Assembly (NCBI GenBank): GCA_009746045.1
Contig: RPFO01000076.1
Location: forward strand, 5,007,275 to 5,071,274
DNA: 64,000 bases
Source: Mesostigma viride
Lineage: Eukaryota; Streptophyta; Mesostigmatophyceae; Mesostigmatales; Mesostigmataceae
Reading direction: 5' to 3'
In this document: piece by piece, positions 1-64,000 of the stretch
Layout: each line of letters opens with the position of its first letter
Numbering within the stretch: position 1 is the stretch's first letter
Program-made: the position numbers and the translations under genes
Notes under the pieces: model-generated
Databases searched by the model: none
Told to the model about the DNA's origin: nothing
Seen by the model: only the letters and a program-made list of their open reading frames with translations

Positions 1-880
1 CTAGGAACAGCTGGTCCAATGTTGCTATGCATGCAGTTACTCTTGCCATTACGTGTGTCCGTGTGCCTCCAACCATCCCGCCACAATGCCAGCACCCTCC
101 ACCCCGCTAACTCCCACTCGCCCCACTCCCCTGCCTGTTCCATACCCGCCCCACCCACAAATATACGTCACAGACATCCGCATGCCGTTATCCATCCCCA
201 CCTGACTACGGACTACTCTCGCCCCCACGCTGAGGTCCCCCACAACACCGCAACACCGCCCTCCTCCCCCAAACCATCCGATGACCCACCCGACCATCCA
301 CCTTGAGTCCCCCCAAACCAACCTATCTGACTACCACCCTTCCGTATTACATACACCACCTTCCACACCAACATAACAAACCACCTACTAAACAAACCTA
401 CCGCCCCACAACGAGGTTCCCCTACACCACTGCACCCCGCCCACCCCGCCCCCCGCTGCCCCAACATACGATGACTCCACCCCACCATCCACGTGAAGCA
501 TAACCATCCACCCCGGCCTCCGGGGCAACCAATCAGCTGTCCACTCAACCATAACTGACACTGCTGCACCGACCACCGGCAAGCCCGCCTACGTACCATA
601 CCCAAGCCACCCACGCAACCCAAGCATCCCCAACCCTCACACGAACCTGTGACCTACGCACGAGCTACCTACAGCTGCGACTCACAACTACTACATAATC
701 AACCCATAACAATGTCCCCCATGACCCCCGCCAAAGGGGGGGGGTCCCCCCAATAGTCCAACACACACACACACACTCTACAATACCCAGGACCACGAGT
801 ACCCACCCAATTCACCTCCCACAACGGTATCACCCACGAGTCCAGTGCCCCACCCATGTCCACAGCGACACCCCGGAGAC
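1..880. other. C-rich low-complexity DNA, no gene seen
   Basis: The plus strand is strongly C/A-rich with many CCCACC-like words and a short (AC)n run near 761-776. Open frames here have proline/threonine/histidine-rich composition expected from cytosine-rich DNA and show no domain. I see no RNA gene or transposon end. Confidence 0.5.
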
Positions 881-904
881 TTCACCACGCCCACCGACTG
901 CACG

Positions 905-1190
905 CACGCACACCTAGCTGCACACTCCCACGCACCTACCCTTGCACGCACGCATGCACGCCGCCATCAACCCACCCACCAAGGCACGCCTGCACAAACG
1001 CACACATGCACAAGTGCACGCACACGCACACATAGCTGCACACTCTCACGCACCCACTCACGCACGCACGCCTGCACACAGCCATCAACCCACCCGCCAA
1101 GGCACGCCTGCACAAACGCACTCATGCACAACTGCACACACTCGCCCACGCACGCACACCTAGCTGCACGCCTGCACGCAGTCACGCAAT
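905..1190. repeat. Minisatellite, units of about 118-128 bp
   Basis: Two and a partial third imperfect tandem units start at about 911, 1029 and 1157, each with CACCTAGCTGCAC or a close variant. Each contains a conserved stretch with CATCAACCCACC and AAGGCACGCCTGCAC, and short (ACGC)n runs lie between. The long His/Thr-rich open frame across it is a by-product of the repeat. Confidence 0.75.
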
Positions 1191-1685
1191 GCATGGCAGC
1201 ATGCCCGCCTTCTATATCATTCTTGGAATATCATGTTGCATATGGCATTATTATCATGTTTGTAAATTTAACTCCTTGCTTTCTGTATGCTTTCTTTCTT
1301 TGGGGGATTACTTGATGCAGATCGTGGAGCATACAAGCTCGACGAGAAGACGTACACATCAATATTGAGTGAAACCACCGTTGCTGGGCTCTGGCATGCC
1401 AGCTGTTATATGGCCATGAGCCATCAGCTAGCAATCCAGAAATAGGATGAGAGCAGTTTTGAGTCGATGTTTTATATTTTGATGGTATTGAAACGATGAG
1501 TCACAGAATGCCACAATGAAACATAAGTTCATTACTATCAAACAGCGTGATGCCATGAATGCCACGCCTAATACCACAAGATGTGCTAATAACGTATTTA
1601 ATTCATTAATGAATTGTTGGATTTATTGCATGATGGTGTTATGCTTGTTAGAATACACATTTAATTCTGGCAATGGCATGCCTGA
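1191..1685. other. AT-richer spacer, nothing recognised
   Basis: Single-copy-looking sequence between two satellites. Short open frames exist but none has a recognisable domain or composition bias. I see no RNA gene, terminal repeat or inverted repeat. Confidence 0.4.
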
Positions 1686-2040
1686 GAAATTGCCCTGAGA
1701 TTTTAAGCGCCTGAGAAAATGCCCTGAGATTTTCAGCGCCTGAGAAAATGCCCTGAGATTTTCAGCCTGAGAAAAAAAAATCTCAGTGTCCACGTAAAAT
1801 CTCAGTTTCCACTTAGCCCTGAGATTTCCTGAGATTTCCTGAGAAAAAGCCAATTTTCTCAGGCCAATCTCAGGAAATCTCAGGTCACTTTCTCAGGAAA
1901 TCTCAGGAAATCTCAGGAAAATCTCAGGAAATCTCAGGAAATCTCAGGAACATCTCAGGAAATCTCAGGAAATCTCAGTTTTTTTCTCAGGAAATCTCAG
2001 GAAATCTCAGGAAATCTCAGGAAATCTCAGTTTTCTCAGT
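1686..2040. repeat. Minisatellite of GGAAATCTCA-type decamers
   Basis: The first part (1686-1770) repeats about 29-30 bp units containing GAGAAAATGCCCTGAGATT. From about 1815 to 2040 the array becomes nearly pure 10-bp units of GGAAATCTCA with occasional variants. The core word CTGAGATTT is shared on opposite strands, so the left and right halves are partly inverted relative to each other and could fold into a long imperfect hairpin. No gene is present. Confidence 0.85.
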
Positions 2041-3249
2041 AGCGAGTTCCTAGTGTGTTCAGACTTCCCTAGTTCCCCAGGGCAGGATTTAATTGTTGCC
2101 TATGTGTTTTCATTTTGTCATTTGTTTGCTGTGGCAGTTTACCATCTGGCAAGTAGACGGGCGCCGTAAGACGGGCGCCAATAGACCCCTGTTGAGAGAA
2201 TGACAGGCAAACTATTGTAATACGCCTTACTTTGTCAAGTGGTATTTTAATTGTCATGGATTTATTGTACTTATATTGAATATGTACTGGGTTTTATGGG
2301 ATTAGTATCTGGGATTAATGTAACTCACCGCCAGAAGGTCATTGTACTGGAGGCTCTACCGAGGTGATGGGATTAATTCCTGGAGAAGACCTCATAGAAT
2401 TAACCTGTATGTATTTAATTTTGTGTGCTTCTAATATCTGGTGGTACTCTGTAATGCCACTTCCATAGGTTTTTATCCATTTCTCATGGAATGGTTTTCC
2501 CTGTGGCAGATCTGTTTCTTTTCCAGTTCCTTAAAAGAAAGGACTGGGGGAATGGCATTGGCCATTAAAGACATCTGTTCAAGCTTCAAGCTGGAGTGAA
2601 GGACATGTCAAGCTACTTCAAGGGTCCCTGGCAGGGGATGTGATCCCTAAAGAAAAGAAGGGATTGGAGTTAACGTAAAGGATTTACGTTAGATGGATAG
2701 AGATTGTTACGCTCTTTCCAACGGCACCTTGAACGCCTCATTTGGTTAAGGAACGTAAAAGTTATGACGTTTCCTAGGCTGTGCCGACAGTACCCGGCGC
2801 GCCACTGTGGGCGCGTACGGACACAGGGTGTACAAGTGTCACTTTGATAGTCCGCAGGACGTTGACAGGACTTGTACAGGACTTGATGGTCAATTGATAG
2901 GTAGGCGTGCTGTAGCGCGCCAGGACCTATGAGACAATTGATGCTGACTAGTGTACGGATAGGTCCACAGGACTAGCCGTATGGACAATTGATAGATCTG
3001 CGCGCCAAAGGCGTGCCAGAGTCTGTGTAATCAATTGATTGACAGTTCAGCTGTGACAGTGCAGCTGAATACTTGGACGCGTCCCTAGCAAGCTATATGA
3101 GTGACTTGGTCACACCGGGACGCTAGTTCTTGCGTGCACGTTCTCTTGGCACTGCGACCCTGTCGTCTGTGCTGCGTGCAGTCTTGGAAGTGACGTGACT
3201 TACGTCTGTGTTTCCTTGTTATTAATAAAGGCAACTTCCTGCAAGAACC
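2041..3249 (+). other. Intergenic DNA with an LTR-like segment at about 2640-3249
   Basis: No coding region is recognised. The right part has an LTR-like layout on the plus strand: repeated AATTGAT words in 2900-3040, a TATA-like GCTATATGAG near 3092, and an AATAAA near 3223 followed by about 20 bp. I see no partner LTR, primer site or target duplication, so this is only a candidate solo LTR or LTR fragment. Confidence 0.3.
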
Positions 3250-3769
3250 ATGGCGGAATTCGTGGCATTCTCACCCTCACAACTGCTGTTAGCAATCTCC
3301 TTCCAAGAAACCACTCAGCAAATCCCTGACAACTTGACGATATGCCACGGTTACGCTTTGACACGTCCCAGCCATGCAACGTACATAAAAACCACTGAAA
3401 GGTGCCAGGAATCTGGCGATGCGCAGCACGGAATGGCATTCTACCTGGCGCTAACTGCACGGAAAGAAGCCGAAAACTTGCGTTGATAACCCATAAAGGA
3501 AGCGAAACATTCATAGAGGGTCACGTTGATCACACGATCATACCATTACCGGAATTGTCCTTCGCCCAGCGGCGCAAGAAAGAACAACCTTCCATGGAAT
3601 AATAAGACGCGCATCCCGCGAGCCTGGAGAGTGTCCTACCAATCATGAAGGAAACCTTGCCGAAACCCAGCAAATTTTTTAAAGCTTTACCAATAACAAT
3701 TTAAACGCATCCTTGACGCTAGGTAAAGCCCATAAAACCTGACAATCACCGCCGCCAGCGTGCATTCTA

Positions 3770-4064
3770 ATTTATTCCTCTCGACGAAAACATCAGATTG
3801 GACCCCCGTGGCGATGGTCATCAATAAAATCATCGACACTGCAAAAAACGCGAACTCCGCTACGAAGTAGTATCATTTACTCATCGTATTTAAGATTCGC
3901 TCAGTTTCTCTGCATTCCGCGAGCTATCTTTTTCTACTCTGCCTGAAAGCACGTCGCCATGGCCAGCTCCAGTAGGGGTGCGCGCACCGTGCACCACTTT
4001 TTCACGGTACGGACGGGTACCGCGAATTTTTTGGCGCCAAAATATTCACGCCGGGACCGTCCCC
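3770..4064 (+). mobile_element. 3' end of a TTAA-family DNA element (fragment)
   Basis: This matches the right ends of the elements at 14708-16988 and 27311-31550. It has the same CGTCGCCATGGCC lead-in, the 12-bp palindrome GGTGCGCGCACC (3977-3988) followed by GTGCAC, a degenerate form of the palindrome centred on GGCGCC, and a terminal GTCCCC. The following bases are TTATAA rather than TTAA, so the target site has mutated. The left end is not found. No transposase is encoded. Confidence 0.6.
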
Positions 4065-4439
4065 TTATAAGACCTAGGGATGATGCCTACAAAGTTTCAG
4101 TTGAATACATACGTCCAGCCATGCTCGCGCCCCAGTCAGTTGTTTGTGCCACCATAGTCATAATTTTTATTCACGTTGTCCTCGTTTGGCCACGGTACTG
4201 TACCCCCCCCACCTTTCCTTGACCGTAGGTCCCTGTCCAGGTGTCCAAAAGTAGTAAACCAGGGGTGCACGAGAATCTACAAATCTAGATCTCAAAGCTA
4301 GTCCAGACAGAATCTTGAAAAGTTTGCTAGAATCTGAGCTAGTTCTGCCACAAACTCGGTCCGTTAAATAGGACTGAGAAAAACTCAGCAGTCCTTCAAA
4401 ACGGACCGAGTACCAGTTAAGGGTTAATATTTACCCATG

Positions 4440-4860
4440 TACATGAATGTCTGCCTGTGATGGGCTCCATGCCAGATGATGCATTAGCATTACTTAGTCA
4501 CGCTTTGCTCATGCAGAGAGTTGCTCTTTGCTGAGATGTCATGCCCTAGCTATGTATTGCCTAGCCACAATCATGTTCCACCCCATGTCCGCATCTTAGC
4601 TGCTGGAATTCATGGAGGTGCAGGTGCACCTAGTGCACCCAGAGTAGGTGGCTGTTCACACCCCCCACCTGCAGGTTGTCGCCCAGGATGTATTAAACCC
4701 CATACGCCCCCCTTCTCAGGGCTATTAGGTTAATGAATTAATTAATAGACTCGTGCCTTCTCAGGGCCATGTGTTACGTATACTCCCAACGGAGTTATGT
4801 TCTTAATTGATTAATTAATGAATTGATTAATCAATGCAGGATAATAAGCAGCGTTGGGCG
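4440..4860 (+). repeat. LINE-A 3'-end copy with AT-rich tail
   Basis: Related to the 3' region of the LINE-A copy at 5366-6166 and to the antisense copy at 11396-13255. Shared features are a GATGATGCATT box, a CATGCCCTAGC box, AGGTGCAGGTGCAC, GATGTATTAAA and CCCCTTCTCAGGG. It ends in irregular ATTA/ATTG repeats (4727-4747 and 4802-4833), apparently two tails in series. No ORF remains, so it is a 5'-truncated, non-coding copy. Confidence 0.6.
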
Positions 4861-5365
4861 GACATTGTCAAAGACTACGACCCCCCAACTGTGGGTCCTA
4901 GGAAATATAAAAAGCATGGTAGGCATAGTTTGCGTGCAAGATTAGCTCGATGCCTCACTTGAGGCCCATATTTTAGACTAGCTGTGGACATACATGTACA
5001 TATTGACGTCTTCGGGAGACATCCACAATATCTAAAAATGGGAAATTCAGTGCTCCGTGGTCCCCCAACGGGGACACGAGACTAATTACACGTACGTGAA
5101 TTACTCATGTACCCCTCCTTGCGACAACTTGCCCAACAAACATGATCCCGGCACAGGTGCACCAGAACGTTTGTGTCCGTGCCGGCTCATGTTGCGGCCC
5201 ACGTCATGTGGCATATAGGATGTCCCACCGCACAGGGCGGGCCCAAACAGGTGTGATACACGACATGCGGTTCCGTGCCTCCGCCCTCAAACTGGGCTAC
5301 AAATCAGCCAGCTGTAACAAAAGCCTACTACGCCTACGCCTAATCCTAATCAAAGAGCCTATATA
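4861..5365. other. Spacer, nothing recognised
   Basis: No convincing coding region, RNA gene or transposon end was recognised here. A short stretch (5050-5095) recalls sequence next to the AT-rich tail at 22868, suggesting old LINE debris. Confidence 0.3.
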
Positions 5366-6166
5366 CTGAGAGCACTTCGACCAGCCGGCAGGTGAGGACT
5401 CGGAGTCTCTTGCCATAGCATTTGAGCACGACATTCTTACCCCCATGCAACTCACTGGTGAGCTGCGGATGGCAGCTGTCCGCCTTCCCCGCGCGTGGGG
5501 TAAGGCTGGCCCGGCTCCCCTGCTCCTCACCTTAGTACATGGCGGATAAGCTGTTGTTTCTTAAATGCCGCAAGAAGGTCTTGGGGACTTCCTACACGCT
5601 GACCGACGACTTGACCCTGGCACGGCAACAGCGGAGACGGGAGCTATGGCCGGCCTACCTCCAGCTCCGGCAGACCGCAGGGGGGAAAACCGGGTATACT
5701 GGAGGGGGGCGGTCATCCACGTCGACCACAAGCCCTGGCAGGCGCCCCCTGCCACTCCAGCAATCCCAGTCTAGGGAATATAGCAGTAGTGTAGATTAGT
5801 CAGGCCTAGCTTAGCATGCGGCCCATGCGCCTATGCGATTGTGCACCTACAATGGGACTCCCCACGGATGATGCATTTAGAATTTAGCCATTAGCCCTGC
5901 CTATGCAGAGAGCTACTCTCTGCTAAGAAGCCATGCCCTAGCCATTGTTTAGCCATGATGATCTTCCACCCTATGTCCACACCTTACCTGCTGGAATACA
6001 TAGTGGTGCAGGTGCACTTTGTCCACCCAGAGCAGGTGTAGTTAACACCCTACCCTTGCAGGAAGTAGCCCAGAATGTATTAAAAGCAATATGCCCCTTC
6101 TCAGGGATATGTGCTACATGTACTCCAAACGGAGATATGTTCCAATTTAATTTTTTGTTTGATTGA
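5366..6166 (+). pseudogene. LINE-A copy: ORF1p C-terminal remnant plus 3' UTR
   Basis: Translation in shifting frames matches the C-terminal half of the LINE-A ORF1 protein at 11836-13255: the arginine-rich RLPRAWGKAGP segment, a LLLTL strand, then the VYWRGAVIHVDHKPWQAP end. At least two frame changes are needed (around 5525-5600 and 5640-5690) and an in-frame stop follows LVHGG, so it is dead. From about 5775 it continues into the LINE-A 3' UTR, which ends in an AT-rich tail near 6166. ORF2 is absent. Confidence 0.65.
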
Positions 6167-6194
6167 TAATATACTTAGAAACCAGGACAACCTA

Positions 6195-6200
6195 TTTATT
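6195..6200 (-). promoter_or_regulatory. Candidate polyadenylation signal of the 6259-8019 gene
   Basis: On the minus strand this reads AATAAA, about 60 bp past the stop codon of the upstream gene. The position fits a canonical poly(A) hexamer. No transcript evidence is available from the sequence. Confidence 0.45.
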
Positions 6201-6258
6201 CATAAACCAGGCAGTGTGTCAGCCTGGGCAACAGGTTATGTGCACCAGGCACGATCGG

Positions 6259-8019
6259 CTAGTTGAACGGCGCCGTCTCTGGCACCCCGTCGATCGTCTT
6301 TAGGTGCGCGCGCGTCTCCACGCCCATGCACACGTAGCTCATGGCGCCCGCCCACGCCGGCTCGGGGTAGCACCCAAGAATCGCCGGCAGAAGCATGTCA
6401 AACGCACCGGCCGAATGACCCTCCGGCGCCGCCAGGCTGGATGGCTCGGTGAACACGTTGCCAGGGCCTGTGTTGCGCAGGTGGGTCAGCAGGCCCTCGT
6501 ACTTGCAGCGCGGCCACATGTGGAGGCGGGAGCGGGAGACGGCGAACACCCCCCCCGTGGGGTAGACCCACTTGCGAGGCGGCGCCTTGCTGCAGAAGAA
6601 GGCGCGCAGGAGGACGTCGCGGAACGACGGGGGACCCAGCAGCGCCTCGTGCCGCGTGACGTCCGCCTTAATCAGGTCGTAGTCCACCGGCCGCAGCGTC
6701 ATCCCCAATGCATACACCGCCACCTGGGCGCCCAGCGCTGCCCGCACGATGCTGGGGAGCACCTGGCCGAACCCTGGCCGCAGCGCGCCGTGCAGGAACA
6801 GGGTGAGCTGCGTGAGCAACTCGTAGTGGGCCGTCACGTGCCGGAAGTAGGCCGCGTAGTGCCGCTGCAGTTGGCCCGTGCGACTCGCCTCGATGTGCAG
6901 CAGGGATTCGTTGTTGTCGCTGTATTCATGGACGACCGTGCACGCGGACAGGTGGGGGGGGACATCGAATGGCGCCGCGCGCGGGCACAGCCTGTACACG
7001 TAAATGCTGGCAAACCCGCAGTCGAACCCGTGCAGCCAGGGTGCCGACTCATGGCACACCGACAGCACGATCGTCGCGTGGCTGTGCGCGTGGTGGGGGA
7101 GCGGGGCGCCGGCTACCGCGCTGAGCTGGGCGGGGCAGCGGGAGAGGCATTCCGCGGGCTCCTGCTGGGTGGGCCGAGGCAACGCTATGCTGGCGGGCCC
7201 TGCGCCGGCACTGCCACCATGACCGCTCTTGGAAGGGGCCTTGGAGTGCTTAGAGGCGGCGCCCGGGGGGGCAAACCCCGACTTCTCCTTGAACAGCGCC
7301 TGCAGCCCGTCACGCAGCGGGCGTGGCGCGGCCTTGATCCTGGGCGCGGGGGGCAGCGGAGCGGGTGTGGGTGCAGACACGGGCGCAGCCTTAGGCTTGT
7401 GGTCATGCGCAGGGGCAGGGGCCGGCGCGTGCTTGGCAGCATGGGAGGGTGCGTGCGCGGGAGCAGGGATGGCGGACGACGCCAGCGGCTGTGGCGCTTG
7501 CTTCAGCCGGTTCATCTCTTCGAGTAGTTCCTCTGCCTCCCGCAACGCCGCCTCCAGGACATCGGCATCCGTGGGTTGCGGCGTTGGATGGCCGTGCCCG
7601 CCGCTCTGCGCGCCAGTGGGCGGCATCCTGAACTCGTGCAGGGGGGTGTAGTTCTCGACCACCACCTCGCTCGGCACGGGCTGGCGCTTGCGCTTGGCCT
7701 GTGGGCTGGCAGGTGCCCCCGTGGGAGGTGCCTGCGGCTCAAGGGAGCTGCTGACAGGTGCCTGGGTGGGGTGTGCAGGGGGGTTCTTGACGCGCGGAGT
7801 CTCGTGACGATCCGTGGTCGTGAGGTCGAAGTATCCGGGTGTTTCCGCTTCGGAGTGGGCGTGCTGAGGGACCGCCGGTTGCTGGTTGTCCGCGGGCAGG
7901 AAGTAGTACCATTTCCCGTTGAGCATTACCTTCGGCGGCACGGGGTACGCCGCCGTGCGGCAAGCTAGTAAGAAAACACTCCACACCCAGACGAGCGAGG
8001 CCGCCCGGCCCTTCTTCAT
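6259..8019 (-). CDS. Secreted or luminal protein with a DUF3431-like C-terminal domain
   Basis: About 586 residues. I place the start at 8019 because MKKGRAASLVWVWSVFLLAC then reads as a clean signal peptide; the open frame runs 46 codons further upstream without such a feature. After the signal comes a KWYYFLPAD segment, then a long Pro/Ala/His-rich low-complexity region with a short acidic helix (EAALREAEELLEEMNRL). The C-terminal ~250 residues resemble DUF3431, a family of unknown function found in fungi and algae: an initial beta strand (TIVLSVCHES), a HEYSDNNESLLH-like motif, LTLFLHG, and a final GGVFAVSRSRLHMWPR block that recalls glycosyltransferase-like folds. The frame is uninterrupted and high in G+C, a strong antisense frame is its shadow, and an AATAAA lies downstream. 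I infer a host gene rather than a transposon gene. The enzymatic role is unknown. Confidence 0.7.
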   Translation of the reverse strand: MKKGRAASLVWVWSVFLLACRTAAYPVPPKVMLNGKWYYFLPADNQQPAVPQHAHSEAETPGYFDLTTTDRHETPRVKNPPAHPTQAPVSSSLEPQAPPTGAPASPQAKRKRQPVPSEVVVENYTPLHEFRMPPTGAQSGGHGHPTPQPTDADVLEAALREAEELLEEMNRLKQAPQPLASSAIPAPAHAPSHAAKHAPAPAPAHDHKPKAAPVSAPTPAPLPPAPRIKAAPRPLRDGLQALFKEKSGFAPPGAASKHSKAPSKSGHGGSAGAGPASIALPRPTQQEPAECLSRCPAQLSAVAGAPLPHHAHSHATIVLSVCHESAPWLHGFDCGFASIYVYRLCPRAAPFDVPPHLSACTVVHEYSDNNESLLHIEASRTGQLQRHYAAYFRHVTAHYELLTQLTLFLHGALRPGFGQVLPSIVRAALGAQVAVYALGMTLRPVDYDLIKADVTRHEALLGPPSFRDVLLRAFFCSKAPPRKWVYPTGGVFAVSRSRLHMWPRCKYEGLLTHLRNTGPGNVFTEPSSLAAPEGHSAGAFDMLLPAILGCYPEPAWAGAMSYVCMGVETRAHLKTIDGVPETAPFN

Positions 8020-8718
8020 TTCTATTCGCAGGATGCACTTGCTAACGTTGTGACGTTTCAGGGGCTGGTGTGCTTTCGCAGGGTTGACCCTTGGTGCAAG
8101 AGCCGATTTAAAATACTTTTCCCAATTACGTACAGGATAAGATGCGAGCTCTATCAAGGGCAGCGGTCCCCCTCTATCAAAAGCACGTCATTGGTCAGCC
8201 CCCCCAAAAAACCCGAGGCGTCGAGGAGCCATACGAGGCCGTTTTGGTACCCGAAGAAGGACAGCAGAGGCGCACTGCCCCCGTTATTGTAATATACATG
8301 CCCAGCCAGCGCCATCTATTTATCAGACGCTGCCTACTGCGCTGCACATTCCAGCCCTTTTTTCATACGCGCTCCCGACCCAGCAACGCTTTCGCGAAGG
8401 TCGCCTTTGCATTAACTGGTTTCTTCAGAAGAAGCGCAGATAAAAATGTTAGTGACAATGCCGGTGAATCCAAACCGGGATGTCGTTGATCTTCACTGGC
8501 ACGGGCAGGCATACCTATGCAATAAGCCAGCAAATGTTGGCATCGGGCATGCCAATCACCTTCGCAAACGAGCGCAGACTGGTGAGAAAGAAATAAGATT
8601 GAGAAAGAAAAAATTAACCCCACACGGAGTGACAACGCACGCGACGGTATGACCAGTCCTGTAGGCTGTTCGTTAATTAGTTACAACTTACACCCCTCGC
8701 AGGTGTAGTTACAACTTA
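8020..8718. other. Upstream region of the 6259-8019 gene, no feature certain
   Basis: On the minus strand an AT-rich TATTTTAAAT lies near 8105-8115, about 90 bp upstream of the proposed start codon. It could be a core promoter element but nothing corroborates it. The remainder to 8718 shows no gene. Confidence 0.25.
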
Positions 8719-9030
8719 GGCCCTTTCCACATTCGTCAGTTCCGGGGAGTTAGGGTCCTGATTCAGTCGGTTCCAGAACTAGAGGTTTCCACATTGGGCC
8801 GTCCAATTAGAAATTTAATTCGATACGACCGCTAATTCGACCGGAACTGGGGTGGAACTCCTGGAACTCGAAAAAAGCAGTTCCGGCCAGTTCCAGTCAG
8901 AATTAATTTTTTTTTTTTGGTCGATGCACGAAAAGGGCGGGGAACACGACGTGAAAAGGGCGGGGAACACGCCGGGAAGACAGTGCGGCCACCATCGCTG
9001 CCGCGCGTTAGTGGATGAAAGTGCGTAGCC

Positions 9031-9510
9031 ATGATAGCGAGACTAATAGTTATATTTCTCATCGTGCTGGTGCGCTACCTGCAGCTACGCAGGAAGCAGG
9101 CCGCGATCCGCATTATTCATGAAAATGCGGCTCGCGAGGCGGAATACATGGCAACCGCCACACAAGTGATGATGGGGATGGCAATGGACGACAAGCCAGA
9201 CGACCGACGAGGCGGGTGGCAGCCCGGTCGCCCGTGGGCATATGATAGGGCCGCAGGACGTGGATTTTGGGAATCAGCAAAGCGAGGGGGTGTCATGAGG
9301 GACGCGGACTTCCGTGCAACATTTCACATGACCCGTGATTCCTTTGATCGTGTAGTGTGTATGTTGATCGCGTTAGCTAAAATTAGTCAGCCATGGTTAA
9401 GTAAGCTAATGGAATTTGAAGGCACGGTAAAACCAGTACTGAAAAGCTATCAGCCCAGTTCTCTCGCGTGTAGATTGTTTGCTTTCTCGACATTTTGTTC
9501 GGACGCGTAG
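9031..9510 (+). pseudogene. Harbinger-like transposase, N-terminal fragment
   Basis: 159 residues. An N-terminal hydrophobic stretch and a basic RYLQLRRKQAA helix are followed by WAYDRAAGRGFWESAKRGG and then RDADFRATFHMTRDSFDRVV. The last part matches the pattern by which PIF/Harbinger transposases begin (aromatic FR-M-R-F-L before the DDE domain). The reading frame stops before any DDE catalytic core, and I found no core downstream, so this is a truncated remnant. It lies about 310 bp inside the left terminal repeat. Confidence 0.45.
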
Positions 9511-10640
9511 TGCATTATCACGGGAAGCATAGCGATTGGTGGCCAACGATGGCGACGTACGTGAAGCCTCTGCTCTATGACGGGAAGGCATCTGGCGTTG
9601 CTGCAACTGGAATCAGGCCAGTGCCATGTTCGGCACCGTGCACGCGGAAATAAGGCGCCGTCACGTTAGATAGCACTGCTGAGGACGAGCTGCGCCTGCC
9701 TGCCCATATTTACCGAGTTTGTCTCGCATCGCACTGCATTATTGCTGGCCAGACTTTGCTGTCTTTATGCCCGACAGACTGGTTCACGAACCGTTTTAAT
9801 TTGCTGCGTGCGTGGCTCCTGCCCTTCCATGGCAATGTTTGCAATTTCGCACGTTTTCGTTGTGATTGTTGGCACATACTACATAGCCATGCACATGACA
9901 TACTGCATGAAGGTCGCAAAGTTAGGTATAGTTTCTGTTTGTAAATCCTGAGTTCTTGCTTTACACACGGTTCCTTGAAATGAAGGCCCTGGCCGAAGCT
10001 CGTTGCTTGCCAAAGCCTTCTTGTGTCGAAGAACAGCGGTTCTCAGTGGGCACATGAAAGAGACGTTGCCAGGCATTGTAAGATTTCCAACCACACGCTT
10101 GTCCTGTAACCATGCAATTCATTCCATGCGCGTTATGAATCTGGCAGCTTGTGAGCCTGCAACCATTAATTGCAGTTTGGCACATGTTACAAAAAGTAGG
10201 CTCCTTGAATTTAGGCTGCTTTCTCGCTTATTTTTGTTGATGCTATAGGCAACATTGGACTTAACACTAACTTGAGTCCCACCCGCATCCAACCCCCCCA
10301 ATCATCCATCCACTCCGTCCCTACCCACCCAATTATACCACCGTCTTCCCGCCCACTCTTGAACTAATCAGCCCAACGCCCCAGCCCAAGACACAGGCAA
10401 ATGCCCATGTAGCCACCCATGTGCGCGTGCCTAGAGACACTCAACTAGCTAGGCTGCATGTATGTGCCATGGGGGCATAATAGGTGCATGGGCGCAGGTG
10501 CACATGCAGGCCCGCAGGCATGCACACAAGCAGGCAGGCAGGCAGGTTGACAGATGGGTGGGCAGATAGGCGGGTGGCAGACTTGCAGGCGGGCAGGCGG
10601 GAGGATGGGCAGAACATTGGGTGGACAGGCGAGTAAGAAG
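9511..10640. other. Interior of the Harbinger remnant, no gene recognised
   Basis: Short overlapping frames on both strands without recognisable domains. A C-rich stretch (10270-10380) with CATCC/CCACCC words precedes the GT satellite. Nothing else is supported. Confidence 0.3.
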
Positions 10641-10679
10641 GTCGTTGGGTCCAAGCAACCCGTTTATTGGTGATGGATT

Positions 10680-11068
10680 GATGTGTGTGGCGCATGTGTG
10701 CAAGTCGGCCTGTGTTTGTGTGCGTTTGTATGCATGTGCACGTGTGCTCGTGGGTGTGTGCACATGTTTGTGTGCATGTGTTAGCGTGCATGTGCGCACG
10801 TGGGTGTGTGCATGTGTGTGATATTGTGTGCATACATGTGTATGTCACAGTGTGCATGTGTGTGCGTGTGTGCGTGTGTGCGTGTGTGCGTGTGTGCGTG
10901 TGTGTGTGTGTGCATGTGTGTATGTGTGCATGTGTGTATGTGTGCGTGTGTGCGTGTGTGCATGTGTGCATGTGCGCGTGTGTGCATGTGTGTATGCGTG
11001 CGTGTGTGCATGTGTGTGTGAACATTTATGTGCATGTGTATGTATGTGGGCGTGTGTGTGTGCTGGGG
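10680..11068. repeat. Long imperfect (GT)n/(TGTGCG)n/(TGCATG)n satellite
   Basis: Alternating purine-pyrimidine sequence dominated by TGTGTGCG, TGTGCATG and TGTGTATG words. The Cys/Val-rich frames on plus and His/Thr-rich frames on minus are artefacts of the repeat. Such DNA can adopt Z-form. No gene is present. Confidence 0.9.
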
Positions 11069-11395
11069 GGTAGGATGGATAGGGAAAAGAAAGAGTGAAA
11101 AATGCAAGGTGTGGGGGAGTTAAATGTTTCACCTCGCGGCAAAAGTCGTTGTGCCTGCCGCGTGTATTGACAAGCAGCTGTGGGCACGGTTGCAGCAAGT
11201 GAGTACACGCCAAGGGCCTACACGGTTCATGCAATAGCACACAGCCAGTGGGACGAAACATCTGCACATATTACTTGGGTTAATCTATTTTGCACATTAC
11301 CTGCTTGGGTTCATCAACTGAATTCTGCACCTTACACTTGCATGGCTCATGGTTTCAATCGCTGCTCAATTGACGGAAAATGAACAGGCAATCAA

Positions 11396-13255
11396 CATTG
11401 AATTGAATTGAATTGAATTGTAACATAACTCCGTTGGGAGTATATGTAGCACATAGCCCTTGAGAGGGGGCGTATGGCCTATCATACATCCTAAGCTACT
11501 TCCTGCAAGGGTGGGGATGTAAAGGACCCTTGCTCTAGGTGCACCAGGGCACTGGCATCCCCATGATCTTCAAGCTATGCCCAGCGAAGGGGGAGCCTGT
11601 CATGGGGGGGAAGATCAGCATAGCTATACAAAGAAGCTAGGGCATGGCGTCTCAGCAGAGAGTTATTCCCTGCATAGGCACAACAGAACTAAATAAAGCT
11701 AGGCATCATCTGGGGTGTGGCTCATAATAGGCACACATGTACATGATTAAGTAAAGCGCGTGGCTTAGCTGAGATAGTGCCTCTAGGAGGCGTACATGTA
11801 CATGGCCACGGTCTATCTATTCTACACTACTACTGCTATATTCCCCTAAGCTGGGGCGTCTGGAGTCGCTGGGGCGGCGGGGGGGGGGGGGTCGCCTGCC
11901 AGGGCTTATGGCCGACGTAGATGGCCGCCCCCTTCCAGTACACCGGCTGTCCCGCCTTGGTCTGCCGGAGCTGGAGGTAGGTCGGCCATAGCTCCCGTCG
12001 CCGTTGTTGCTGCGCCAGGGTCAAGTCGTCATCAAGGGTGAAGAGAGTCTTCTCGAGCCGCTTGCGGCGTCTGAGAAAAGAAATCTTGTCCGCCCGGGTC
12101 TTAAAGGTGAGAAGGAGCGGGGGCGGCCCTGCCTTACCCCGCGCGCGGGGAAGGCGGTGGGCGGCCAGCTCGATCTCACCGTTAAGGCCCATGCGACCAA
12201 GGATTTCTCTCTCAAACGCACGCAAAAGCTTCTCGGAATTCTCACCTTCCTCCATCTTGAAGTTCTTGACAATGACGTTGAGGCTGCGCTTGGCGAGCTC
12301 GGCCTCCTCGCGGAGGTCAAGCGTCTGCTGTTGAAGCTGGGCTGCGACGGCGGAGGTGGTGGAGGTGGTATGTTGCTTAAGCATGTCCGCCCATGTGGTG
12401 ATGGGAGGAGCATCGCCGGCCAGGCCAGCCGGGGCTGGCTTGGCGGCAATGTCCTTCACCGCCTGGGCGGTGAGGCCTGCGGTGTTCTGCAGAACCTCGA
12501 TAGCGATGGCGTTGTCCTTAAGACGCTGGTCGATGTCACGGAGCTGGGCGGTGATGGCGTCGGAGGTGGGGGTGGTGGCGGTGGAGGAGGCGAGGAGGCT
12601 GGAAGTGGCGGTGGAGATGGTGGGGAGCTCAGCAGCCAGCGTGCCGCCCATTGCCGCCACATCTGCGGCTAGGGGCGTCACGTGCTGTGAGATGGTTGCT
12701 TGGAGGTGGAAGAGGAAGGTGGATTCGGTCAAGGGGGAGGGGGTCCAGAGGTCCGTGACAGAGCGGTCAAGGATGGAAAAGAGGGCGCCGATCTGAAGAC
12801 GGGGGCGAGACCAGCTGGCCAGGTTCTCAGATTGTTGTCGCATTGTGAACCGGCCGTCAGGTCCATTGCGGAAGCGGTAGCATTGTTGAAGGCGTTGGCA
12901 CAGGTCGAGAAGGGAGGCGTATGACCCATAAAACACGAACTCCAGTAGCTTGGGGTGGCATGTCGAAATAGCTGGGTCTGTGATCGTTGAAGGTGTTGAA
13001 GGTGGAAAATATCCCGTCAACGTCAAAATCGCGCTCAGACCAGCTCGGTTCGGCTGGGCGGCTGCGTTTTGGCTCAGGCGAGGCTGAAGGCGAGGCAGGA
13101 AGCCCGGGGGGGTGCTGGACGACCACCAGTGCGCGACTAGTGGCAGCACTGCCTTCCGGCCCTGATGGCGAAGCTGCAGCCGGAGCTGCAGACGTATTTT
13201 CATTGCCGAGCGCAGCCGCCAGGCTGCGTTGCATCGAGGCGCGTTTATTCGCCAT
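11396..13255 (-). mobile_element. LINE-A copy with ORF1, 3' UTR and (CAATT)n tail, no ORF2
   Basis: On the minus strand: ORF1 (13255 to 11836), a 3' UTR related to the plus-strand copies at 4440-4860 and 5366-6166, and a tail of tandem CAATT units at 11396-11419. There is no reverse transcriptase between ORF1 and the 3' UTR, so this is an internally deleted or naturally ORF1-only copy that would need RT supplied in trans. Confidence 0.65.
11836..13255 (-). pseudogene. LINE-A ORF1 protein (L1-type ORF1p-like)
   Basis: The start at 13255 gives MANKRASMQRSLAAALG and a Pro/Ser-rich leader. The frame must change near 12960 to enter the long second segment ending at 11836, so one indel is inferred. 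The middle is a predicted coiled coil (QLRDIDQRLKDNAIAIEVLQ; QQQTLDLREEAELAKRSLN). The C-terminal part, with LNVIVKNF, an acidic loop, a positively charged AAHRLPRARGKAG, LLLTFKTRADKISFLRRR and QPVYWKGAAIYVGHKPW, follows the coiled-coil/RRM/C-terminal-domain plan of L1 ORF1 RNA-binding proteins. This would be the nucleic-acid chaperone of the LINE particle. Confidence 0.6.
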
Positions 13256-13262
13256 ATAGTGC

Positions 13263-14240
13263 GTTATAGCTTTGGAAAATTATATCAGCATGTGCGTCTA
13301 AGAAAGACGAAGCGATTGTGATATTCACAGCTGAATTCGGGGCTCAAACGTGAAAGTTATGAGCTCCGACAGCCATGGCTACCTCGTGGCTCGTGGCTCG
13401 TGGCTCGTCAATCAACATTCAGATATGTTAATCCTGAAAAGTGACCTTCCACGTACACCAGGAGAATGAAGGTCGATGCTGCTGTGACGCATGAGCCTAA
13501 TCCACGTGCTCTCGGAGGTCTCCACCTCGGCAGGAGCACCTGCAGGCGTCGTGGCTCGCTTACCTCAAGCAATATGCGCGTGCTGAAAGCTACCGGGGTC
13601 TAGGCAGAGTTACATTATCTGCCCGGAAAAAGCACCTCTTAAACCTTTCTCGGCAACGAAGCTCTGAGCAGCGCTATATTGTCGTGGCCGGACTTCATTG
13701 TCGCCATTAAAATGTCAAAAGCTGTTCGATTCATCCAAGGAAAATGCGTGCATGGTAGACAGATCATGAGATGCCCGGGCGTATAGACATGACAAGCAAC
13801 TGCTTAGATGACGCTCATCGCGTCCCCTCCTCGCTTCCCTCGACTCAGTTCGTTAAGGCGCCTAATCCAATGTATGGCATAGGCCGCTGTGATCTGGCCG
13901 CGCACCTCGGCCTCAAGAACATCTTCTTGCGTCTTAAACGTCAGCGCCGCAGGCGGCGGCTCAGCCATTGCAAGGCTTAAAATCACAGCGATGCCAGATG
14001 GTTATGGCGTGTAATGCTGGGCGACGGGGTGCAGTTTTCACTTTAAGTAGGGTCAAGCACGTGCCATGATGCACACAAAAAGGCGGGAACTTGTTCGCCG
14101 CCGTTGGATCGGAACTGAATGTGGAAACCCCGTCCCGACTAATTTCACCGCTAATTAATTTTATTCGCCGCGCCGAATTAGACCTCGAGCCTGGAACTGC
14201 GGTCCGGACCAATCCGAGTCCTCCTAATTCGCACTAATTC
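13263..14240. other. Right interior of the Harbinger remnant, no clear gene
   Basis: Contains a small CGTGGCT triplication (13384-13408) and a 60-residue minus-strand frame (13804-13986) without recognised domain. AATTAG/TTCC subterminal words become frequent from 14100 towards the right terminal repeat. Confidence 0.3.
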
Positions 14241-14529
14241 GTCACCATATGTGGAAAGGCTCTAATTCCCGAGTGCAAGTTAGTTAGTTGTAAGGTGAAT
14301 ACCCCAGCCACGCCCGCTAAGGGCCACCCCTGGACCCCCTTCCCCCCCCCCCCCCCCCCCCGCATTTTGCGCAATTTGGTTTGAAATGACCAGAATATTT
14401 AACAACAGGTGGCGGCGTGTTACGAGCCGCCCCAGCGACTCCGAAAGATCCTAGTCTAGCGTGGGTTACTCCTGAATGGACTCGGAATCTGCTATCCGCG
14501 AGGACTACCGGGAATGTAGCCCTCATGAA

Positions 14530-14703
14530 TGTTACGACTCAGCCCTCTACCTCCGCCTCTCACTACCTCTAGTAATCGGTCTAATGCTACCTAAATTAGT
14601 GAGGCCACCTCTAGTTAATCCCTGCGCGAAAGACGAACGTGACGAGCCGGATCTCAGTGCATTTACGTAAGTACGACTATCATGATAATACGCCATAAGC
14701 CAT
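14530..14703 (-). repeat. Antisense fragment of a G1-type LTR
   Basis: Begins TGTTACGACTC and runs to AATACGCCATAA. Its reverse complement matches the second half of the G1 LTR at 17540-17704 (TGGCGTATTA, GTGAATGCATTGAGATC, TTCGTCTTTCGC, CTAATTTAGG). It is interrupted on the right by the TTAA element at 14708. Confidence 0.6.
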
Positions 14704-14707
14704 TTAA

Positions 14708-16988
14708 GGGGAGGGGACACCCCTAAAGGGCACTTTTCTGGAAACCATACCTATGCATGTGCTAAAAATCCAATTATGATTGGGGACCATAAATATGATT
14801 AAAAAAAAATTTTCCAGCCACTTGGGGGTGGTACTAGCCCCCACCATACACCGGTTACGCGCTAAAAATAGAAAAAGAAGCTATTTTAGTCACATTTTTC
14901 CTAGGACAATCGGCAAACATATTGGGACCAAATCATATATTCCCGCATAGTTCCCCCACTTTTGAGAAAGCCTGCCTAATTTTGAGCACGAAATAATGAT
15001 GTTTAGACACATTGATGGATTTTCCCGCAAAAGGGTCCTTTTTTAAACAAAAAAAATAAAACAAATCATAAACACATGCAATAGTGCCAAATCATATATT
15101 CCCAAATACTAGAGAGGGGGGGACATGCAGCCCCAAATTTTCAGGTCATTCTGACAAGCGCAGCCCTATTTGATGGATATTCCTAGATTGCCACCTGTGA
15201 CGAAGCTAAGGGAGGTTTTAGCTAGTATTTAACCACACTCACACCCCTTTATACATCTAAGCCTCATGAAAACTGGCCAAACCACATACTACCATTCTCT
15301 GCACATATGGTACCTCCTATGTTCAAGGTTTGACGCCATTCTGACAAGAACTGCCCAAGTTACAACCATTCCAAGACGGCCACCCATGTAGACGCTACAA
15401 GGAAATTAGAGTAACCATTTAGCCACACTAGCACCTCCTTCTTCATCAAAGACATCTGCAAACTGACCAAAGCACACATAATCAACTCTTGCACGCTGAC
15501 GGCAACGCATGCTCAATGTGGGGGGTCATTGCGACAAGAACTGCTCAAGTTGATGGGTTTCCTATATGACCACATGACAAGGCACTAAGGACCACTCAGT
15601 AAGTTAGTAACCCCACAGTGCCACTTAATATGCCATCCAACATGCACCAAAACCATGCAGAGTATGTTTACAAAGTACAAGGGGGTGGCCACGCACCTCA
15701 TATGTCTTCATCATCCCTCCAGCATGGCCAGCCTTGTAAATATGTGCATAGCCTTGACGATGGTAGCCCTAACATGCCTAAGCAGCATTTCCTATGTTTC
15801 TCCCAGGTTAGAGTGTAAGGTTGATGACAATCAAGCTAATCAACACAACAACACCTCCTAAACTGTCCTCCCCGGCATGGATGACAAACTGGGACTATGG
15901 AGGGCAAGGAACCAAGTAAGAACATGGTATATATAGCTTGCATGCAGTCATGCATGTCAACGTCCATGGTTGGCTCAGCACATTGTAGTCTTGTCACATC
16001 ATCATAACAAAGGAAAGCTCAAACAACCATTGGTGCCAGCTATCTACATGCAGTCACACAAATGCAATATCTCCAACATCATCATCACTATAACACTTCC
16101 ATCCCTGCACGATAAAATGCAAAGAAACCATTGGCGGCCCTTCAGCGCATGAGCGCTGTGATGCCGCTGCGAAGAGAGGGTGCGTCACTCTCAAACAACA
16201 AGAAGCGTCCATACGCACAACATCCTTGCCAGAACACGTTTTATGAAATGCCTTATACCTTCCCGAAGAGCTATAGGCTGCGACTGAAGCGGCCCTGATC
16301 ACGACATCAACGAAAACAATCTAAAGCTGCCAGGTATTCGACAACACAACGGCAAGCGACGGCGAGCTAGCTGGCGGAAACTGCCCAAAAAGAACGCAAA
16401 AAACCTCGAACGATAAGCTCATAGAAGAAAGCACCGATAGCAGATAACGTTCGCGACAAATTTGTACCTTGCCCTCGTAAATCCCTCGCCCAGGCGCGCA
16501 ACAACAGCCGTTCTTCCATGGACAGGTCAGACACGCACTGCGCAGGTCTGAACAATTACTTACCGATAATGGCCGAAAATCTGGCAAAAAGCACCAGCTC
16601 GGTTTAGAATTCGATGCAACCGATATTAATGCCTGCTTCAAGGTCAGAACAGCCCCCAAAACCGCTATTTTACAGCCGCTATCATGAATTCTATTTCATT
16701 CCGCGCGACCAAAAAATTCAGATTACCCCCCATGCCGATGGCATAAAAAAACAACAGCGATATTGTAAACCAGCTGATTTCCGCCACAAACTAACATCAT
16801 AAACTCATCTCCTTTTAGATTCGAGTAAAATTTTTGCATTTCGCCTGCCCTAGTGTGGTAGTTTCGCCTGAACGCAGTCGCCATGGCCACTTCCGCAAGG
16901 GGTGCGCGCACCGTGCACGTGAAATTTGTGACCTTCGGCTCCGGCGCGAATTTTTTGGCGCCAAAAAATTCGGGGGTGTCCCGTCCCC
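14708..16988 (+). mobile_element. TTAA-target DNA element (piggyBac/Sola3-like, non-autonomous)
   Basis: Flanked by TTAA at 14704-14707 and 16989-16992. The ends are inverted: GGGGAGGGGACACCCC on the left and GGGGACGGGACACCCC (read on minus) on the right, 15 of 16 matching. Just inside the right end are a 12-bp palindrome GGTGCGCGCACC (16901-16912), GTGCAC, and a 26-bp perfect palindrome centred on GGCGCC (16947-16972). The 2.28-kb interior has no transposase-like ORF. TTAA duplication is characteristic of piggyBac and Sola3 families. Related copies lie at 3770-4064, 27311-31550 and 45691-47946. Confidence 0.8.
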
Positions 16989-17003
16989 TTAAGGGGAGGG
17001 GAT

Positions 17004-17148
17004 TGTTACGCCCTGGCGCCTCTCTATTCCAAACGTCTAGCCTGACTTCACCTAAACTAGTGAGGGTACCTAGTGATGAGGAGCTATGTTGTGGAAAGGC
17101 CTGGGACGTCGACTCTGTTCTCAATGCATTCTATTATAATACGCCATA
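17004..17148 (-). repeat. Second antisense half-LTR of G1 type
   Basis: TGTTACGCCC...AATACGCCATA is the reverse complement of the LTR 3' half as seen at 58213-58368 (CACTAGTTTAGG, GAGGAGCTAT, TCAATGCATT). It abuts the full sense LTR at 17149, so the G1 5' LTR sits back-to-back with an inverted partial copy. This may explain why I cannot see a target duplication for G1. Confidence 0.6.
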
Positions 17149-17704
17149 TGTTACGTCGCGTAACAATTCGTTGTAGTAATTACGGACGTAAATTAGGTCT
17201 TTTGCCTCGGTCGTTCCTAGGTCTACGTGTAGTTCGTACTGGGACACTGTTGTCCTCGTAACAGTACTGTGGTGCATTGGATGCTTTTGGGCGTCGCGCC
17301 GCGTACTTTATTAGTGGTCCTTATCCTTTGGGTAGAATGTAGTGGACCAGCGTGTATCTGTGCAATTGTAGGCGAGGGCCAGGTCGGCCCGAGCATGCTG
17401 GACCGTTGGTGACCATTTATGCACGTGCTACCCCTCGTGTTGTCACTCGGCGTGTGTTAAATGAATTAACACATATAGGCTTGGGTCACGGCAGTGTAGT
17501 GTGTTTCCTTCCTCTATTCCTGGAATAAACGGGTTCGGGTAAATGGTTGTATGGCGTATTACAGCAATACATACGTGAATGCATTGAGATCAGCTCCGTC
17601 TCGTTCGTCTTTCGCTAGGGGATTGAGTAGAGGTGGCCTGACTAATTTAGGTTGGGTTAGGCCAGGTAGAGGTAGAGGTGGAGGTAGAAGTTTAGGACGT
17701 AACA
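17149..17704 (+). repeat. G1 5' LTR
   Basis: Begins TGTTACGTCGCG and ends GGACGTAACA, so its ends are the inverted pair TGTTACGTC/GACGTAACA. It shares blocks in order with the 3' LTR: TACGGACGTAAATTAGGTC, TACGTGTAGTT, CGCGCCGCG, GTAGGCGAGGG, GTGTTAAATGAATTAACACAT, TGGCGTATTA. A primer-site-like TGGTTCCGGAGG starts two bases after the end. A poly(A)-signal-like GGAATAAAC occurs near 17522. Confidence 0.7.
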
Positions 17705-17705
17705 A

Positions 17706-17723
17706 TGGTTCCGGAGGAACTTT
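17706..17723 (+). other. Candidate primer-binding site of G1
   Basis: TGGTTCCGGAGGAAC starts 2 bp after the LTR. TGG is complementary to the CCA end of a tRNA, as expected of a minus-strand primer site. I cannot name the tRNA. Confidence 0.4.
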
Positions 17724-18214
17724 CGTAGGTAGAGAACGAGACGACGGTCTTTTGTCACATACGCCTTTGCAAGAACCCTTCCGCGTCCAGGGATACGAAG
17801 ACGACACTTTCTTGACAGGTAATGGGCGGGTCGCCGTCAAGCTGGGAGAGTAGTGCTGCCCGGTTCGGGACACGCCCTGCCTGGTGCTAGACCTGCTCGT
17901 AGCGGAAAACCCCTTTCTTAGATAGCTCCTTCGCTTTGTTTTCCTGCGCATAGTTGCTTCCTGTCGGAGATAGAGGATAATTGTTTGGTCGGCAACAGTG
18001 AGACGAGTAGCGTCGTGGTAGACTATACCTTTTCCTTCGTGCTGCTGTTTTATTAGACGGCCGCACCCGCAGAATTCACTGGGTCGCTGATTTTAGGACG
18101 AGCGCTGGACTATTGCCGCCCTCGTGCTGCTTTCGGTGCTCCAGATCACCCAGATAAGTCGCCTACTCCTCCTACTGCTAGCGTGACGTCACAAGACCCA
18201 CCAGGTGCGTTACC

Positions 18215-18607
18215 ATGAGCCAGCGTCGTGCTTTTACTGCTCCTTCCCATTCTTCCAGCGATAATAGCTTAGCCAAATATTACGTAGTGATTACGCCTCA
18301 ATGGTCCGCCATTTTCCTTTCTTGGTCCGACGCTAGGAAGATAGTTCAGAACCGTATATACAACGTAGTTAGGTACAAGAAATTTGTGACCTTTGAAGAA
18401 GCTCAGCAGTTCCTTATAGACCATAGTGAATCAGATTTAGGCCTACATGTACGCTCTATCCCTCATGGTCGTCCTCCAGTGGAATCTCTAGTCTTTGCTA
18501 CCCCTCCTTCTTCTCCCCCTAGACGGGCTGCATCCTCATCTAGCTCAGATACTCCTCTCACCTTAGAGTTTGGTTCCCTATCCATTACTGTGGTTAAAAA
18601 GGATTGA
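18215..18607 (+). CDS. G1 leader ORF with an RNase H1 N-terminal / viroplasmin-like domain
   Basis: 130 residues. Residues about 20-66 (KYYVVITPQWSAIFLSWSDA, then a VRYKKFVTFEEAQQFL segment) match the pattern of the small domain at the N terminus of eukaryotic RNase H1 and in caulimovirus P6, which binds RNA/DNA hybrids: paired aromatic residues, FLSW, and KKF-T-EEA--FL. The tail is Pro/Ser-rich. It sits between the 5' LTR and gag as a separate ORF, a place where Ty3-type elements rarely carry a gene. It could assist reverse transcription by binding hybrids; that is inference. The frame is intact. Confidence 0.65.
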   Translation: MSQRRAFTAPSHSSSDNSLAKYYVVITPQWSAIFLSWSDARKIVQNRIYNVVRYKKFVTFEEAQQFLIDHSESDLGLHVRSIPHGRPPVESLVFATPPSSPPRRAASSSSSDTPLTLEFGSLSITVVKKD

Positions 18608-18730
18608 TTTTAATTGTTTCTTTGCTTAAGACATTCAAGGTTTTTCCTTTTGCCTTCATTGCTTCAATTTAGATTCCTATCCTTTTCTTAAGGCAACTTT
18701 TGTAGTTTTCTTTCCTTTAATTAATTAAAC

Positions 18731-19620
18731 ATGGATCCAGTGGGTGGAGATATGTCGCCTATACCTACCAATACTACTGCTACTAATAATAATACTACTA
18801 ATAACAATAACAATACTCGTGGCAACCGACGGGACTCCTTGGAAACGGTGCACCATCTCACTCCTCAAGGTAATCTGCGTACCTCACCTCCTTCTCGTGT
18901 TACTGGTGGTCGCCGTCGTCCCTCACTTACCCCACCTACCTTTGAACAACGTGTCAGATTTAGTGATGAACCCTCTTTTACTATGAACCAGGCCCCTGCC
19001 CCTCCTGCAACCTTGGCTCAACCTTCAATTAGGTCCTCACTCCCTGACAATGCTCCTCGGCCTCCTCCTCACCCTGTGCCTTCCATCCCGGCTTATAACA
19101 CGGGTCGTACCTCTGCCCCTGTTGGCCCTTCTGACCTTGCCCGAGTGCAGTTCCATTTTATCCTCCTGCTTCTTGGTCCTACCCTGATACGGCCTACGAG
19201 GCTGCCCAGGTCCCTACCCGTGTGGCTGATTTAGAAGTTAATAGTGATTTCAGCACCATGCCTCTAGATGACAGAAATTATGATCATTTTGCCTACTCCT
19301 CCCTTCGTGAGCAGTATACTGTTCCCTTCTCCTATGGGCACCATCCTGAAACGGTGGCCCCTTCTAGACCCCTATCCAAAACCTTTCCTCTTCCTTCTTT
19401 CTATCCCTCGTATGTAGCAGTGGAAGACAGTGGTCCTATGGGTAAATCTGACCCTTCTAATCCCCCTAAGCCCCCTGCTCTTCCCCTCTTTGCTAACCTA
19501 CCCAAGCTGGATGTCAAGTCTACTCCTCAACAGTTTTTCACTTTTATTATGTTGCTTACCCAGAACACAGAGTCGTGGCAAAATCATAATAGATGGCGTC
19601 TTTCTGATGCTGTATTAGTA
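18731..19620 (+). pseudogene. G1 Gag, N-terminal part
   Basis: Starts MDPVGGDMSPIPTN after a TTAATTAAACATGG context. A frame change near 19145 is needed to continue into PFYPPASWSYPDTAYEAAQV and then the Pro-rich PPKPPALPLFANLPKLDVKS and [17 protein letters not shown], the start of a Retrotrans_gag-type capsid domain. Coding sense is lost at about 19620, the left border of the inverted block; the rest of gag lies on the minus strand at 32041-32699. Confidence 0.65.
19457..19619 (+). repeat. 163-bp gag segment, left copy of an inverted duplication
   Basis: The same 163 bp of gag recur on the minus strand at 32537-32699. They start at CTAATCCCCCTAAG and end at GATGCTGTATTAGT. Together the two copies mark the ends of the inverted central block of G1. 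Confidence 0.85.
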
Positions 19621-19621
19621 A

Positions 19622-19770
19622 TATATCATCAATACGAGGTAGAGGGTATTTAGACTTCACAGTAATATCATTCAACTTCCTATAATCAGTAACTAAGCGA
19701 AACTTGCCATTTGGCTTAGGGACTAACAGGACACCAGCTGAGTAGGGAGAGTTGCTAGGCTCTATCAATC
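19622..19770 (-). pseudogene. G1 reverse transcriptase, first motifs (inverted block)
   Basis: Minus-strand reading gives [20 protein letters not shown], then [12 protein letters not shown] and [11 protein letters not shown], which are the opening RT motifs of Ty3-type Pol. Upstream it joins the segment at 21164-21769 when the LINE at 19782-21152 is removed, giving [12 protein letters not shown]. Downstream the RT resumes on the plus strand at about 32703 with GSTCFTVLDCADGFWQL. Confidence 0.75.
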
Positions 19771-19781
19771 CTGCTTCTAAT

Positions 19782-21152
19782 TAATTAATTAATTAATAGA
19801 CACGTGACTGCGTCACGTGAGCATAAGTCCTCAGTGGGAGGGGAACATGGGATGGAATGGATGGTATAAGCTATCTAGGTCCTAGTTACAGGGGTGTGGG
19901 CACCGCTGCCCGAATCGCTATGAATGCCATACTTGGTCACACGCGGAGCCCCCACAGGCTTGGGGGTGGTCTCCTTCATCACTACTTGCCATCTATCCTT
20001 GCGCACCATCTGCCTCCATATTACAGACAAACCAGGAGGCTGCCCGGGGGTGAGCCCGTCACGTCTAGTGTAGCACATGTCCACGCCGAGTCTATCACGA
20101 AAAGTCCACGGGTGGCGGCCCTGCCGCGCGCGGCCGGGGGCACGCCAGGTGAGGACATATCGCCCAGGCTGGGCGGGCTTGGTGCCAGCTAGTCTATCTG
20201 ATGTATCTACCTGATCTGTGCGGGCCAGGCGCCCGGCTAGGCCCAGGCGCCTGTGCCTAATAATGTGGGAAACATAGGGCAAATCAGCGTACAAATCCTC
20301 ATTACTAATGTGCAAACCAAAGGGGATGTTAAGGGCCTTGCGCAGCATCTTGGTGACGGCGCCGTCGAGTCGTTGCTCCAGCTCCTGCATCAGTGTCCAC
20401 GTCTCGGCGCCGTAGGTCAGGATCGTCAGAATGACGACCTTGAAGAGGTCACGCTTGACGATCCGGGGTAGGGCGGGGTTGCTCCACCAGCGGCGGTGGT
20501 CATGGAGGTGCGCCCACGCCATGCCGATCCGTGTCGTCATGTCGTCCTCGCAGTCAGGAAGCCAACTGCCGAGCAGCTTGAAGCGGCCTGAAGTAGGGTA
20601 GTTGACCTCGGCATCGTCTAAGAGGCGGAGTGTGGGTGGGGGCCCTGCCATGCCGAGGGCCAGGGCCTCCGTTTTGGGGCTGATTTCTAGACCAACCGCC
20701 CGAGCCTCGAGCGCCAGGCAGTCCAGCCAAAGTTGGGCAGACTCCGGCTTCTCGATGAGCGTGATGTCGTCGGCATAAATGAGGTCAGCTAGTAAATTCT
20801 GCTTGTTAGTCGGCCCCCCTTCCCCAAGCTCGTTCGTGATCGCTAGGCCAGGGGCACGGCCTGCAATGCTAGCAAAGCGAGCACGTGCCTGGCGCATAAC
20901 ATAATCCACTACAATAATAAACAGGTACGGCGACAGGACGCAACCCTGCCAGACGCCGGTCTGCAGTGGGCAGGGCGGGGTTATGCCGTGCTGAGTGCGC
21001 ACCGAAGTGGTGGACCCCTCATACAGCGTGCGGATGACGGTAATCAGGGGAGTGGGGACGCGAGCGCGAGCAAGTACAGCCCATAGAGCGTCCCAGAGGA
21101 CAGAATCAAAAGCCTTGATGAAGTCGACGAAGATCAGGATGCTTCTAATAGT
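19782..21152 (-). mobile_element. 5'-truncated LINE inserted in G1 RT
   Basis: Flanked by the 11-bp duplication CTGCTTCTAAT at 19771-19781 and 21153-21163. On the minus strand the element ends in an (ATTA)n tail at 19782-19797. It holds the C-terminal part of a reverse transcriptase ORF and a 3' UTR. Removal restores the G1 reading frame. Confidence 0.85.
19875..21144 (-). pseudogene. LINE reverse transcriptase, C-terminal fragment
   Basis: Translation from about 21144 gives LIFVDFIKAFDSVLWDALW (RT motif A), then a modified motif B (TGVWQGCVLSPYLF), LADLIYADDITLI (catalytic YADD), a VGLEISPKTEAL strand, and a thumb region with YGAETWTL and RHRRLGLAGRLAR. This layout is common to RTE, CR1 and related LINE clades. 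The 5' part with the endonuclease is missing. It may be the LINE-A ORF2, because both carry ATTA-type tails and related tail-proximal sequence, but nothing in the window joins them. Confidence 0.7.
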
Positions 21153-21163
21153 CTGCTTCTAAT

Positions 21164-21769
21164 AGTGACACTAAAATCTGTTTTAGTTCCTTTAACTCGG
21201 TAGGGCCCATTCTATACATCGGAGAGTGCGTAGGAACTGCACCGTCCTTAATAACAACACGGTGTAAAACAGAACGAGGAGGAGGATAAGAAGGAGTCTT
21301 TTCTTCAAAAACTTTGGAGGAATCTATCACAGCCATGTATCTTACTATTTCATTTTCAGTAAATCCCACTCCTATTGTATCCACTGTGTTTACATCTATA
21401 TCCACACTATTATTAGGGATAGGTATCTCCTGTACTTCTAACTGAAGGAACATACATAATAAGTATCCATATTCCTTTAATTCAGATCGCAATTCATCAT
21501 TGGACATTAATACGTCAGGTATAGGTCTTACAGGAGGATCAACAGGTGTAGGAGGAGTAATATCTACCAAGGATAAAATTTCTACTCTATAATGACGTTC
21601 CGGTACCCAGTAAGAGCTATCTGGAAACCAAATGACCATGGTATCGTAATTAATAGTAATCTTATTATCCTGGTGCCAATCTAATCCTAGTAATACATCA
21701 GCGGTAGTGATAGGGCCTATAGTGGCCGTCAGGTTGACAGTACGTCCTTGTATGACCAGGGGAAGGGAC
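21164..21769 (-). pseudogene. G1 protease C-terminal part and Pol linker
   Basis: The minus-strand frame runs LPLVIQGRTVNLTATIG, then ADVLLGLDWHQDN, where the LLGLDW motif is the second signature of retropepsins. A linker follows, then PPPRSVLHRVVIKDG and MGPTELKELKQILVSLLEA, which lead into RT. With the Ty1-type element at 21775-27107 removed it is continuous with the DSGA protease motif at 27113-27306. Confidence 0.7.
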
Positions 21770-21774
21770 ACCGT

Positions 21775-22607
21775 TGTTGGAAAAGTAGAGGAAACTAATG
21801 GGTTTTACACAATGCCTTGTGCTTGGCCTTGCTACCCTTTCACCTTGCAGGTGATGAAAGACTGAGCTTGAAGACAATGGAAGAGAGACCAGAAAAAGAG
21901 TTTTATTTAATAGATTTAGAGGTTAGGAAAAGAGGTTGAATGGAGGTTCAATAGAGGTTCAAGAGAGGTTAAATGGAGGTTCAATGGAGGTTCCTGCCCT
22001 TAGGGGGCAGTTTCCTTTTATACCTTTTAGGCTAGGAAGGATGACATCAGCAATGACATCATCACAGAAGCTTGTAGAAACATCCTAGCATATTCCTAGC
22101 ATATTCTCAGTATATTCCAGGAATATTCCTGGCATATTCTTAGAACATTTCTAGAACATTCTAGACATGATCCAAAGAGCTGGCATAATAGCTAGATGCC
22201 AAGTGTCTACATAATAATGTGCCACATAACATGATTAATAAAGTGACACATCTCTTCTCCTTGGAGTGACAAGTGTCATGCAATGAGTCTACCCACTTGT
22301 CATCATGTAAGTCATAACATGTGTCATCATGAGCTTCCAACACTTGTCAGCTCATGGACCAAACACTTGTCCACTAGGCCATAGTACCACTTGTCAATCA
22401 AATACGTGATGCTACTAGGCTGACTCAGGGTACAAGTCATCCATGTCCAAGTATAGGACTATGGCACATGAATATTGATCAGCTCATTGAGCCCAATTCA
22501 TCTAGCTTATCAAAGCTATCAAATTCCCAGTCCATACGGAATAAATCCAACAACAAATAAATCAGGCTGGGATACATTGTGGCCAGGTGGATATAATATC
22601 CCTAACA
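21775..22607 (-). repeat. 3' LTR of the Ty1-type element
   Basis: Ends are TGTTAGGGATATT (minus-strand start) and TTTTCCAACA. Contains runs of GAGGTT units on the plus strand (21940-21990) and CATATTC/ATTCC units (22085-22140). Confidence 0.9.
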
Positions 22608-24547
22608 CCCCCCTTAGCCACATGGGCACAATGCAAAAGATGTCTGGGTAGGTGGAATCTCAACACCCCCCTTAACCACATGCTCGTAGCATGCAGTCCA
22701 GTTGCTAGCATGGTGCAACTGAAAATGAAGATGCCGTCCTCGTGAAATGCTTGAAGCTCCAACATGCGGTCATGAGCCGCACTACCGCCACTGATCCCCC
22801 CCCGGCAACGCGAATGAGTGTCCTAACATAGCAGCAACGCACTAGCTGCCCATCCTGGATGGCTGATTAATTAATTAATTAAACTCGTGCTCCCGTTGGG
22901 GAGTCACGGAGCACCGAAGTGCTTTTAATCCCTGTGTGTGCACTACAGGAGAAAGGGCAGAGACCCCCAGTCTCCTTCATGCCAAAGGCATGCCACAGCT
23001 GCAATCGGGCGCGGCTAGCTAAAAGGACAGGCTAACGATCCGGCAAACTGTGGGTGCAATAAGACCCATGTGAGCATATCATAGCAAGGAGCGTGGGCAA
23101 GTAATCTGAACATAGCCAGGGCGTAGCATGGCTGTACTAGGACTAGGCTAATGGATGGCAGCGACGCACTAGCTGCCCATCCTGGATGGCTGATACCCAA
23201 CCCTTAGTTGGAAAAAGTGCTCTAGATGCGACACTCCCCCCCTCACTCAAAGCGGCTGCCCATGGACACAATAGGGGCACACAGTCCCACACACATAATA
23301 CGGCAACACATGCCAACAAAGAAGGTCCCTATGAGCTAACCCAAACGGTATAGAGGTAGGGTAACGGCAACAACACGTGCTGTACACACACGGAGCAACA
23401 TAACGTACGCCATCTCACAAATAAATGACGCCAACATCACGTTTTGCGCCAGTTGAACGGGGTGAGCAAACAAACATGGCAACAAATGCCACACAAACAA
23501 GGTGCAATACAACCTTCAACACAAAACACAGTGGCCATAACAGATAAACGCGCTTCATAGCAAAGAAAACAGGACGTGCAAAACATTACCGCCACAAAGG
23601 CGAACACAGGTAACGATTTCTTCGTCACGATTCACAAATCAATGCCCGAGAGTAAACATTACGTCCGACATTACAGGCTATGCCGAAGTGCACAGCCGAA
23701 CTCGACACAAAGGACGTAAACACTTGCATAAAAGCAATGCTCTCAGCACAAAACAAAATAACACACGCGTCACAGGCACTTTACTTACGAAAACAAGTCG
23801 TAGACGACGATATAACGGCGCTTCACTACGCCGCAGACCAGTGCCACAAATAGCGTGCAAAAACTCTGGATATACACTCCAGGTACGTAGAAAACGTCTC
23901 GTGGGAACAATACCAAAATGCGTGGGCCATCGCCACTGAACGCATGGCAAAATAAGCACATAGTTGCTGGAAGAACACAAAGAAAGAACCAGAAAACGCA
24001 CGCTTACGGCGCCTCACAATTTCCAGCAAACACGACACAAAAGTCGACATACAAGTTCATTTCCCACAGACAAAACATTAGGGCAACCTTGAGGAGTGGG
24101 GTCTGTGCATCCTGGGCGACAATTTCCAAGGGTCGTTGCAGCTAGCGCAGTTGCAAATGCCATAGCCTGGCCGAACACCGTAAACTGACCGACGTGATAC
24201 CTTGGCAGCATTTTGCACCTGAGTTGACCGTTGGTGCTTGACAGCACTGTGGCTGACAGGTCGCTGTCCACGTCGTTGTCGGCTCGCTCGAGGCCTCGCG
24301 CCAGCACCGGACTTGGCAGTCCAGGACTTTGAAAAATTTGGCAGCTTGGTCGATTTCGCACTCGCGTCACGAATTTGTTCCCCCTCAGTTAGGCTGGCAG
24401 CGTTCGAGCGCCGCGCCTTTGATCTGGTCGCCGGACTTGGGTTACTAGCACCAGTATCACCTGGTATGCTGGCGGCGACAACGCGCTCCGCCTGCACTGG
24501 GCTGTTCTGGACCGCGGTTTCTGGAAGTACTTCCGGTGAAATGGGTG
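22608..24547 (-). other. 3' non-coding part of the Ty1-type element
   Basis: Between the gag-protease stop and the 3' LTR. The first ~450 bp on minus (24497-24078) still give a Ser/Lys-rich frame (SNPSPATRSKARRSNAASL) that could be a remnant of Pol linker. The rest has no domain, and a small repeat inserted at 22868-23157. Integrase, RT and RNase H are absent. Confidence 0.5.
22868..23157 (-). repeat. Short retroposed sequence with (TTAA)n tail and 37-bp target duplication
   Basis: The 37-bp sequence GCAGC(A/G)ACGCACTAGC...GGCTGAT flanks it at 22831-22867 and 23158-23194 with one mismatch. The inserted 290 bp carry a TTAA-repeat tail on the side expected for a minus-oriented LINE or SINE copy. 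No coding capacity. Confidence 0.7.
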
Positions 24548-26261
24548 TTAGTTTATTTCCATATAACAGTTAAGGTGACCCAGGTATGCCAAAAATAGCC
24601 TGAAATGCCTTTCTGGAAGTACTTCAGCGTCTGACACGGACTTCTCCATTGCGCTGGAAACTTCTCGAATTGGCGTGAACTTCCACTGGGCCGGCGCAGA
24701 GTATAAAAAGCCACGCAGTGTGCGAGTAATGCCCAGTAGGCCGCCCCCGATCCCGCATACACGGGCAAGCATGGCCAGTATGACCGTTAGGCCCACGGCC
24801 AGCCACTCCGCCGCGTGTCCCGAGGCACGTGAGATGCTGCGCTCGCTGCTCGCCATTTTCTGCCCTTGACAGGCAGCGTCGACGTCCTTGAAGCTCGTCG
24901 CCGAAGATTTCAGCTCTGGGATGGCGTCCATTGCTGCGTCCGCACCGCGCGCGGGCAAAAAGTAGGTGTTGTTCCTCGTCACGATGCTGCAGGGCCTGCT
25001 GTCCAGCACAGCAACCCGCTTGGCGAGGTCGACGTTGTGGCCATCCTTGACGAGCTGGCCGACAGATAAAAGTCGGGTGCTCAGCTTTGGAACGAGCAGC
25101 GCGTTTTGGAGGTGCACGTCTGCCTCCTGGCCCGGCAGCTTCAGCTTGACAGTCCCGATGGCTGTCGCCTTCAGTTTGCCGCCTGAGCCGGCAATTTCCC
25201 TGTTGTGAGGGTGCAGGCACACGAAATCCGACGGGCATGGCGTCATGTGACAGCTCGCTGCAGAATCCAGCACCCAGCTGGTCGGCGCCTTCTTTTCATA
25301 TTGCGTGAGTGCAGCAGTGTCCGACGGCGATGGCGACTCGGCGATGGTGGCGAAGACGAAGCCGGACGGCAGCTCTGCAGCCTCCTGGGTGATGTGCGCC
25401 TCGCTGGCACCTGGTGAGTGCCCCTTTCTCGCCGCTGATGTCGCGTGGTTCCGTCGCGTCGCCTGGTTCTTGCGTTCTTGCTTCAGCTCCGGATGCTTCT
25501 CCCAGCACTGGGCCTCCACGTGCCCGAGCTTCTTGCAGTGATAGCACCGCTTTCCTCCACCTTTCTTGGTAGTAGTGTGGAAAGCCTGGCCGTCCGATGA
25601 GCTCTCCTTCTTTGCTTCAGCAGAACGCCCTCCCATCAGCATGTCCTCCGCCTCCAGCAGCGCAGCCTTGACCTCCTCCAAGTTGTCCTCCTCCTTGAAA
25701 TGCACCGATATCAGCGCAGGGCGATATTTGTCTGGCAGGCCGCTCTTGAGAATGGCTGCGAAGTCTTGGTCACTCATGACTCCCCCCACAGCACGGTACT
25801 CCGCCAGCAGCAGCAGTCCCCTTAGGATATACTGCCCCATGGTCTCCCCTGGCTTCATTTGCAGCCTGTGCAGCTGGACCCTGAGATCCATCCGGTGGCT
25901 CTTGGTGAGCTTTTGCTGCTCATAGACCTCCCTCAGCGTCTTGTAGAGCTTGCTGCCAGATTGGTCTGGCACGAGCGATAGGATGCGCCTCGCTTCTCCA
26001 ACAAGTGCCGATAACAAGGCCGACAGCCATGTCAGCCTTCGGGTCCTCCTTGGTGCCAAGCAGAACATCCTTAACCCCGTAGAAGCGACAGAAGCCCTCA
26101 AGGGATGTCTTGGTCTCCTCCCAGCCACGTAGACTTGTGCCATCGAATTTCAGCACCATCTTGGAGCACACATTCAGCATAGGAGTGTAGTCCACCTCGC
26201 TTGCCATGGAGCTTGTAACTGGGCTGGGTTTCTTGGTGGTCTTCTTGGAGCTCATGAACAA
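24548..26261 (-). CDS. Gag-protease of the Ty1-type element with a C-terminal membrane-like segment
   Basis: Starts MFMSSKKTTKKPSPVTSS at 26261. A frame change near 26010 is needed to continue. Domains in order: a gag region (VDYTPMLNVCSKMVLKFDGT, with W-E-F pattern), a UBN2-type central part (LYKTLREVYEQQKLTKSHRM), a CCHC zinc knuckle (CYHCKKLGHVEAQC), a retropepsin active site (WVLDSAASCHMTP) and a GAG-pre-integrase-like region (LLSVGQLVKDGH). After that, where integrase should begin, comes a strongly hydrophobic stretch (AEWLAVGLTVILAMLARVCG and IGGGLLGI) that reads as one transmembrane helix, and then the stop. The helix is unusual for a copia Gag. Confidence 0.8.
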
Positions 26262-26262
26262 T

Positions 26263-26274
26263 CCTCCGATACCA
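26263..26274 (-). other. Primer-binding site of the Ty1-type element
   Basis: TGGTATCGGAGG directly abuts the 5' LTR end on the minus strand. It differs by one base from the common plant copia site TGGTATCAGAG, complementary to initiator tRNA-Met. Confidence 0.8.
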
Positions 26275-27107
26275 TGTTGGAAAAGTAGAGGAAACTAATG
26301 GGTTTTACACAATGCCTTGTGCTTGGCCTTGCTACCCTTTCACCTTGCAGGTGATGAAAGACTGAGCTTGAAGACAATGGAAGAGAGACCAGAAAAAGAG
26401 TTTTATTTAATAGATTTAGAGGTTAGGAAAAGAGGTTGAATGGAGGTTCAATAGAGGTTCAAGAGAGGTTAAATGGAGGTTCAATGGAGGTTCCTGCCCT
26501 TAGGGGGCAGTTTCCTTTTATACCTTTTAGGCTAGGAAGGATGACATCAGCAATGACATCATCACAGAAGCTTGTAGAAACATCCTAGCATATTCCTAGC
26601 ATATTCTCAGTATATTCCAGGAATATTCCTGGCATATTCTTAGAACATTTCTAGAACATTCTAGACATGATCCAATGAGCTGGCATAATAGCTAGATGCC
26701 AAGTGTCTACATAATAATGTGCCACATAACATGATTAATAAAGTGACACATCTCTTCTCCTTGGAGTGACAAGTGTCATGCAATGAGTCTACCCACTTGT
26801 CATCATGTAAGTCATAACATGTGTCATCATGAGCTTCCAACACTTGTCAGCTCATGGACCAAACACTTGTCCACTAGGCCATAGTACCACTTGTCAATCA
26901 AATACGTGATGCTACTAGGCTGACTCAGGGTACAAGTCATCCATGTCCAAGTATAGGACTATGGCACATGAATATTGATCAGCTCATTGAGCCCAATTCA
27001 TCTAGCTTATCAAAGCTATCAAATTCCCAGTCCATACGGAATAAATCCAACAACAAATAAATCAGGCTGGGATACATTGTGGCCAGGTGGATGTAATATC
27101 CCTAACA
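26275..27107 (-). repeat. 5' LTR of the Ty1-type element
   Basis: Nearly identical to the copy at 21775-22607. The differences I see are A/T at 22176/26676 and A/G at 22593/27093 approximately. Confidence 0.9.
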
Positions 27108-27112
27108 ACCGT

Positions 27113-27306
27113 ACCAGGGGAATGACTGGTGCGACCGTCAGCATAATGGACAGTGACAGGTTTGGTGTGAGGGATAGGGACTAGTCCTAAACGCCTAACT
27201 AGGGCCTCGCTCACAAAGGAGCTAGCCGCACCGCTATCCACTAACACAGAGACATTCAAAAGTTCATCAGCATGCAAGAAGGGGTCTACAACAGTATGGG
27301 GAACGG
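27113..27306 (-). pseudogene. G1 retropepsin active-site segment (inverted block)
   Basis: Minus-strand translation TVPHTVVDPFLHADELLNVS then VLVDSGAASSFVSEALVRRL. DSGA is the catalytic aspartate motif. Upstream it joins the Gag-side sequence at 31555 across a single TTAA; downstream it joins 21769 across the Ty1-type insertion. Both junctions keep the frame. Confidence 0.8.
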
Positions 27307-28378
27307 TTAAGGGGATGTGGCACCTCAAAACACTTAAAATTGACATATGCTAATATCACTTGAAATTCATTTGCACAATGCTAAGTTATGATTGGAGGCA
27401 CTAAATAACATCTCTAGTGAGTTGTCCATGCACTTCTTGGGGGTACTACCCCCATATATACGCCAATAATGCGCTATAAATAGCAAAAGACGCTAACTAG
27501 GGCTGGTTATGCCCCAGCCAATCCACAAAACAGGTTGACCCAAAAAGCACAAGCCACGTAGTAACTTCCTGGCACATCGCAAACAGCAACTTACATGGGG
27601 CATATGGACACCGCCGTTCAAAAAATAGCCCGTGGCGCCAAAAACGCGATTTTTTTCACTTTAAAATATAAAACAATTCATAAACTTGTCAGATCAAGCC
27701 AAAAAGCACTATTAAATTTCGACACGGATGGTCCCAGCCACGGTCCAAGTTTGAGGTCAATCGGACAACCCTAGCTCAAGTGATTGCGTTTGGCAGATGC
27801 CACTCTCACGACCGCTAAAGAAGGTTTTTCTTTGTACAAGGCCACTTAGGCATGATGTTTTCCATCCAAAAAGCCTGAAAGCATGCCCTACTCGATCACA
27901 AAACATAAGCAAACGCCTAGGCACCTCATCTGCCCTCACTTGCCCTCGGCATGGTCAACCTTGCAAGCGCAAGCATAGCAACACGATCGCTAGGCATACA
28001 TGCCAAGAGAGCATACACTATACTCAACCCAAGGTTACCTTGTAAACTTCATGCCAAGAACTCAGCAAATCTATGACCAAAAGCACCTCTAACTCTTGCT
28101 CACTGATGACGACACATGCTCAAGGTTGGGGGTCACTGTGGCACGCACTGATGGGTTTCCTAGACGACCACCTGACAAGGCGCTAAGGACCACTCAGTAA
28201 CCAAGTAAACACAATTACACTTTGCATGCCATCCAACATGCATCAAATACATGCTGAATATGTAATGAAATACAAATGGGTGGCCACACACCTCATACCC
28301 CTTCACCGTCCCTCGAGCATGGCCAGACTTATAAGCATGTGAATAGCAATAATGATGATGGCACTAAAATGCCTAATC

Positions 28379-29761
28379 GGGGTTCTTTGAACGGAGTTTC
28401 TTCTATCAAAGAGACAACCAGCGTCTATACGTGAATGCGGGAACAAGAGGCCGCTGGATGAGCGGCTTATAGGTCGTAGTGTTTTCTCGTAGCTGTTTGG
28501 CTAGAGCTTTTGTGATTAGTAGATGCAGTATAGTGCATGGTTGAAAAATGAATTAAATAAAATGTGCGTTCCGCGCTTGGGTTGATTATACCCGGGCGGA
28601 ACGGGGCGTGAGGTGCAGTGCCCCTGAAAAGAACAACCTACGCATTATTTAATACTAGCCGTGCAGATTCGGGATATTCTACCCCCGGTCTGTACGGTTA
28701 GCGTCTTACTAGCATCACTGAACATAAGGGTTTAATGACGTCAGTTAGCTAGGGATAAGGGAGGTTTTGCGACTAAAAGCCGCTCTGGCTGGTTTTGTCG
28801 GCCTCTTTCTTTGCTCGTTGTCGTTGCGGCGGCAGCCGCAGCTATGGGTGCTGCGGAGCAAAATCCCAAAAGCACTGGTTGCACCGGCCACTTGGCCAGT
28901 GGTGAGACTTCCAGTTGTTAACCGGCCAGGCGTAGTTCCTCGCCCGGCCACCTTTTCCCCAGCCGCACCTTTTCCCCAGCTTGGGGTCTTGGGTGGGCCG
29001 GGTGCCGTGACAGGTGCTCAACTGTCGCTTGGTCGGCCCAGTGCGCGAGCTGGTGCTCCGTACCTGGGGATGCTTGCACCCCGGGTTGGAGCCGGATGGC
29101 TGGCACTGGCGACCCGTGTCTCGGTCCGCGGCCTGAGGCTTTTTCTTCGGAAATTGCTGCTGGCCAGCAAACTTTGCAATTGCCTTCCGCCGAGGGGGGG
29201 GTGGTTGGGGCTGGGGACGGCGATGGGAAAAGCGCCTAAGCTAGAAATTTTTTCCCCACGCATAGAAACCTCGGGGGGGAATGCGGTCTTGGCTGAACGG
29301 ACTCTCGTTCAGCCAGGTGCCTGGGGCTGTGGCCTCGGGCATCCGGGCTGGCGGGGCCTGGGCTAGGTCCACGTTTTTTCTCGAAGCACCCCGGGTCTAT
29401 GGGGAGACGGCCATAGCGGTACCGACTCGGGGCCCCGAGAGGGGTCATGATAGGCTGGCCGTGCGCAATCGCAGTGCAAATGCGCTGGGCCTTTTTGGGC
29501 CTGGCCATGCATCCACAGCCGCGGCGGGCGCACGCCTTCCGATGTGGGGGGGCTCCCGTTTTGCGGCAGGGCAGTCACTTGTGACAACGAGCAAGGTGGA
29601 GTGCGGCTTCAAGGGAAAGCCAGGGCGGGGGTGATTGGGCAACGTACTTCATGAAGGGCCTTGAACGGCGTGCCTCCGGGCATGTCAATAGTGTCACATG
29701 TATGCTTCCACTTATTGTTTTAATGAAGATGCTGGTTTTTGTGGGAGCTACGTGGGACATG
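28379..29761 (+). mobile_element. Unit 1 of an AATC-bounded tandem element
   Basis: Starts GGGGTTCTTTGAACGG and ends GCTACGTGGGACATG. Preceded by AATC (28375-28378) and followed by AATC (29762-29765). Three parts: P (28379-28816), a GC-rich middle M (28817-29636) found only here, and Q (29637-29761). M contains open frames on both strands but no recognised domain; it could be captured host DNA. Ends are not inverted repeats of each other. Confidence 0.7.
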
Positions 29762-29765
29762 AATC

Positions 29766-30339
29766 GGGGTTCTTTGAACGGAGTTTCTTCTATACGTGAA
29801 TGCGGGAACAAGAGGCCGCTGGATGAGCGGCTTATAGGTCGTAGTGTTTTCTCGTAGCTGTTTGGCTAGAGCTTTTGTGATTAGTAGATGCAGTATAGTG
29901 CATGGTTGAAAAATGAATTAAATAAAATGTGCGTTCCGCGCTTGGGTTGATTATACCCGGGCGGAACGGGGCGTGAGGTGCAGTGCCCCTGAAAAGAACA
30001 ACCTACGCATTATTTAATACTAGCTGTGCAGATTCGGGATATTCTACCCCCGGTCTGTACGGTTAGCGTCTTACTAGCATCACTGAACATAAGGGTTTAA
30101 TGACGTCAGTTAGCTAGGGATAAGGGAGGTTTTGCGACTAAAAGCCGCTCTGGCTGGTTTTGTCGGCCTCTTTCTTTGCTCCCCACCCACCCACCCTTGT
30201 CTTGGTTGCCTCTAGGGCAACGTACTTCATGAAGGGCCTTGAACGGCGTGCCTCCGGGCATGTCAATAGTGTCACATGTATGCTTCCACTTATTGTTTTA
30301 ATGAAGATGCTGGTTTTTGTGGGAGCTACGTGGGACATG
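29766..30339 (+). mobile_element. Unit 2 of the AATC-bounded tandem element (internal deletion)
   Basis: Repeats P (29766-30181) and Q (30215-30339) of unit 1 almost exactly. The 820-bp middle is replaced by 33 bp with CCCACC repeats ending TTGCCTCTAG, and an 18-bp stretch present near 28410 in unit 1 is missing. Followed by AATC (30340-30343). The TTAA element at 14708-16988 shows the empty site as GCCTAAGCAGCATTT. Confidence 0.7.
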
Positions 30340-31554
30340 AATCAGCATTTTCTATGTTTCTCCCAGGTTAGAGTGTTAAGGTTTATATGCCAACCAAGCT
30401 AATCAACACTGCAGCGACTCCTTAACTGCCCTACCTGAGATGGGCAACAAACTGGAACGATGGAGGGCAAGGAACCAAGGAGATCATGGCATACAAAGCT
30501 TGCATGCAGTCAACCATGTCAACCATGGTTGGCTCAGCACATTGCAGTCTTTTCACATCATCCTATCAAGGGAAAGCTCAAATAAACCAATGGTGGCAGC
30601 TATCTACATGCAGTCACACAAATGCAATATCTCCGACATGATCGTCAATAAAACACTTCCTCCCCTGCACGATAAAATGGAAAGAAACCATTGGCGGGCC
30701 TCCAGCGCATGAGCGCTGTGATGCCGCTGCAAAGAGAGGGTGCGTCACTCTCACACAACTAGAAGCTTCCATACGCACAACATCCTTGCCAGAACACGTT
30801 TCATGAAATACCTTAAACCTTCCCGAGAAGCAATAGGCTTCGACTGAAGCGGCCTTGACCACGACATCAACGAAAACAACCTAAAGTAGCCAGGTATTCG
30901 ACAACACCACGGCAAGCAACGGCGAGCTAGCTGGCGGAAACTGCATGCCCAAAAAGAACGAAAAAACTTCGAACGATGAGCTAATAGAAGAAAGAACTGA
31001 TAGCACATAACATTCGCGACAAATCTATACCTTGCCCTCGCAGATCCCTCACCCAGGCGCGCAACAACGGCCGTTCTTCCATGGAAGGTTCCGACATGCA
31101 CTGCGGAGGCCTGAAGAATTACTTACCGAGAACGGCCGAAAATGAAGCAAAAAGCACCAGTTCGGTTTGGAATTCAATGCTACCGATACGAATTCATCCT
31201 TCGCGGTCAAAAAGCCCCCCAAAACTGCGAATTTACTGCCGCTATCACGAATTCTATTTTATTCCGCGCGACGAAAAAATGCAGTTTACCCCCCATGCCG
31301 ATGGCAGAAAAAGAAAGCAGCGATATTGTAAATCAGCTACTTGCCGCCACAAACCAACATCATTAAATCATCGTCTTCAACATTCGAGCATTTTTTTGGC
31401 ATTTCTCTAGCCTTACATTGCTAGTTTCGCCTAAACGCAGTCGCCATGGCCACTTCCGCAAGGGGTGCGCGCACCGTGCACCCACTTTTCACGGTACGGC
31501 TGGTACCGCGAATTTTTTGGCGCGGAAAAAATTCGGCGCGCCGCGTCCCCTTAA

Positions 31555-32699
31555 GCCACCATTCAAAAACATGAGAGGACGGACACGTAGTGGTAGGGAT
31601 GATTCAGCTCCTACAGAGGTTATAAAAACAGGCAGGCAAGAATTATTATCTGGGGTACTATCTAAGGACCTGTCCAGGTTACCCCCGGCTGACAGGCCTA
31701 CTGTTCCCCCTCCCCCCCCAAATCCATAGGAACTAACCCCGAAGAAGACCCTGGCGAAAAAGCCACTGCTGGAGGGTCACGAGGGAGCGAAGAGGGTGCA
31801 GGAGCCTGATTATCATAGGGGAACCCTGAGGGTCCTGTCTGCACAGCATTCAGCCTACTAGGGGTAGCTGAGGGAATGCGTCCTGGAGTGGGACGAATAG
31901 GAGCACGCTGAGGGGTACGAGGAGGGCGAGCGTCGGGATGAGGGGGAGCACCCGAAAGAAACTTGGGGCACTCACGTTTAAGATGACCTGCTTCCTTACA
32001 ATGATAGCATGTGATATGAGAGACATCCAAAGCTGAAAGGTCAGTAACGCAAATGTCTAACTAATTCTTCTACATAGGAGTTCTCCTCCTCAGGGGTGAG
32101 GTTAATGTTGTTAATACGGGAACGGGTAGGAAGAGAAGGGGTGGTGAAGAAATCTGCTACTCGTAAGAGATGCTGGCGCACATGCTTGAGGGGTAGATCA
32201 GTAAAACGGTAGGCAGAGAATTGACGCTTGACTTCACGTAATAAGGGTCTACTGAGGCCTTGGAGGAAACGAGCACGTACTTCTGCGCCCGACAAATCCC
32301 TAATTCGTACCATCTGTGCATCAAATTCTTTCATATATTCCCTAAACGATTTAGTACCCTGCTGCAAAGTACCAAAGGCCAATCTATCCTGCCAATCTGC
32401 ATCAGGAGGAACTAAATGGTTCTCTAAACGCTTAAACAATTCTGCTACTGAGTTAGGGTAAGAATGAGAGGCCAAGGATTCACACTGGATGAGATTAGCA
32501 AGCTCAGGGGTAATACAGGTAGTAAGATAGTGAGGGACTAATACAGCATCAGAAAGACGCCATCTATTATGATTTTGCCACGACTCTGTGTTCTGGGTAA
32601 GCAACATAATAAAAGTGAAAAACTGTTGAGGAGTAGACTTGACATCCAGCTTGGGTAGGTTAGCAAAGAGGGGAAGAGCAGGGGGCTTAGGGGGATTAG
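31555..32699 (-). pseudogene. G1 Gag C-terminal part with zinc knuckle (inverted block)
   Basis: From 32699 down the minus strand repeats the 163-bp gag segment and continues with WQDRLAFGTLQQGTKSFREY, RFLQGLSRPLLREVKRQFSA and HLLRVADFF, a Retrotrans_gag capsid domain. A frame change near 32035 leads to the CCHC knuckle CYHCKEAGHLKREC and a Pro/Arg-rich tail. Another at the C-run near 31712 leads to GLSAGGNLDRSLDSTPDNN, which runs to the TTAA junction at 31551. Gag is thus whole in content but split by the inversion and three frame changes. Confidence 0.75.
32537..32699 (-). repeat. 163-bp gag segment, right copy of an inverted duplication
   Basis: Inverted partner of 19457-19619. On its outer side the plus-strand RT begins at once (32703). 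Confidence 0.85.
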
Positions 32700-32702
32700 T
32701 AA

Positions 32703-33837
32703 GGTTAAAGGTTCTACATGTTTCACTGTACTGGATTGTGCGGATGGTTTTTGGCAACTGCGTATAGCGCCCGAGGATTGCCATAAAACCGCCTTTGCTA
32801 CCCCTTTTGGTCATTATCAGTTTAGAGTAGCGGCTATGGGACTCTGTAATTCTCCTGCCTCTTTTCAAATGTTGATGAATGAAGTGCTTTGACCTGTTAT
32901 GGGTAATTCTCACCTTCCCCAAGTGTCCTCTGATTTAAAGGATCCTTCCTTCTCCTCTGTTTCTTTAGCGGAGCACGATCGTTCTTGTGCTCAGGCTTAC
33001 TTAGATGACATCCTTATTTACTCCCCTGATTTTGAAACGCACCTATGTGATTTAAAGAAAGTCTTAGAAATAATGTCCGAAAATTCCTTGTGGGCTCGCC
33101 GTGCTAAAGTTCGTTCTGGTAGGAGTGTACCATTTTTAGGACATGTTTTGTCAGATGCCGGTGTCGCTACCGACCCGGATAAAACTAAGTCAATTCAGGA
33201 ATGGCCTACCCCTACCGTGTACGTAGTTTCTTAGGGATTGCCTCTTACTATAGGCGTTTTATCCCTCGCTTTGCAACTATAGCAGCCCCTATCAATCATT
33301 TATTAAAGAAAGATATCCCCTTTATCTGGAGTAGTGAGTGTCAGTCTGCTTTTCAGTGTTTAAAATCCATACTCCTCTCTCCTCCGGTACTCATCCTACC
33401 CGATACTACCAAACCCTTTGTGGTAGCTACAGACGCTAGTAAGGTAGCTATAGGGGGGTCCTTCTCCAGGATCAGGGTCAGGGCTTACAGCCAATTGAGT
33501 ACATCTCTAGGACAATGCTCCCTGCGGAGCGTAGCTATCCCGTACACCAGCAGGAACTCTTAGCGGTGGTGTATTGTTGCCACGCGTGGCAGCACTTTCT
33601 TAAAGGTGCCCAATTTGATGTTTGCCTGAATGAGCCCTGTGAGATAGATCCTTATAGATTAGTTATACAAACGGACCATCGTCCCCTTACCCATCTTCTC
33701 TCCCAACCCAACGTTACCCCTCGTCAAGCGCGCTGGATGGAGTTTTTAGCACAGTTTTCCCCTTTTTAAACTTCAGTATGTTAAAGGTGTAGATAACATA
33801 GTGCCTGATGCCCTCTCCCGCCGCGCAGATTATTCCT
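32703..33837 (+). pseudogene. G1 reverse transcriptase and RNase H
   Basis: Plus-strand reading, with several frame breaks: GSTCFTVLDCADGFWQLRIA (RT motif A), FATPFGHYQFRVAAMGLCNS (motif B), QAYLDDILIYSPDF (catalytic Y-x-DD as YLDD), SVPFLGHVLSDAG, FLGIASYYRRFIPRFATIAA (connection), VVATDASKVAIGG (first RNase H Asp), HQQELLAVVYCCHAWQHFL (RNase H Glu) and QTDHRPLTHLL. Frames break near 32900, 33225, 33470 and 33770. A stretch near 32890-32980 is extra relative to usual spacing and separates the primer-grip region from YLDD. This is the second half of the RT begun at 19622-19770. Confidence 0.8.
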
Positions 33838-34310
33838 TTTTCGAGGACTAAGTTAGATGTTCTCAATACTACTCTAGTTCCTACCACCCTTGGTGTAACC
33901 CCTTATGGTGAACTACCGGATGATGAACATTATGCCTACCTCTTTCATACTGCTGTTCGCATGCCTGATCTCCTTTCTCACGTAGGACTCTCTCTCCCGT
34001 GTGAGGCCCTTCCTGTGGTCTCTGTGGGGGGGGAGGGGAAAAATAAAATTTCTATACCGCTTAGCCATATAGCGACTAGGTCAGGAAAGTCCTATGATAA
34101 TATAGTCCCTCTAGGACCTCCCAGGTTCTCTTTGGCAAGGCGGTAGGAGACCTCTTTAAACCTGATATAGATACTTCTGTAGCAATGCCTACCTCTGATC
34201 TCGAACGCCTTATCAGTAGATTTACGGCCACTGAGCCGGAAGCTTTAGCTGCTATTGCATCCCATCCCCAACAGTTAGGTAAATATACCCCTGTAAGTTT
34301 GTAGGTGGAT
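33838..34310 (+). pseudogene. G1 Pol linker between RNase H and integrase
   Basis: Frames give YGELPDDEHYAYLFHTAVRM, a gap, then VGDLFKPDIDTSVAMPTSDL and ATEPEALAAIASHPQQLGKY. No motif recognised. Integrase zinc finger and first catalytic Asp are not found before the LINE insertion, and only the later part of the integrase core resumes at 40695, so part of integrase is deleted. Confidence 0.45.
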
Positions 34311-34485
34311 TTCTATATATGTTAAAAAAATATAATTACTTACAGCAGAGTGAAATCACTCAAACCAAAGCAAACGCCCAGCTATAAACCTATATACAGA
34401 GCCATGTCAAAGCTCTATACTACAATAAGACCAATGGAAACGCCTAACGGGAGGAACCTAATAGCCCTGCTGCATATATATTTCT

Positions 34486-35128
34486 GCATCTACCTGTCGG
34501 CCAATTGTGACCCGTGGGCTAGGCGAATTTGAATGCGGCTTTCCCGTTAGTTGTGGCTCCACCGCTCCAGTTTTCTAGGCTGACATGATGAACCGACGGG
34601 GGTTCCTGGATTGAGACACGTTTTTTTCTCCATGCACAGCTGAAAAAACCTGCGCCGAGGTGCGGCACCGCGGCCTACCGTAGTGATTACTGTCTGCGAC
34701 ACGCCCGGGGCTGGCTGCATCTACCTGTCGGCCAATTGTGACCCGTGGGCTAGGCGAATTTGAATGCGGCTTTCCCGTTAGTTGTGGCTCCACCGCTCCA
34801 GTTTTCTAGGCTGACATGATGAACCGACGGGGGTTCCTGGATTGAGACACGTTTTTTTCTCCATGCACAGCTGAAAAAACCTGCGCCGAGGTGCGGCACC
34901 GCGGCCTACCGTAGTGATTACTGTCTGCGACACGCCCGGGGCTGGCTGCATCTACCTGTCGGCCAATTGTGACCCGTGGGCTAGGCGAATTTGAATGCGG
35001 CTTTCCCGTTAGTTGTGGCTCCACCGCTCCAGTTTTCTAGGCTGACATGATGAACCGACGGGGGTTCCTGGATTGAGACACGTTTTTTTCTCCATGCACA
35101 GCTGAAAAAACCTGCGCCGAGGTGCGGC
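34486..35128 (+). repeat. Three 231-bp tandem monomers in the LINE 5' region
   Basis: Units start at 34486, 34717 and 34948 with GCATCTACCTGTCGGCC. The first two are complete, the third diverges at about 35129 into the GC-rich coding start. Units look identical by eye. By analogy with monomeric L1 promoters these may be promoter units; that is inference. Confidence 0.9.
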
Positions 35129-35262
35129 ACCGCGGCCGCCCCGCGTTGGGGGGCTGCCGCCCCCCAAACCCCCCGCTTGGGGGGCACGCCCCCCAAACCC
35201 CCCGCGTCCGCATCTCGCTCTCCCCCCGCGCTTCCGGTTCCGTTGTTTTACGCACCTCCCCC

Positions 35263-36534
35263 ATGCCTCCTTCACGACGCCGCACCTCCCGGGCGCGGGA
35301 TGCGCTGCCTAGTGGCGCCCCTGCGCCGCGTCGGTCCTTACGCATCGCGGCGCACCTGCAGGAGATGGGCGACCTGGACGACGGCGGTCGTGGCGCCCCT
35401 GTGCCACTCTCGCTTGTGTGCGAGGTCTGCCACAGTGGTGAGGATGCCCCCCGTCTCCTTGTGTGTGATTCGTGCCAATGCGGCTGGCACACGCGCTGCT
35501 TGGTCCCGCCCCTCTTCCGGCTGCCTCCCCCGGGTCCTTGGGCGTGCCCTCATTGCGTGGCCCCGCCTCGGCCGTCCCTAGGCTCCCGACGCGCGGCCGT
35601 GTCGACCCCGGGATCCCATTCGGCCCGCGCCCCCTCCCGCAGCCCCTCGCTGGACCCTCTCCTGGGCCTTGCGGCCCTCGTGGAGGGTTCCACACCGTGC
35701 TCCCGCTCTCCCCGCGCCGTCACGTCCGGCCCCTCCGCGGGGTCCCCTGGCCCTGCCCCGCCTAGCTCTGGGGATCCACCTCCGGCCAGCACGGCGGTGG
35801 CCACTGACCTGCGTCCTCCTGTGCTTGAGGGGTCCCTGGCGGCTCTCCTCCCTGAGGCTGTGGGACACCCTGCGGCGACTCCTGTGGTGGGCCCCTGGTC
35901 GGCCGCGCTTGGGTCCCACGACTTCTCCGTTTGGCCCCCCACCAACATTGCGGGCGTCAGCGCGCTCCGGCACGCCACGTTCTCTTGGCTGTATTGCCCC
36001 TTGCTGTTGGACGCTGTCGGCTTGCACGCGGCGTTTCCTACGCTCCCACGGCCCCCTGAATTTAGTGCCCTTGTGGTTCGTGTCCGGCACATGCTGCAGG
36101 CAGCCTCCCCCCCTGTCCTTGCCTCCACGCTTTGGGGGTTTGTCCTCGAGGACTACCATGCCGGCGGCCGCCTGCCTTGGCACCTGCCCGCGGTGCGCCA
36201 AGAATGGCTCCTGAATCTGGACGCTCAAGTGGCGCAGGCGGTGGTGCTCTTTGCTACAGGGCTTGCCGTGCAGGCCCAGCAGGCCGCCCGTGCGACATAT
36301 CTCGCTGGGGGGGCCACCGACCACGCCTTGCTCGATCGCCCTCAGCTGCACACGTTTCTTGCCTCTGCCGGGCCCGGCTCGGCCGGCCTTGTTGCGCAGG
36401 CCCACGGGCGCTTGACTACGGCGGTCACCCCAGCGCAAGCCGCCCGCCTGCGCGTTGACTTCGGGGCTCCTGTCACCGTGCACGCCGGCGACCTGGTTCT
36501 GTACGATGCGGGGGGGGGCGTGTTCTTGAGCTGA
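35263..36534 (+). CDS. LINE N-terminal protein segment with PHD finger
   Basis: The ATG at 35263 (MPPSRRRTSRARDALPSG) is chosen because the frame upstream runs through GC-rich leader. A C4HC3 PHD finger follows about 50 residues in: CEVC, then CDSCQCGWHTRC, then WACPHC. PHD fingers read histone H3 tails in chromatin. Next is a long Pro/Ser/Ala-rich linker and a conserved-looking part (VSALRHATFSWLYCPLLLDA; AQVAQAVVLFATGLAVQAQQ). The stop at 36532 comes just after a run of nine G, and the other frame across that run reads straight on into the next ORF, so the break may be an indel. Confidence 0.75.
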   Translation: MPPSRRRTSRARDALPSGAPAPRRSLRIAAHLQEMGDLDDGGRGAPVPLSLVCEVCHSGEDAPRLLVCDSCQCGWHTRCLVPPLFRLPPPGPWACPHCVAPPRPSLGSRRAAVSTPGSHSARAPSRSPSLDPLLGLAALVEGSTPCSRSPRAVTSGPSAGSPGPAPPSSGDPPPASTAVATDLRPPVLEGSLAALLPEAVGHPAATPVVGPWSAALGSHDFSVWPPTNIAGVSALRHATFSWLYCPLLLDAVGLHAAFPTLPRPPEFSALVVRVRHMLQAASPPVLASTLWGFVLEDYHAGGRLPWHLPAVRQEWLLNLDAQVAQAVVLFATGLAVQAQQAARATYLAGGATDHALLDRPQLHTFLASAGPGSAGLVAQAHGRLTTAVTPAQAARLRVDFGAPVTVHAGDLVLYDAGGGVFLS

Positions 36535-36548
36535 GCGCGGGTGCGGCC

Positions 36549-38111
36549 GTGCCCGCCATCTTGCACGATGTGCTCGAGCTTGCGGGCATCCCCCATGTCT
36601 GGCACCCTGCTGGTCCGCGCCGCCGTCTTCTCTCCGCCGATGAGATCGCCCGACTGCCGAGCTGGGAGCTGGGGTGGGACGCGGCGCCCGCCCACTACGG
36701 GCCGGCCCACTTGGTGGATGTCACTGCCAGCGGCCCCTCCTGCCCCATCTGCTTGGACCTGCCTCGCCCTGGTGACGGTCTCTGCCGCCTCCCTGCTTGC
36801 GGCCACGTCTTCCATCAAGCTTGCATCGCCACGAGCTTGCACACGACCTCCGCCACCTGCCCCCTTTGCCGGGCCGCGGTCCTTTCCCCCTTGCCTCCTG
36901 GCGTTCTCCCGCTGGGGCCCTCGCCCGTGTCCGTGCGCCGCCAGTCCCACGCGCCTGCCCCGACACCTGCCTCCCCTGTGCGTGGTCGTGGGTCGCGCGC
37001 CGGCTTGGCTGCCTCCTCCAGCGCCCCCCTCCCGGCCGTGGGGGCCGTCCCCGCGCCGGTCTTGTCCTCGGCTGCCACGAGCCCTGCTGACCGCCCGGCG
37101 GCCGGCCCCGCCCTGGGTTCCGCTGCAGCTGTAGTTCCTCTGGCTGAGGGTGCTCCCGACCCCTCCCCCTCTCGACCCGGGCCGGCCCAACCGGGTGGGC
37201 GCACCCCCTCAGATGGCTTCCATTATTGCCAAGTCGATGGTCCCCTTGGTGACCCGTGTGGCGCGCGCCTGCCCAACCGGAATTCGTTGCTGGTGCACAT
37301 TCGGGCTTCCCACCCCCACATCACGGAGGCCGCCATGCGCGCCATGGACTGCTACCGCTGCCCGGCAGCCCATTGCCAGCGGATTTTTTCGATCCACGGG
37401 CGGTACCAGCATGAGCGGCAGTGCCGCCGCCAAACCCCCCAGAACGGCCTGCCCGGCGGCCCGGCGGCCGCACCGGCCTCCCGGTCCGGGGCGGCCCCTC
37501 GGTCGGCCCCTGCCCCTCCACCGGCATCGCAGGGTACGAGCGATCCGGGGGACCTCTCGGCAGGCTGGGCATTCCTGGCCACGCTCCCTTTTGCCGCCTG
37601 TGCGCGCAACCCTTGCATGACGCTCCCGGACGTCCCTCACCGCGCCCGGAGCTTGTTTACGCGCTGCGCCCTGCTTTCCCTGGCCCGGATGCATAGTCAC
37701 CCTCTCGACGAACTCGGCCACAAGCTGTTTCTCGTCACCCCCCGGCTCCTCTTAGCGCCGTTGGAGCGGGGCGTGCGTGGCGTACAGGGTGCGGTCATCG
37801 CTCGCTGCCGGCGGTTCCTCCTCGGGGATTGGGAAGGGCTGTGGGCGCTGCAGCCTCCGGCCTCCACCCGGGTGTCGGGGGCCGCCTCCTTTGCCCGGGT
37901 GGAAGCTGACGTCATGCGGTTGGTGAAGGTAGGTGAATTGAGCCGGGCCATGCAAAAGCTTGAACTGACCGCGTTGGCTCCCTCCACTCCCCCGACCCTG
38001 CAGGCTTTGCGCGACCTTCACCCCGACGAACCGGCCTTTGCGGTGCCCGCCCCGGCCACCCCCCGCCCCCGCCTATTGTCCTGGACCTGGACATCTTCAC
38101 GGCTGTGCTGA
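36549..38111 (+). CDS. LINE middle segment with RING-H2 finger and two C2H2-type fingers
   Basis: In the frame counted from 36549, residues 65-107 have C-x2-C-x15-C-x-H-x2-H-x2-C-x11-C-x2-C (CPICLDL...ACGHVFHQAC...CPLC), a RING-H2 pattern typical of E3 ubiquitin ligases. Two DNA-binding type fingers follow: C227/C237/H250/H255 and a second with C271/C276/H288/C292. The region after 310 (TLPFAACARNPCMTLPDVPH; RFLLGDWEGLWALQ) precedes RT. The frame leaves coding sense in a C-rich run near 38050-38075, where the RT frame takes over (PIVLDLDIFTAVLKDLPNAS). I infer a single ORF in the active ancestor. Confidence 0.75.
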   Translation: MPAILHDVLELAGIPHVWHPAGPRRRLLSADEIARLPSWELGWDAAPAHYGPAHLVDVTASGPSCPICLDLPRPGDGLCRLPACGHVFHQACIATSLHTTSATCPLCRAAVLSPLPPGVLPLGPSPVSVRRQSHAPAPTPASPVRGRGSRAGLAASSSAPLPAVGAVPAPVLSSAATSPADRPAAGPALGSAAAVVPLAEGAPDPSPSRPGPAQPGGRTPSDGFHYCQVDGPLGDPCGARLPNRNSLLVHIRASHPHITEAAMRAMDCYRCPAAHCQRIFSIHGRYQHERQCRRQTPQNGLPGGPAAAPASRSGAAPRSAPAPPPASQGTSDPGDLSAGWAFLATLPFAACARNPCMTLPDVPHRARSLFTRCALLSLARMHSHPLDELGHKLFLVTPRLLLAPLERGVRGVQGAVIARCRRFLLGDWEGLWALQPPASTRVSGAASFARVEADVMRLVKVGELSRAMQKLELTALAPSTPPTLQALRDLHPDEPAFAVPAPATPRPRLLSWTWTSSRLC

Positions 38112-40468
38112 AGGATCTGCCGAACGCCTCCTCCACCGGCCCCTCAGGCTGGCGCTACGAGCACCTCTCCGTGATGGCGGGCCATGGCGGGGCGACCGCA
38201 CTCTTTGAGGCTGCCGCCGACTTGGCCGCGGGGTCCCTGGCCCCCGCGGCGCGCCCTTGGCTGGCTGGGGCACGCCTCATTGCCCTCCTGAAAGACGACG
38301 TCCCCCCGCCTGCTGGCCGCGTTCGTCCCATTGCTTGCGGCGAGGTCCTACGCAAGCTGGTGAGTAAGGTCATTTGTCGCCAAAAGGCCCCCGAGTTTCG
38401 CGCCTACTTCTGCCCCAACCGGAGTGATACTGAGGAGTCCGTCGCGGCCCAGCTTGGCGTCGCCACCAAAGGGGGCAGCGACATCATCGTGCACACAGTT
38501 CAGGCCTACCTCGAGACGCATCCGACCCATGTGGCGCTGAAGGTGGATTGCCACAATGCGTTCAATGCTGTCACCAAGGCTAGCATCTTTGAGGCCGTCG
38601 GCGAGGCGTTCCCTGACCTTCTTGCGTGGACAGCAGCCTGCTACGGCGAACCCACTCAACTCTCCTTCCTCATGGAGGATGGGACGTTCGCCGACATCGC
38701 TTCCCGCACGGGAACCCAGCAAGGTGACCCCCTCGGCCCCTTTTACCTGTCTGCCCCGCTGCACAAGGCTCTCCAAGGTGTCCACGCTGCGCACCCGGAT
38801 GTCGTGCTCCTCGCCTACATGGACGATATCCATGCCCTTGGCCCGGCCGACGCTGTGGTTGCCGCCCTGGCTGCCCTTGAAGTGGCCATGGCGGCCATCA
38901 ACCTTCGGCTCACCCTCCCCAAGTGTGCAGTCTTTTCGCCCCAGGGGGACTGCTCTGGCTTCCCCGCGGCTATCCCGGGGGCATTGGCGCGGGCGCGTGG
39001 TTTCTCGTGCCTGGGCGTCCCTGTGGGTGACCCTGACTACGTCGAAGAGGAGCTCCGGGCCACCGTGGAACAGCGCACCCATGTCCTTGAGACTTGGGCG
39101 CGCCTCAAGGACCCCCAGACCAAAGGGCTCCTCCTGTGGTTTTGCGCCCACCCGCGGGTGGTTCACTGGCTCCGTGGCGCTCCCCCCCACTTGGTGCGGC
39201 TTGCCGCGGAAGGCCATGACGAGCGCATTCAGGCCGCCTTGCAGGTGCTCCTCCCCGGCCCTAGCCTGCCAGCTCACTCCATGCGCTTGGCCACCCTCCC
39301 CTGCCGCATGGGCGGGTGTGGGCTCACCCGCGCCGCCCGCCTCGCCCCCGCCGCCTTCCTTGGCTCTGTTGCTCAGGCCTGGGCGGAGATCCGCCGGTTG
39401 GTCCCCAGCGCCGTCAGCGCCATTCCCGACTTGGTCACCCCATCCCCCTTCCCCTTTGTGCAGGCTGTGCAGGATTCTTACCTCGGGATCCAGCAGGCTT
39501 GCGACCTCGTCCGCCCCGCTCAGGCCGTCCACCGTCGCCTGCCCCGGGGCACGCCCGGCGTGTCCACTGTCGTCAGTCCTAGTGTCTTCCCTGCCTGCGT
39601 TCATGAAAAACAACAAAAGACCTACGCGGGTATACTACACTGTGCCGACTGGATGGGTCTGCATGCGAGCTTGAACGATCAGGGGAAGGCTTGGCTTCAC
39701 TCCGTTTCCCTTGAGGGGAGCGTGGGGTCCGCATTCCTGCGCGCCCTCCCCATGAGCCCTTTGTTCACACTGGTTCCGGCCCTTTACGCCATCGCTCTCC
39801 GCCACCAGCTCTTTGCCCCGCAACCTCTCATCACGGCGGGTGCGTCCTGCGGCAGCTGCGGGCTTGCTCTGGATACTACTGGGACGCACTACATCGCGTG
39901 CATGGGTGGCCAGCAGAACCAGAACTGGTTCCTCTATCTCCATACCGCTCTCCTCCGGGTGGTGTGTGCCATGGTTCGGTCGGTCTTTCCCCACTCCACC
40001 ATTAAGTGCGAGGACGCGGATGGGGCCGCCCTCTACTCACCCAACCACCGCCCCGACATTACCGTGCTTGACTACGACGGGCAGGGTTGCCACCTGCTCA
40101 TCGATGTCTCCGTGGCTCGGCCGCTTTCCGGTCGCCACATCCTCCGGGCGGCTGTGGATGCCGGCGCTGCTGCCGCTGTGGCTGAGCGCGACAAGTTTGC
40201 CTCCTACGGCAATGTGGGGCCCCACCGGGTCATCCCCTTTGTCCTTGAGGAGTTCGGGGCCATGGGCCCCAAGACAGCGGAGTTTTTCCACGAGTGCTGC
40301 CAGCGCCGTGAAGACCGCCTCGACCTCGAGGGTCAGACCGCCCCGTGGTCGGCCCGCACGTGGTCCTCGTATTGGCGGCAGCGTCTGTCACTCGCCCTCA
40401 CTCGCACCGTGGCTGATGTGTTATTCCGCCGCACCCGGGCCGACTTTGTCGCGACCCATGCGGTCTAG
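38081..40468 (+). CDS. LINE reverse transcriptase with CCHC motif and restriction-like endonuclease
   Basis: From 38105: GPSGWRYEHLSVMAG (early RT motif), RPIACGEVLRKLVSKVI, HVALKVDCHNAFNAV (motif A, Asp), SRTGTQQGDPLGPFYL (motif B), VLLAYMDDIHALGP (catalytic YMDD), FSCLGVPVG. Near residue 580 there is C-x2-C-x10-H-x4-C (SCGSCGLALDTTGTHYIAC), then about 60 residues on HRPDITVLDYDG and LLIDVSV, matching the RPD-D core of the PD-(D/E)XK endonuclease of R2-like LINEs. That nuclease nicks the target for target-primed reverse transcription. No APE endonuclease is seen. The frame is uninterrupted to the stop. Confidence 0.85.
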   Translation: MDLDIFTAVLKDLPNASSTGPSGWRYEHLSVMAGHGGATALFEAAADLAAGSLAPAARPWLAGARLIALLKDDVPPPAGRVRPIACGEVLRKLVSKVICRQKAPEFRAYFCPNRSDTEESVAAQLGVATKGGSDIIVHTVQAYLETHPTHVALKVDCHNAFNAVTKASIFEAVGEAFPDLLAWTAACYGEPTQLSFLMEDGTFADIASRTGTQQGDPLGPFYLSAPLHKALQGVHAAHPDVVLLAYMDDIHALGPADAVVAALAALEVAMAAINLRLTLPKCAVFSPQGDCSGFPAAIPGALARARGFSCLGVPVGDPDYVEEELRATVEQRTHVLETWARLKDPQTKGLLLWFCAHPRVVHWLRGAPPHLVRLAAEGHDERIQAALQVLLPGPSLPAHSMRLATLPCRMGGCGLTRAARLAPAAFLGSVAQAWAEIRRLVPSAVSAIPDLVTPSPFPFVQAVQDSYLGIQQACDLVRPAQAVHRRLPRGTPGVSTVVSPSVFPACVHEKQQKTYAGILHCADWMGLHASLNDQGKAWLHSVSLEGSVGSAFLRALPMSPLFTLVPALYAIALRHQLFAPQPLITAGASCGSCGLALDTTGTHYIACMGGQQNQNWFLYLHTALLRVVCAMVRSVFPHSTIKCEDADGAALYSPNHRPDITVLDYDGQGCHLLIDVSVARPLSGRHILRAAVDAGAAAAVAERDKFASYGNVGPHRVIPFVLEEFGAMGPKTAEFFHECCQRREDRLDLEGQTAPWSARTWSSYWRQRLSLALTRTVADVLFRRTRADFVATHAV

Positions 40469-40694
40469 ATTCCTTCCAGGCCTGCATGGTGGGCCGGCAG
40501 CGCTGTTGCTGCGTGTAGTTTTGTGATGTATAGTTAGTTGTACCTTGTGCCGCTGGCGTGATCCTTGGATGTCTGTGTCAGATTACTATTAATTTCTTCA
40601 GGGTTATTCTCCCAGTTCTCGGGTTTTTCCTTATGTTGCATGCCTATCTCACCTCCGTAATCTATCATTCTCAATGAATATATATTTCTATATA

Positions 40695-40850
40695 ATAATG
40701 TGCAGTTAACAGATTCTCCCCCTCAATGGCGCCTTTATGTCCCTCCTATAAAGATAAGGTATTTACTTCAGATTTTTGGCAGCAGTTCGTTGCTGCTATC
40801 GGTACTAAAGTCACCTTTGGTACTGCCTACCACTCCTTCTCAGTGTCGGC
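40695..40850 (+). pseudogene. G1 integrase core, partial
   Basis: YKDKVFTSDFWQQFVAAIGT then FGTAYHS resembles the part of Ty3-type integrase around the second catalytic Asp (S/D-RD-x-F-TS-FW ... TAYHPQTDGQTER). The expected PQTDGQTER does not follow; the sequence changes to an Ala/Pro-rich frame at about 40845, a likely recombination breakpoint. Confidence 0.6.
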
Positions 40851-40854
40851 GCCT

Positions 40855-41962
40855 TCCCCTGTTCCGTCATCGTCGGCGTCGACGAGACGCGTGTCGGTGC
40901 AGCCGTCTCCTATCCCTCCGGACGTACGTGGGTCCAGAGTCTGCCAGTCTTGCGGCTACCGTGTCTGCAGTGCAGGCCTAGATCCAGTCCTTAGCCTCGG
41001 CATTCGGGACATTCATGGCGTCTCAGTCGCCCGCTGCCGTTGCGCCTGGTGTGGCGCCTGTTGCTGCTGCTTCGCCTACCCCTGCTGTTGCCTCGGCGAC
41101 TGCGGCTTCGCCTGCGCCCCAGGGCGAGCCCTCGGTCGCTGCGGTTTCGTCTGCTGCTGCGGCTCCTACGCCTCCTGCTGCCTCCGCGCCTGGGGTCGCC
41201 TTACCTGTGCCTCCGCGTGAGTCTCCTGCCGCGGCGATTTCGCCCGCCGTCGCTGCTTCCGGGCCTTCCCAAGCTCCGTCGCAGCCGTTGCGGGGCTTCT
41301 TTGGCGACACGAGTGGGCTGCCCAGGCTCTGGGAGGGGGGTCCCCCTCAGAGGATTCCAGTGCCGGACTGGAGTCTTGATGGCAGTCCGTTTTATGGTAA
41401 GGTGCCTGTCCCTACGGGCCCAATTTTCAACATGTGGCCCGAGGGTGCGCCTCCAGCGGAGGCCATATCGTCAGCCGCGGTTGCAGGTCCGTCGCGGCCT
41501 CCTGCGGTGCCGGCTCCCTCTGCGCCTGTGCAGGATCCTACCCCTGTTTCGGTTCCTGCCCCTTCGGCCCCTCGCTCGCTGGCTACGGTTGTTAGGACCA
41601 GCGGTGTTGATCAGCGCGCTCTCCGCGCTGCCGACTCCCTATGGGAGTTGTCCCAGGGCGACCGGGAACGTGCCCCCTCCGTGGTGCATTTTACGCCGGA
41701 GTCGCGAGATTCGCCCGTTCCCGGATATGGTATGTCAGCGCTTGCGTGCCGACAGTGTGACCTCCCGCGCGTCGCTCCGGAGCTGTCCATTTCACCCATG
41801 TCCTATGGGTTCTCCCAGGTGTGTCGGGCGCCACGGGACTGTAACCTACCCATTGATACTGATCGGCCTCCGTTTGACATGGTTATTGTAGCTGATCCTC
41901 TGTTCCAGGGTGAGATCCTGGTTCTTCGCGTGGACCCTCTATCGCTGGGCGAGGCGTCATAA
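40855..41962 (+). CDS. Unassigned Ala/Pro-rich ORF, possibly a Gag-like protein
   Basis: The long uninterrupted part is 41015-41962 (MASQSPAAVAPG to VDPLSLGEAS). Upstream in the same frame ATVSAVQA, a TAG stop, then IQSLASAFGTF reads as a short helix, so the ORF may have begun earlier. Residues 1-90 are Ala/Pro repeats. The rest has GFFGDTSGLPRLWEGG, GKVPVPTGPIFNMWPEGAPP and LACRQCDLPRVAPEL. I recognise no domain. N-terminal Ala/Pro-rich plus helix is seen in some LTR-element Gags, but no knuckle is present. It lies between the broken G1 integrase and the 3' LTR. Confidence 0.4.
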
Positions 41963-43325
41963 CGACTTGGACACCTACGGTGGTTACCAGTGGGCTTACC
42001 CTCCGCCTCTGGGCATCATGGCTTCGGATGCCCTTACGGTTGAGTACCCTGCCGCGCCCGGTGCTACGTACGGTGCGGTGCACCTGTAGCCCATCCTGTT
42101 TGCCCGCCGCCCAGTGCCTCTTCCGGGCCATGGCCTGGACTCCCGTGGTCATCCTCCCCCTCGGGCTAGTGAGTATCTAGAGACGTTTGGGTCGCGACAG
42201 TTGTCGCGTTTGCGTGCCATATCATCCTGGACTGGTCATTACCGCTACTTGGAATGCATCCACTATCAGCAGTAATCATGTGTGAGATATGCCACCTTAG
42301 AATGAGAATGAAAGGTGCGGTCCTTTATGGCACCGCCACCTTCATGACAGGCAATCCGGCCCAACCAGCCGATTCTTGAGACCATGCTTTATCATTAAAG
42401 CAACCAAAAGACATTTCAATTCCAATGAGATACATGACGAATTACAAAGAGTGTCGAGTTGTAATGTTGTAGTTATAAGAGCAGCTGTGAGGCCCCTTGG
42501 GTGACGCCACTGCAGGCCCCTTGTGGCGGCAGTGCGTGTGTTCCCGACCTAGTTCCTACTGGCATTCTTGCCAACGACGACCAGGGTGCCCGAAGGCCCT
42601 GTCCCTTGTCTCGTTCTCAGTCTTACACACATTCTTAACAAAACCAATACATTGTCATATCCGTCAGTCCATCCTCATGGCAACTGACTGCATGCAACCA
42701 CTCACGGGGGCTGCTCCGGGCTGCTCGAACTATTTCACCCCATGAAGACAACAAACCAGTTGTGAGGGAGAGAAACGGACGAACAACGACCACCATGGTT
42801 CGTTGCTCATCCTTCTATACTGCTCAAAGCTCAAGCCTGGCGGCTGGCGCCACTAGCGCCACTTTAGACATCAGCCAATCATAACATTGTCTAATTTCCG
42901 ACAAGCTAAACTTCAAGCTTTATCTGTCAAGCGAACACAAATATACAAGGGCAAATCTATCGGCTATGCCAGGCACCGCCTGGGGCTTCCTTGCATTTGT
43001 GTCTGGTGTCCCACGTTGAAATCCTGAAATTGCACATCTGCTCAGTGCCTCGCCGGCTTGCTGCGTACCAGCATTCGGCAAACTGCCCTTGTGACGAATG
43101 TCAGTGAAATTCAGGTCCGCCCAAAAGTTCCGTCAGCAAATTCAGCGGACTTGGCGCGTGAGTACAATTGAGATCCGCGGCGTCAGTACCGGGCCGCGGT
43201 ATAGCAACCCGCACAAGGCTGCGGACGTCAGAATTACGCTAAAATCTGAATTGCGGACGTGATAGATCACGGACGCGACACAGTGTGCTCGTCGGTGGCG
43301 CTCACGTGAGATCCGGCACATCAGA
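41963..43325. other. No clear gene
   Basis: The first 280 bp keep a coding look in a shifted frame (YGGYQWAYPPPLGIMASDAL; YLETFGSRQLSRLRAISSW), apparently the tail of the preceding ORF. From 42280 to 43310 the composition changes and I see no ORF, repeat end or RNA gene. It may be an insertion whose ends I cannot find. Confidence 0.35.
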
Positions 43326-43577
43326 TTGTGGCCGGGTAATGTGGAGCCTCTGCTAGATCTGTTCTTCCCGACGGGTCTGCGACATCGGATCCAGTATCAG
43401 CGCCTACTCCTTCGGGCTCTCTGTTTGATCGCGGTAGAGCCTTTCCTTCGGCTCTTTGCCTGTGGCTTCTTGGACTGGGCTCGGGGCCAGGTGGTCCTAA
43501 CTCAGTATAGGTACTACTGGGCCTTCCTGGGTCTTTTTGGATGTCCTGCTGGCCTCGCGTGGTACCTACCAGACTGA
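43326..43577 (+). CDS. Small hydrophobic ORF near the G1 3' end
   Basis: 83 residues, MWPGNVEPLLDLFFPTGLRH then QRLLLRALCLIAVEPFLRLF and YYWAFLGLFGCPAGLAWYLP. Two hydrophobic stretches could be membrane segments. It ends about 370 bp before the polypurine tract and may be the tail of a longer, broken ORF. Function unknown. Confidence 0.3.
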   Translation: MWPGNVEPLLDLFFPTGLRHRIQYQRLLLRALCLIAVEPFLRLFACGFLDWARGQVVLTQYRYYWAFLGLFGCPAGLAWYLPD

Positions 43578-43943
43578 TGGCAACTAGATAGAGGGCCTTA
43601 GGCCCGACCTGAGGGTGTTGTCCCTCCGGTATATAGAGTCGCCCACATATTCTGGCCAGTTGGTTGGTCGTTCTTGGTCCCTGGTGTTGACATTGTTCAC
43701 TCTGTGTGTCCTGCCCAGTGCCGTTCCTCCCGGCAAGGCCTCCGTGCCAGGCAGTTAGGGGATCCTCCCACCAGGCTTGGTGCTGGTTAACCCTACACCA
43801 CTCGGGGTGGAACCGAGTTAACTTGTTGGTGCTTTGTACCTTGGATGGCTTGTCGATTGTGTTGGATTTGTGTTGGGTGCGTTAGGTTATTCCTACTCCT
43901 TTGGTTTCCTCCCTGTACGTAGGGAGAGGGCTCCCTACCTTTG

Positions 43944-43955
43944 TGGGGGGGGAGG
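43944..43955 (+). other. Polypurine tract of G1
   Basis: GTGGGGGGGGAGG-type purine run directly followed by TGTTACG, the start of the 3' LTR. This is the plus-strand priming site expected in an LTR element. Confidence 0.75.
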
Positions 43956-44273
43956 TGTTACGTCGCGTAACTTTTGTTGTTGTTACGGACGTAAATTAGG
44001 TCCTTTGTTGCCTCAGCCATTCCGGAGCAGTTCGCTGACTTTCCTAGGCTTACGTGTAGTTAGGACCTTTTGGCCGGTCGGTACCGGGCCTTGTGACGTG
44101 GCAAGTGTACAGTGTGGTGGTTCGGTGCAGTCGCGCCGCGCTGCGTACTTTAGTAGTGGTCCTTTTATCTTGCGTGTGAACCTTGTGGACGTGCGTTGGT
44201 CCTGTAGGCGAGGGTCGATGTCGGCCCGAGCATACACGCCTGTCGGCGATCATTTATGCAGCAGTTGTCCTTC
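43956..44273 (+). repeat. G1 3' LTR, left part
   Basis: Starts TGTTACGTCGCG and runs to GCAGTTGTCCTTC, where the methyltransferase element is inserted. Its continuation is 58113-58368. Last four bases CTTC are the target duplication. Confidence 0.8.
44270..44273. other. Target-site duplication CTTC, left copy
   Basis: CTTC at 44270-44273 and 58109-58112 flank the element at 44274-58108. Joining the flanks across one CTTC gives CCTTCGTGAATGGCACTCGG, which aligns with CCCTCGTGTTGTCACTCGG of the 5' LTR near 17432. Confidence 0.85.
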
Positions 44274-44417
44274 TGTCGCGTCTGCGTACCACAATCTCCG
44301 GCGCCACCATGGCGGCAGCCTGGCCATGCTCAGCTTTGGTAAAACCCAAATGAGCTGAGCTGACGTGCCTGCCTTAACTGCATGCCCGGTGGGGTGGGCG
44401 AGGACCTGTCCCATGAT
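44274..44417 (-). repeat. Terminal repeat A, outer copy (empty TTAA site)
   Basis: Plus strand runs TGTCGCGTCTGCG to CCCATGAT. Contains GCCTTAACTGC at 44371-44381, the empty form of the TTAA element site occupied in the inner copy. Confidence 0.85.
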
Positions 44418-45588
44418 TAGTCTCTTCGAGTAACGAAAGGAGGGCTCTCAGCCGAGGACAAGGAACTGTCCCTCGTGCCTGATGACCACCTTATTGCCTC
44501 CCCTGCTATAGAATACTGCTTTCACAACACACACTTTGCACAGTCTGATGATGAAGCCGCACATGCGGAATTTATTGAGAAAGTTATTACAATTACAACA
44601 CGTTGATAGTCTCAATATCGATGCACTCCATGCTCACGAGCCCGCAGTTAGGCAGCGCTCCATGACATGCTACTGGCCTTGCTTCCAAGGAAAGGGAGAA
44701 ACACGAAGGCCACTAACGAGAGACTCGAAGAGACTACACGCTACGTGAGAGTCCTCTTCGACTATGAACCAAACCATTCGTCATGCCACACGCATGACAC
44801 ACGCCACACTTGTCAGTCCAGCCAGGAATGCCCAAACTATCTTGCTGCCTGAACCATGCAAATAGAAACTGCATTCCAGTTGCCGTCCTGGCTTTCTACC
44901 ACACATGCCAACAAAAGCAGGAAGGCATCCCGACAAATCTAAATTGCTACCCTGTTGCCGATCTCATCTCCTAGAGGCTCCGGCATTTCTGTCCCTGGGA
45001 ATGTCCGGCATTGAGTCACGACCACCAAGGTCGAAGCATAATATCCTTCAAACAATCTGCACGCTCACACCTTGCGTGTGAGTGGCCCAGCAAACATTGC
45101 TTCTAATCTTTCCTTTCTAGAAAAAATCCCTTTGTAGGGCTGCCAGCGATTTCGCATTCATTCCAGCGATCTGGCTCCGCACCGCAAATTGTCCTTTTCC
45201 ATTTTCTGTCCAGTCCTCATAACGTTGACCCGCTATTCTACACCACAAAGACACCTGGCCTGTCAATAGCCTCGGCGCTGTTGAAGTCCAGCAGTCCAGC
45301 TCCAGCTCCAGCTCCAGCTCCAGCTGTCCACTAACTCGCGTATGATCCTCTCGACGCTGTGCACTTGTGCTGCCGTCCGCTCAAGTACGTCTGTGCTGCG
45401 CGCCCAGCCGTGCCTGGCCCGGCGCGCGCGCACGTGCACTTTCGTCCGCTCTTATGCTGTAAGTGCTAGTGTCCCCCCCCCGGTCACTAGCCTTTGTCGA
45501 AAATGCGCAGAATTTAACAAATTCCTTGCGCACGTCACCGGTCTTGTGCATAGTGGGCGCCCGGATGACACAGCTCGCGTCCGTGACA
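44418..45588 (-). repeat. Terminal repeat B, inner/3' copy
   Basis: 1171 bp from TAGTCTCTTCGAG to CGTCCGTGACA on plus. Contains a (CCAGCT)n hexamer run at 45298-45325. The plus strand carries a protein-like frame (SAEDKELSLVPDDHLIASPA; YCFHNTHFAQSDDEAAHAEF) of unknown origin at about 44453-44590; a single-base deletion relative to B at 57106 shifts it. Confidence 0.85.
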
Positions 45589-45590
45589 GC

Positions 45591-47986
45591 TGTCGCGTCT
45601 GCGTACCACAATCTCCGGCGCCACCATGGCGGCAGCCTGGCCATGCTCAGCTTTGGTAAAACCCAAATGAGCTGAGCTGACGTGCCTGCCCACCGGGGTC
45701 CGGACACACCGGAATTATTTCGCGCCAAAAAATTCGCGCCGGTACCCGGCACGTGAAATTGTGGTGCACGATGCGCGTAACCCTTGCGCCAAGTTGGCCA
45801 TGGCGACGTGCGTTAGGTAATAAATGCAGTAATATGGCAATAAGACCGCAGAAAATTATGCAGATGCGTCAAATCAAAGTTTCATCATGATCTTGCGTTG
45901 CCGAAGATGCATTATTGACGAGATCGATGCCATTTTTCATCCGCGTTTGCGAGGGGGTCTGGCCCGGAAATCTTGCCGCAACGAATAAGCAGCAATACAT
46001 GCCTACAGCGATAATTACAAAGGTTCTTAGTCCCTAGCGATGCAGAAAGCAACGTTCATTAACGGGGAGATTGAAAATGTTAAAGAACCTTTTATTTTAT
46101 TACTTTTCCTCGTCATTTTCGGAAAGAAAACGCCAGGTCCTGCTTTATGCGCTGTCAACCCGTCCATGGGTGGCTGGCATTTCTTGCGCGCCTTGTCAGG
46201 AAAGATAGCATGCCATTGTACGTCTATTATCCAGTGGTTACCCCCGAAGTCTATTGCGTTTAGAAATCCCTTTATTCTAAGCTTTCAGCACGGTTTCCTG
46301 GAAGGGTGCGTTGTTTTGTTCGCCGCTTGCTGCATGCACGTCTCTAGTTTTCCGGCAGCTTTCAACCGATTCGCTTACGTTATGCGTGGCAAGCTCTGAA
46401 ATCCTGTCTAGGATTGGGTAATATCAAGGTAAGCTGCTACGTTAATGTAATGATATATGGAAGGATTTGGATGGCAGAGTGCTTATATTGCATATTCAAC
46501 ACGTACCCCGGCATGCCTCGAGGGCGGCATGCAACAAGCTGGCGAGCATATGAACCGTGCGTCTCAACGTGCTGGGAAACAAGGTGGCTATACTTCTCTT
46601 GCTGGCCATGCTTTGTATATGTGTAAGCTATGCTTACGTGTGTGTCCTCTTTAGATTTGTGGATCACAGCCACTATGCTTCACAATCAATGTGCTCTCAA
46701 GGATGCTAGCCATGCTTATGAGGATGGCTGCAAGCCATTTCTCTTATGGCTTTGCTGTATTTTGTGTTTGCGCTTACAGTTCTGTTTTGTTGGTTGGTTT
46801 TTGAACGGGGTGATGTGAACCTGCAGGGTTAGAACATTGTGTTATTATTGCTGGTTGATTGAGGCATCATCCTCTACTCTAAGTCAGCATAGCACGTGTA
46901 GATGAGCATGCTGTTTATGCACCTTATTGTTGAGCATGGTTTACAACCATGGTGAGGTGTGGGGTGTGGCTAGCATGTACGAGTCACCCATCTAATCCCA
47001 CATGTTTCTGTTGCTATTGAACGTTGCTTGGGCCTCTAAACATTTCTGTTATTACCAATGAAGATTGCCAACTATGCTACCATAGTGTGGTGCTGCATGC
47101 TATGAATGACCTCTCTAGTACTCAAGGCTCATGCTCAGCTTGATCCTGCATTTGGTGGCTGTTTGTATAACTCAATTGGCAGCCGTCTATGTTAGGATTC
47201 TGATGATTTGTGGTGGGCAGGTGATGAAAAGGGTTATGTTTGAGCTCATGCCAGTCTATACTAGGGTTGAGGGGTGGCAGTTGAGGACACTAGTTTATGC
47301 CATCAGTCTAGCTCAGAATGACCTGAATTTTGATTCCAAGATAGTTTGCATGATAAATAACTTGCTGGCACCTTGTTTGCCCCACTTGGTGGTGGGCAAG
47401 GTTGTGATTGGTGCAGCCATTTGGAATAAAACCGTATTTTCGTGCATTTTTTTTTTCATACAAAAGAACATAACTGTTCACATACGTGGTCAGAATGAGC
47501 TGAAAATTGGTCCCATTGATATTCCCACCCTGTGGAAGTTATTTTTGACTCCCTGGGCCCAACCCATGCGTATTTGATTTGATTTTTTTTTTTTAGTCAC
47601 AAAAAAGACGTATTTTTCGGTAAACTGCATAAGTATGCCCAGACGTGCGATTTTGGTGCTGCAAATTAGCTCCATTCTTTGGTCTGGGTGGGGATTTGAC
47701 AAAAATGTGGTGTTTGGTCCACAAGTGTGGGGGGGTTGTCCAAGGCAATCCGTGCTGTTAGGGGGTGTGCGCGCTAAAAATAGCTCCGTGCACATGTATG
47801 GTGATGGACCTTGAACTCAAAAAGTAGCCAGATGCATGCCCAAGGGTCATATTTATGGCCCCCCATCATAATTTGCATTGCCAGAATGGGTATTGAGTGC
47901 AAAACATGTGTATTCAATTTGGGGGGGTTCAGGTGTGTCCGGACCCCTGCATGCCCGGTGGGGTGGGCGAGGACCTGTCCCATGAT
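45591..47986 (-). repeat. Terminal repeat A, inner copy, interrupted by a TTAA element
   Basis: 45591-45690 matches 44274-44373 and 47947-47986 matches 44378-44417 without differences. The inserted block lies exactly where the outer copy has TTAA. Its high-coordinate end (CATGAT) abuts a pyrimidine run that is the polypurine tract on the minus strand. Confidence 0.85.
45691..47946 (-). mobile_element. TTAA-family DNA element with 16-bp perfect terminal inverted repeats
   Basis: GGGGTCCGGACACACC at 45695-45710 and its exact inverse at 47932-47947. Next to the left repeat are TTATTTCGCGCC and AAAAAATTCGCGCC words and, further in, GTTGGCCATGGCGAC, inverted relative to the same blocks at 16880-16975, so this is a member of the TTAA family in reverse. 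The flanking TTAA itself is missing: CACC on the left, nothing on the right. About 2.2 kb of AT-rich interior has no convincing gene; the longest frames (47131-47577 plus) show no domain. Confidence 0.7.
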
Positions 47987-47998
47987 TCCCCCCCTCGC
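47987..47998 (-). other. Polypurine tract of the methyltransferase element
   Basis: On the minus strand GCGAGGGGGGGA precedes repeat A. This is the expected plus-strand priming site, so reverse transcription should place the upstream LTR boundary at the start of A. Confidence 0.65.
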
Positions 47999-48014
47999 TG
48001 GCTCTCATGGCTCC

Positions 48015-49544
48015 TCACATGGCCAGCGACCGTGCCAACACCACAGCAGCTAAGGAAATGGTGACGCTACTGGTTGCGAAACGGGCAGCGACACAAACTG
48101 GGCAAAACCACTGGCCCGCTGGCACGGTGGTGAGCGCTGGCTGCAAGCAGTGCATGTGCCACCCACAATTACAGTGATCACACAGCAACATGGTATCCCC
48201 CTGGTCTACTCGATGGCAAACCTGACACTGTGCGTCCTTGACCCGCCTGGCCGTGTGCGGGGCGAGGGCAGGCAATAAGTTGGGCAACGAACACGGACTG
48301 AGGTTGCTTACGTTATCGGTGGTGCGACTGCCGTCGACGCCCTCCAAAATGGCGACCCCAGATGGCTTGATGGCGACGATCCGCAAGATGGTCGGCCCCG
48401 CAGTCACGTCAAGAGTGTCGGTCAGCTGCGTGCGGAGAAATACGAACTGCCCCGGACGAAAATGCAGCTGACGGGCCATGTAAGCGCCCCCCCGGCGCTG
48501 AGCGTAGCGCAGGGTATCTCGGTGCTGGGCGATGAACAAGTTGTTCATGGCGATGGGCATAACCTTGCGGAAAGTAGCCGCCCGGGCGGTCACCTCAGCC
48601 AGAAACTGACTGGCGTTGTCAAACGCCATAGGGGTGGGGTGTGCACTCTGCGCCTCCGTGGGGAGCAAGGGTGCGCGCCCAAACAACAGGAAATACGGGG
48701 AGAAACAGGCGAGCGACTCCTGGGGTGACATTCGGTAACCCATGGCTATCCACGCCAGTTCACGATCCCACATAGTGAATGATGCTGACTGCAGGCTCCA
48801 CTTGCGCAAAGCCTGCTTGACAGTCTGCACCAATCTCTCAGCCAAACCATTGGCCTGAGGATGCTCGCGAGAAGTGCGACGGTGATCAATGAGACATGCA
48901 TCCAACAATTCCTGAAATTCCCCACGAAACTCCCCGCCCTGGTCGGTGACCACCTCCGCGGGGGCGCCAAACCTGGCGATGATGTCGGCGAAGTGCTTGG
49001 CGGTGGTGGCGGCCTGCTTGTCAGCAATGGGGATGAGCTCGACCCACTTGCTAAAACTTTCGACACACACCATGACATACTTGTGGCCATCTGCACTTTC
49101 ATCAAAGGGCCCACACAGGTCTACGTGCCAGCGGTAGAAGAGCCCTCTGATGGGTAGGCTCATCAATTCTTTCGCATCGTGGTCCACATTGAACCGGGCC
49201 TTCACCCGGGCACACTGCGCGCAGCGAGCGACGACCTGCGCGACTGTGGCACGCATGCCGTTCCACCAATAAGAGGCGCGCACTAGCGCCAAAGTGCGGT
49301 TACCACCCAGGTGGCCATACCGCTCATGGGCTTGCTGGACGATGGCGACCCGCTTGTGAGGCGGCGGCACCACCACTTTGCGCTTGCCGATCATTTTGTG
49401 GAGGACCCCGGCATCCCACGAGTAGGTGACCGCCCTATGTTGCACCCTATTCAACTCAGCGTCACGCTGGGCTGAGGACCAATCAACCGGGGTGGGGTGA
49501 GAGCTATCCCTTGGACCTGCTCCAACACACGCCCATCGAGCCAC
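48015..49544 (-). CDS. Ty3-type integrase with C-terminal PHD finger
   Basis: 509 codons as opened; coding sense probably starts near residue 13 (DSSHPTPVDWSSAQRDAELN), where it overlaps the RT ORF in another frame. Zinc finger H73/H78/C108/C111. Catalytic core D142 (WHVDLCGPF), D201 (VTDQGGEF) and E236 (HPQANGLAERLV), giving DD35E. Residues 355-405 (RPGQFVFLRT; GPTILRIVAIKPSGVAILEG) form the small C-terminal beta domain. Residues 440-484 are a complete C4HC3 PHD finger (C440 C443 C455 C458 H463 C466 C481 C484). Integrases of chromoviruses carry a chromodomain here; a PHD could likewise steer insertion to modified H3 tails. No chromodomain is seen. Confidence 0.88.
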   Translation of the reverse strand: MARWACVGAGPRDSSHPTPVDWSSAQRDAELNRVQHRAVTYSWDAGVLHKMIGKRKVVVPPPHKRVAIVQQAHERYGHLGGNRTLALVRASYWWNGMRATVAQVVARCAQCARVKARFNVDHDAKELMSLPIRGLFYRWHVDLCGPFDESADGHKYVMVCVESFSKWVELIPIADKQAATTAKHFADIIARFGAPAEVVTDQGGEFRGEFQELLDACLIDHRRTSREHPQANGLAERLVQTVKQALRKWSLQSASFTMWDRELAWIAMGYRMSPQESLACFSPYFLLFGRAPLLPTEAQSAHPTPMAFDNASQFLAEVTARAATFRKVMPIAMNNLFIAQHRDTLRYAQRRGGAYMARQLHFRPGQFVFLRTQLTDTLDVTAGPTILRIVAIKPSGVAILEGVDGSRTTDNVSNLSPCSLPNLLPALAPHTARRVKDAQCQVCHRVDQGDTMLLCDHCNCGWHMHCLQPALTTVPAGQWFCPVCVAARFATSSVTISLAAVVLARSLAM

Positions 49545-51640
49545 ACATCACCCATGTTGCATTCCACTGTGAGATGGCCAACCAACACCACCTGGAGTGC
49601 TAGGTATCGTGCCAAGGTATTGTCAATGTCAAAGGACGGAGAATTACCTTCCTCCAACGCGAGGAGGCCAGCGGCAGGGGTGAAGGGAGAAGGGTGAACT
49701 GCATTGCAGCTTGCCGCAAAGTCTGCGACTGTATACTCGACTGCGCGCCAGTCTGCCTCGGCGTCGGCGTCAGCGAAGCCTGCAGCATTAACAAAAACCA
49801 CAGACCCAGGCGAGCTCTCGGCCCCTAGGGCCCGCGCACCAGTGTTGTCAACAGTGGTTGGTAGAGCATACCTGGACAGGACGTCCGCGTTGGAGTGATC
49901 CACACCTGGCCGATGGACGATTGTCAGGTGGTACTCCTGAATGATCATTGCCCACCGGGCCAGCTTACCCGTGAGTTTGTCGCTGGTCATCAACCACAAT
50001 AAGGGCTGGTGATCAGTGACAAGTGTGAACACCCGCCCAAAGAGATATGGCCTGAAGTGCTTGATGGCCCACACAACGGCTAACGCTTCCCCCTCGTAGG
50101 AAGAGTACCGACTCTCGGCAGAGTTGTTACTCCGACTAGCGTACGCGATAACATGCTCGCGCCCCGCATCGTCCTTTTGTGCTAGCACAGCCCCTAGGCC
50201 TACCTTGGACCAATCGGTGTAAAGAATGAAGGGCAGAGCATAGTCGGGGGCGCGTAGGATAGGAGCGGCAGTCAGTTCCTGTTTGATGGTATCGATGGCT
50301 CGCTGCTGAGCCGGACCCCACGCCCAGACATTGCCCTTCTTCAACAACTCAGTCAGGGGTTTGACTTTGGTGCTGAAATTCTGAATATATCCTCGATAAT
50401 AGCCAGCTAGCCCGAGATACGCGCGCACCCCCGAGATGTCGATGGGCACTGCGGCGTTGCTGATGGCTTCCACTTTGGCTGCCTCAGGGGTCCGGCCACC
50501 TGGTACAATCTGATGACCAAGAAACCCTATGGTCTGTTGGGCGAACTTGCACTTTTCAGGGTGCAGCCGCAGGTTGGCCTTATCTAGGGCGATCCGAACC
50601 TGATCGAGGTGAGCTAAGTGCTGGTCAAATGTCTCGCTAAAGACAATGACATCGTCTATGTAGCAGGCTGCAAATGGCAACCCTGCCAGCACCTGGTCCA
50701 TGGCACGTTGGAACACCGCACTAGCGTTGCGATGTCCGAATGGCATGCGAACCCACTCGTACAGACGGGTCCCACCCCAAAAGGCCAGCTTGCGCTGATC
50801 TGCCTCTACGACCTTGATCTGATGGAAGCCGCTACGCAAATCTAGCGACGACACATACTTGACCTGGGGAGATATTTTATCCAAAACATCATCGACCCGA
50901 GGCATGGGGTACCTATCAACAGGAGTGTGCGCGTTCAGCTGACGCAGGTCAGTGGCCATGCGCATACCTGTCCACTCGCCTGTGATGGTATCCTTCTTGG
51001 GTGCGACCACCGTGGCAGCTGCATAACTGGAGGATGAAGCGCGGATGATCCCAGCTGCCTCTAGCTCTCGACAGTTAGCATCTACGAATTCCAGCTCAGC
51101 CAAGCTCAGCCTATGCTGCCGCCTGAATAAGGGCTGATCCGTATCTAGTGGGACCCCCATGCAGCCCCCGTTGTAGCACCCTAGTTCTTCACTGCTGAAA
51201 GCGAATACTGAGCGTGCAGAATGCAACCAGTGCTCCATAGCCTTGCGTTGCGTGGCGGTGAGGTGCTCACCTATGGCCCATATGTGAGAGGCAGCAGGAT
51301 CTGCGACTGCGGCACTCCTACTGTCGACACAAGGCCCCCGGACAGCGGCATCGTGGAAAAGGGAAAATGCGGCTACACCGGGTGTGACGCTCACCTGCTG
51401 AATGGCACGGACTGCGCGACCGACCGATTGCTGCAGGGTGGGCGCTCCAGCGAACACCGTGCTGGACAACAAGGACGTCATGAGGATAACGCTCCATAGT
51501 TGAAGCAGCCGCGATCTCCATGGCGACCCAGTGCCGCCGGACGCTGTTGGCCGGACACCAGCCGCGTGGGCACTGACAGGCGGTGGCGGTGTGGGGATAT
51601 CTCCCCCACCCTGGCGCACTTGCATTGCGGCCCGCAGAAC
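49451..51640 (-). CDS. Ty3-type reverse transcriptase and RNase H
   Basis: Part of an 877-codon frame that opens at 52084. Its first ~150 residues complete the methyltransferase. A hydrophobic stretch (LLQLWSVILMTSLLSSTVFA, residues 193-212) follows. RT motifs: YPMPRVDDVLDKIS, YVSSLDLRSGFHQIKVV (motif A), LYEWVRMPFGHRNASAVFQR (motif B), CYIDDVIVFS (catalytic YIDD, 475-478), KCKFAQQTIGFLGHQI. RNase H: ILYTDWSKVGLGAVLA (Asp), SYEGEALAVVWAIKHFRPYL (Glu), TLVTDHQPLLWL (Asp). The frame ends about 150 residues after RNase H, overlapping the integrase frame by 94 bp. Confidence 0.9.
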   Translation of the reverse strand, partial: VLRAAMQVRQGGGDIPTPPPPVSAHAAGVRPTASGGTGSPWRSRLLQLWSVILMTSLLSSTVFAGAPTLQQSVGRAVRAIQQVSVTPGVAAFSLFHDAAVRGPCVDSRSAAVADPAASHIWAIGEHLTATQRKAMEHWLHSARSVFAFSSEELGCYNGGCMGVPLDTDQPLFRRQHRLSLAELEFVDANCRELEAAGIIRASSSSYAAATVVAPKKDTITGEWTGMRMATDLRQLNAHTPVDRYPMPRVDDVLDKISPQVKYVSSLDLRSGFHQIKVVEADQRKLAFWGGTRLYEWVRMPFGHRNASAVFQRAMDQVLAGLPFAACYIDDVIVFSETFDQHLAHLDQVRIALDKANLRLHPEKCKFAQQTIGFLGHQIVPGGRTPEAAKVEAISNAAVPIDISGVRAYLGLAGYYRGYIQNFSTKVKPLTELLKKGNVWAWGPAQQRAIDTIKQELTAAPILRAPDYALPFILYTDWSKVGLGAVLAQKDDAGREHVIAYASRSNNSAESRYSSYEGEALAVVWAIKHFRPYLFGRVFTLVTDHQPLLWLMTSDKLTGKLARWAMIIQEYHLTIVHRPGVDHSNADVLSRYALPTTVDNTGARALGAESSPGSVVFVNAAGFADADAEADWRAVEYTVADFAASCNAVHPSPFTPAAGLLALEEGNSPSFDIDNTLARYLALQVVLVGHLTVECNMGDVWLDGRVLEQVQGIALTPPRLIGPQPSVTLS

Positions 51641-51649
51641 ATACCCAAC

Positions 51650-52587
51650 CTGGAAGGCTGACATGGCTTGCCCAACGAGAGACCACCTAGTGGCCTCTAA
51701 AACCCCCTCAGCGGCGGACGCCCCCACATGGAACCCCATGCTCACCTCCCGAAACTCAGCGGGCGGCTGCACCAACAAACCCGTACCGGTGTCCCATACC
51801 AAACCCTTGCCCCGGTCCCTGTAGGCCGATGACCCCTGGTAACTAACCAAGGTGGGAAGAGCGCACATAGGCTTACCTACGTGATTGACGGCGCGTAAGG
51901 GTGCCGATCGGCGACGTCTACCCGCTGCGTGACCAAATGTGGTGGCAGCGCCACCTCCGCGGGCATGCCGTCGTGCTGTCGTGTGATCGCATCTACCACT
52001 GCCTGGATGGTGGTGGTGAGTGCAAGGTTGGTCCAGAATGCGCGGTACCTGTGGGTGAGCCCGCCCAATCCTGCATTGTCGCACGTGACTGGTGCCCCTA
52101 AGATGTCCACGATCTGGGCCCAGTCCTTCCTCACTACCTCGTGAGGGCTGTCGTCGGCCACCACGTTCTCAAAAAGATACGCTAGTGGCTGGTCCTGCAG
52201 CTGCTGCAAGAGTCCAACGACTCGAAGCAGATCCCAAAACAACCCGCTCCTAGGATCCGCAAGCCCGCGTCCTACGCCGGCCTGACTCAACCCTTGACAT
52301 TCCCAGCCCGCGAGGACGAGGTCTATCCTCTTGTGCCGCCTCAAAAGGCCTCGCACATGAACCTCCCCAATGGCACGGATATCCTGAGGGCACTCCCCAA
52401 ACGGATCTGTCCACGCAGACGGAGGAAACTGAAATGGATACAGGGCAGACAGCTGGGCACAGTGATGCCTATACACTGCCCGAGCGGTAGGAGACGGCTC
52501 TACGGCGATCAACGTGTGGCACGTACCGCCTGCAGCGAGAAAGCCAGCCAGCCCCCCTCCCATCCCAGCAAACAATTCTAGCAATAC
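51650..52587 (-). CDS. DNMT3-like C5-cytosine DNA methyltransferase domain
   Basis: Transfers methyl from S-adenosylmethionine to cytosine C5. In the 610-codon frame from 53709: motif I LLELFAGMGGGL (376-387), VEP acidic motif II (403-405), DLVLAGWECQGLS (motif IV, catalytic C471), SGLFWDLLRVV (motif V-like), LAYLFENVV (motif VI, ENV 514-516) and THRYRAFWTNL (motif VIII, 552-562). That frame stops at 51877. The remaining motifs are in the overlapping next frame: ALPTLVSYQGSSAYR (target-recognition side), AEFREVSMGF (motif IX-like) and RWSLVGQAM (motif X-like). FENVV and RYRAFWTNL resemble DNMT3/DRM enzymes, but order is canonical I to X. The usual PC of motif IV is EC here. One frame change near 51890-51920 is needed for a whole enzyme. 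Confidence 0.85.
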
Positions 52588-53709
52588 AACCCCTTCGGAC
52601 AAGACCCGCGACTCTGCCACAACATCGGCACAGAAGTTACCTTCGGTTGTCGCGACAGCCACTTGTGACTGCGATTGCCGCGGGAGATGAGAGAGTTGTT
52701 GCTGCCGCACCGCGTTGGTGACGTGCTGACGCAAAAGGGCCTGCCGCGCTTGCGGCTGCTGTCGCGCCGCCCACGTGCTGTGCAATGAGGCCCGTCCCAC
52801 CAGCGCTGTTGGGATGCACGGCCGATGCTTATCACGCACAGCCCCCCCAGCTGCCGTGACCTCCCCCATCCGTACCTCCACCACCGCGTCGTGCGAGCCA
52901 GCCTCGACCCGGTTGACCGTCGAGACACGCACTGCCCCATTGTCCGAGCTGTAGCAGCTCACCGGGATGCTTGCTTGGCGCATGGCGTCACCGTCTCTGT
53001 CAACGATGTACACCGCGCGGCCTTCCCACATGCGTACCTCGAGCCGCATGGGAAACATGACCTCCATGCCGACCAGCACGTCATACGATGACTGCTCGGT
53101 CACAAGGGCATTCACAGGGATGCAGGCCATGTCGGATGGCCTGAGCGGGTTGAGGATGACCATTACCTGGACCGCAGTCATGGCAAAGGGTTTAGCGGCA
53201 GGGCCCTGCCAGCCCGCCACGGACACATGACTGTCCCGCAGCCCGCCATTCTCCCTGGTTAGGTTGAGCAACTGGGCCAGCCGAGCACTGATAACGAGTG
53301 GCTGGGCCCCGCTGTCCAGTTTCACGACCAATTCATGGTCAGTACTGTAGACCACGTTGCTCAGGGGCTCCCCGTGCCCCTGCGCCTGAAATGCCATTGC
53401 TGGCTCGCCATCCGGATATGAGGTGACAGTGGGTGCCCTAGGCACTACGCACGCCCGCTGCGCGGTGTCCAAGACACCATGAGCGACATGACCCACGATT
53501 ACCGAAGCCGATGCAGGGCGATGCCCGACAAATGTGGCTGTCTCAGCGTTGTGCAACCTACGGGCGTCCATTGTGTCAGCGTACCGCTGTACCTCTGACG
53601 CATGCGACCCGAGCACCTCCACGGCCCGCTGACCGAACCACTCGACCACTTGCCGGGGAGTGTATGCAGGCGTGTCCACGACCGACGGCATAGGGTATAA
53701 TGGCAACAA
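51877..53709 (-). CDS. Protease-methyltransferase ORF of the Ty3-type element
   Basis: 610 codons from a TTG-type opening; the first ATG in frame is MPSVVDTPAY at residue 7. Residues 125-225 form a retropepsin-like domain: HELVVKLDSGAQPLVISARL (catalytic DSG 132-134) and SYDVLVGMEVMFPMRLEVRM as the second signature. Residues 230-370 are a linker rich in Gln/Arg. Residues 374-610 are the methyltransferase described separately. The protease lies upstream of the methyltransferase and RT, so the enzyme would be made as part of Pol and could be released by the protease. Stops upstream (TAA TGA) separate it from Gag. Confidence 0.8.
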   Translation of the reverse strand: MLPLYPMPSVVDTPAYTPRQVVEWFGQRAVEVLGSHASEVQRYADTMDARRLHNAETATFVGHRPASASVIVGHVAHGVLDTAQRACVVPRAPTVTSYPDGEPAMAFQAQGHGEPLSNVVYSTDHELVVKLDSGAQPLVISARLAQLLNLTRENGGLRDSHVSVAGWQGPAAKPFAMTAVQVMVILNPLRPSDMACIPVNALVTEQSSYDVLVGMEVMFPMRLEVRMWEGRAVYIVDRDGDAMRQASIPVSCYSSDNGAVRVSTVNRVEAGSHDAVVEVRMGEVTAAGGAVRDKHRPCIPTALVGRASLHSTWAARQQPQARQALLRQHVTNAVRQQQLSHLPRQSQSQVAVATTEGNFCADVVAESRVLSEGVVLLELFAGMGGGLAGFLAAGGTCHTLIAVEPSPTARAVYRHHCAQLSALYPFQFPPSAWTDPFGECPQDIRAIGEVHVRGLLRRHKRIDLVLAGWECQGLSQAGVGRGLADPRSGLFWDLLRVVGLLQQLQDQPLAYLFENVVADDSPHEVVRKDWAQIVDILGAPVTCDNAGLGGLTHRYRAFWTNLALTTTIQAVVDAITRQHDGMPAEVALPPHLVTQRVDVADRHPYAPSIT

Positions 53710-53733
53710 CCTGCGCCGCTGCTCTCATTACAA

Positions 53734-54501
53734 TTCGTTCAAGTGGCCCGCCGGAGCGGCTGTACAATTTTTCCCAGTGAGCGCGCTGCCAAGTGTACTT
53801 GTGGGCAAATTTTTAGGTGCCCCGTCACTTCGAGGTACTAAAAATTAGGCTACGGTACGAATTCAGCGAATTTCAGCGAATTTTCAGTCGAACCAAAGGA
53901 AGTGACGCCAACTACCAAAAAGTTTCCGTTACGAATTTTCAGCCCAACACTCGCGCAAAATGAAGTGACGGCAACTACCAAAAAGTTTCCGTTACGGATT
54001 TTCACTCCCACACGTTTGCACAAAAGACTTGACGGCAACTACCAAAAAGTTTCCGTTACGAATTTTCAGTCCCACACTTCGCGCAAATTTTAGTAGGGCT
54101 GCACGCAAGCTACCTTTCAAAATTTTGCGCTAGTATGGAACGCATTTCATTCGTCTGGAGGAACGCTGCCCGCCAACTACCCCCGTTCAGAAAGTTCCGC
54201 CGAAATTTACCCGAGATTTGGAAATCTGAACGTCCGCGCAAATTTTAGTAGGGCTGCACGCAAGCTACCTTTCAAAATTTTGCGCAAGTATGGAACGCAA
54301 TTCATTCGTCCGGAGGAATGCTGCTCGTCAACTGCCCCCGTTCAGAAAGTTGCGCCGAACTTTACTTGAGATTTGGAAATCTGAACGTGCGGTTGGAGTT
54401 TCGCGGGGAAACCCAAGTTCCCAAGTAATTCACCAATGACGCGCTTCGAACACTTGTCCGCTAAAACCTAAGCAGCCGCTCCGGCTGGCCACTTAAACGA
54501 A
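53734..54501. mobile_element. Small inverted-repeat element between Gag and Pol
   Basis: 29-bp terminal inverted repeats, TTCGTTCAAGTGGCCCGCCG... at 53734-53762 and its inverse at 54473-54501, with two mismatches. The interior contains two tandem families: about 62-63 bp x3 (53900-54085, with CAACTACCAAAAAGTTTCC) and 155 bp x2 (54081-54235 and 54236-54390). I see no target duplication. No coding capacity, but the right inverted repeat supplies the last codons and stop of Gag. Confidence 0.7.
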
Positions 54502-56684
54502 ACTTGATGTGCCCCAGCAGGATTGTCGTGTTCCAGGGTGGAGCCGGTCCGAGCGGGAGCCATGCGAAAGGACTGAGGCAGCTGCCCCACAGTCTCACTT
54601 GGCTGCCCCACCTGAAACGACGGCGGTGCACGTGCTTGCTTCCCTCGCGCGCCAACTGCATGGATGTCCAACGCCATCACGTCGGCTGGCCGCCAGAAGT
54701 CCTCGTCCCTGTATTGAACCTGCGATCCCCCATCCTCCCTTTCACGTCCCCCCGCCTCGCCCGTCGGCTGAATGATGACCACCCCCGCGTCCACCTTCTT
54801 GTCCTCCACGTCCGCAAAGTGCACCCCCGGCGCTGGGCACTGCCCCGCCAGATGGGTGCGGACCGTTGCCGGGTGTGACTTCTTACACGCCTTGGGACAA
54901 TCACGTTTGATGTGCCCATCCTGACCGCACAGGAAGCAGCCCGATTTGCGCGCATCCGTCCTACCCGTCTGTGAGGACGTGCCCCCCCCAGCTCGCGTCG
55001 GCGGAGCGGCAGCGTCCTTGTTGCCGCCAGCGGCGTTACCCTGGGTTGCATCGTGCGATGAGGCGTTGCGAGACCCCCCTTGGTTCCTGCTAGCACCGTG
55101 GCCGCCTTGCGGGCGCGCTTGTCTTGTGGCAGACGACTCACCCGACTTGGCCTTGGTCAGCGCGTCGACCTTGGCCTGCAGCTCGGCCACCACCGTGCTT
55201 ACCGAGATCCGGCCTTGCGCGTGTCGTCGCATCATGGCCCTGACCTCAATGCACAGTGACCGCAGTCGCCACGGCTGGCCGTTGGGCGGCGTGAGCAGCT
55301 CCATCTCCTTAGAGCCTAGCGCTTGCAGCCATTTCTGACACGCCAGCTTTTCGGACCAGTCCTCCACTTCGCCGGCGAACTCCATGAGGCGCTCGTAAGA
55401 TTGCTCCGGGGTTTCACCCTCGGCTATCTTGAAATTGCGCCACTCACGCTCTGCCTTGATGGTCTCCACCGGGTATTCCTGGCGAAGGAGGCCCCACAGT
55501 TCCTCGGCAGGGTCGACACCATACATGATGTTGTCATAGTCGGGCTGGCCACGCCCGTCGAAGCCGAACCACACGTCCGTGTGACGCGTGTACAGCGAGA
55601 CCTCTCTCCACTGCTCCACCAGCCTAGCCACTCGCCTCAGCGTAAGACCGTGAAAGAAGAAATGCATGTTGTTCATCACAAACTCATGCATTACAGCGCC
55701 TTGCGTAGTCATGTATTGCAGATCAATCCATGACTTGTACGCGTTGTAGGCCTGCGCCAGCGTGGCCAGATTGCCGGTTGTGGAGAACTTCTCGCGCATG
55801 TCCACCCGTGGTAGGGTGGGCATCTTTGCGCCTTCAGGTATGAGGCGCACCCTTTGCGGGTACTGCACCCCATCGGCATCCTCCGGCGGTCGCTGAGCTG
55901 CGCGTCCCTGCGCCAGCGTGCTTGGGCGTGCTGCCTCCCGTACTCGGAAAGCCAGCGGCGTGGTTATGTCCTCCATGGGCGGAATGCGCCCAATTGGCAC
56001 ACTTGACCACCGTGCAGTCGACCCGCTGGTCAGCGCCCCACCGCCTCGCCCAAACGGAATTGAGACCCCGCCTGGCAGCATGCGTCCTGGTGCACCCCTG
56101 CGTGGGTCCATCGCGCGCGCCAGCCCTGCCCCGTTCTCCTCGTGCAATCCGTCTCGCGCTTGATCGAAAGGCAGGCGCCTGGGCGCCAGCGTATACTCGC
56201 CCCGTGGCTGACCATCCGCCTCACCAAGCAAGTCGTGTTGGGTTAGCGACCCAGCCAAAACCCCCGGTTCCATCGAAGCCCTTCCCGCCGCATTACCTGA
56301 GGTTGGCGGCTGGTCCCGCTCCCTCGGCTCCGCGGCAACACCATTGGGGCCCGGCATCGATGCCTGCCCGTCCCATGGTGTGGACTGCAGATGACGACCC
56401 TCTACGGCCACCAATCTGTCGGTCACTTCCCGCATTTGCAGCGCCAGTTGCTGCTGCAACTGTTGCGACTGTTGCTGCATCTGCGCTTGCATCTGCGCGA
56501 ACAGCGCCACCATACTCAGCGGCGCTTCTTGGTCGCGACTCTCACCCACTGCGGGTACGGCGGGAGGAATCCCGCCATTCGACCCCGGAGCGGACGTGTC
56601 GGCATCTGCTCTATTTGCATCCGCCATGGCTCGAGTCTGCGCTCGCGTCAGTGGCATGCACCAGCTGACCGATGGGCAAAACAA
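54468..56684 (-). CDS. Gag of the Ty3-type methyltransferase element
   Basis: 738 codons; an ATG at 56627 region (MADANRADADTSAPGS) is a plausible start because it lies 19 residues in and the sequence before it is less conserved-looking. Residues about 55-100 are Gln-rich coiled coil (FAQMQAQMQQQSQQLQQQLA). A Pro/Arg-rich matrix-like part is followed by a capsid-like domain (YNAYKSWIDLQYM; DPAEELWGLLRQEYPVETIK; EQSYERLMEFAGEVEDWSEK). A CCHC knuckle (CFLCGQDGHIKRDC) is at about 581-594. The final FKWPAGAAA and stop lie within a terminal inverted repeat of the small element at 53734-54501, so the native C terminus is uncertain. Confidence 0.8.
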   Translation of the reverse strand: MFCPSVSWCMPLTRAQTRAMADANRADADTSAPGSNGGIPPAVPAVGESRDQEAPLSMVALFAQMQAQMQQQSQQLQQQLALQMREVTDRLVAVEGRHLQSTPWDGQASMPGPNGVAAEPRERDQPPTSGNAAGRASMEPGVLAGSLTQHDLLGEADGQPRGEYTLAPRRLPFDQARDGLHEENGAGLARAMDPRRGAPGRMLPGGVSIPFGRGGGALTSGSTARWSSVPIGRIPPMEDITTPLAFRVREAARPSTLAQGRAAQRPPEDADGVQYPQRVRLIPEGAKMPTLPRVDMREKFSTTGNLATLAQAYNAYKSWIDLQYMTTQGAVMHEFVMNNMHFFFHGLTLRRVARLVEQWREVSLYTRHTDVWFGFDGRGQPDYDNIMYGVDPAEELWGLLRQEYPVETIKAEREWRNFKIAEGETPEQSYERLMEFAGEVEDWSEKLACQKWLQALGSKEMELLTPPNGQPWRLRSLCIEVRAMMRRHAQGRISVSTVVAELQAKVDALTKAKSGESSATRQARPQGGHGASRNQGGSRNASSHDATQGNAAGGNKDAAAPPTRAGGGTSSQTGRTDARKSGCFLCGQDGHIKRDCPKACKKSHPATVRTHLAGQCPAPGVHFADVEDKKVDAGVVIIQPTGEAGGREREDGGSQVQYRDEDFWRPADVMALDIHAVGARGKQARAPPSFQVGQPSETVGQLPQSFRMAPARTGSTLEHDNPAGAHQVSFKWPAGAAA

Positions 56685-56936
56685 GAACCAACAAGCCTAG
56701 GTTTCGCTAAGAAGCAACAACCAAAGGCTTTATAACAGGCGTCAAGGATAACGACTCGACTAGCCTGCCAGAAAAAGACAAGAGCCAGCAAATTCTGGCT
56801 AGTTCTATTTTCTTAAAATCTGTCTCAAGACACTTCCTTTACAAACTGTCAGCCAGGCCGTTCCCTGTACTGCTGATGGTTGATAAACACTAAAGCCAAC
56901 GTCTTGGCTTCAAACAGAAGGAAGCAGACTACCGGG
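56685..56936 (-). other. Leader between repeat B and Gag
   Basis: 252 bp. On the minus strand repeat B ends GAGACTA and the leader opens CCCGGTAGTCTGC, so GACTACC-C-GGTAGTC forms a 15-bp hairpin across the border. There is no TGG-type tRNA primer site next to the repeat; the hairpin might indicate another priming mode, which is speculation. Confidence 0.5.
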
Positions 56937-58108
56937 TAGTCTCTTCGAGTAACGAAAGGAGGGCTCTCAGCCGAGGACAAGGAACTGTCCCTCGTGCCTG
57001 ATGACCACCTTATTGCCTCCCCTGCTATAGAATACTGCTTTCACAACACACACTTTGCACAGTCTGATGATGAAGCCGCACATGCGGAATTTATTGAGAA
57101 AGTTATTTACAATTACAACACGTTGATAGTCTCAATATCGATGCACTCCATGCTCACGAGCCCGCAGTTAGGCAGCGCTCCATGACATGCTACTGGCCTT
57201 GCTTCCAAGGAAAGGGAGAAACACGAAGGCCACTAACGAGAGACTCGAAGAGACTACACGCTACGTGAGAGTCCTCTTCGACTATGAACCAAACCATTCG
57301 TCATGCCACACGCATGACACACGCCACACTTGTCAGTCCAGCCAGGAATGCCCAAACTATCTTGCTGCCTGAACCATGCAAATAGAAACTGCATTCCAGT
57401 TGCCGTCCTGGCTTTCTACCACACATGCCAACAAAAGCAGGAAGGCATCCCGACAAATCTAAATTGCTACCCTGTTGCCGATCTCATCTCCTAGAGGCTC
57501 CGGCATTTCTGTCCCTGGGAATGTCCGGCATTGAGTCACGACCACCAAGGTCGAAGCATAATATCCTTCAAACAATCTGCACGCTCACACCTTGCGTGTG
57601 AGTGGCCCAGCAAACATTGCTTCTAATCTTTCCTTTCTAGAAAAAATCCCTTTGTAGGGCTGCCAGCGATTTCGCATTCATTCCAGCGATCTGGCTCCGC
57701 ACCGCAAATTGTCCTTTTCCATTTTCTGTCCAGTCCTCATAACGTTGACCCGCTATTCTACACCACAAAGACACCTGGCCTGTCAATAGCCTCGGCGCTG
57801 TTGAAGTCCAGCAGTCCAGCTCCAGCTCCAGCTCCAGCTCCAGCTGTCCACTAACTCGCGTATGATCCTCTCGACGCTGTGCACTTGTGCTGCCGTCCGC
57901 TCAAGTACGTCTGTGCTGCGCGCCCAGCCGTGCCTGGCCCGGCGCGCGCGCACGTGCACTTTCGTCCGCTCTTATGCTGTAAGTGCTAGTGTCCCCCCCC
58001 CGGTCACTAGCCTTTGTCGAAAATGCGCAGAATTTAACAAATTCCTTGCGCACGTCACCGGTCTTGTGCATAGTGGGCGCCCGGATGACACAGCTCGCGT
58101 CCGTGACA
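56937..58108 (-). repeat. Terminal repeat B, 5' copy
   Basis: 1172 bp, minus-strand start TGTCACGGACGCG. Differs from 44418-45588 by one extra T in TTATTTAC near 57106. No copy of repeat A follows it, unlike at the 3' side. Confidence 0.88.
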
Positions 58109-58112
58109 CTTC

Positions 58113-58368
58113 GTGAATGGCACTCGGCGTGTGTTAAATGAATTAACACATTTAGGCTTGGGTCATGGCAGTGTAGTATTGTTTCCTTCGTAGTACCCTG
58201 GTTTTATTCGGTATATGGCGTATTATAATGGAATGCATTGAGAAGCAGCGTCGTCGCGTCCTAGGTCTTATAGCCAATATAGCTCCTCACTCCTAGGTAT
58301 GTGCATCCTCACTAGTTTAGGTAAGGTTAGGCGAGGTGTTGGGGATAGAGTCGAGCCAGGACGTAACA
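58113..58368 (+). repeat. G1 3' LTR, right part
   Basis: Continues the LTR from 44273 after the CTTC duplication: GTGTTAAATGAATTAACACAT, TGGCGTATTAT, GAATGCATTGAGA and the terminal GGACGTAACA. The next base belongs to the Z element, into whose Gag region G1 appears to have inserted. Confidence 0.75.
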
Positions 58369-59694
58369 CCAGGGTGGCAGGGGCCAGCAGCAAGGATCCA
58401 AAGGCAAGGGTCAGCAGCAGGCTGGGGGTCACCAGGGTGGTCAGCAGAACAAGGGTGGCCAAGGGCAAGGCAAGAGCCAGGGCCAGGGCACCCAGGCCAG
58501 TCAGAGCAGCCAGAACCAGGGTGGCCTGAAGAAGGCTGCTGCTGGGAAGGATGACAAGTGCTTTGGCTGCATGTGGCAGGACAGGTCATTGGCGACGTGA
58601 CTGCCCATGCAGACCAGGCCAAGTCTGCTGGAGCAGGCTCTGGCCAGGTGGGTAAGCCATGACTTGATATGTTGTCCCCTGTAAATAGTCAATCACCCCT
58701 AGTGGGACAGACATCAGTTGTACATACTGTAGTAATGGGGGTGTCCCTCTTGTGCAGCAGCAAGGGGTTGGGAATGATGAGGTGCTTCCACTCAATGATT
58801 GCAATAACGCTGCTGCAGCAGTGGAATTCCCTGTGCCTGTGGCAGGTGCAGGGTCTCCAGTTGTTGGGGTTGACTCTGGGAGTCAAGCCGCCAGACTGGA
58901 AGGACCTGCAGCTTCTGTGGGAACCGGGGCTGGCTCTGGGAGCCGAGCTTCCTTGGAGGGGTTCCCTGGAGCAAGACAGCAGGTGGGTCATGCTGTCCCA
59001 AGCACACAGTCTTTGTCACGTTCCTCTCTGTGCAGCCAGGCTGACAGGGGGGTGAGCTATGCTCAGGCTGGAAACACACTACACCATATCTTTGGCCACT
59101 CTAAGCAGGCAGAGATGTTTGCTTGGAAGATTGGCAAGGAGCCTTTGCTTGAGGCCTGCAGTGCATCTGCTCAGAATTGTGTCTGTCAGGAGAATGTTAT
59201 TCGCCTCCCACAGTCCCATGCCAGAGAACCTGCTAGAGAGCGGGGGGATATCCAGGTGGACATCCAGCATATCAGGGGCATGTATCTGTTGGTGGGGGTG
59301 GATAGGTTTAGCAGATATAGGTTGCTGACCATTCTTCCTGGAATGCAGGAGCATCAGCTGTTAATGGGTCTCCAGTCTTTGTTGCCAGGCTTTGGGGTGC
59401 ACACCAAGGTGCAAGCTGACTTGCAGTTTGACTGCTTGATCAAGCTGGCTGACCAGCTTCCTTGTAAGTTGGTAGTGGTCCCTAGGGAATGCCATGGGCA
59501 GCAGGGAGCTGTAGAGAGATCTATACGTGAAGTAAAAGCAGTGGTGCTAGCAGCTAGGAGTGTGCCTGTTGTGGCATCAGCTCTAGAAAGAGCAGCTTGG
59601 TGTAAGGGGATTGAGGAGCAGCTTAACCACAGGGTAACCTGTTACTATGATGGTGTGGCAGTCTCTCCCCTGGCACTGCAGTTTGGTATGCTAT
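58369..59694 (+). pseudogene. Z element copy 1: Gag tail and integrase, truncated
   Basis: Opens with a Gly/Gln/Lys-rich stretch matching the Gag tail of copy 2 (62640-62800), then a degraded knuckle (KCFGC...). After a Gly/Ser-rich linker comes integrase: NTLHHIFGHSKQAEMFAWKI (His pair), QNCVCQ (Cys pair), IQVDIQHIRGMYLLVGVDRF (first Asp), VQADLQFDCL (second Asp) and CHGQQGAVERSIREVKAV (Glu). It ends abruptly at SPLALQFGML, where copy 2 continues LPENVVQASLRKADRLF. So it is cut by unrelated DNA at 59695. Confidence 0.65.
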
Positions 59695-60404
59695 AGTTAG
59701 CATTTTGGGCAACCAATATGCTAAGTGGATGCAGTTTGGAAAGACCTTTCCAACGCCGTGCTGACTGCCTGAAACAGACAAGGGACAAGAAAGATATGAG
59801 GTCCCGAAGTCCTAGCCGTCCGTGGCCGACTGGGGTACAGTCCTCTGGTGTAGTGGACAGGACACGTGGCAGGCCGTGCCTGCGCAGGCTTAGCCTGACT
59901 ATCACGTGACTGTGGTCCACGTAGACCAGAGGAGCAGCAGCCTGTGACTGGTGGACTACAGGAACTGGCACAGGTCTGCAAGGATACTAGGCCTTGCAGG
60001 CTTGTGACAGGTCCTGTACTTCCTAGGTTGCAGAGTCTAGGCAAATCCAGTTCGTCCTGGCTCTGCACTGATGCCAGTGGACGTTGAGGATTTGCTTGCC
60101 TGCCTGCACGTGCCTCGTCACGCCGATGGGAACGAGGAACAACGCAAAGGATATAGCTTGGTCATGGGGGATGACCAGCTATCTTGGCAAGCACGAACCG
60201 AGGCTCCCACATTGGACGTGGAACCGCTCACCGTGGTCGTGGCTTGGTGCACGGGTTAAAAGGTTGCTGCCTTGCAACTTTGGCTCATCCCGTTGTGTGG
60301 CGTGAGAGACCAGGAACTCACAGTTCTGGCTGATCGCTAACTCGTACTATTGCATTTCTGTTTGCAAGGTTTCATGTCGGCCGAGGCTCGGGTTACTCAC
60401 CTGA
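59695..60404 (+). other. Probable LTR or leader upstream of Z copy 2
   Basis: No ORF with a recognisable domain. It separates the cut end of Z copy 1 from a fresh set of ORFs, where an LTR would be expected. I cannot define ends because the partner lies outside the window. Confidence 0.35.
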
Positions 60405-61520
60405 GTCATCTCCCAGGCGCGAAGCAGCTCCAGAGTTGCCGGCGCGCGAAGACGCATTCTTCCCCTACATCACCCGTCCAACGCTTCTACATTTGTGCAA
60501 GCGGCCCACGTTGCGAGGGGCCTTGCGGAAGGAGGTTGGGTCGCTGTGTTCGGTAACGCAGCAGGGCCGTCGGCAAACGACCCTGTGGTGATGAGGATTA
60601 GGGCGACGACGTCGCCAGGGGAAACAGGACGGGTCTGCACGGAGCGCCTCGTCGCCATTCGCGACGAAATTGCTTCGTTGATCTACAGTTTAGAAGTTGC
60701 GTACCAGGGCGGGCACGTAACCATCCAGGCGCTGGACTTAGCGCGTGAAACGCTGGGCCAACTGGTGGCCATCTGTTTAGGTGGAACCAGATTGTATAAT
60801 CACTGGGTGGCGACAAGCTCGCTGGGGGAGGGGACCGACGCGTCACATATCATACGGGACGCGCAGACGCGCGAGGCCGATAGCCCGTGGGATTCGGCCG
60901 AGGTGGTGGCTCAAACGTGTGAGCACCTGGTCAACATTCTGATCCAAGAGGCGCGTGGTCACGCCGATCACTGGGTGATCACTACGCGGCCGCCGGGGAT
61001 TTGGTCGACCTTGGACACTCCGAGGTTGCAGAGCAGGCCAGGGGCGACTGGGCCGACGGTGACAGTCATCACAGGTCGGGACGTCACCGACGAGGATTTT
61101 CACAGCGAGTTCGTGGATCGCCCAACGGGCATCATAGCTCGTTCGTCACAGCAGATTGACGAAGGGGACGGCACAAACGAAGGCTACTCAGCTCGGCGTA
61201 GGGCGGAGTTGCATATCCCGTTTGAGCCAGAGCACGATTTCGCTGAGATTGGTCGGGGGTCACGAAACGACAGGCGGGGTGGTGGCAGTCGGTGGGTCAG
61301 GAACCTTCAGTGGTATCGCCGGGGCAGTGCGCCTAGGCTGCCGGTAGAGCAGACACCAGCCGGGAGGCCGGTGAGCCGTGTATTAGGTCCTTACAACGCG
61401 GAGGAGGTCCGCTCAGTTCCGCGCGTGGGGACACCGGTGACGCGCACAGCGCAGGAGCGTGAGGAGGAGGCCATAGCTGAAGAGCATCCAGCGGCTTCTT
61501 CCGGCAGCACCAGCGCTTGA
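60405..61520 (+). CDS. Unrecognised ORF upstream of Z Gag
   Basis: The frame opens after a stop at 60402; no early in-frame ATG, and an ATG in another frame at 60374 (MSAEARVTHLSHLPGAKQLQ) may be the start if one base has been lost. The protein has a folded-looking part (VCTERLVAIRDEIASLIYSL; ALDLARETLGQLVAICLGG; VAQTCEHLVNILIQEARGHA) rich in helices, then an Arg/Gly/Pro-rich tail. It ends 50 bp before the next ORF. No family recognised. It may be an N-terminal Gag part or an accessory protein of Z. Confidence 0.45.
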   Translation, partial: VISQARSSSRVAGARRRILPLHHPSNASTFVQAAHVARGLAEGGWVAVFGNAAGPSANDPVVMRIRATTSPGETGRVCTERLVAIRDEIASLIYSLEVAYQGGHVTIQALDLARETLGQLVAICLGGTRLYNHWVATSSLGEGTDASHIIRDAQTREADSPWDSAEVVAQTCEHLVNILIQEARGHADHWVITTRPPGIWSTLDTPRLQSRPGATGPTVTVITGRDVTDEDFHSEFVDRPTGIIARSSQQIDEGDGTNEGYSARRRAELHIPFEPEHDFAEIGRGSRNDRRGGGSRWVRNLQWYRRGSAPRLPVEQTPAGRPVSRVLGPYNAEEVRSVPRVGTPVTRTAQEREEEAIAEEHPAASSGSTSA

Positions 61521-61572
61521 GCCTGTTTTCCTTGTCTGTCGCCTGTTTTGATTTGTCATCCCACTGTATATA

Positions 61573-62950
61573 ATGCCTCGTGGCAAACCGGGAGACGGCG
61601 ACAAGGGCGAGATGGAGGCACCGGCTGGGCAAGCCAGGAGCCTCGGCAAGACAAGGAGCAGCTGGTGGGGGAGGCGATCCCAGCCAGCGAGGGCGATGGG
61701 GGAAAGAGACCAGGCAGCAAGAGACGGCACGAAGACTCGGTGGAGGAGGCGCGCAAGGCGCGGGCACTAGGAGCATCTGATGCAATAACGGTGGCGAATG
61801 GGCAACCTGCCGTGGAGAAGCGTAAGAGGGACACCTCCGCTGACGGCAATGGTAAGAGGCCTCACGTGGATGTGCTCTCCCCTGTGCTGCTGGCCCAAGT
61901 GGCGTTGTTGCTGTGACACCCACTGTGGTGGAGCCGGTGAAGGCGCTGCCAGGGTCGAGACCTCACATGAGTGCAGTCACTCTTATGAATGGACAAAAGC
62001 CTCTTAACCCACCACTAGCACAGGAAGCTAGACAAGTGGCTAGAGGACATGGAGCTGGTTGTGCTCTCCGTGGACCCCACTGTCAACCTAGTGCAAGTGT
62101 TTCACTCGTCCACGTGCAACAGGGACTCGTCAGAGCGTGTCAGGGAAAAGGCTAGGACTGGTGTCAAGGATAAGCTAACCTGGGCACAGTTCCTGGATGG
62201 GTTGAGGGAGGAGTTCTCTGACAAGGTTCTCAACCTCACCAACTACTATAAACATCAGTATGACACCTTTGAGATAGTGGGTCCTGTGGCAGAGGAATGG
62301 GCTAGGCTCAACCGTATCAGAGACAAGGGGGCCAAGTATGGCTTCCTGGTCACAGATAGGGCCTTGGCAGACTATTTCCTGGACCGTATGGGTTTGAGTG
62401 TGGATGGGAGGAACAGTGCCCGCATGTTTCTTAACCAGACTGATGGCTCCTTGCGTGCTCTGGAGCTTGTAATCCTCAGCATAAGGAAGCCAGATCCTGC
62501 CTGCAAAGCTATCCAGTCCCATGGCAGCAATGCCACCTCCGCTGTGCAGGGCCAAGGTGATGTCCCCGGGTACCCAGCCCGTGATGGGGCAAGGCCCAAC
62601 AAGCGTAAGCGCTTCAGGCGCCAGAGGCAGGGGGCTCAGGGTGGCAAGGGTGCAGGTTCCCAAGGAGGGGTTGGGAGCCAGCAAGCTGGTGGTCAGCAGG
62701 GTAAGGGTGGCCAAGGGCAAGGCAAGGGCCAAGCTCAAGGCAACCAGGGCAAGCAGGGTGGACAGTCTCAGGGAGGCCAGGGAAGCCTGGCAAGGGTGGG
62801 GCTGGGTCTGGGAAGAAGGGTGGAGCATGCTTTGTGTGTGGCAAGGAAGGTCACTGGCGTCGTGAGTGTCCTGACAGGAAGGCCAAGCCTGCTGGGGCAG
62901 GGGGCCAGTCGGGCAGCAGTGACTAGCTACATCATCCCCTGTAAATAGTC
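61573..62950 (+). pseudogene. Z element copy 2 Gag with zinc knuckle
   Basis: Starts MPRGKPGDGDKGEMEAPAGQ. One frame change near 61660 leads to SEGDGGKRPGSKRRHEDSVE, others lie near 61915-62045. The main part has DKLTWAQFLDGLREEFSDKV, NLTNYYKHQYDTFEIVGP and RALADYFLDRMGLSVDGRNS, a capsid-like domain. A Gly/Gln/Lys-rich tail follows, then after a frame change near 62800 the knuckle CFVCGKEGHWRREC (62828-62869). No retropepsin DSG or DTG motif is seen between here and integrase. Confidence 0.65.
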
Positions 62951-63249
62951 AATCACCCCTTGGGGAAGGTGTGTTGGATGTACATAAGGATGGGGGTGTG
63001 CCCCTTGTGCAGCACCAAGGGTGTAAAGATGTTGTTCTTCCACTGGATTGCAATAACAATGCTGCAGCTGAATTCCCTATGCCTCATGCAGGTGGTGGGT
63101 CTCCAGCAGGTGCTGGCCTGGAGGGCCAAGGACCTTGCTGGAAGGGCCTGGAGCGGTCCAGGGAGCAGGACCTGGCTTGGGGAGTCAGGATGGCCTGCAG
63201 GAAGCCCTGGAACCTCAGGAGTGGATCATGTGTCCCCACACACGGTTCA

Positions 63250-64000
63250 GACGTCTCGCCAGGTCAGTACTGACAGAGTGCTGAGCTATGCTGAGGCTGG
63301 CCATAGATTGCATCATATGTTTGGGCATTCTGGGCAGGCAGCAATGTTTGCTTGGAAGCTAGGTAGGGAGCCTTTGTGGGAGGCATGCCAGGCTGCTGCT
63401 GAGAACTGTGGTTGCCAGGAGAATGCTGTTCACCCACCTCAGTCCCATGCTAGGGAGCCTGCTAGGGAGCGTGGCGACATCCAGATGGATATCCAGCATA
63501 TCAGGGGCTTGTATATATTGGTGGCAGTGGACAGGTTCAGCAGATATAGGCTGATAGACGTTCTGCCTGGTATGCAGGAGCACCACTTGTTGTTGGGTAT
63601 GAAGGCCCTGATCCCAGGCTTTGGGGTGTGCAAGAGTGTGCAGGCAGACTTGCAGTTTGACTGTTTGCTCAAGCATCAGGACCAGCTGCCTTGTAAGCTG
63701 GTAGTAGTCCCCAGGGAGAGTCATGGGCAGCAAGGGGCTGTAGAGAGATCCATACGTGAAGTGAAGACAGTGGTGCTAGCAGCAGAGTCAGTGCCACTTG
63801 TGGCATCTGCCTTAGAGAGGGCAGCCTGGTGTAAGGGGATAGAAGAGCAGCTGAACCACAGGGTTAACTATTACTTTGATGGTGTGGCTGTCTCTCCCCT
63901 GGCCCTGCAGTATAGCTTGTTACCTGAGAACGTGGTGCAGGCCAGTCTTAGGAAGGCAGATAGGTTATTTGCCCAGCTGAGACGTAAGGACAAGAACTGG
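63250..64000 (+). CDS. Z element copy 2 integrase, cut by the window end
   Basis: Reads VLSYAEAGHRLHHMFGHSGQ (His pair), ENCGCQENAV (Cys pair with one residue between), IQMDIQHIRGLYILVAVDRF (Asp), VQADLQFDCL (Asp) and SHGQQGAVERSIREVKTVVL (Glu; about 31 residues after the second Asp), then LNHRVNYYFDGVAVSPLALQ and continues to the window edge. This is a DDE integrase of retroelement type. Gag followed directly by integrase with no RT between fits the Ty1/copia order; RT would lie beyond 64000. The Cys-x-Cys spacing is atypical, so the clade is uncertain. Confidence 0.65.

Follow-up and report, generated by a model that had tools for sequence, protein, structure and literature searches.

Ty3/Gypsy elements encode reverse transcriptase (RT), RNase H and integrase in that order, have a CCHC-bearing Gag and a polypurine tract, and insert with TG...CA ends and a 4-bp target duplication; in chromoviruses, a chromodomain follows the integrase. 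Elements of the DIRS order have split direct repeats (A-coding-B-A-B) and a tyrosine recombinase, and are not known to make target-site duplications. Since methylation silences transposons, it is paradoxical that some retrotransposons encode a cytosine methyltransferase themselves. The closest described case is KnitGypsy-Dnmt3 of Klebsormidium nitens, a Gypsy element with a DNMT3 in its Pol, DIRS-like repeats and a Ka/Ks below 0.2 (PMC5890265); its enzyme displayed no activity in yeast, a result judged inconclusive by de Mendoza et al. 2018 (PMC5890265). SymbioDIRS-Dnmt3 of Symbiodinium likewise has a DNMT3 in Pol and repeats ordered A-coding-B-A-B, and two of its copies were reported to methylate DNA in yeast; methylation of the cDNA was considered a likely role of the enzyme in the DIRS type (PMC5890265). 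A 2025 survey citing de Mendoza 2018 describes DNMT3 domains in LTR Copia and DIRS elements of streptophytes and dinoflagellates. That retrotransposons may carry such enzymes, as the initial annotation of the present locus had noted with reference to the 2018 study, is thus established by the published account of KnitGypsy-Dnmt3. What is added here is a PHD finger, an unusual Glu-Cys catalytic motif and an interpretation of the repeats, of which the part concerning integration is new.

Pfam profiles run on the open reading frames (ORFs) of the 64,000-nt stretch of DNA analysed here (the window) reveal a Ty3-type retrotransposon at 44274-58108 whose Pol includes an extra C5-methyltransferase [Table 1]. 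The position given in the initial annotation is correct, the element lying on the minus strand, and the matches to methyltransferase, RT, RNase H and integrase profiles bear out its central claim of a cytosine methyltransferase inside a retrotransposon Pol. From 5' to 3', the element consists of A1, Gag, tandem repeats, ORFa, ORFb, ORFc, the polypurine tract, a split B1, GC, A2 and B2. It shares with Ty3/Gypsy elements the RT-RNase H-integrase order with an rve integrase, the CCHC Gag, the polypurine tract, the 4-bp duplication and the TG...CA ends, but differs from them in having an extra methyltransferase, a PHD finger at the position of the chromovirus chromodomain and no ordinary LTR pair, its 5' end being made of A only and B standing both before and after A2. 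The split direct repeats A-coding-B-A-B are those of DIRS elements, whereas the integrase is of the rve type with an H2C2 domain, and two complete Pol frames show no phage-integrase-type domain at an E-value threshold of 0.01. An Rfam search returned no match. The window also contains, at 28377-30339, a second element, DIRS-like and likewise with split repeats.

Table 1. Features of the retrotransposon and their positions in the window
Feature	Position	Strand	Basis
Left target-site duplication GAAG	58109..58112	-	Direct reading; equals 44270-44273
Repeat A1, element 5' end, starts TGTC	56937..58108	-	1171/1171 aligned bases identical to A2, one 1-nt gap
Gag ORF, CCHC zinc knuckle	54468..56696	-	PF00098 8.8e-06
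Tandem repeats in Gag-Pol interval	53885..54389	-	TRF and repeat search
ORFa: protease-like region and methyltransferase motifs I-VIII	51877..53724	-	ORF and Pfam
Retropepsin-like region, DSG motif	53059..53337	-	PF13650 0.0012 and PF13975 0.0021, both below curated cut-offs; from residues 130-222
Methyltransferase motifs I, IV (GWECQGLS), VI, VIII	51886..52647	-	PF00145 4.6e-11; DNMT3 matches in PDB
Methyltransferase motifs IX and X, next frame	51611..51883	-	Spacing pattern; single-frame in sister copies
ORFb: methyltransferase end, RT, RNase H	49451..52168	-	RVT_1 7.4e-28, RT_RNaseH 1.9e-38
ORFc: integrase (H2C2, rve) and C-terminal PHD finger	48015..49547	-	5.2e-17, 1.7e-12, 6.4e-09
PHD finger	48093..48227	-	PF00628 6.4e-09, ORFc residues 441-485
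Polypurine tract AGCGAGGGGGGG adjoining B1	47988..47999	-	Direct reading; tract with 7 or 8 G also before B1 in the other two subfamilies
Repeat B1, first part	47947..47987	-	41/41 bases equal B2
Nested insertion (2256 bp) within B1, inverted ends GGGTCCGGACACACC	45691..47946	.	Direct reading
Repeat B1, second part	45590..45690	-	101/101 bases equal B2
GC spacer of palindrome GACA-GC-TGTC, B1/A2 junction	45589..45590	-	Direct reading
Repeat A2	44418..45588	-	Repeat comparison and direct reading
Repeat B2, element 3' end, finishes GACA	44274..44417	-	Repeat comparison and direct reading
Right target-site duplication GAAG	44270..44273	-	Direct reading

In its anatomy, set against the published description rather than sequence against sequence, the element is a Gypsy element of the KnitGypsy-Dnmt3 kind: an LTR Gypsy with an intronless DNMT3 in the Pol ORF, DIRS-type repeats and purifying selection on the methyltransferase (PMC5890265). 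It departs from it in its PHD finger, which goes unmentioned in the main text of that paper; nor do the passages of it considered here describe, for that element, a target duplication, a palindromic B/A junction or a variable joint. SymbioDIRS-Dnmt3 differs in its tyrosine recombinase, where a DDE integrase is found here. Among the papers listed by full-text searches of the open-licence literature, we recognised no other account combining a DDE integrase with split repeats, nor any of a PHD finger beside a DNMT of this kind.

The match of ORFa to PF00145 (DNA_methylase; E=4.6e-11) scores 43.1 bits for a cut-off of 22. Motifs I (ELFAGMGG), IV (GWECQGLS), VI (FENV) and VIII (HRYRAFWTN) follow the retropepsin-like region of ORFa and motifs IX and X lie in the overlapping ORFb before RT, as initially annotated, such that the six motifs of a C5 cytosine methyltransferase, including the catalytic Cys of motif IV, occur in order. 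The DNMT profile check proposed with that annotation finds the C5-methyltransferase in the first half; joining the two frames through an X raises the Pfam score only slightly, the best stretches stopping short of the second half. As to this second half, the spacing pattern of motifs IX and X, composed post hoc after inspection of the sequence, has one match in the six frames of the window for a mean of 0.01 in 100 shuffles. Taken alone, the IX/X half does not align significantly with DNMT3A (139 of 500 shuffles reach the real score) and has no significant Pfam match, and its four matches in the PDB are all EspG3 chains (best E 0.012), which we regard as chance. It is strongly conserved across the three subfamilies described below, and this conservation in relatives is stronger evidence for putative motifs IX and X than the spacing pattern. 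A structure predicted from frame a by itself was too low in confidence for use (mean pLDDT 36.7). Upstream of the methyltransferase, the DSG motif is present and two aspartyl-protease models match ORFa below their cut-offs; the annotated order protease - methyltransferase - RT/RNase H - integrase - PHD thus stands as an order, with a first member that is just protease-like.

When codon usage is scored with the element's own ORFs as the training set, the coding signal shows a switch from frame a to frame b near 51,900 and another from b to c near 49,510. A programmed -1 frameshift at the first of these was considered and rejected: the sole heptamer of the sought form in the overlap, at 52121, precedes motif VIII and therefore does not explain a switch near 51,900. 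Copy C1107 (locus L086) is a single frame across this place. Given that the whole methyltransferase occupies one open frame in this sister copy and in two other subfamilies, the frame change is a defect of the window copy or of its assembly, and the two-frame layout noted earlier, while real in the window copy, is not a property of the element.

Searching the assembly from which the window comes (440 Mb, 2243 contigs) with PF00145 yielded at least 127 matches. Among the matches listed, which do not include the window copy itself, 28 resemble the element (profile positions ~3-114) and 30 have a shorter match (~61-116); 17 of these 58 (13 long-match and four short-match) were examined. In all 17 loci, a single frame covers motifs I, VI and VIII and GWECQG is present; motifs IX and X were found in all but L087, whose frame stops early. 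The examined loci form three subfamilies: F1, comprising one locus (C1107) in addition to the window copy; F2, comprising twelve loci, six of which have a 1642-aa Pol frame; and F3, comprising four loci, among which C111 is a single 2074-aa frame running from the CCHC knuckle through the PHD finger. Pfam places a PHD finger after the integrase in one member of each subfamily. The DSG motif is found upstream of the methyltransferase in F3; in F2, the 389-aa ORF that precedes the Pol frame showed none. The arrangement that the initial annotation had taken to be specific to this copy is thus real but not a one-off, the genome harbouring at least three subfamilies ordered methyltransferase - RT/RNase H - integrase - PHD. 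Because loci were picked by their methyltransferase match, these counts are uninformative as to how often the domain is missing.

The domain is best described, although not decisively, as DNMT3-type, and we leave its donor open. A profile of the three subfamilies finds in the PDB DNMT3A as its best match (5.5e-7), followed by DNMT3C, DNMT3B and HhaI (2.5e-5), and motif VIII (HR.R.[FY]W.N) is common to the element and DNMT3A and not found in DNMT1, DNMT2, HhaI or HaeIII. In a 17-row tree, built without eukaryote-wide DNMT3 sequences, the three subfamilies make up one clade (100/100) located beside DNMT3A and five phage enzymes (92/91, not starred), the latter six grouping together without the element (92/97). 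A 13-row tree including the X-joined window domain puts it on the same side (82/91; DNMT3A and phage enzymes without the element, 93/89). The DNMT3 likeness claimed initially agrees with motif VIII, with the profile and, though not decisively, with the 17-row tree, but not with a 7-row tree, in which a starred 97/98 branch sets the element off the DNMT3A side.

That the domain came from a phage or bacterial DNMT3-type methylase and not from a host DNMT3 is a doubtful, if serious, alternative. The Dcm of phage S-CBS2 was the best of six enzymes in pairwise alignment (score 147, versus 100 for DNMT3A), two of three phage enzymes as well as HhaI outscoring DNMT3A; PHROG 116 matches at E=3.8e-21; and a clade with DNMT3A alone, absent from the 17-row tree, is not rejected either (p-AU 0.19). 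Opposing this are the DNMT3A/C/B matches at the top of the profile search among solved structures, and the tree itself is an unsure guide because of long branches and biased composition. Of 50,697 phage records, three match ORFa with E no higher than 0.01, the same phage accounting for two of them; no relative was returned when viral contigs were searched with each of the three ORFs (ORFa, ORFb, ORFc) or prokaryote contigs with ORFb. Whether DNA is the substrate is a further question. Pro nearly always precedes the catalytic Cys of motif IV, while here Glu does so in 18 of 18 aligned rows and GWECQG is conserved across the three subfamilies. Exact matching of a degenerate GWECQG[LF] pattern yielded 6 viral and 54 prokaryote stretches, none of which was a methyltransferase (tblastn E<0.05). 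An identical E-C motif in all three subfamilies would suit an enzyme acting on RNA or on an RNA-DNA hybrid instead of double-stranded DNA; the DNMT3-type motif VIII, and a placement in the 17-row tree that is not beside the RNA methyltransferase DNMT2, make this quite improbable. Finally, the methyltransferase might be a captured passenger, dispensable for transposition and retained by chance in young copies. Copies within subfamilies are indeed too similar, with too few changes, to reveal selection. Between subfamilies, however, protein identity is 57-71% and motif residues are largely invariant, with pN of 0.20-0.31 and a pS of 0.74-0.78 whose saturation means that dN/dS, while far below 1, cannot be expressed as a number. 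Saturated synonymous sites at this level of identity indicate that the domain has been kept by selection, and we regard the passenger explanation as very unlikely. The CpG observed/expected ratio, 0.86 in the element and 0.76 in the rest of the window, shows no depletion. In ten F2 pieces, 10 of 30 transitions relative to the majority row fall at CpG (14.8% of bases), an excess that is suggestive only, nine of the ten coming from two rows.

The family is young, recently active and multi-copy: over aligned stretches, A1 and A2 differ by no substitution in the window copy, C1690 (F2) and C111 (F3), by one in C1 (F3), by two in C2100 (F2) and by three in C777 (F2). Eight copies were inspected for their ends. 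The four with both ends readable all read A-coding-polypurine tract-B-GC-A-B, start with TGTC, end with GACA and are flanked by perfect 4-bp target duplications (window, GAAG; C2100, CTTG; C777, TCTC; C1, CATA). The other four have no readable end pair: B2 is truncated in C1690, C1837 and C1107 have no usable pair, and C111 runs into a neighbouring unit, its A1 being immediately preceded by a polypurine tract-B-GC unit in an arrangement resembling a tandem with one LTR in common. Some readable copies have received later insertions in A or B. B1 and B2 flank A2, and the B1/A2 junction is GACA-GC-TGTC in all three subfamilies, where the palindrome is 16 nt long in F2 and 10 nt long in the other two; the integrated ends lack the GC of the junction. 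AGCGA and seven or eight G directly precede each listed B1, the B1 match of C2156 beginning two bases late. The A2/B2 joint combines a constant B start with a variable A end. Five joints in F2 take three forms, ...CTT (two), ...CTTA (two) and ...CTTATCCA (one), while those of F3 read ...CTTTCTTT (two) and that of the window copy ...GAGACT (one). The search pattern required the B start, and BLAST confirms the same start in five F2 B2 copies. Six more pieces yielded one joint (C1613), the other five being without any A-end/B stretch. No tRNA primer site beginning with TGG was seen next to A1, and a search for a self-priming or tRNA primer site found just a short palindrome adjoining A1.

Two routes could generate such insertions. 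On the one that we put forward, tentatively and as nearly an even call, a DDE-integrase retrotransposon normally integrates from a circle formed by end joining, which is opened at a palindromic site inside the LTR. Judging from the anatomy, ordinary LTR-type reverse transcription would begin B at the polypurine tract and end A, with less precision, on the primer side; the resulting linear cDNA would have the form [B-GC-A]-coding-[B-GC-A], in which B-GC-A is the LTR. Joining of the cDNA ends, with the slop typical of end joining, would create the A/B joint, and integrase would then open the two-LTR circle not at this joint but at GACA-GC-TGTC inside one LTR; since no circle was seen, this opening is what we infer. 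A cut at the palindrome would leave 3'-CA ends and 2-nt overhangs and produce a 4-bp target duplication, and the integrated product would be A-coding-B-GC-A-B with ends devoid of GC, as in the end sequences, duplications and joints read above. The duplicated B would be the record of the circle, and the DIRS-like repeats would have been left by circle integration and not by a tyrosine recombinase. Foamy virus and HIV-1 integrases have been reported to cut palindromic two-LTR junctions, both 3' ends being processed together in the circle (PMC1180852, PMC1905944). There the palindrome, as described in these reports, is itself the LTR-LTR joint, whereas here the two are apart, with the palindrome internal to the LTR, so that on our reading each insertion would bear a permanent mark. 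Alternatively, reverse transcription could be templated through a circle from the internal B-A region, as in DIRS elements, and each copy would pass on the complete A-coding-B-A-B to the next. The repeat order is that of DIRS and was so described for the Klebsormidium element (PMC5890265), and the same window holds the DIRS-like element with split repeats (28377-30339). This alternative nevertheless appears unlikely to us in view of the DDE (rve) integrase, which is not a tyrosine recombinase, of target duplications in four of four readable copies where DIRS elements are not known to make any, and of A/B joints that vary within a subfamily, as templated joints should not. With integration from an end-joined circle, the methyltransferase could methylate the circle prior to insertion; it probably acts on the element's own cDNA or on fresh insertions. 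The PHD finger after the integrase may, given what PHD fingers do, read a histone mark at the target.

Considered as a whole, the locus represents a young Ty3-type family with a selected DNMT3-type methyltransferase, and one that probably integrates from an end-joined circle cut at an internal palindrome. Being another Gypsy-type example, with three or more subfamilies and recent copies, it provides material to test what purpose the enzyme serves. If the insertions do come from circles, they would constitute a genome-wide natural record reopening the question of whether integrases use two-LTR circles, and would suggest how split direct repeats could arise in a simple way in elements other than DIRS.

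Besides the main Ty3-type element, the window carries several repeats of other kinds (table below). One of these lies within the main element itself, where the B1 repeat is interrupted by an insertion with inverted ends; TTAA stands at the matching position of the B2 repeat, whereas in B1 neither end of the inserted segment has it. The separate 2-kb element, whose repeats of 393 bp and 129 bp are 99.7% and 100% identical, respectively, sits in an older repeat found in uninterrupted form at 15441-16993. No clear target duplication was seen at its ends; AATC, common to these ends and to the B|A join, makes it look DIRS-like. The LTR-like pair and the matches between them probably represent a Copia-type element, and the row of ORFs probably a non-LTR element.

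Additional repeat features of the window
Position	Feature	Basis
21775-27107	LTR-like pair, 833 bp, 99.8% identity	Repeat comparison
24551-26149	Pol_BBD and Copia Gag matches between the LTR-like pair	Domain search
28377-30339	Separate 2-kb element, split repeats A-B-A-B	Repeat comparison
34484-35137	231-bp tandem repeat adjoining the ORFs below	
35077-40465	Successive ORFs: PHD-like cysteine pattern, RING finger (3.3e-10), RT (7.2e-13)	Domain search (RING finger, RT)
45691-47946	Nested insertion in B1, inverted ends	Read directly

Among the PF00145 matches listed for the assembly, 10 loci (including L069-L075) have a 364-aa frame with the same score for a methyltransferase of HhaI type, the seven of these that were read being nearly identical; they are perhaps copies of a viral or other mobile repeat. 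The 1059-aa frame at L093 (contig C1562), with a canonical-looking motif IX/X (EAARLQGFPDDF...), is possibly a host DNMT. On contig C111, a second methyltransferase match from the same search lies further up the contig from the subfamily F3 copy (L100), the A1 repeat of which is immediately preceded by a unit of polypurine tract, B and GC, an arrangement such as tandem copies with one shared LTR would present.
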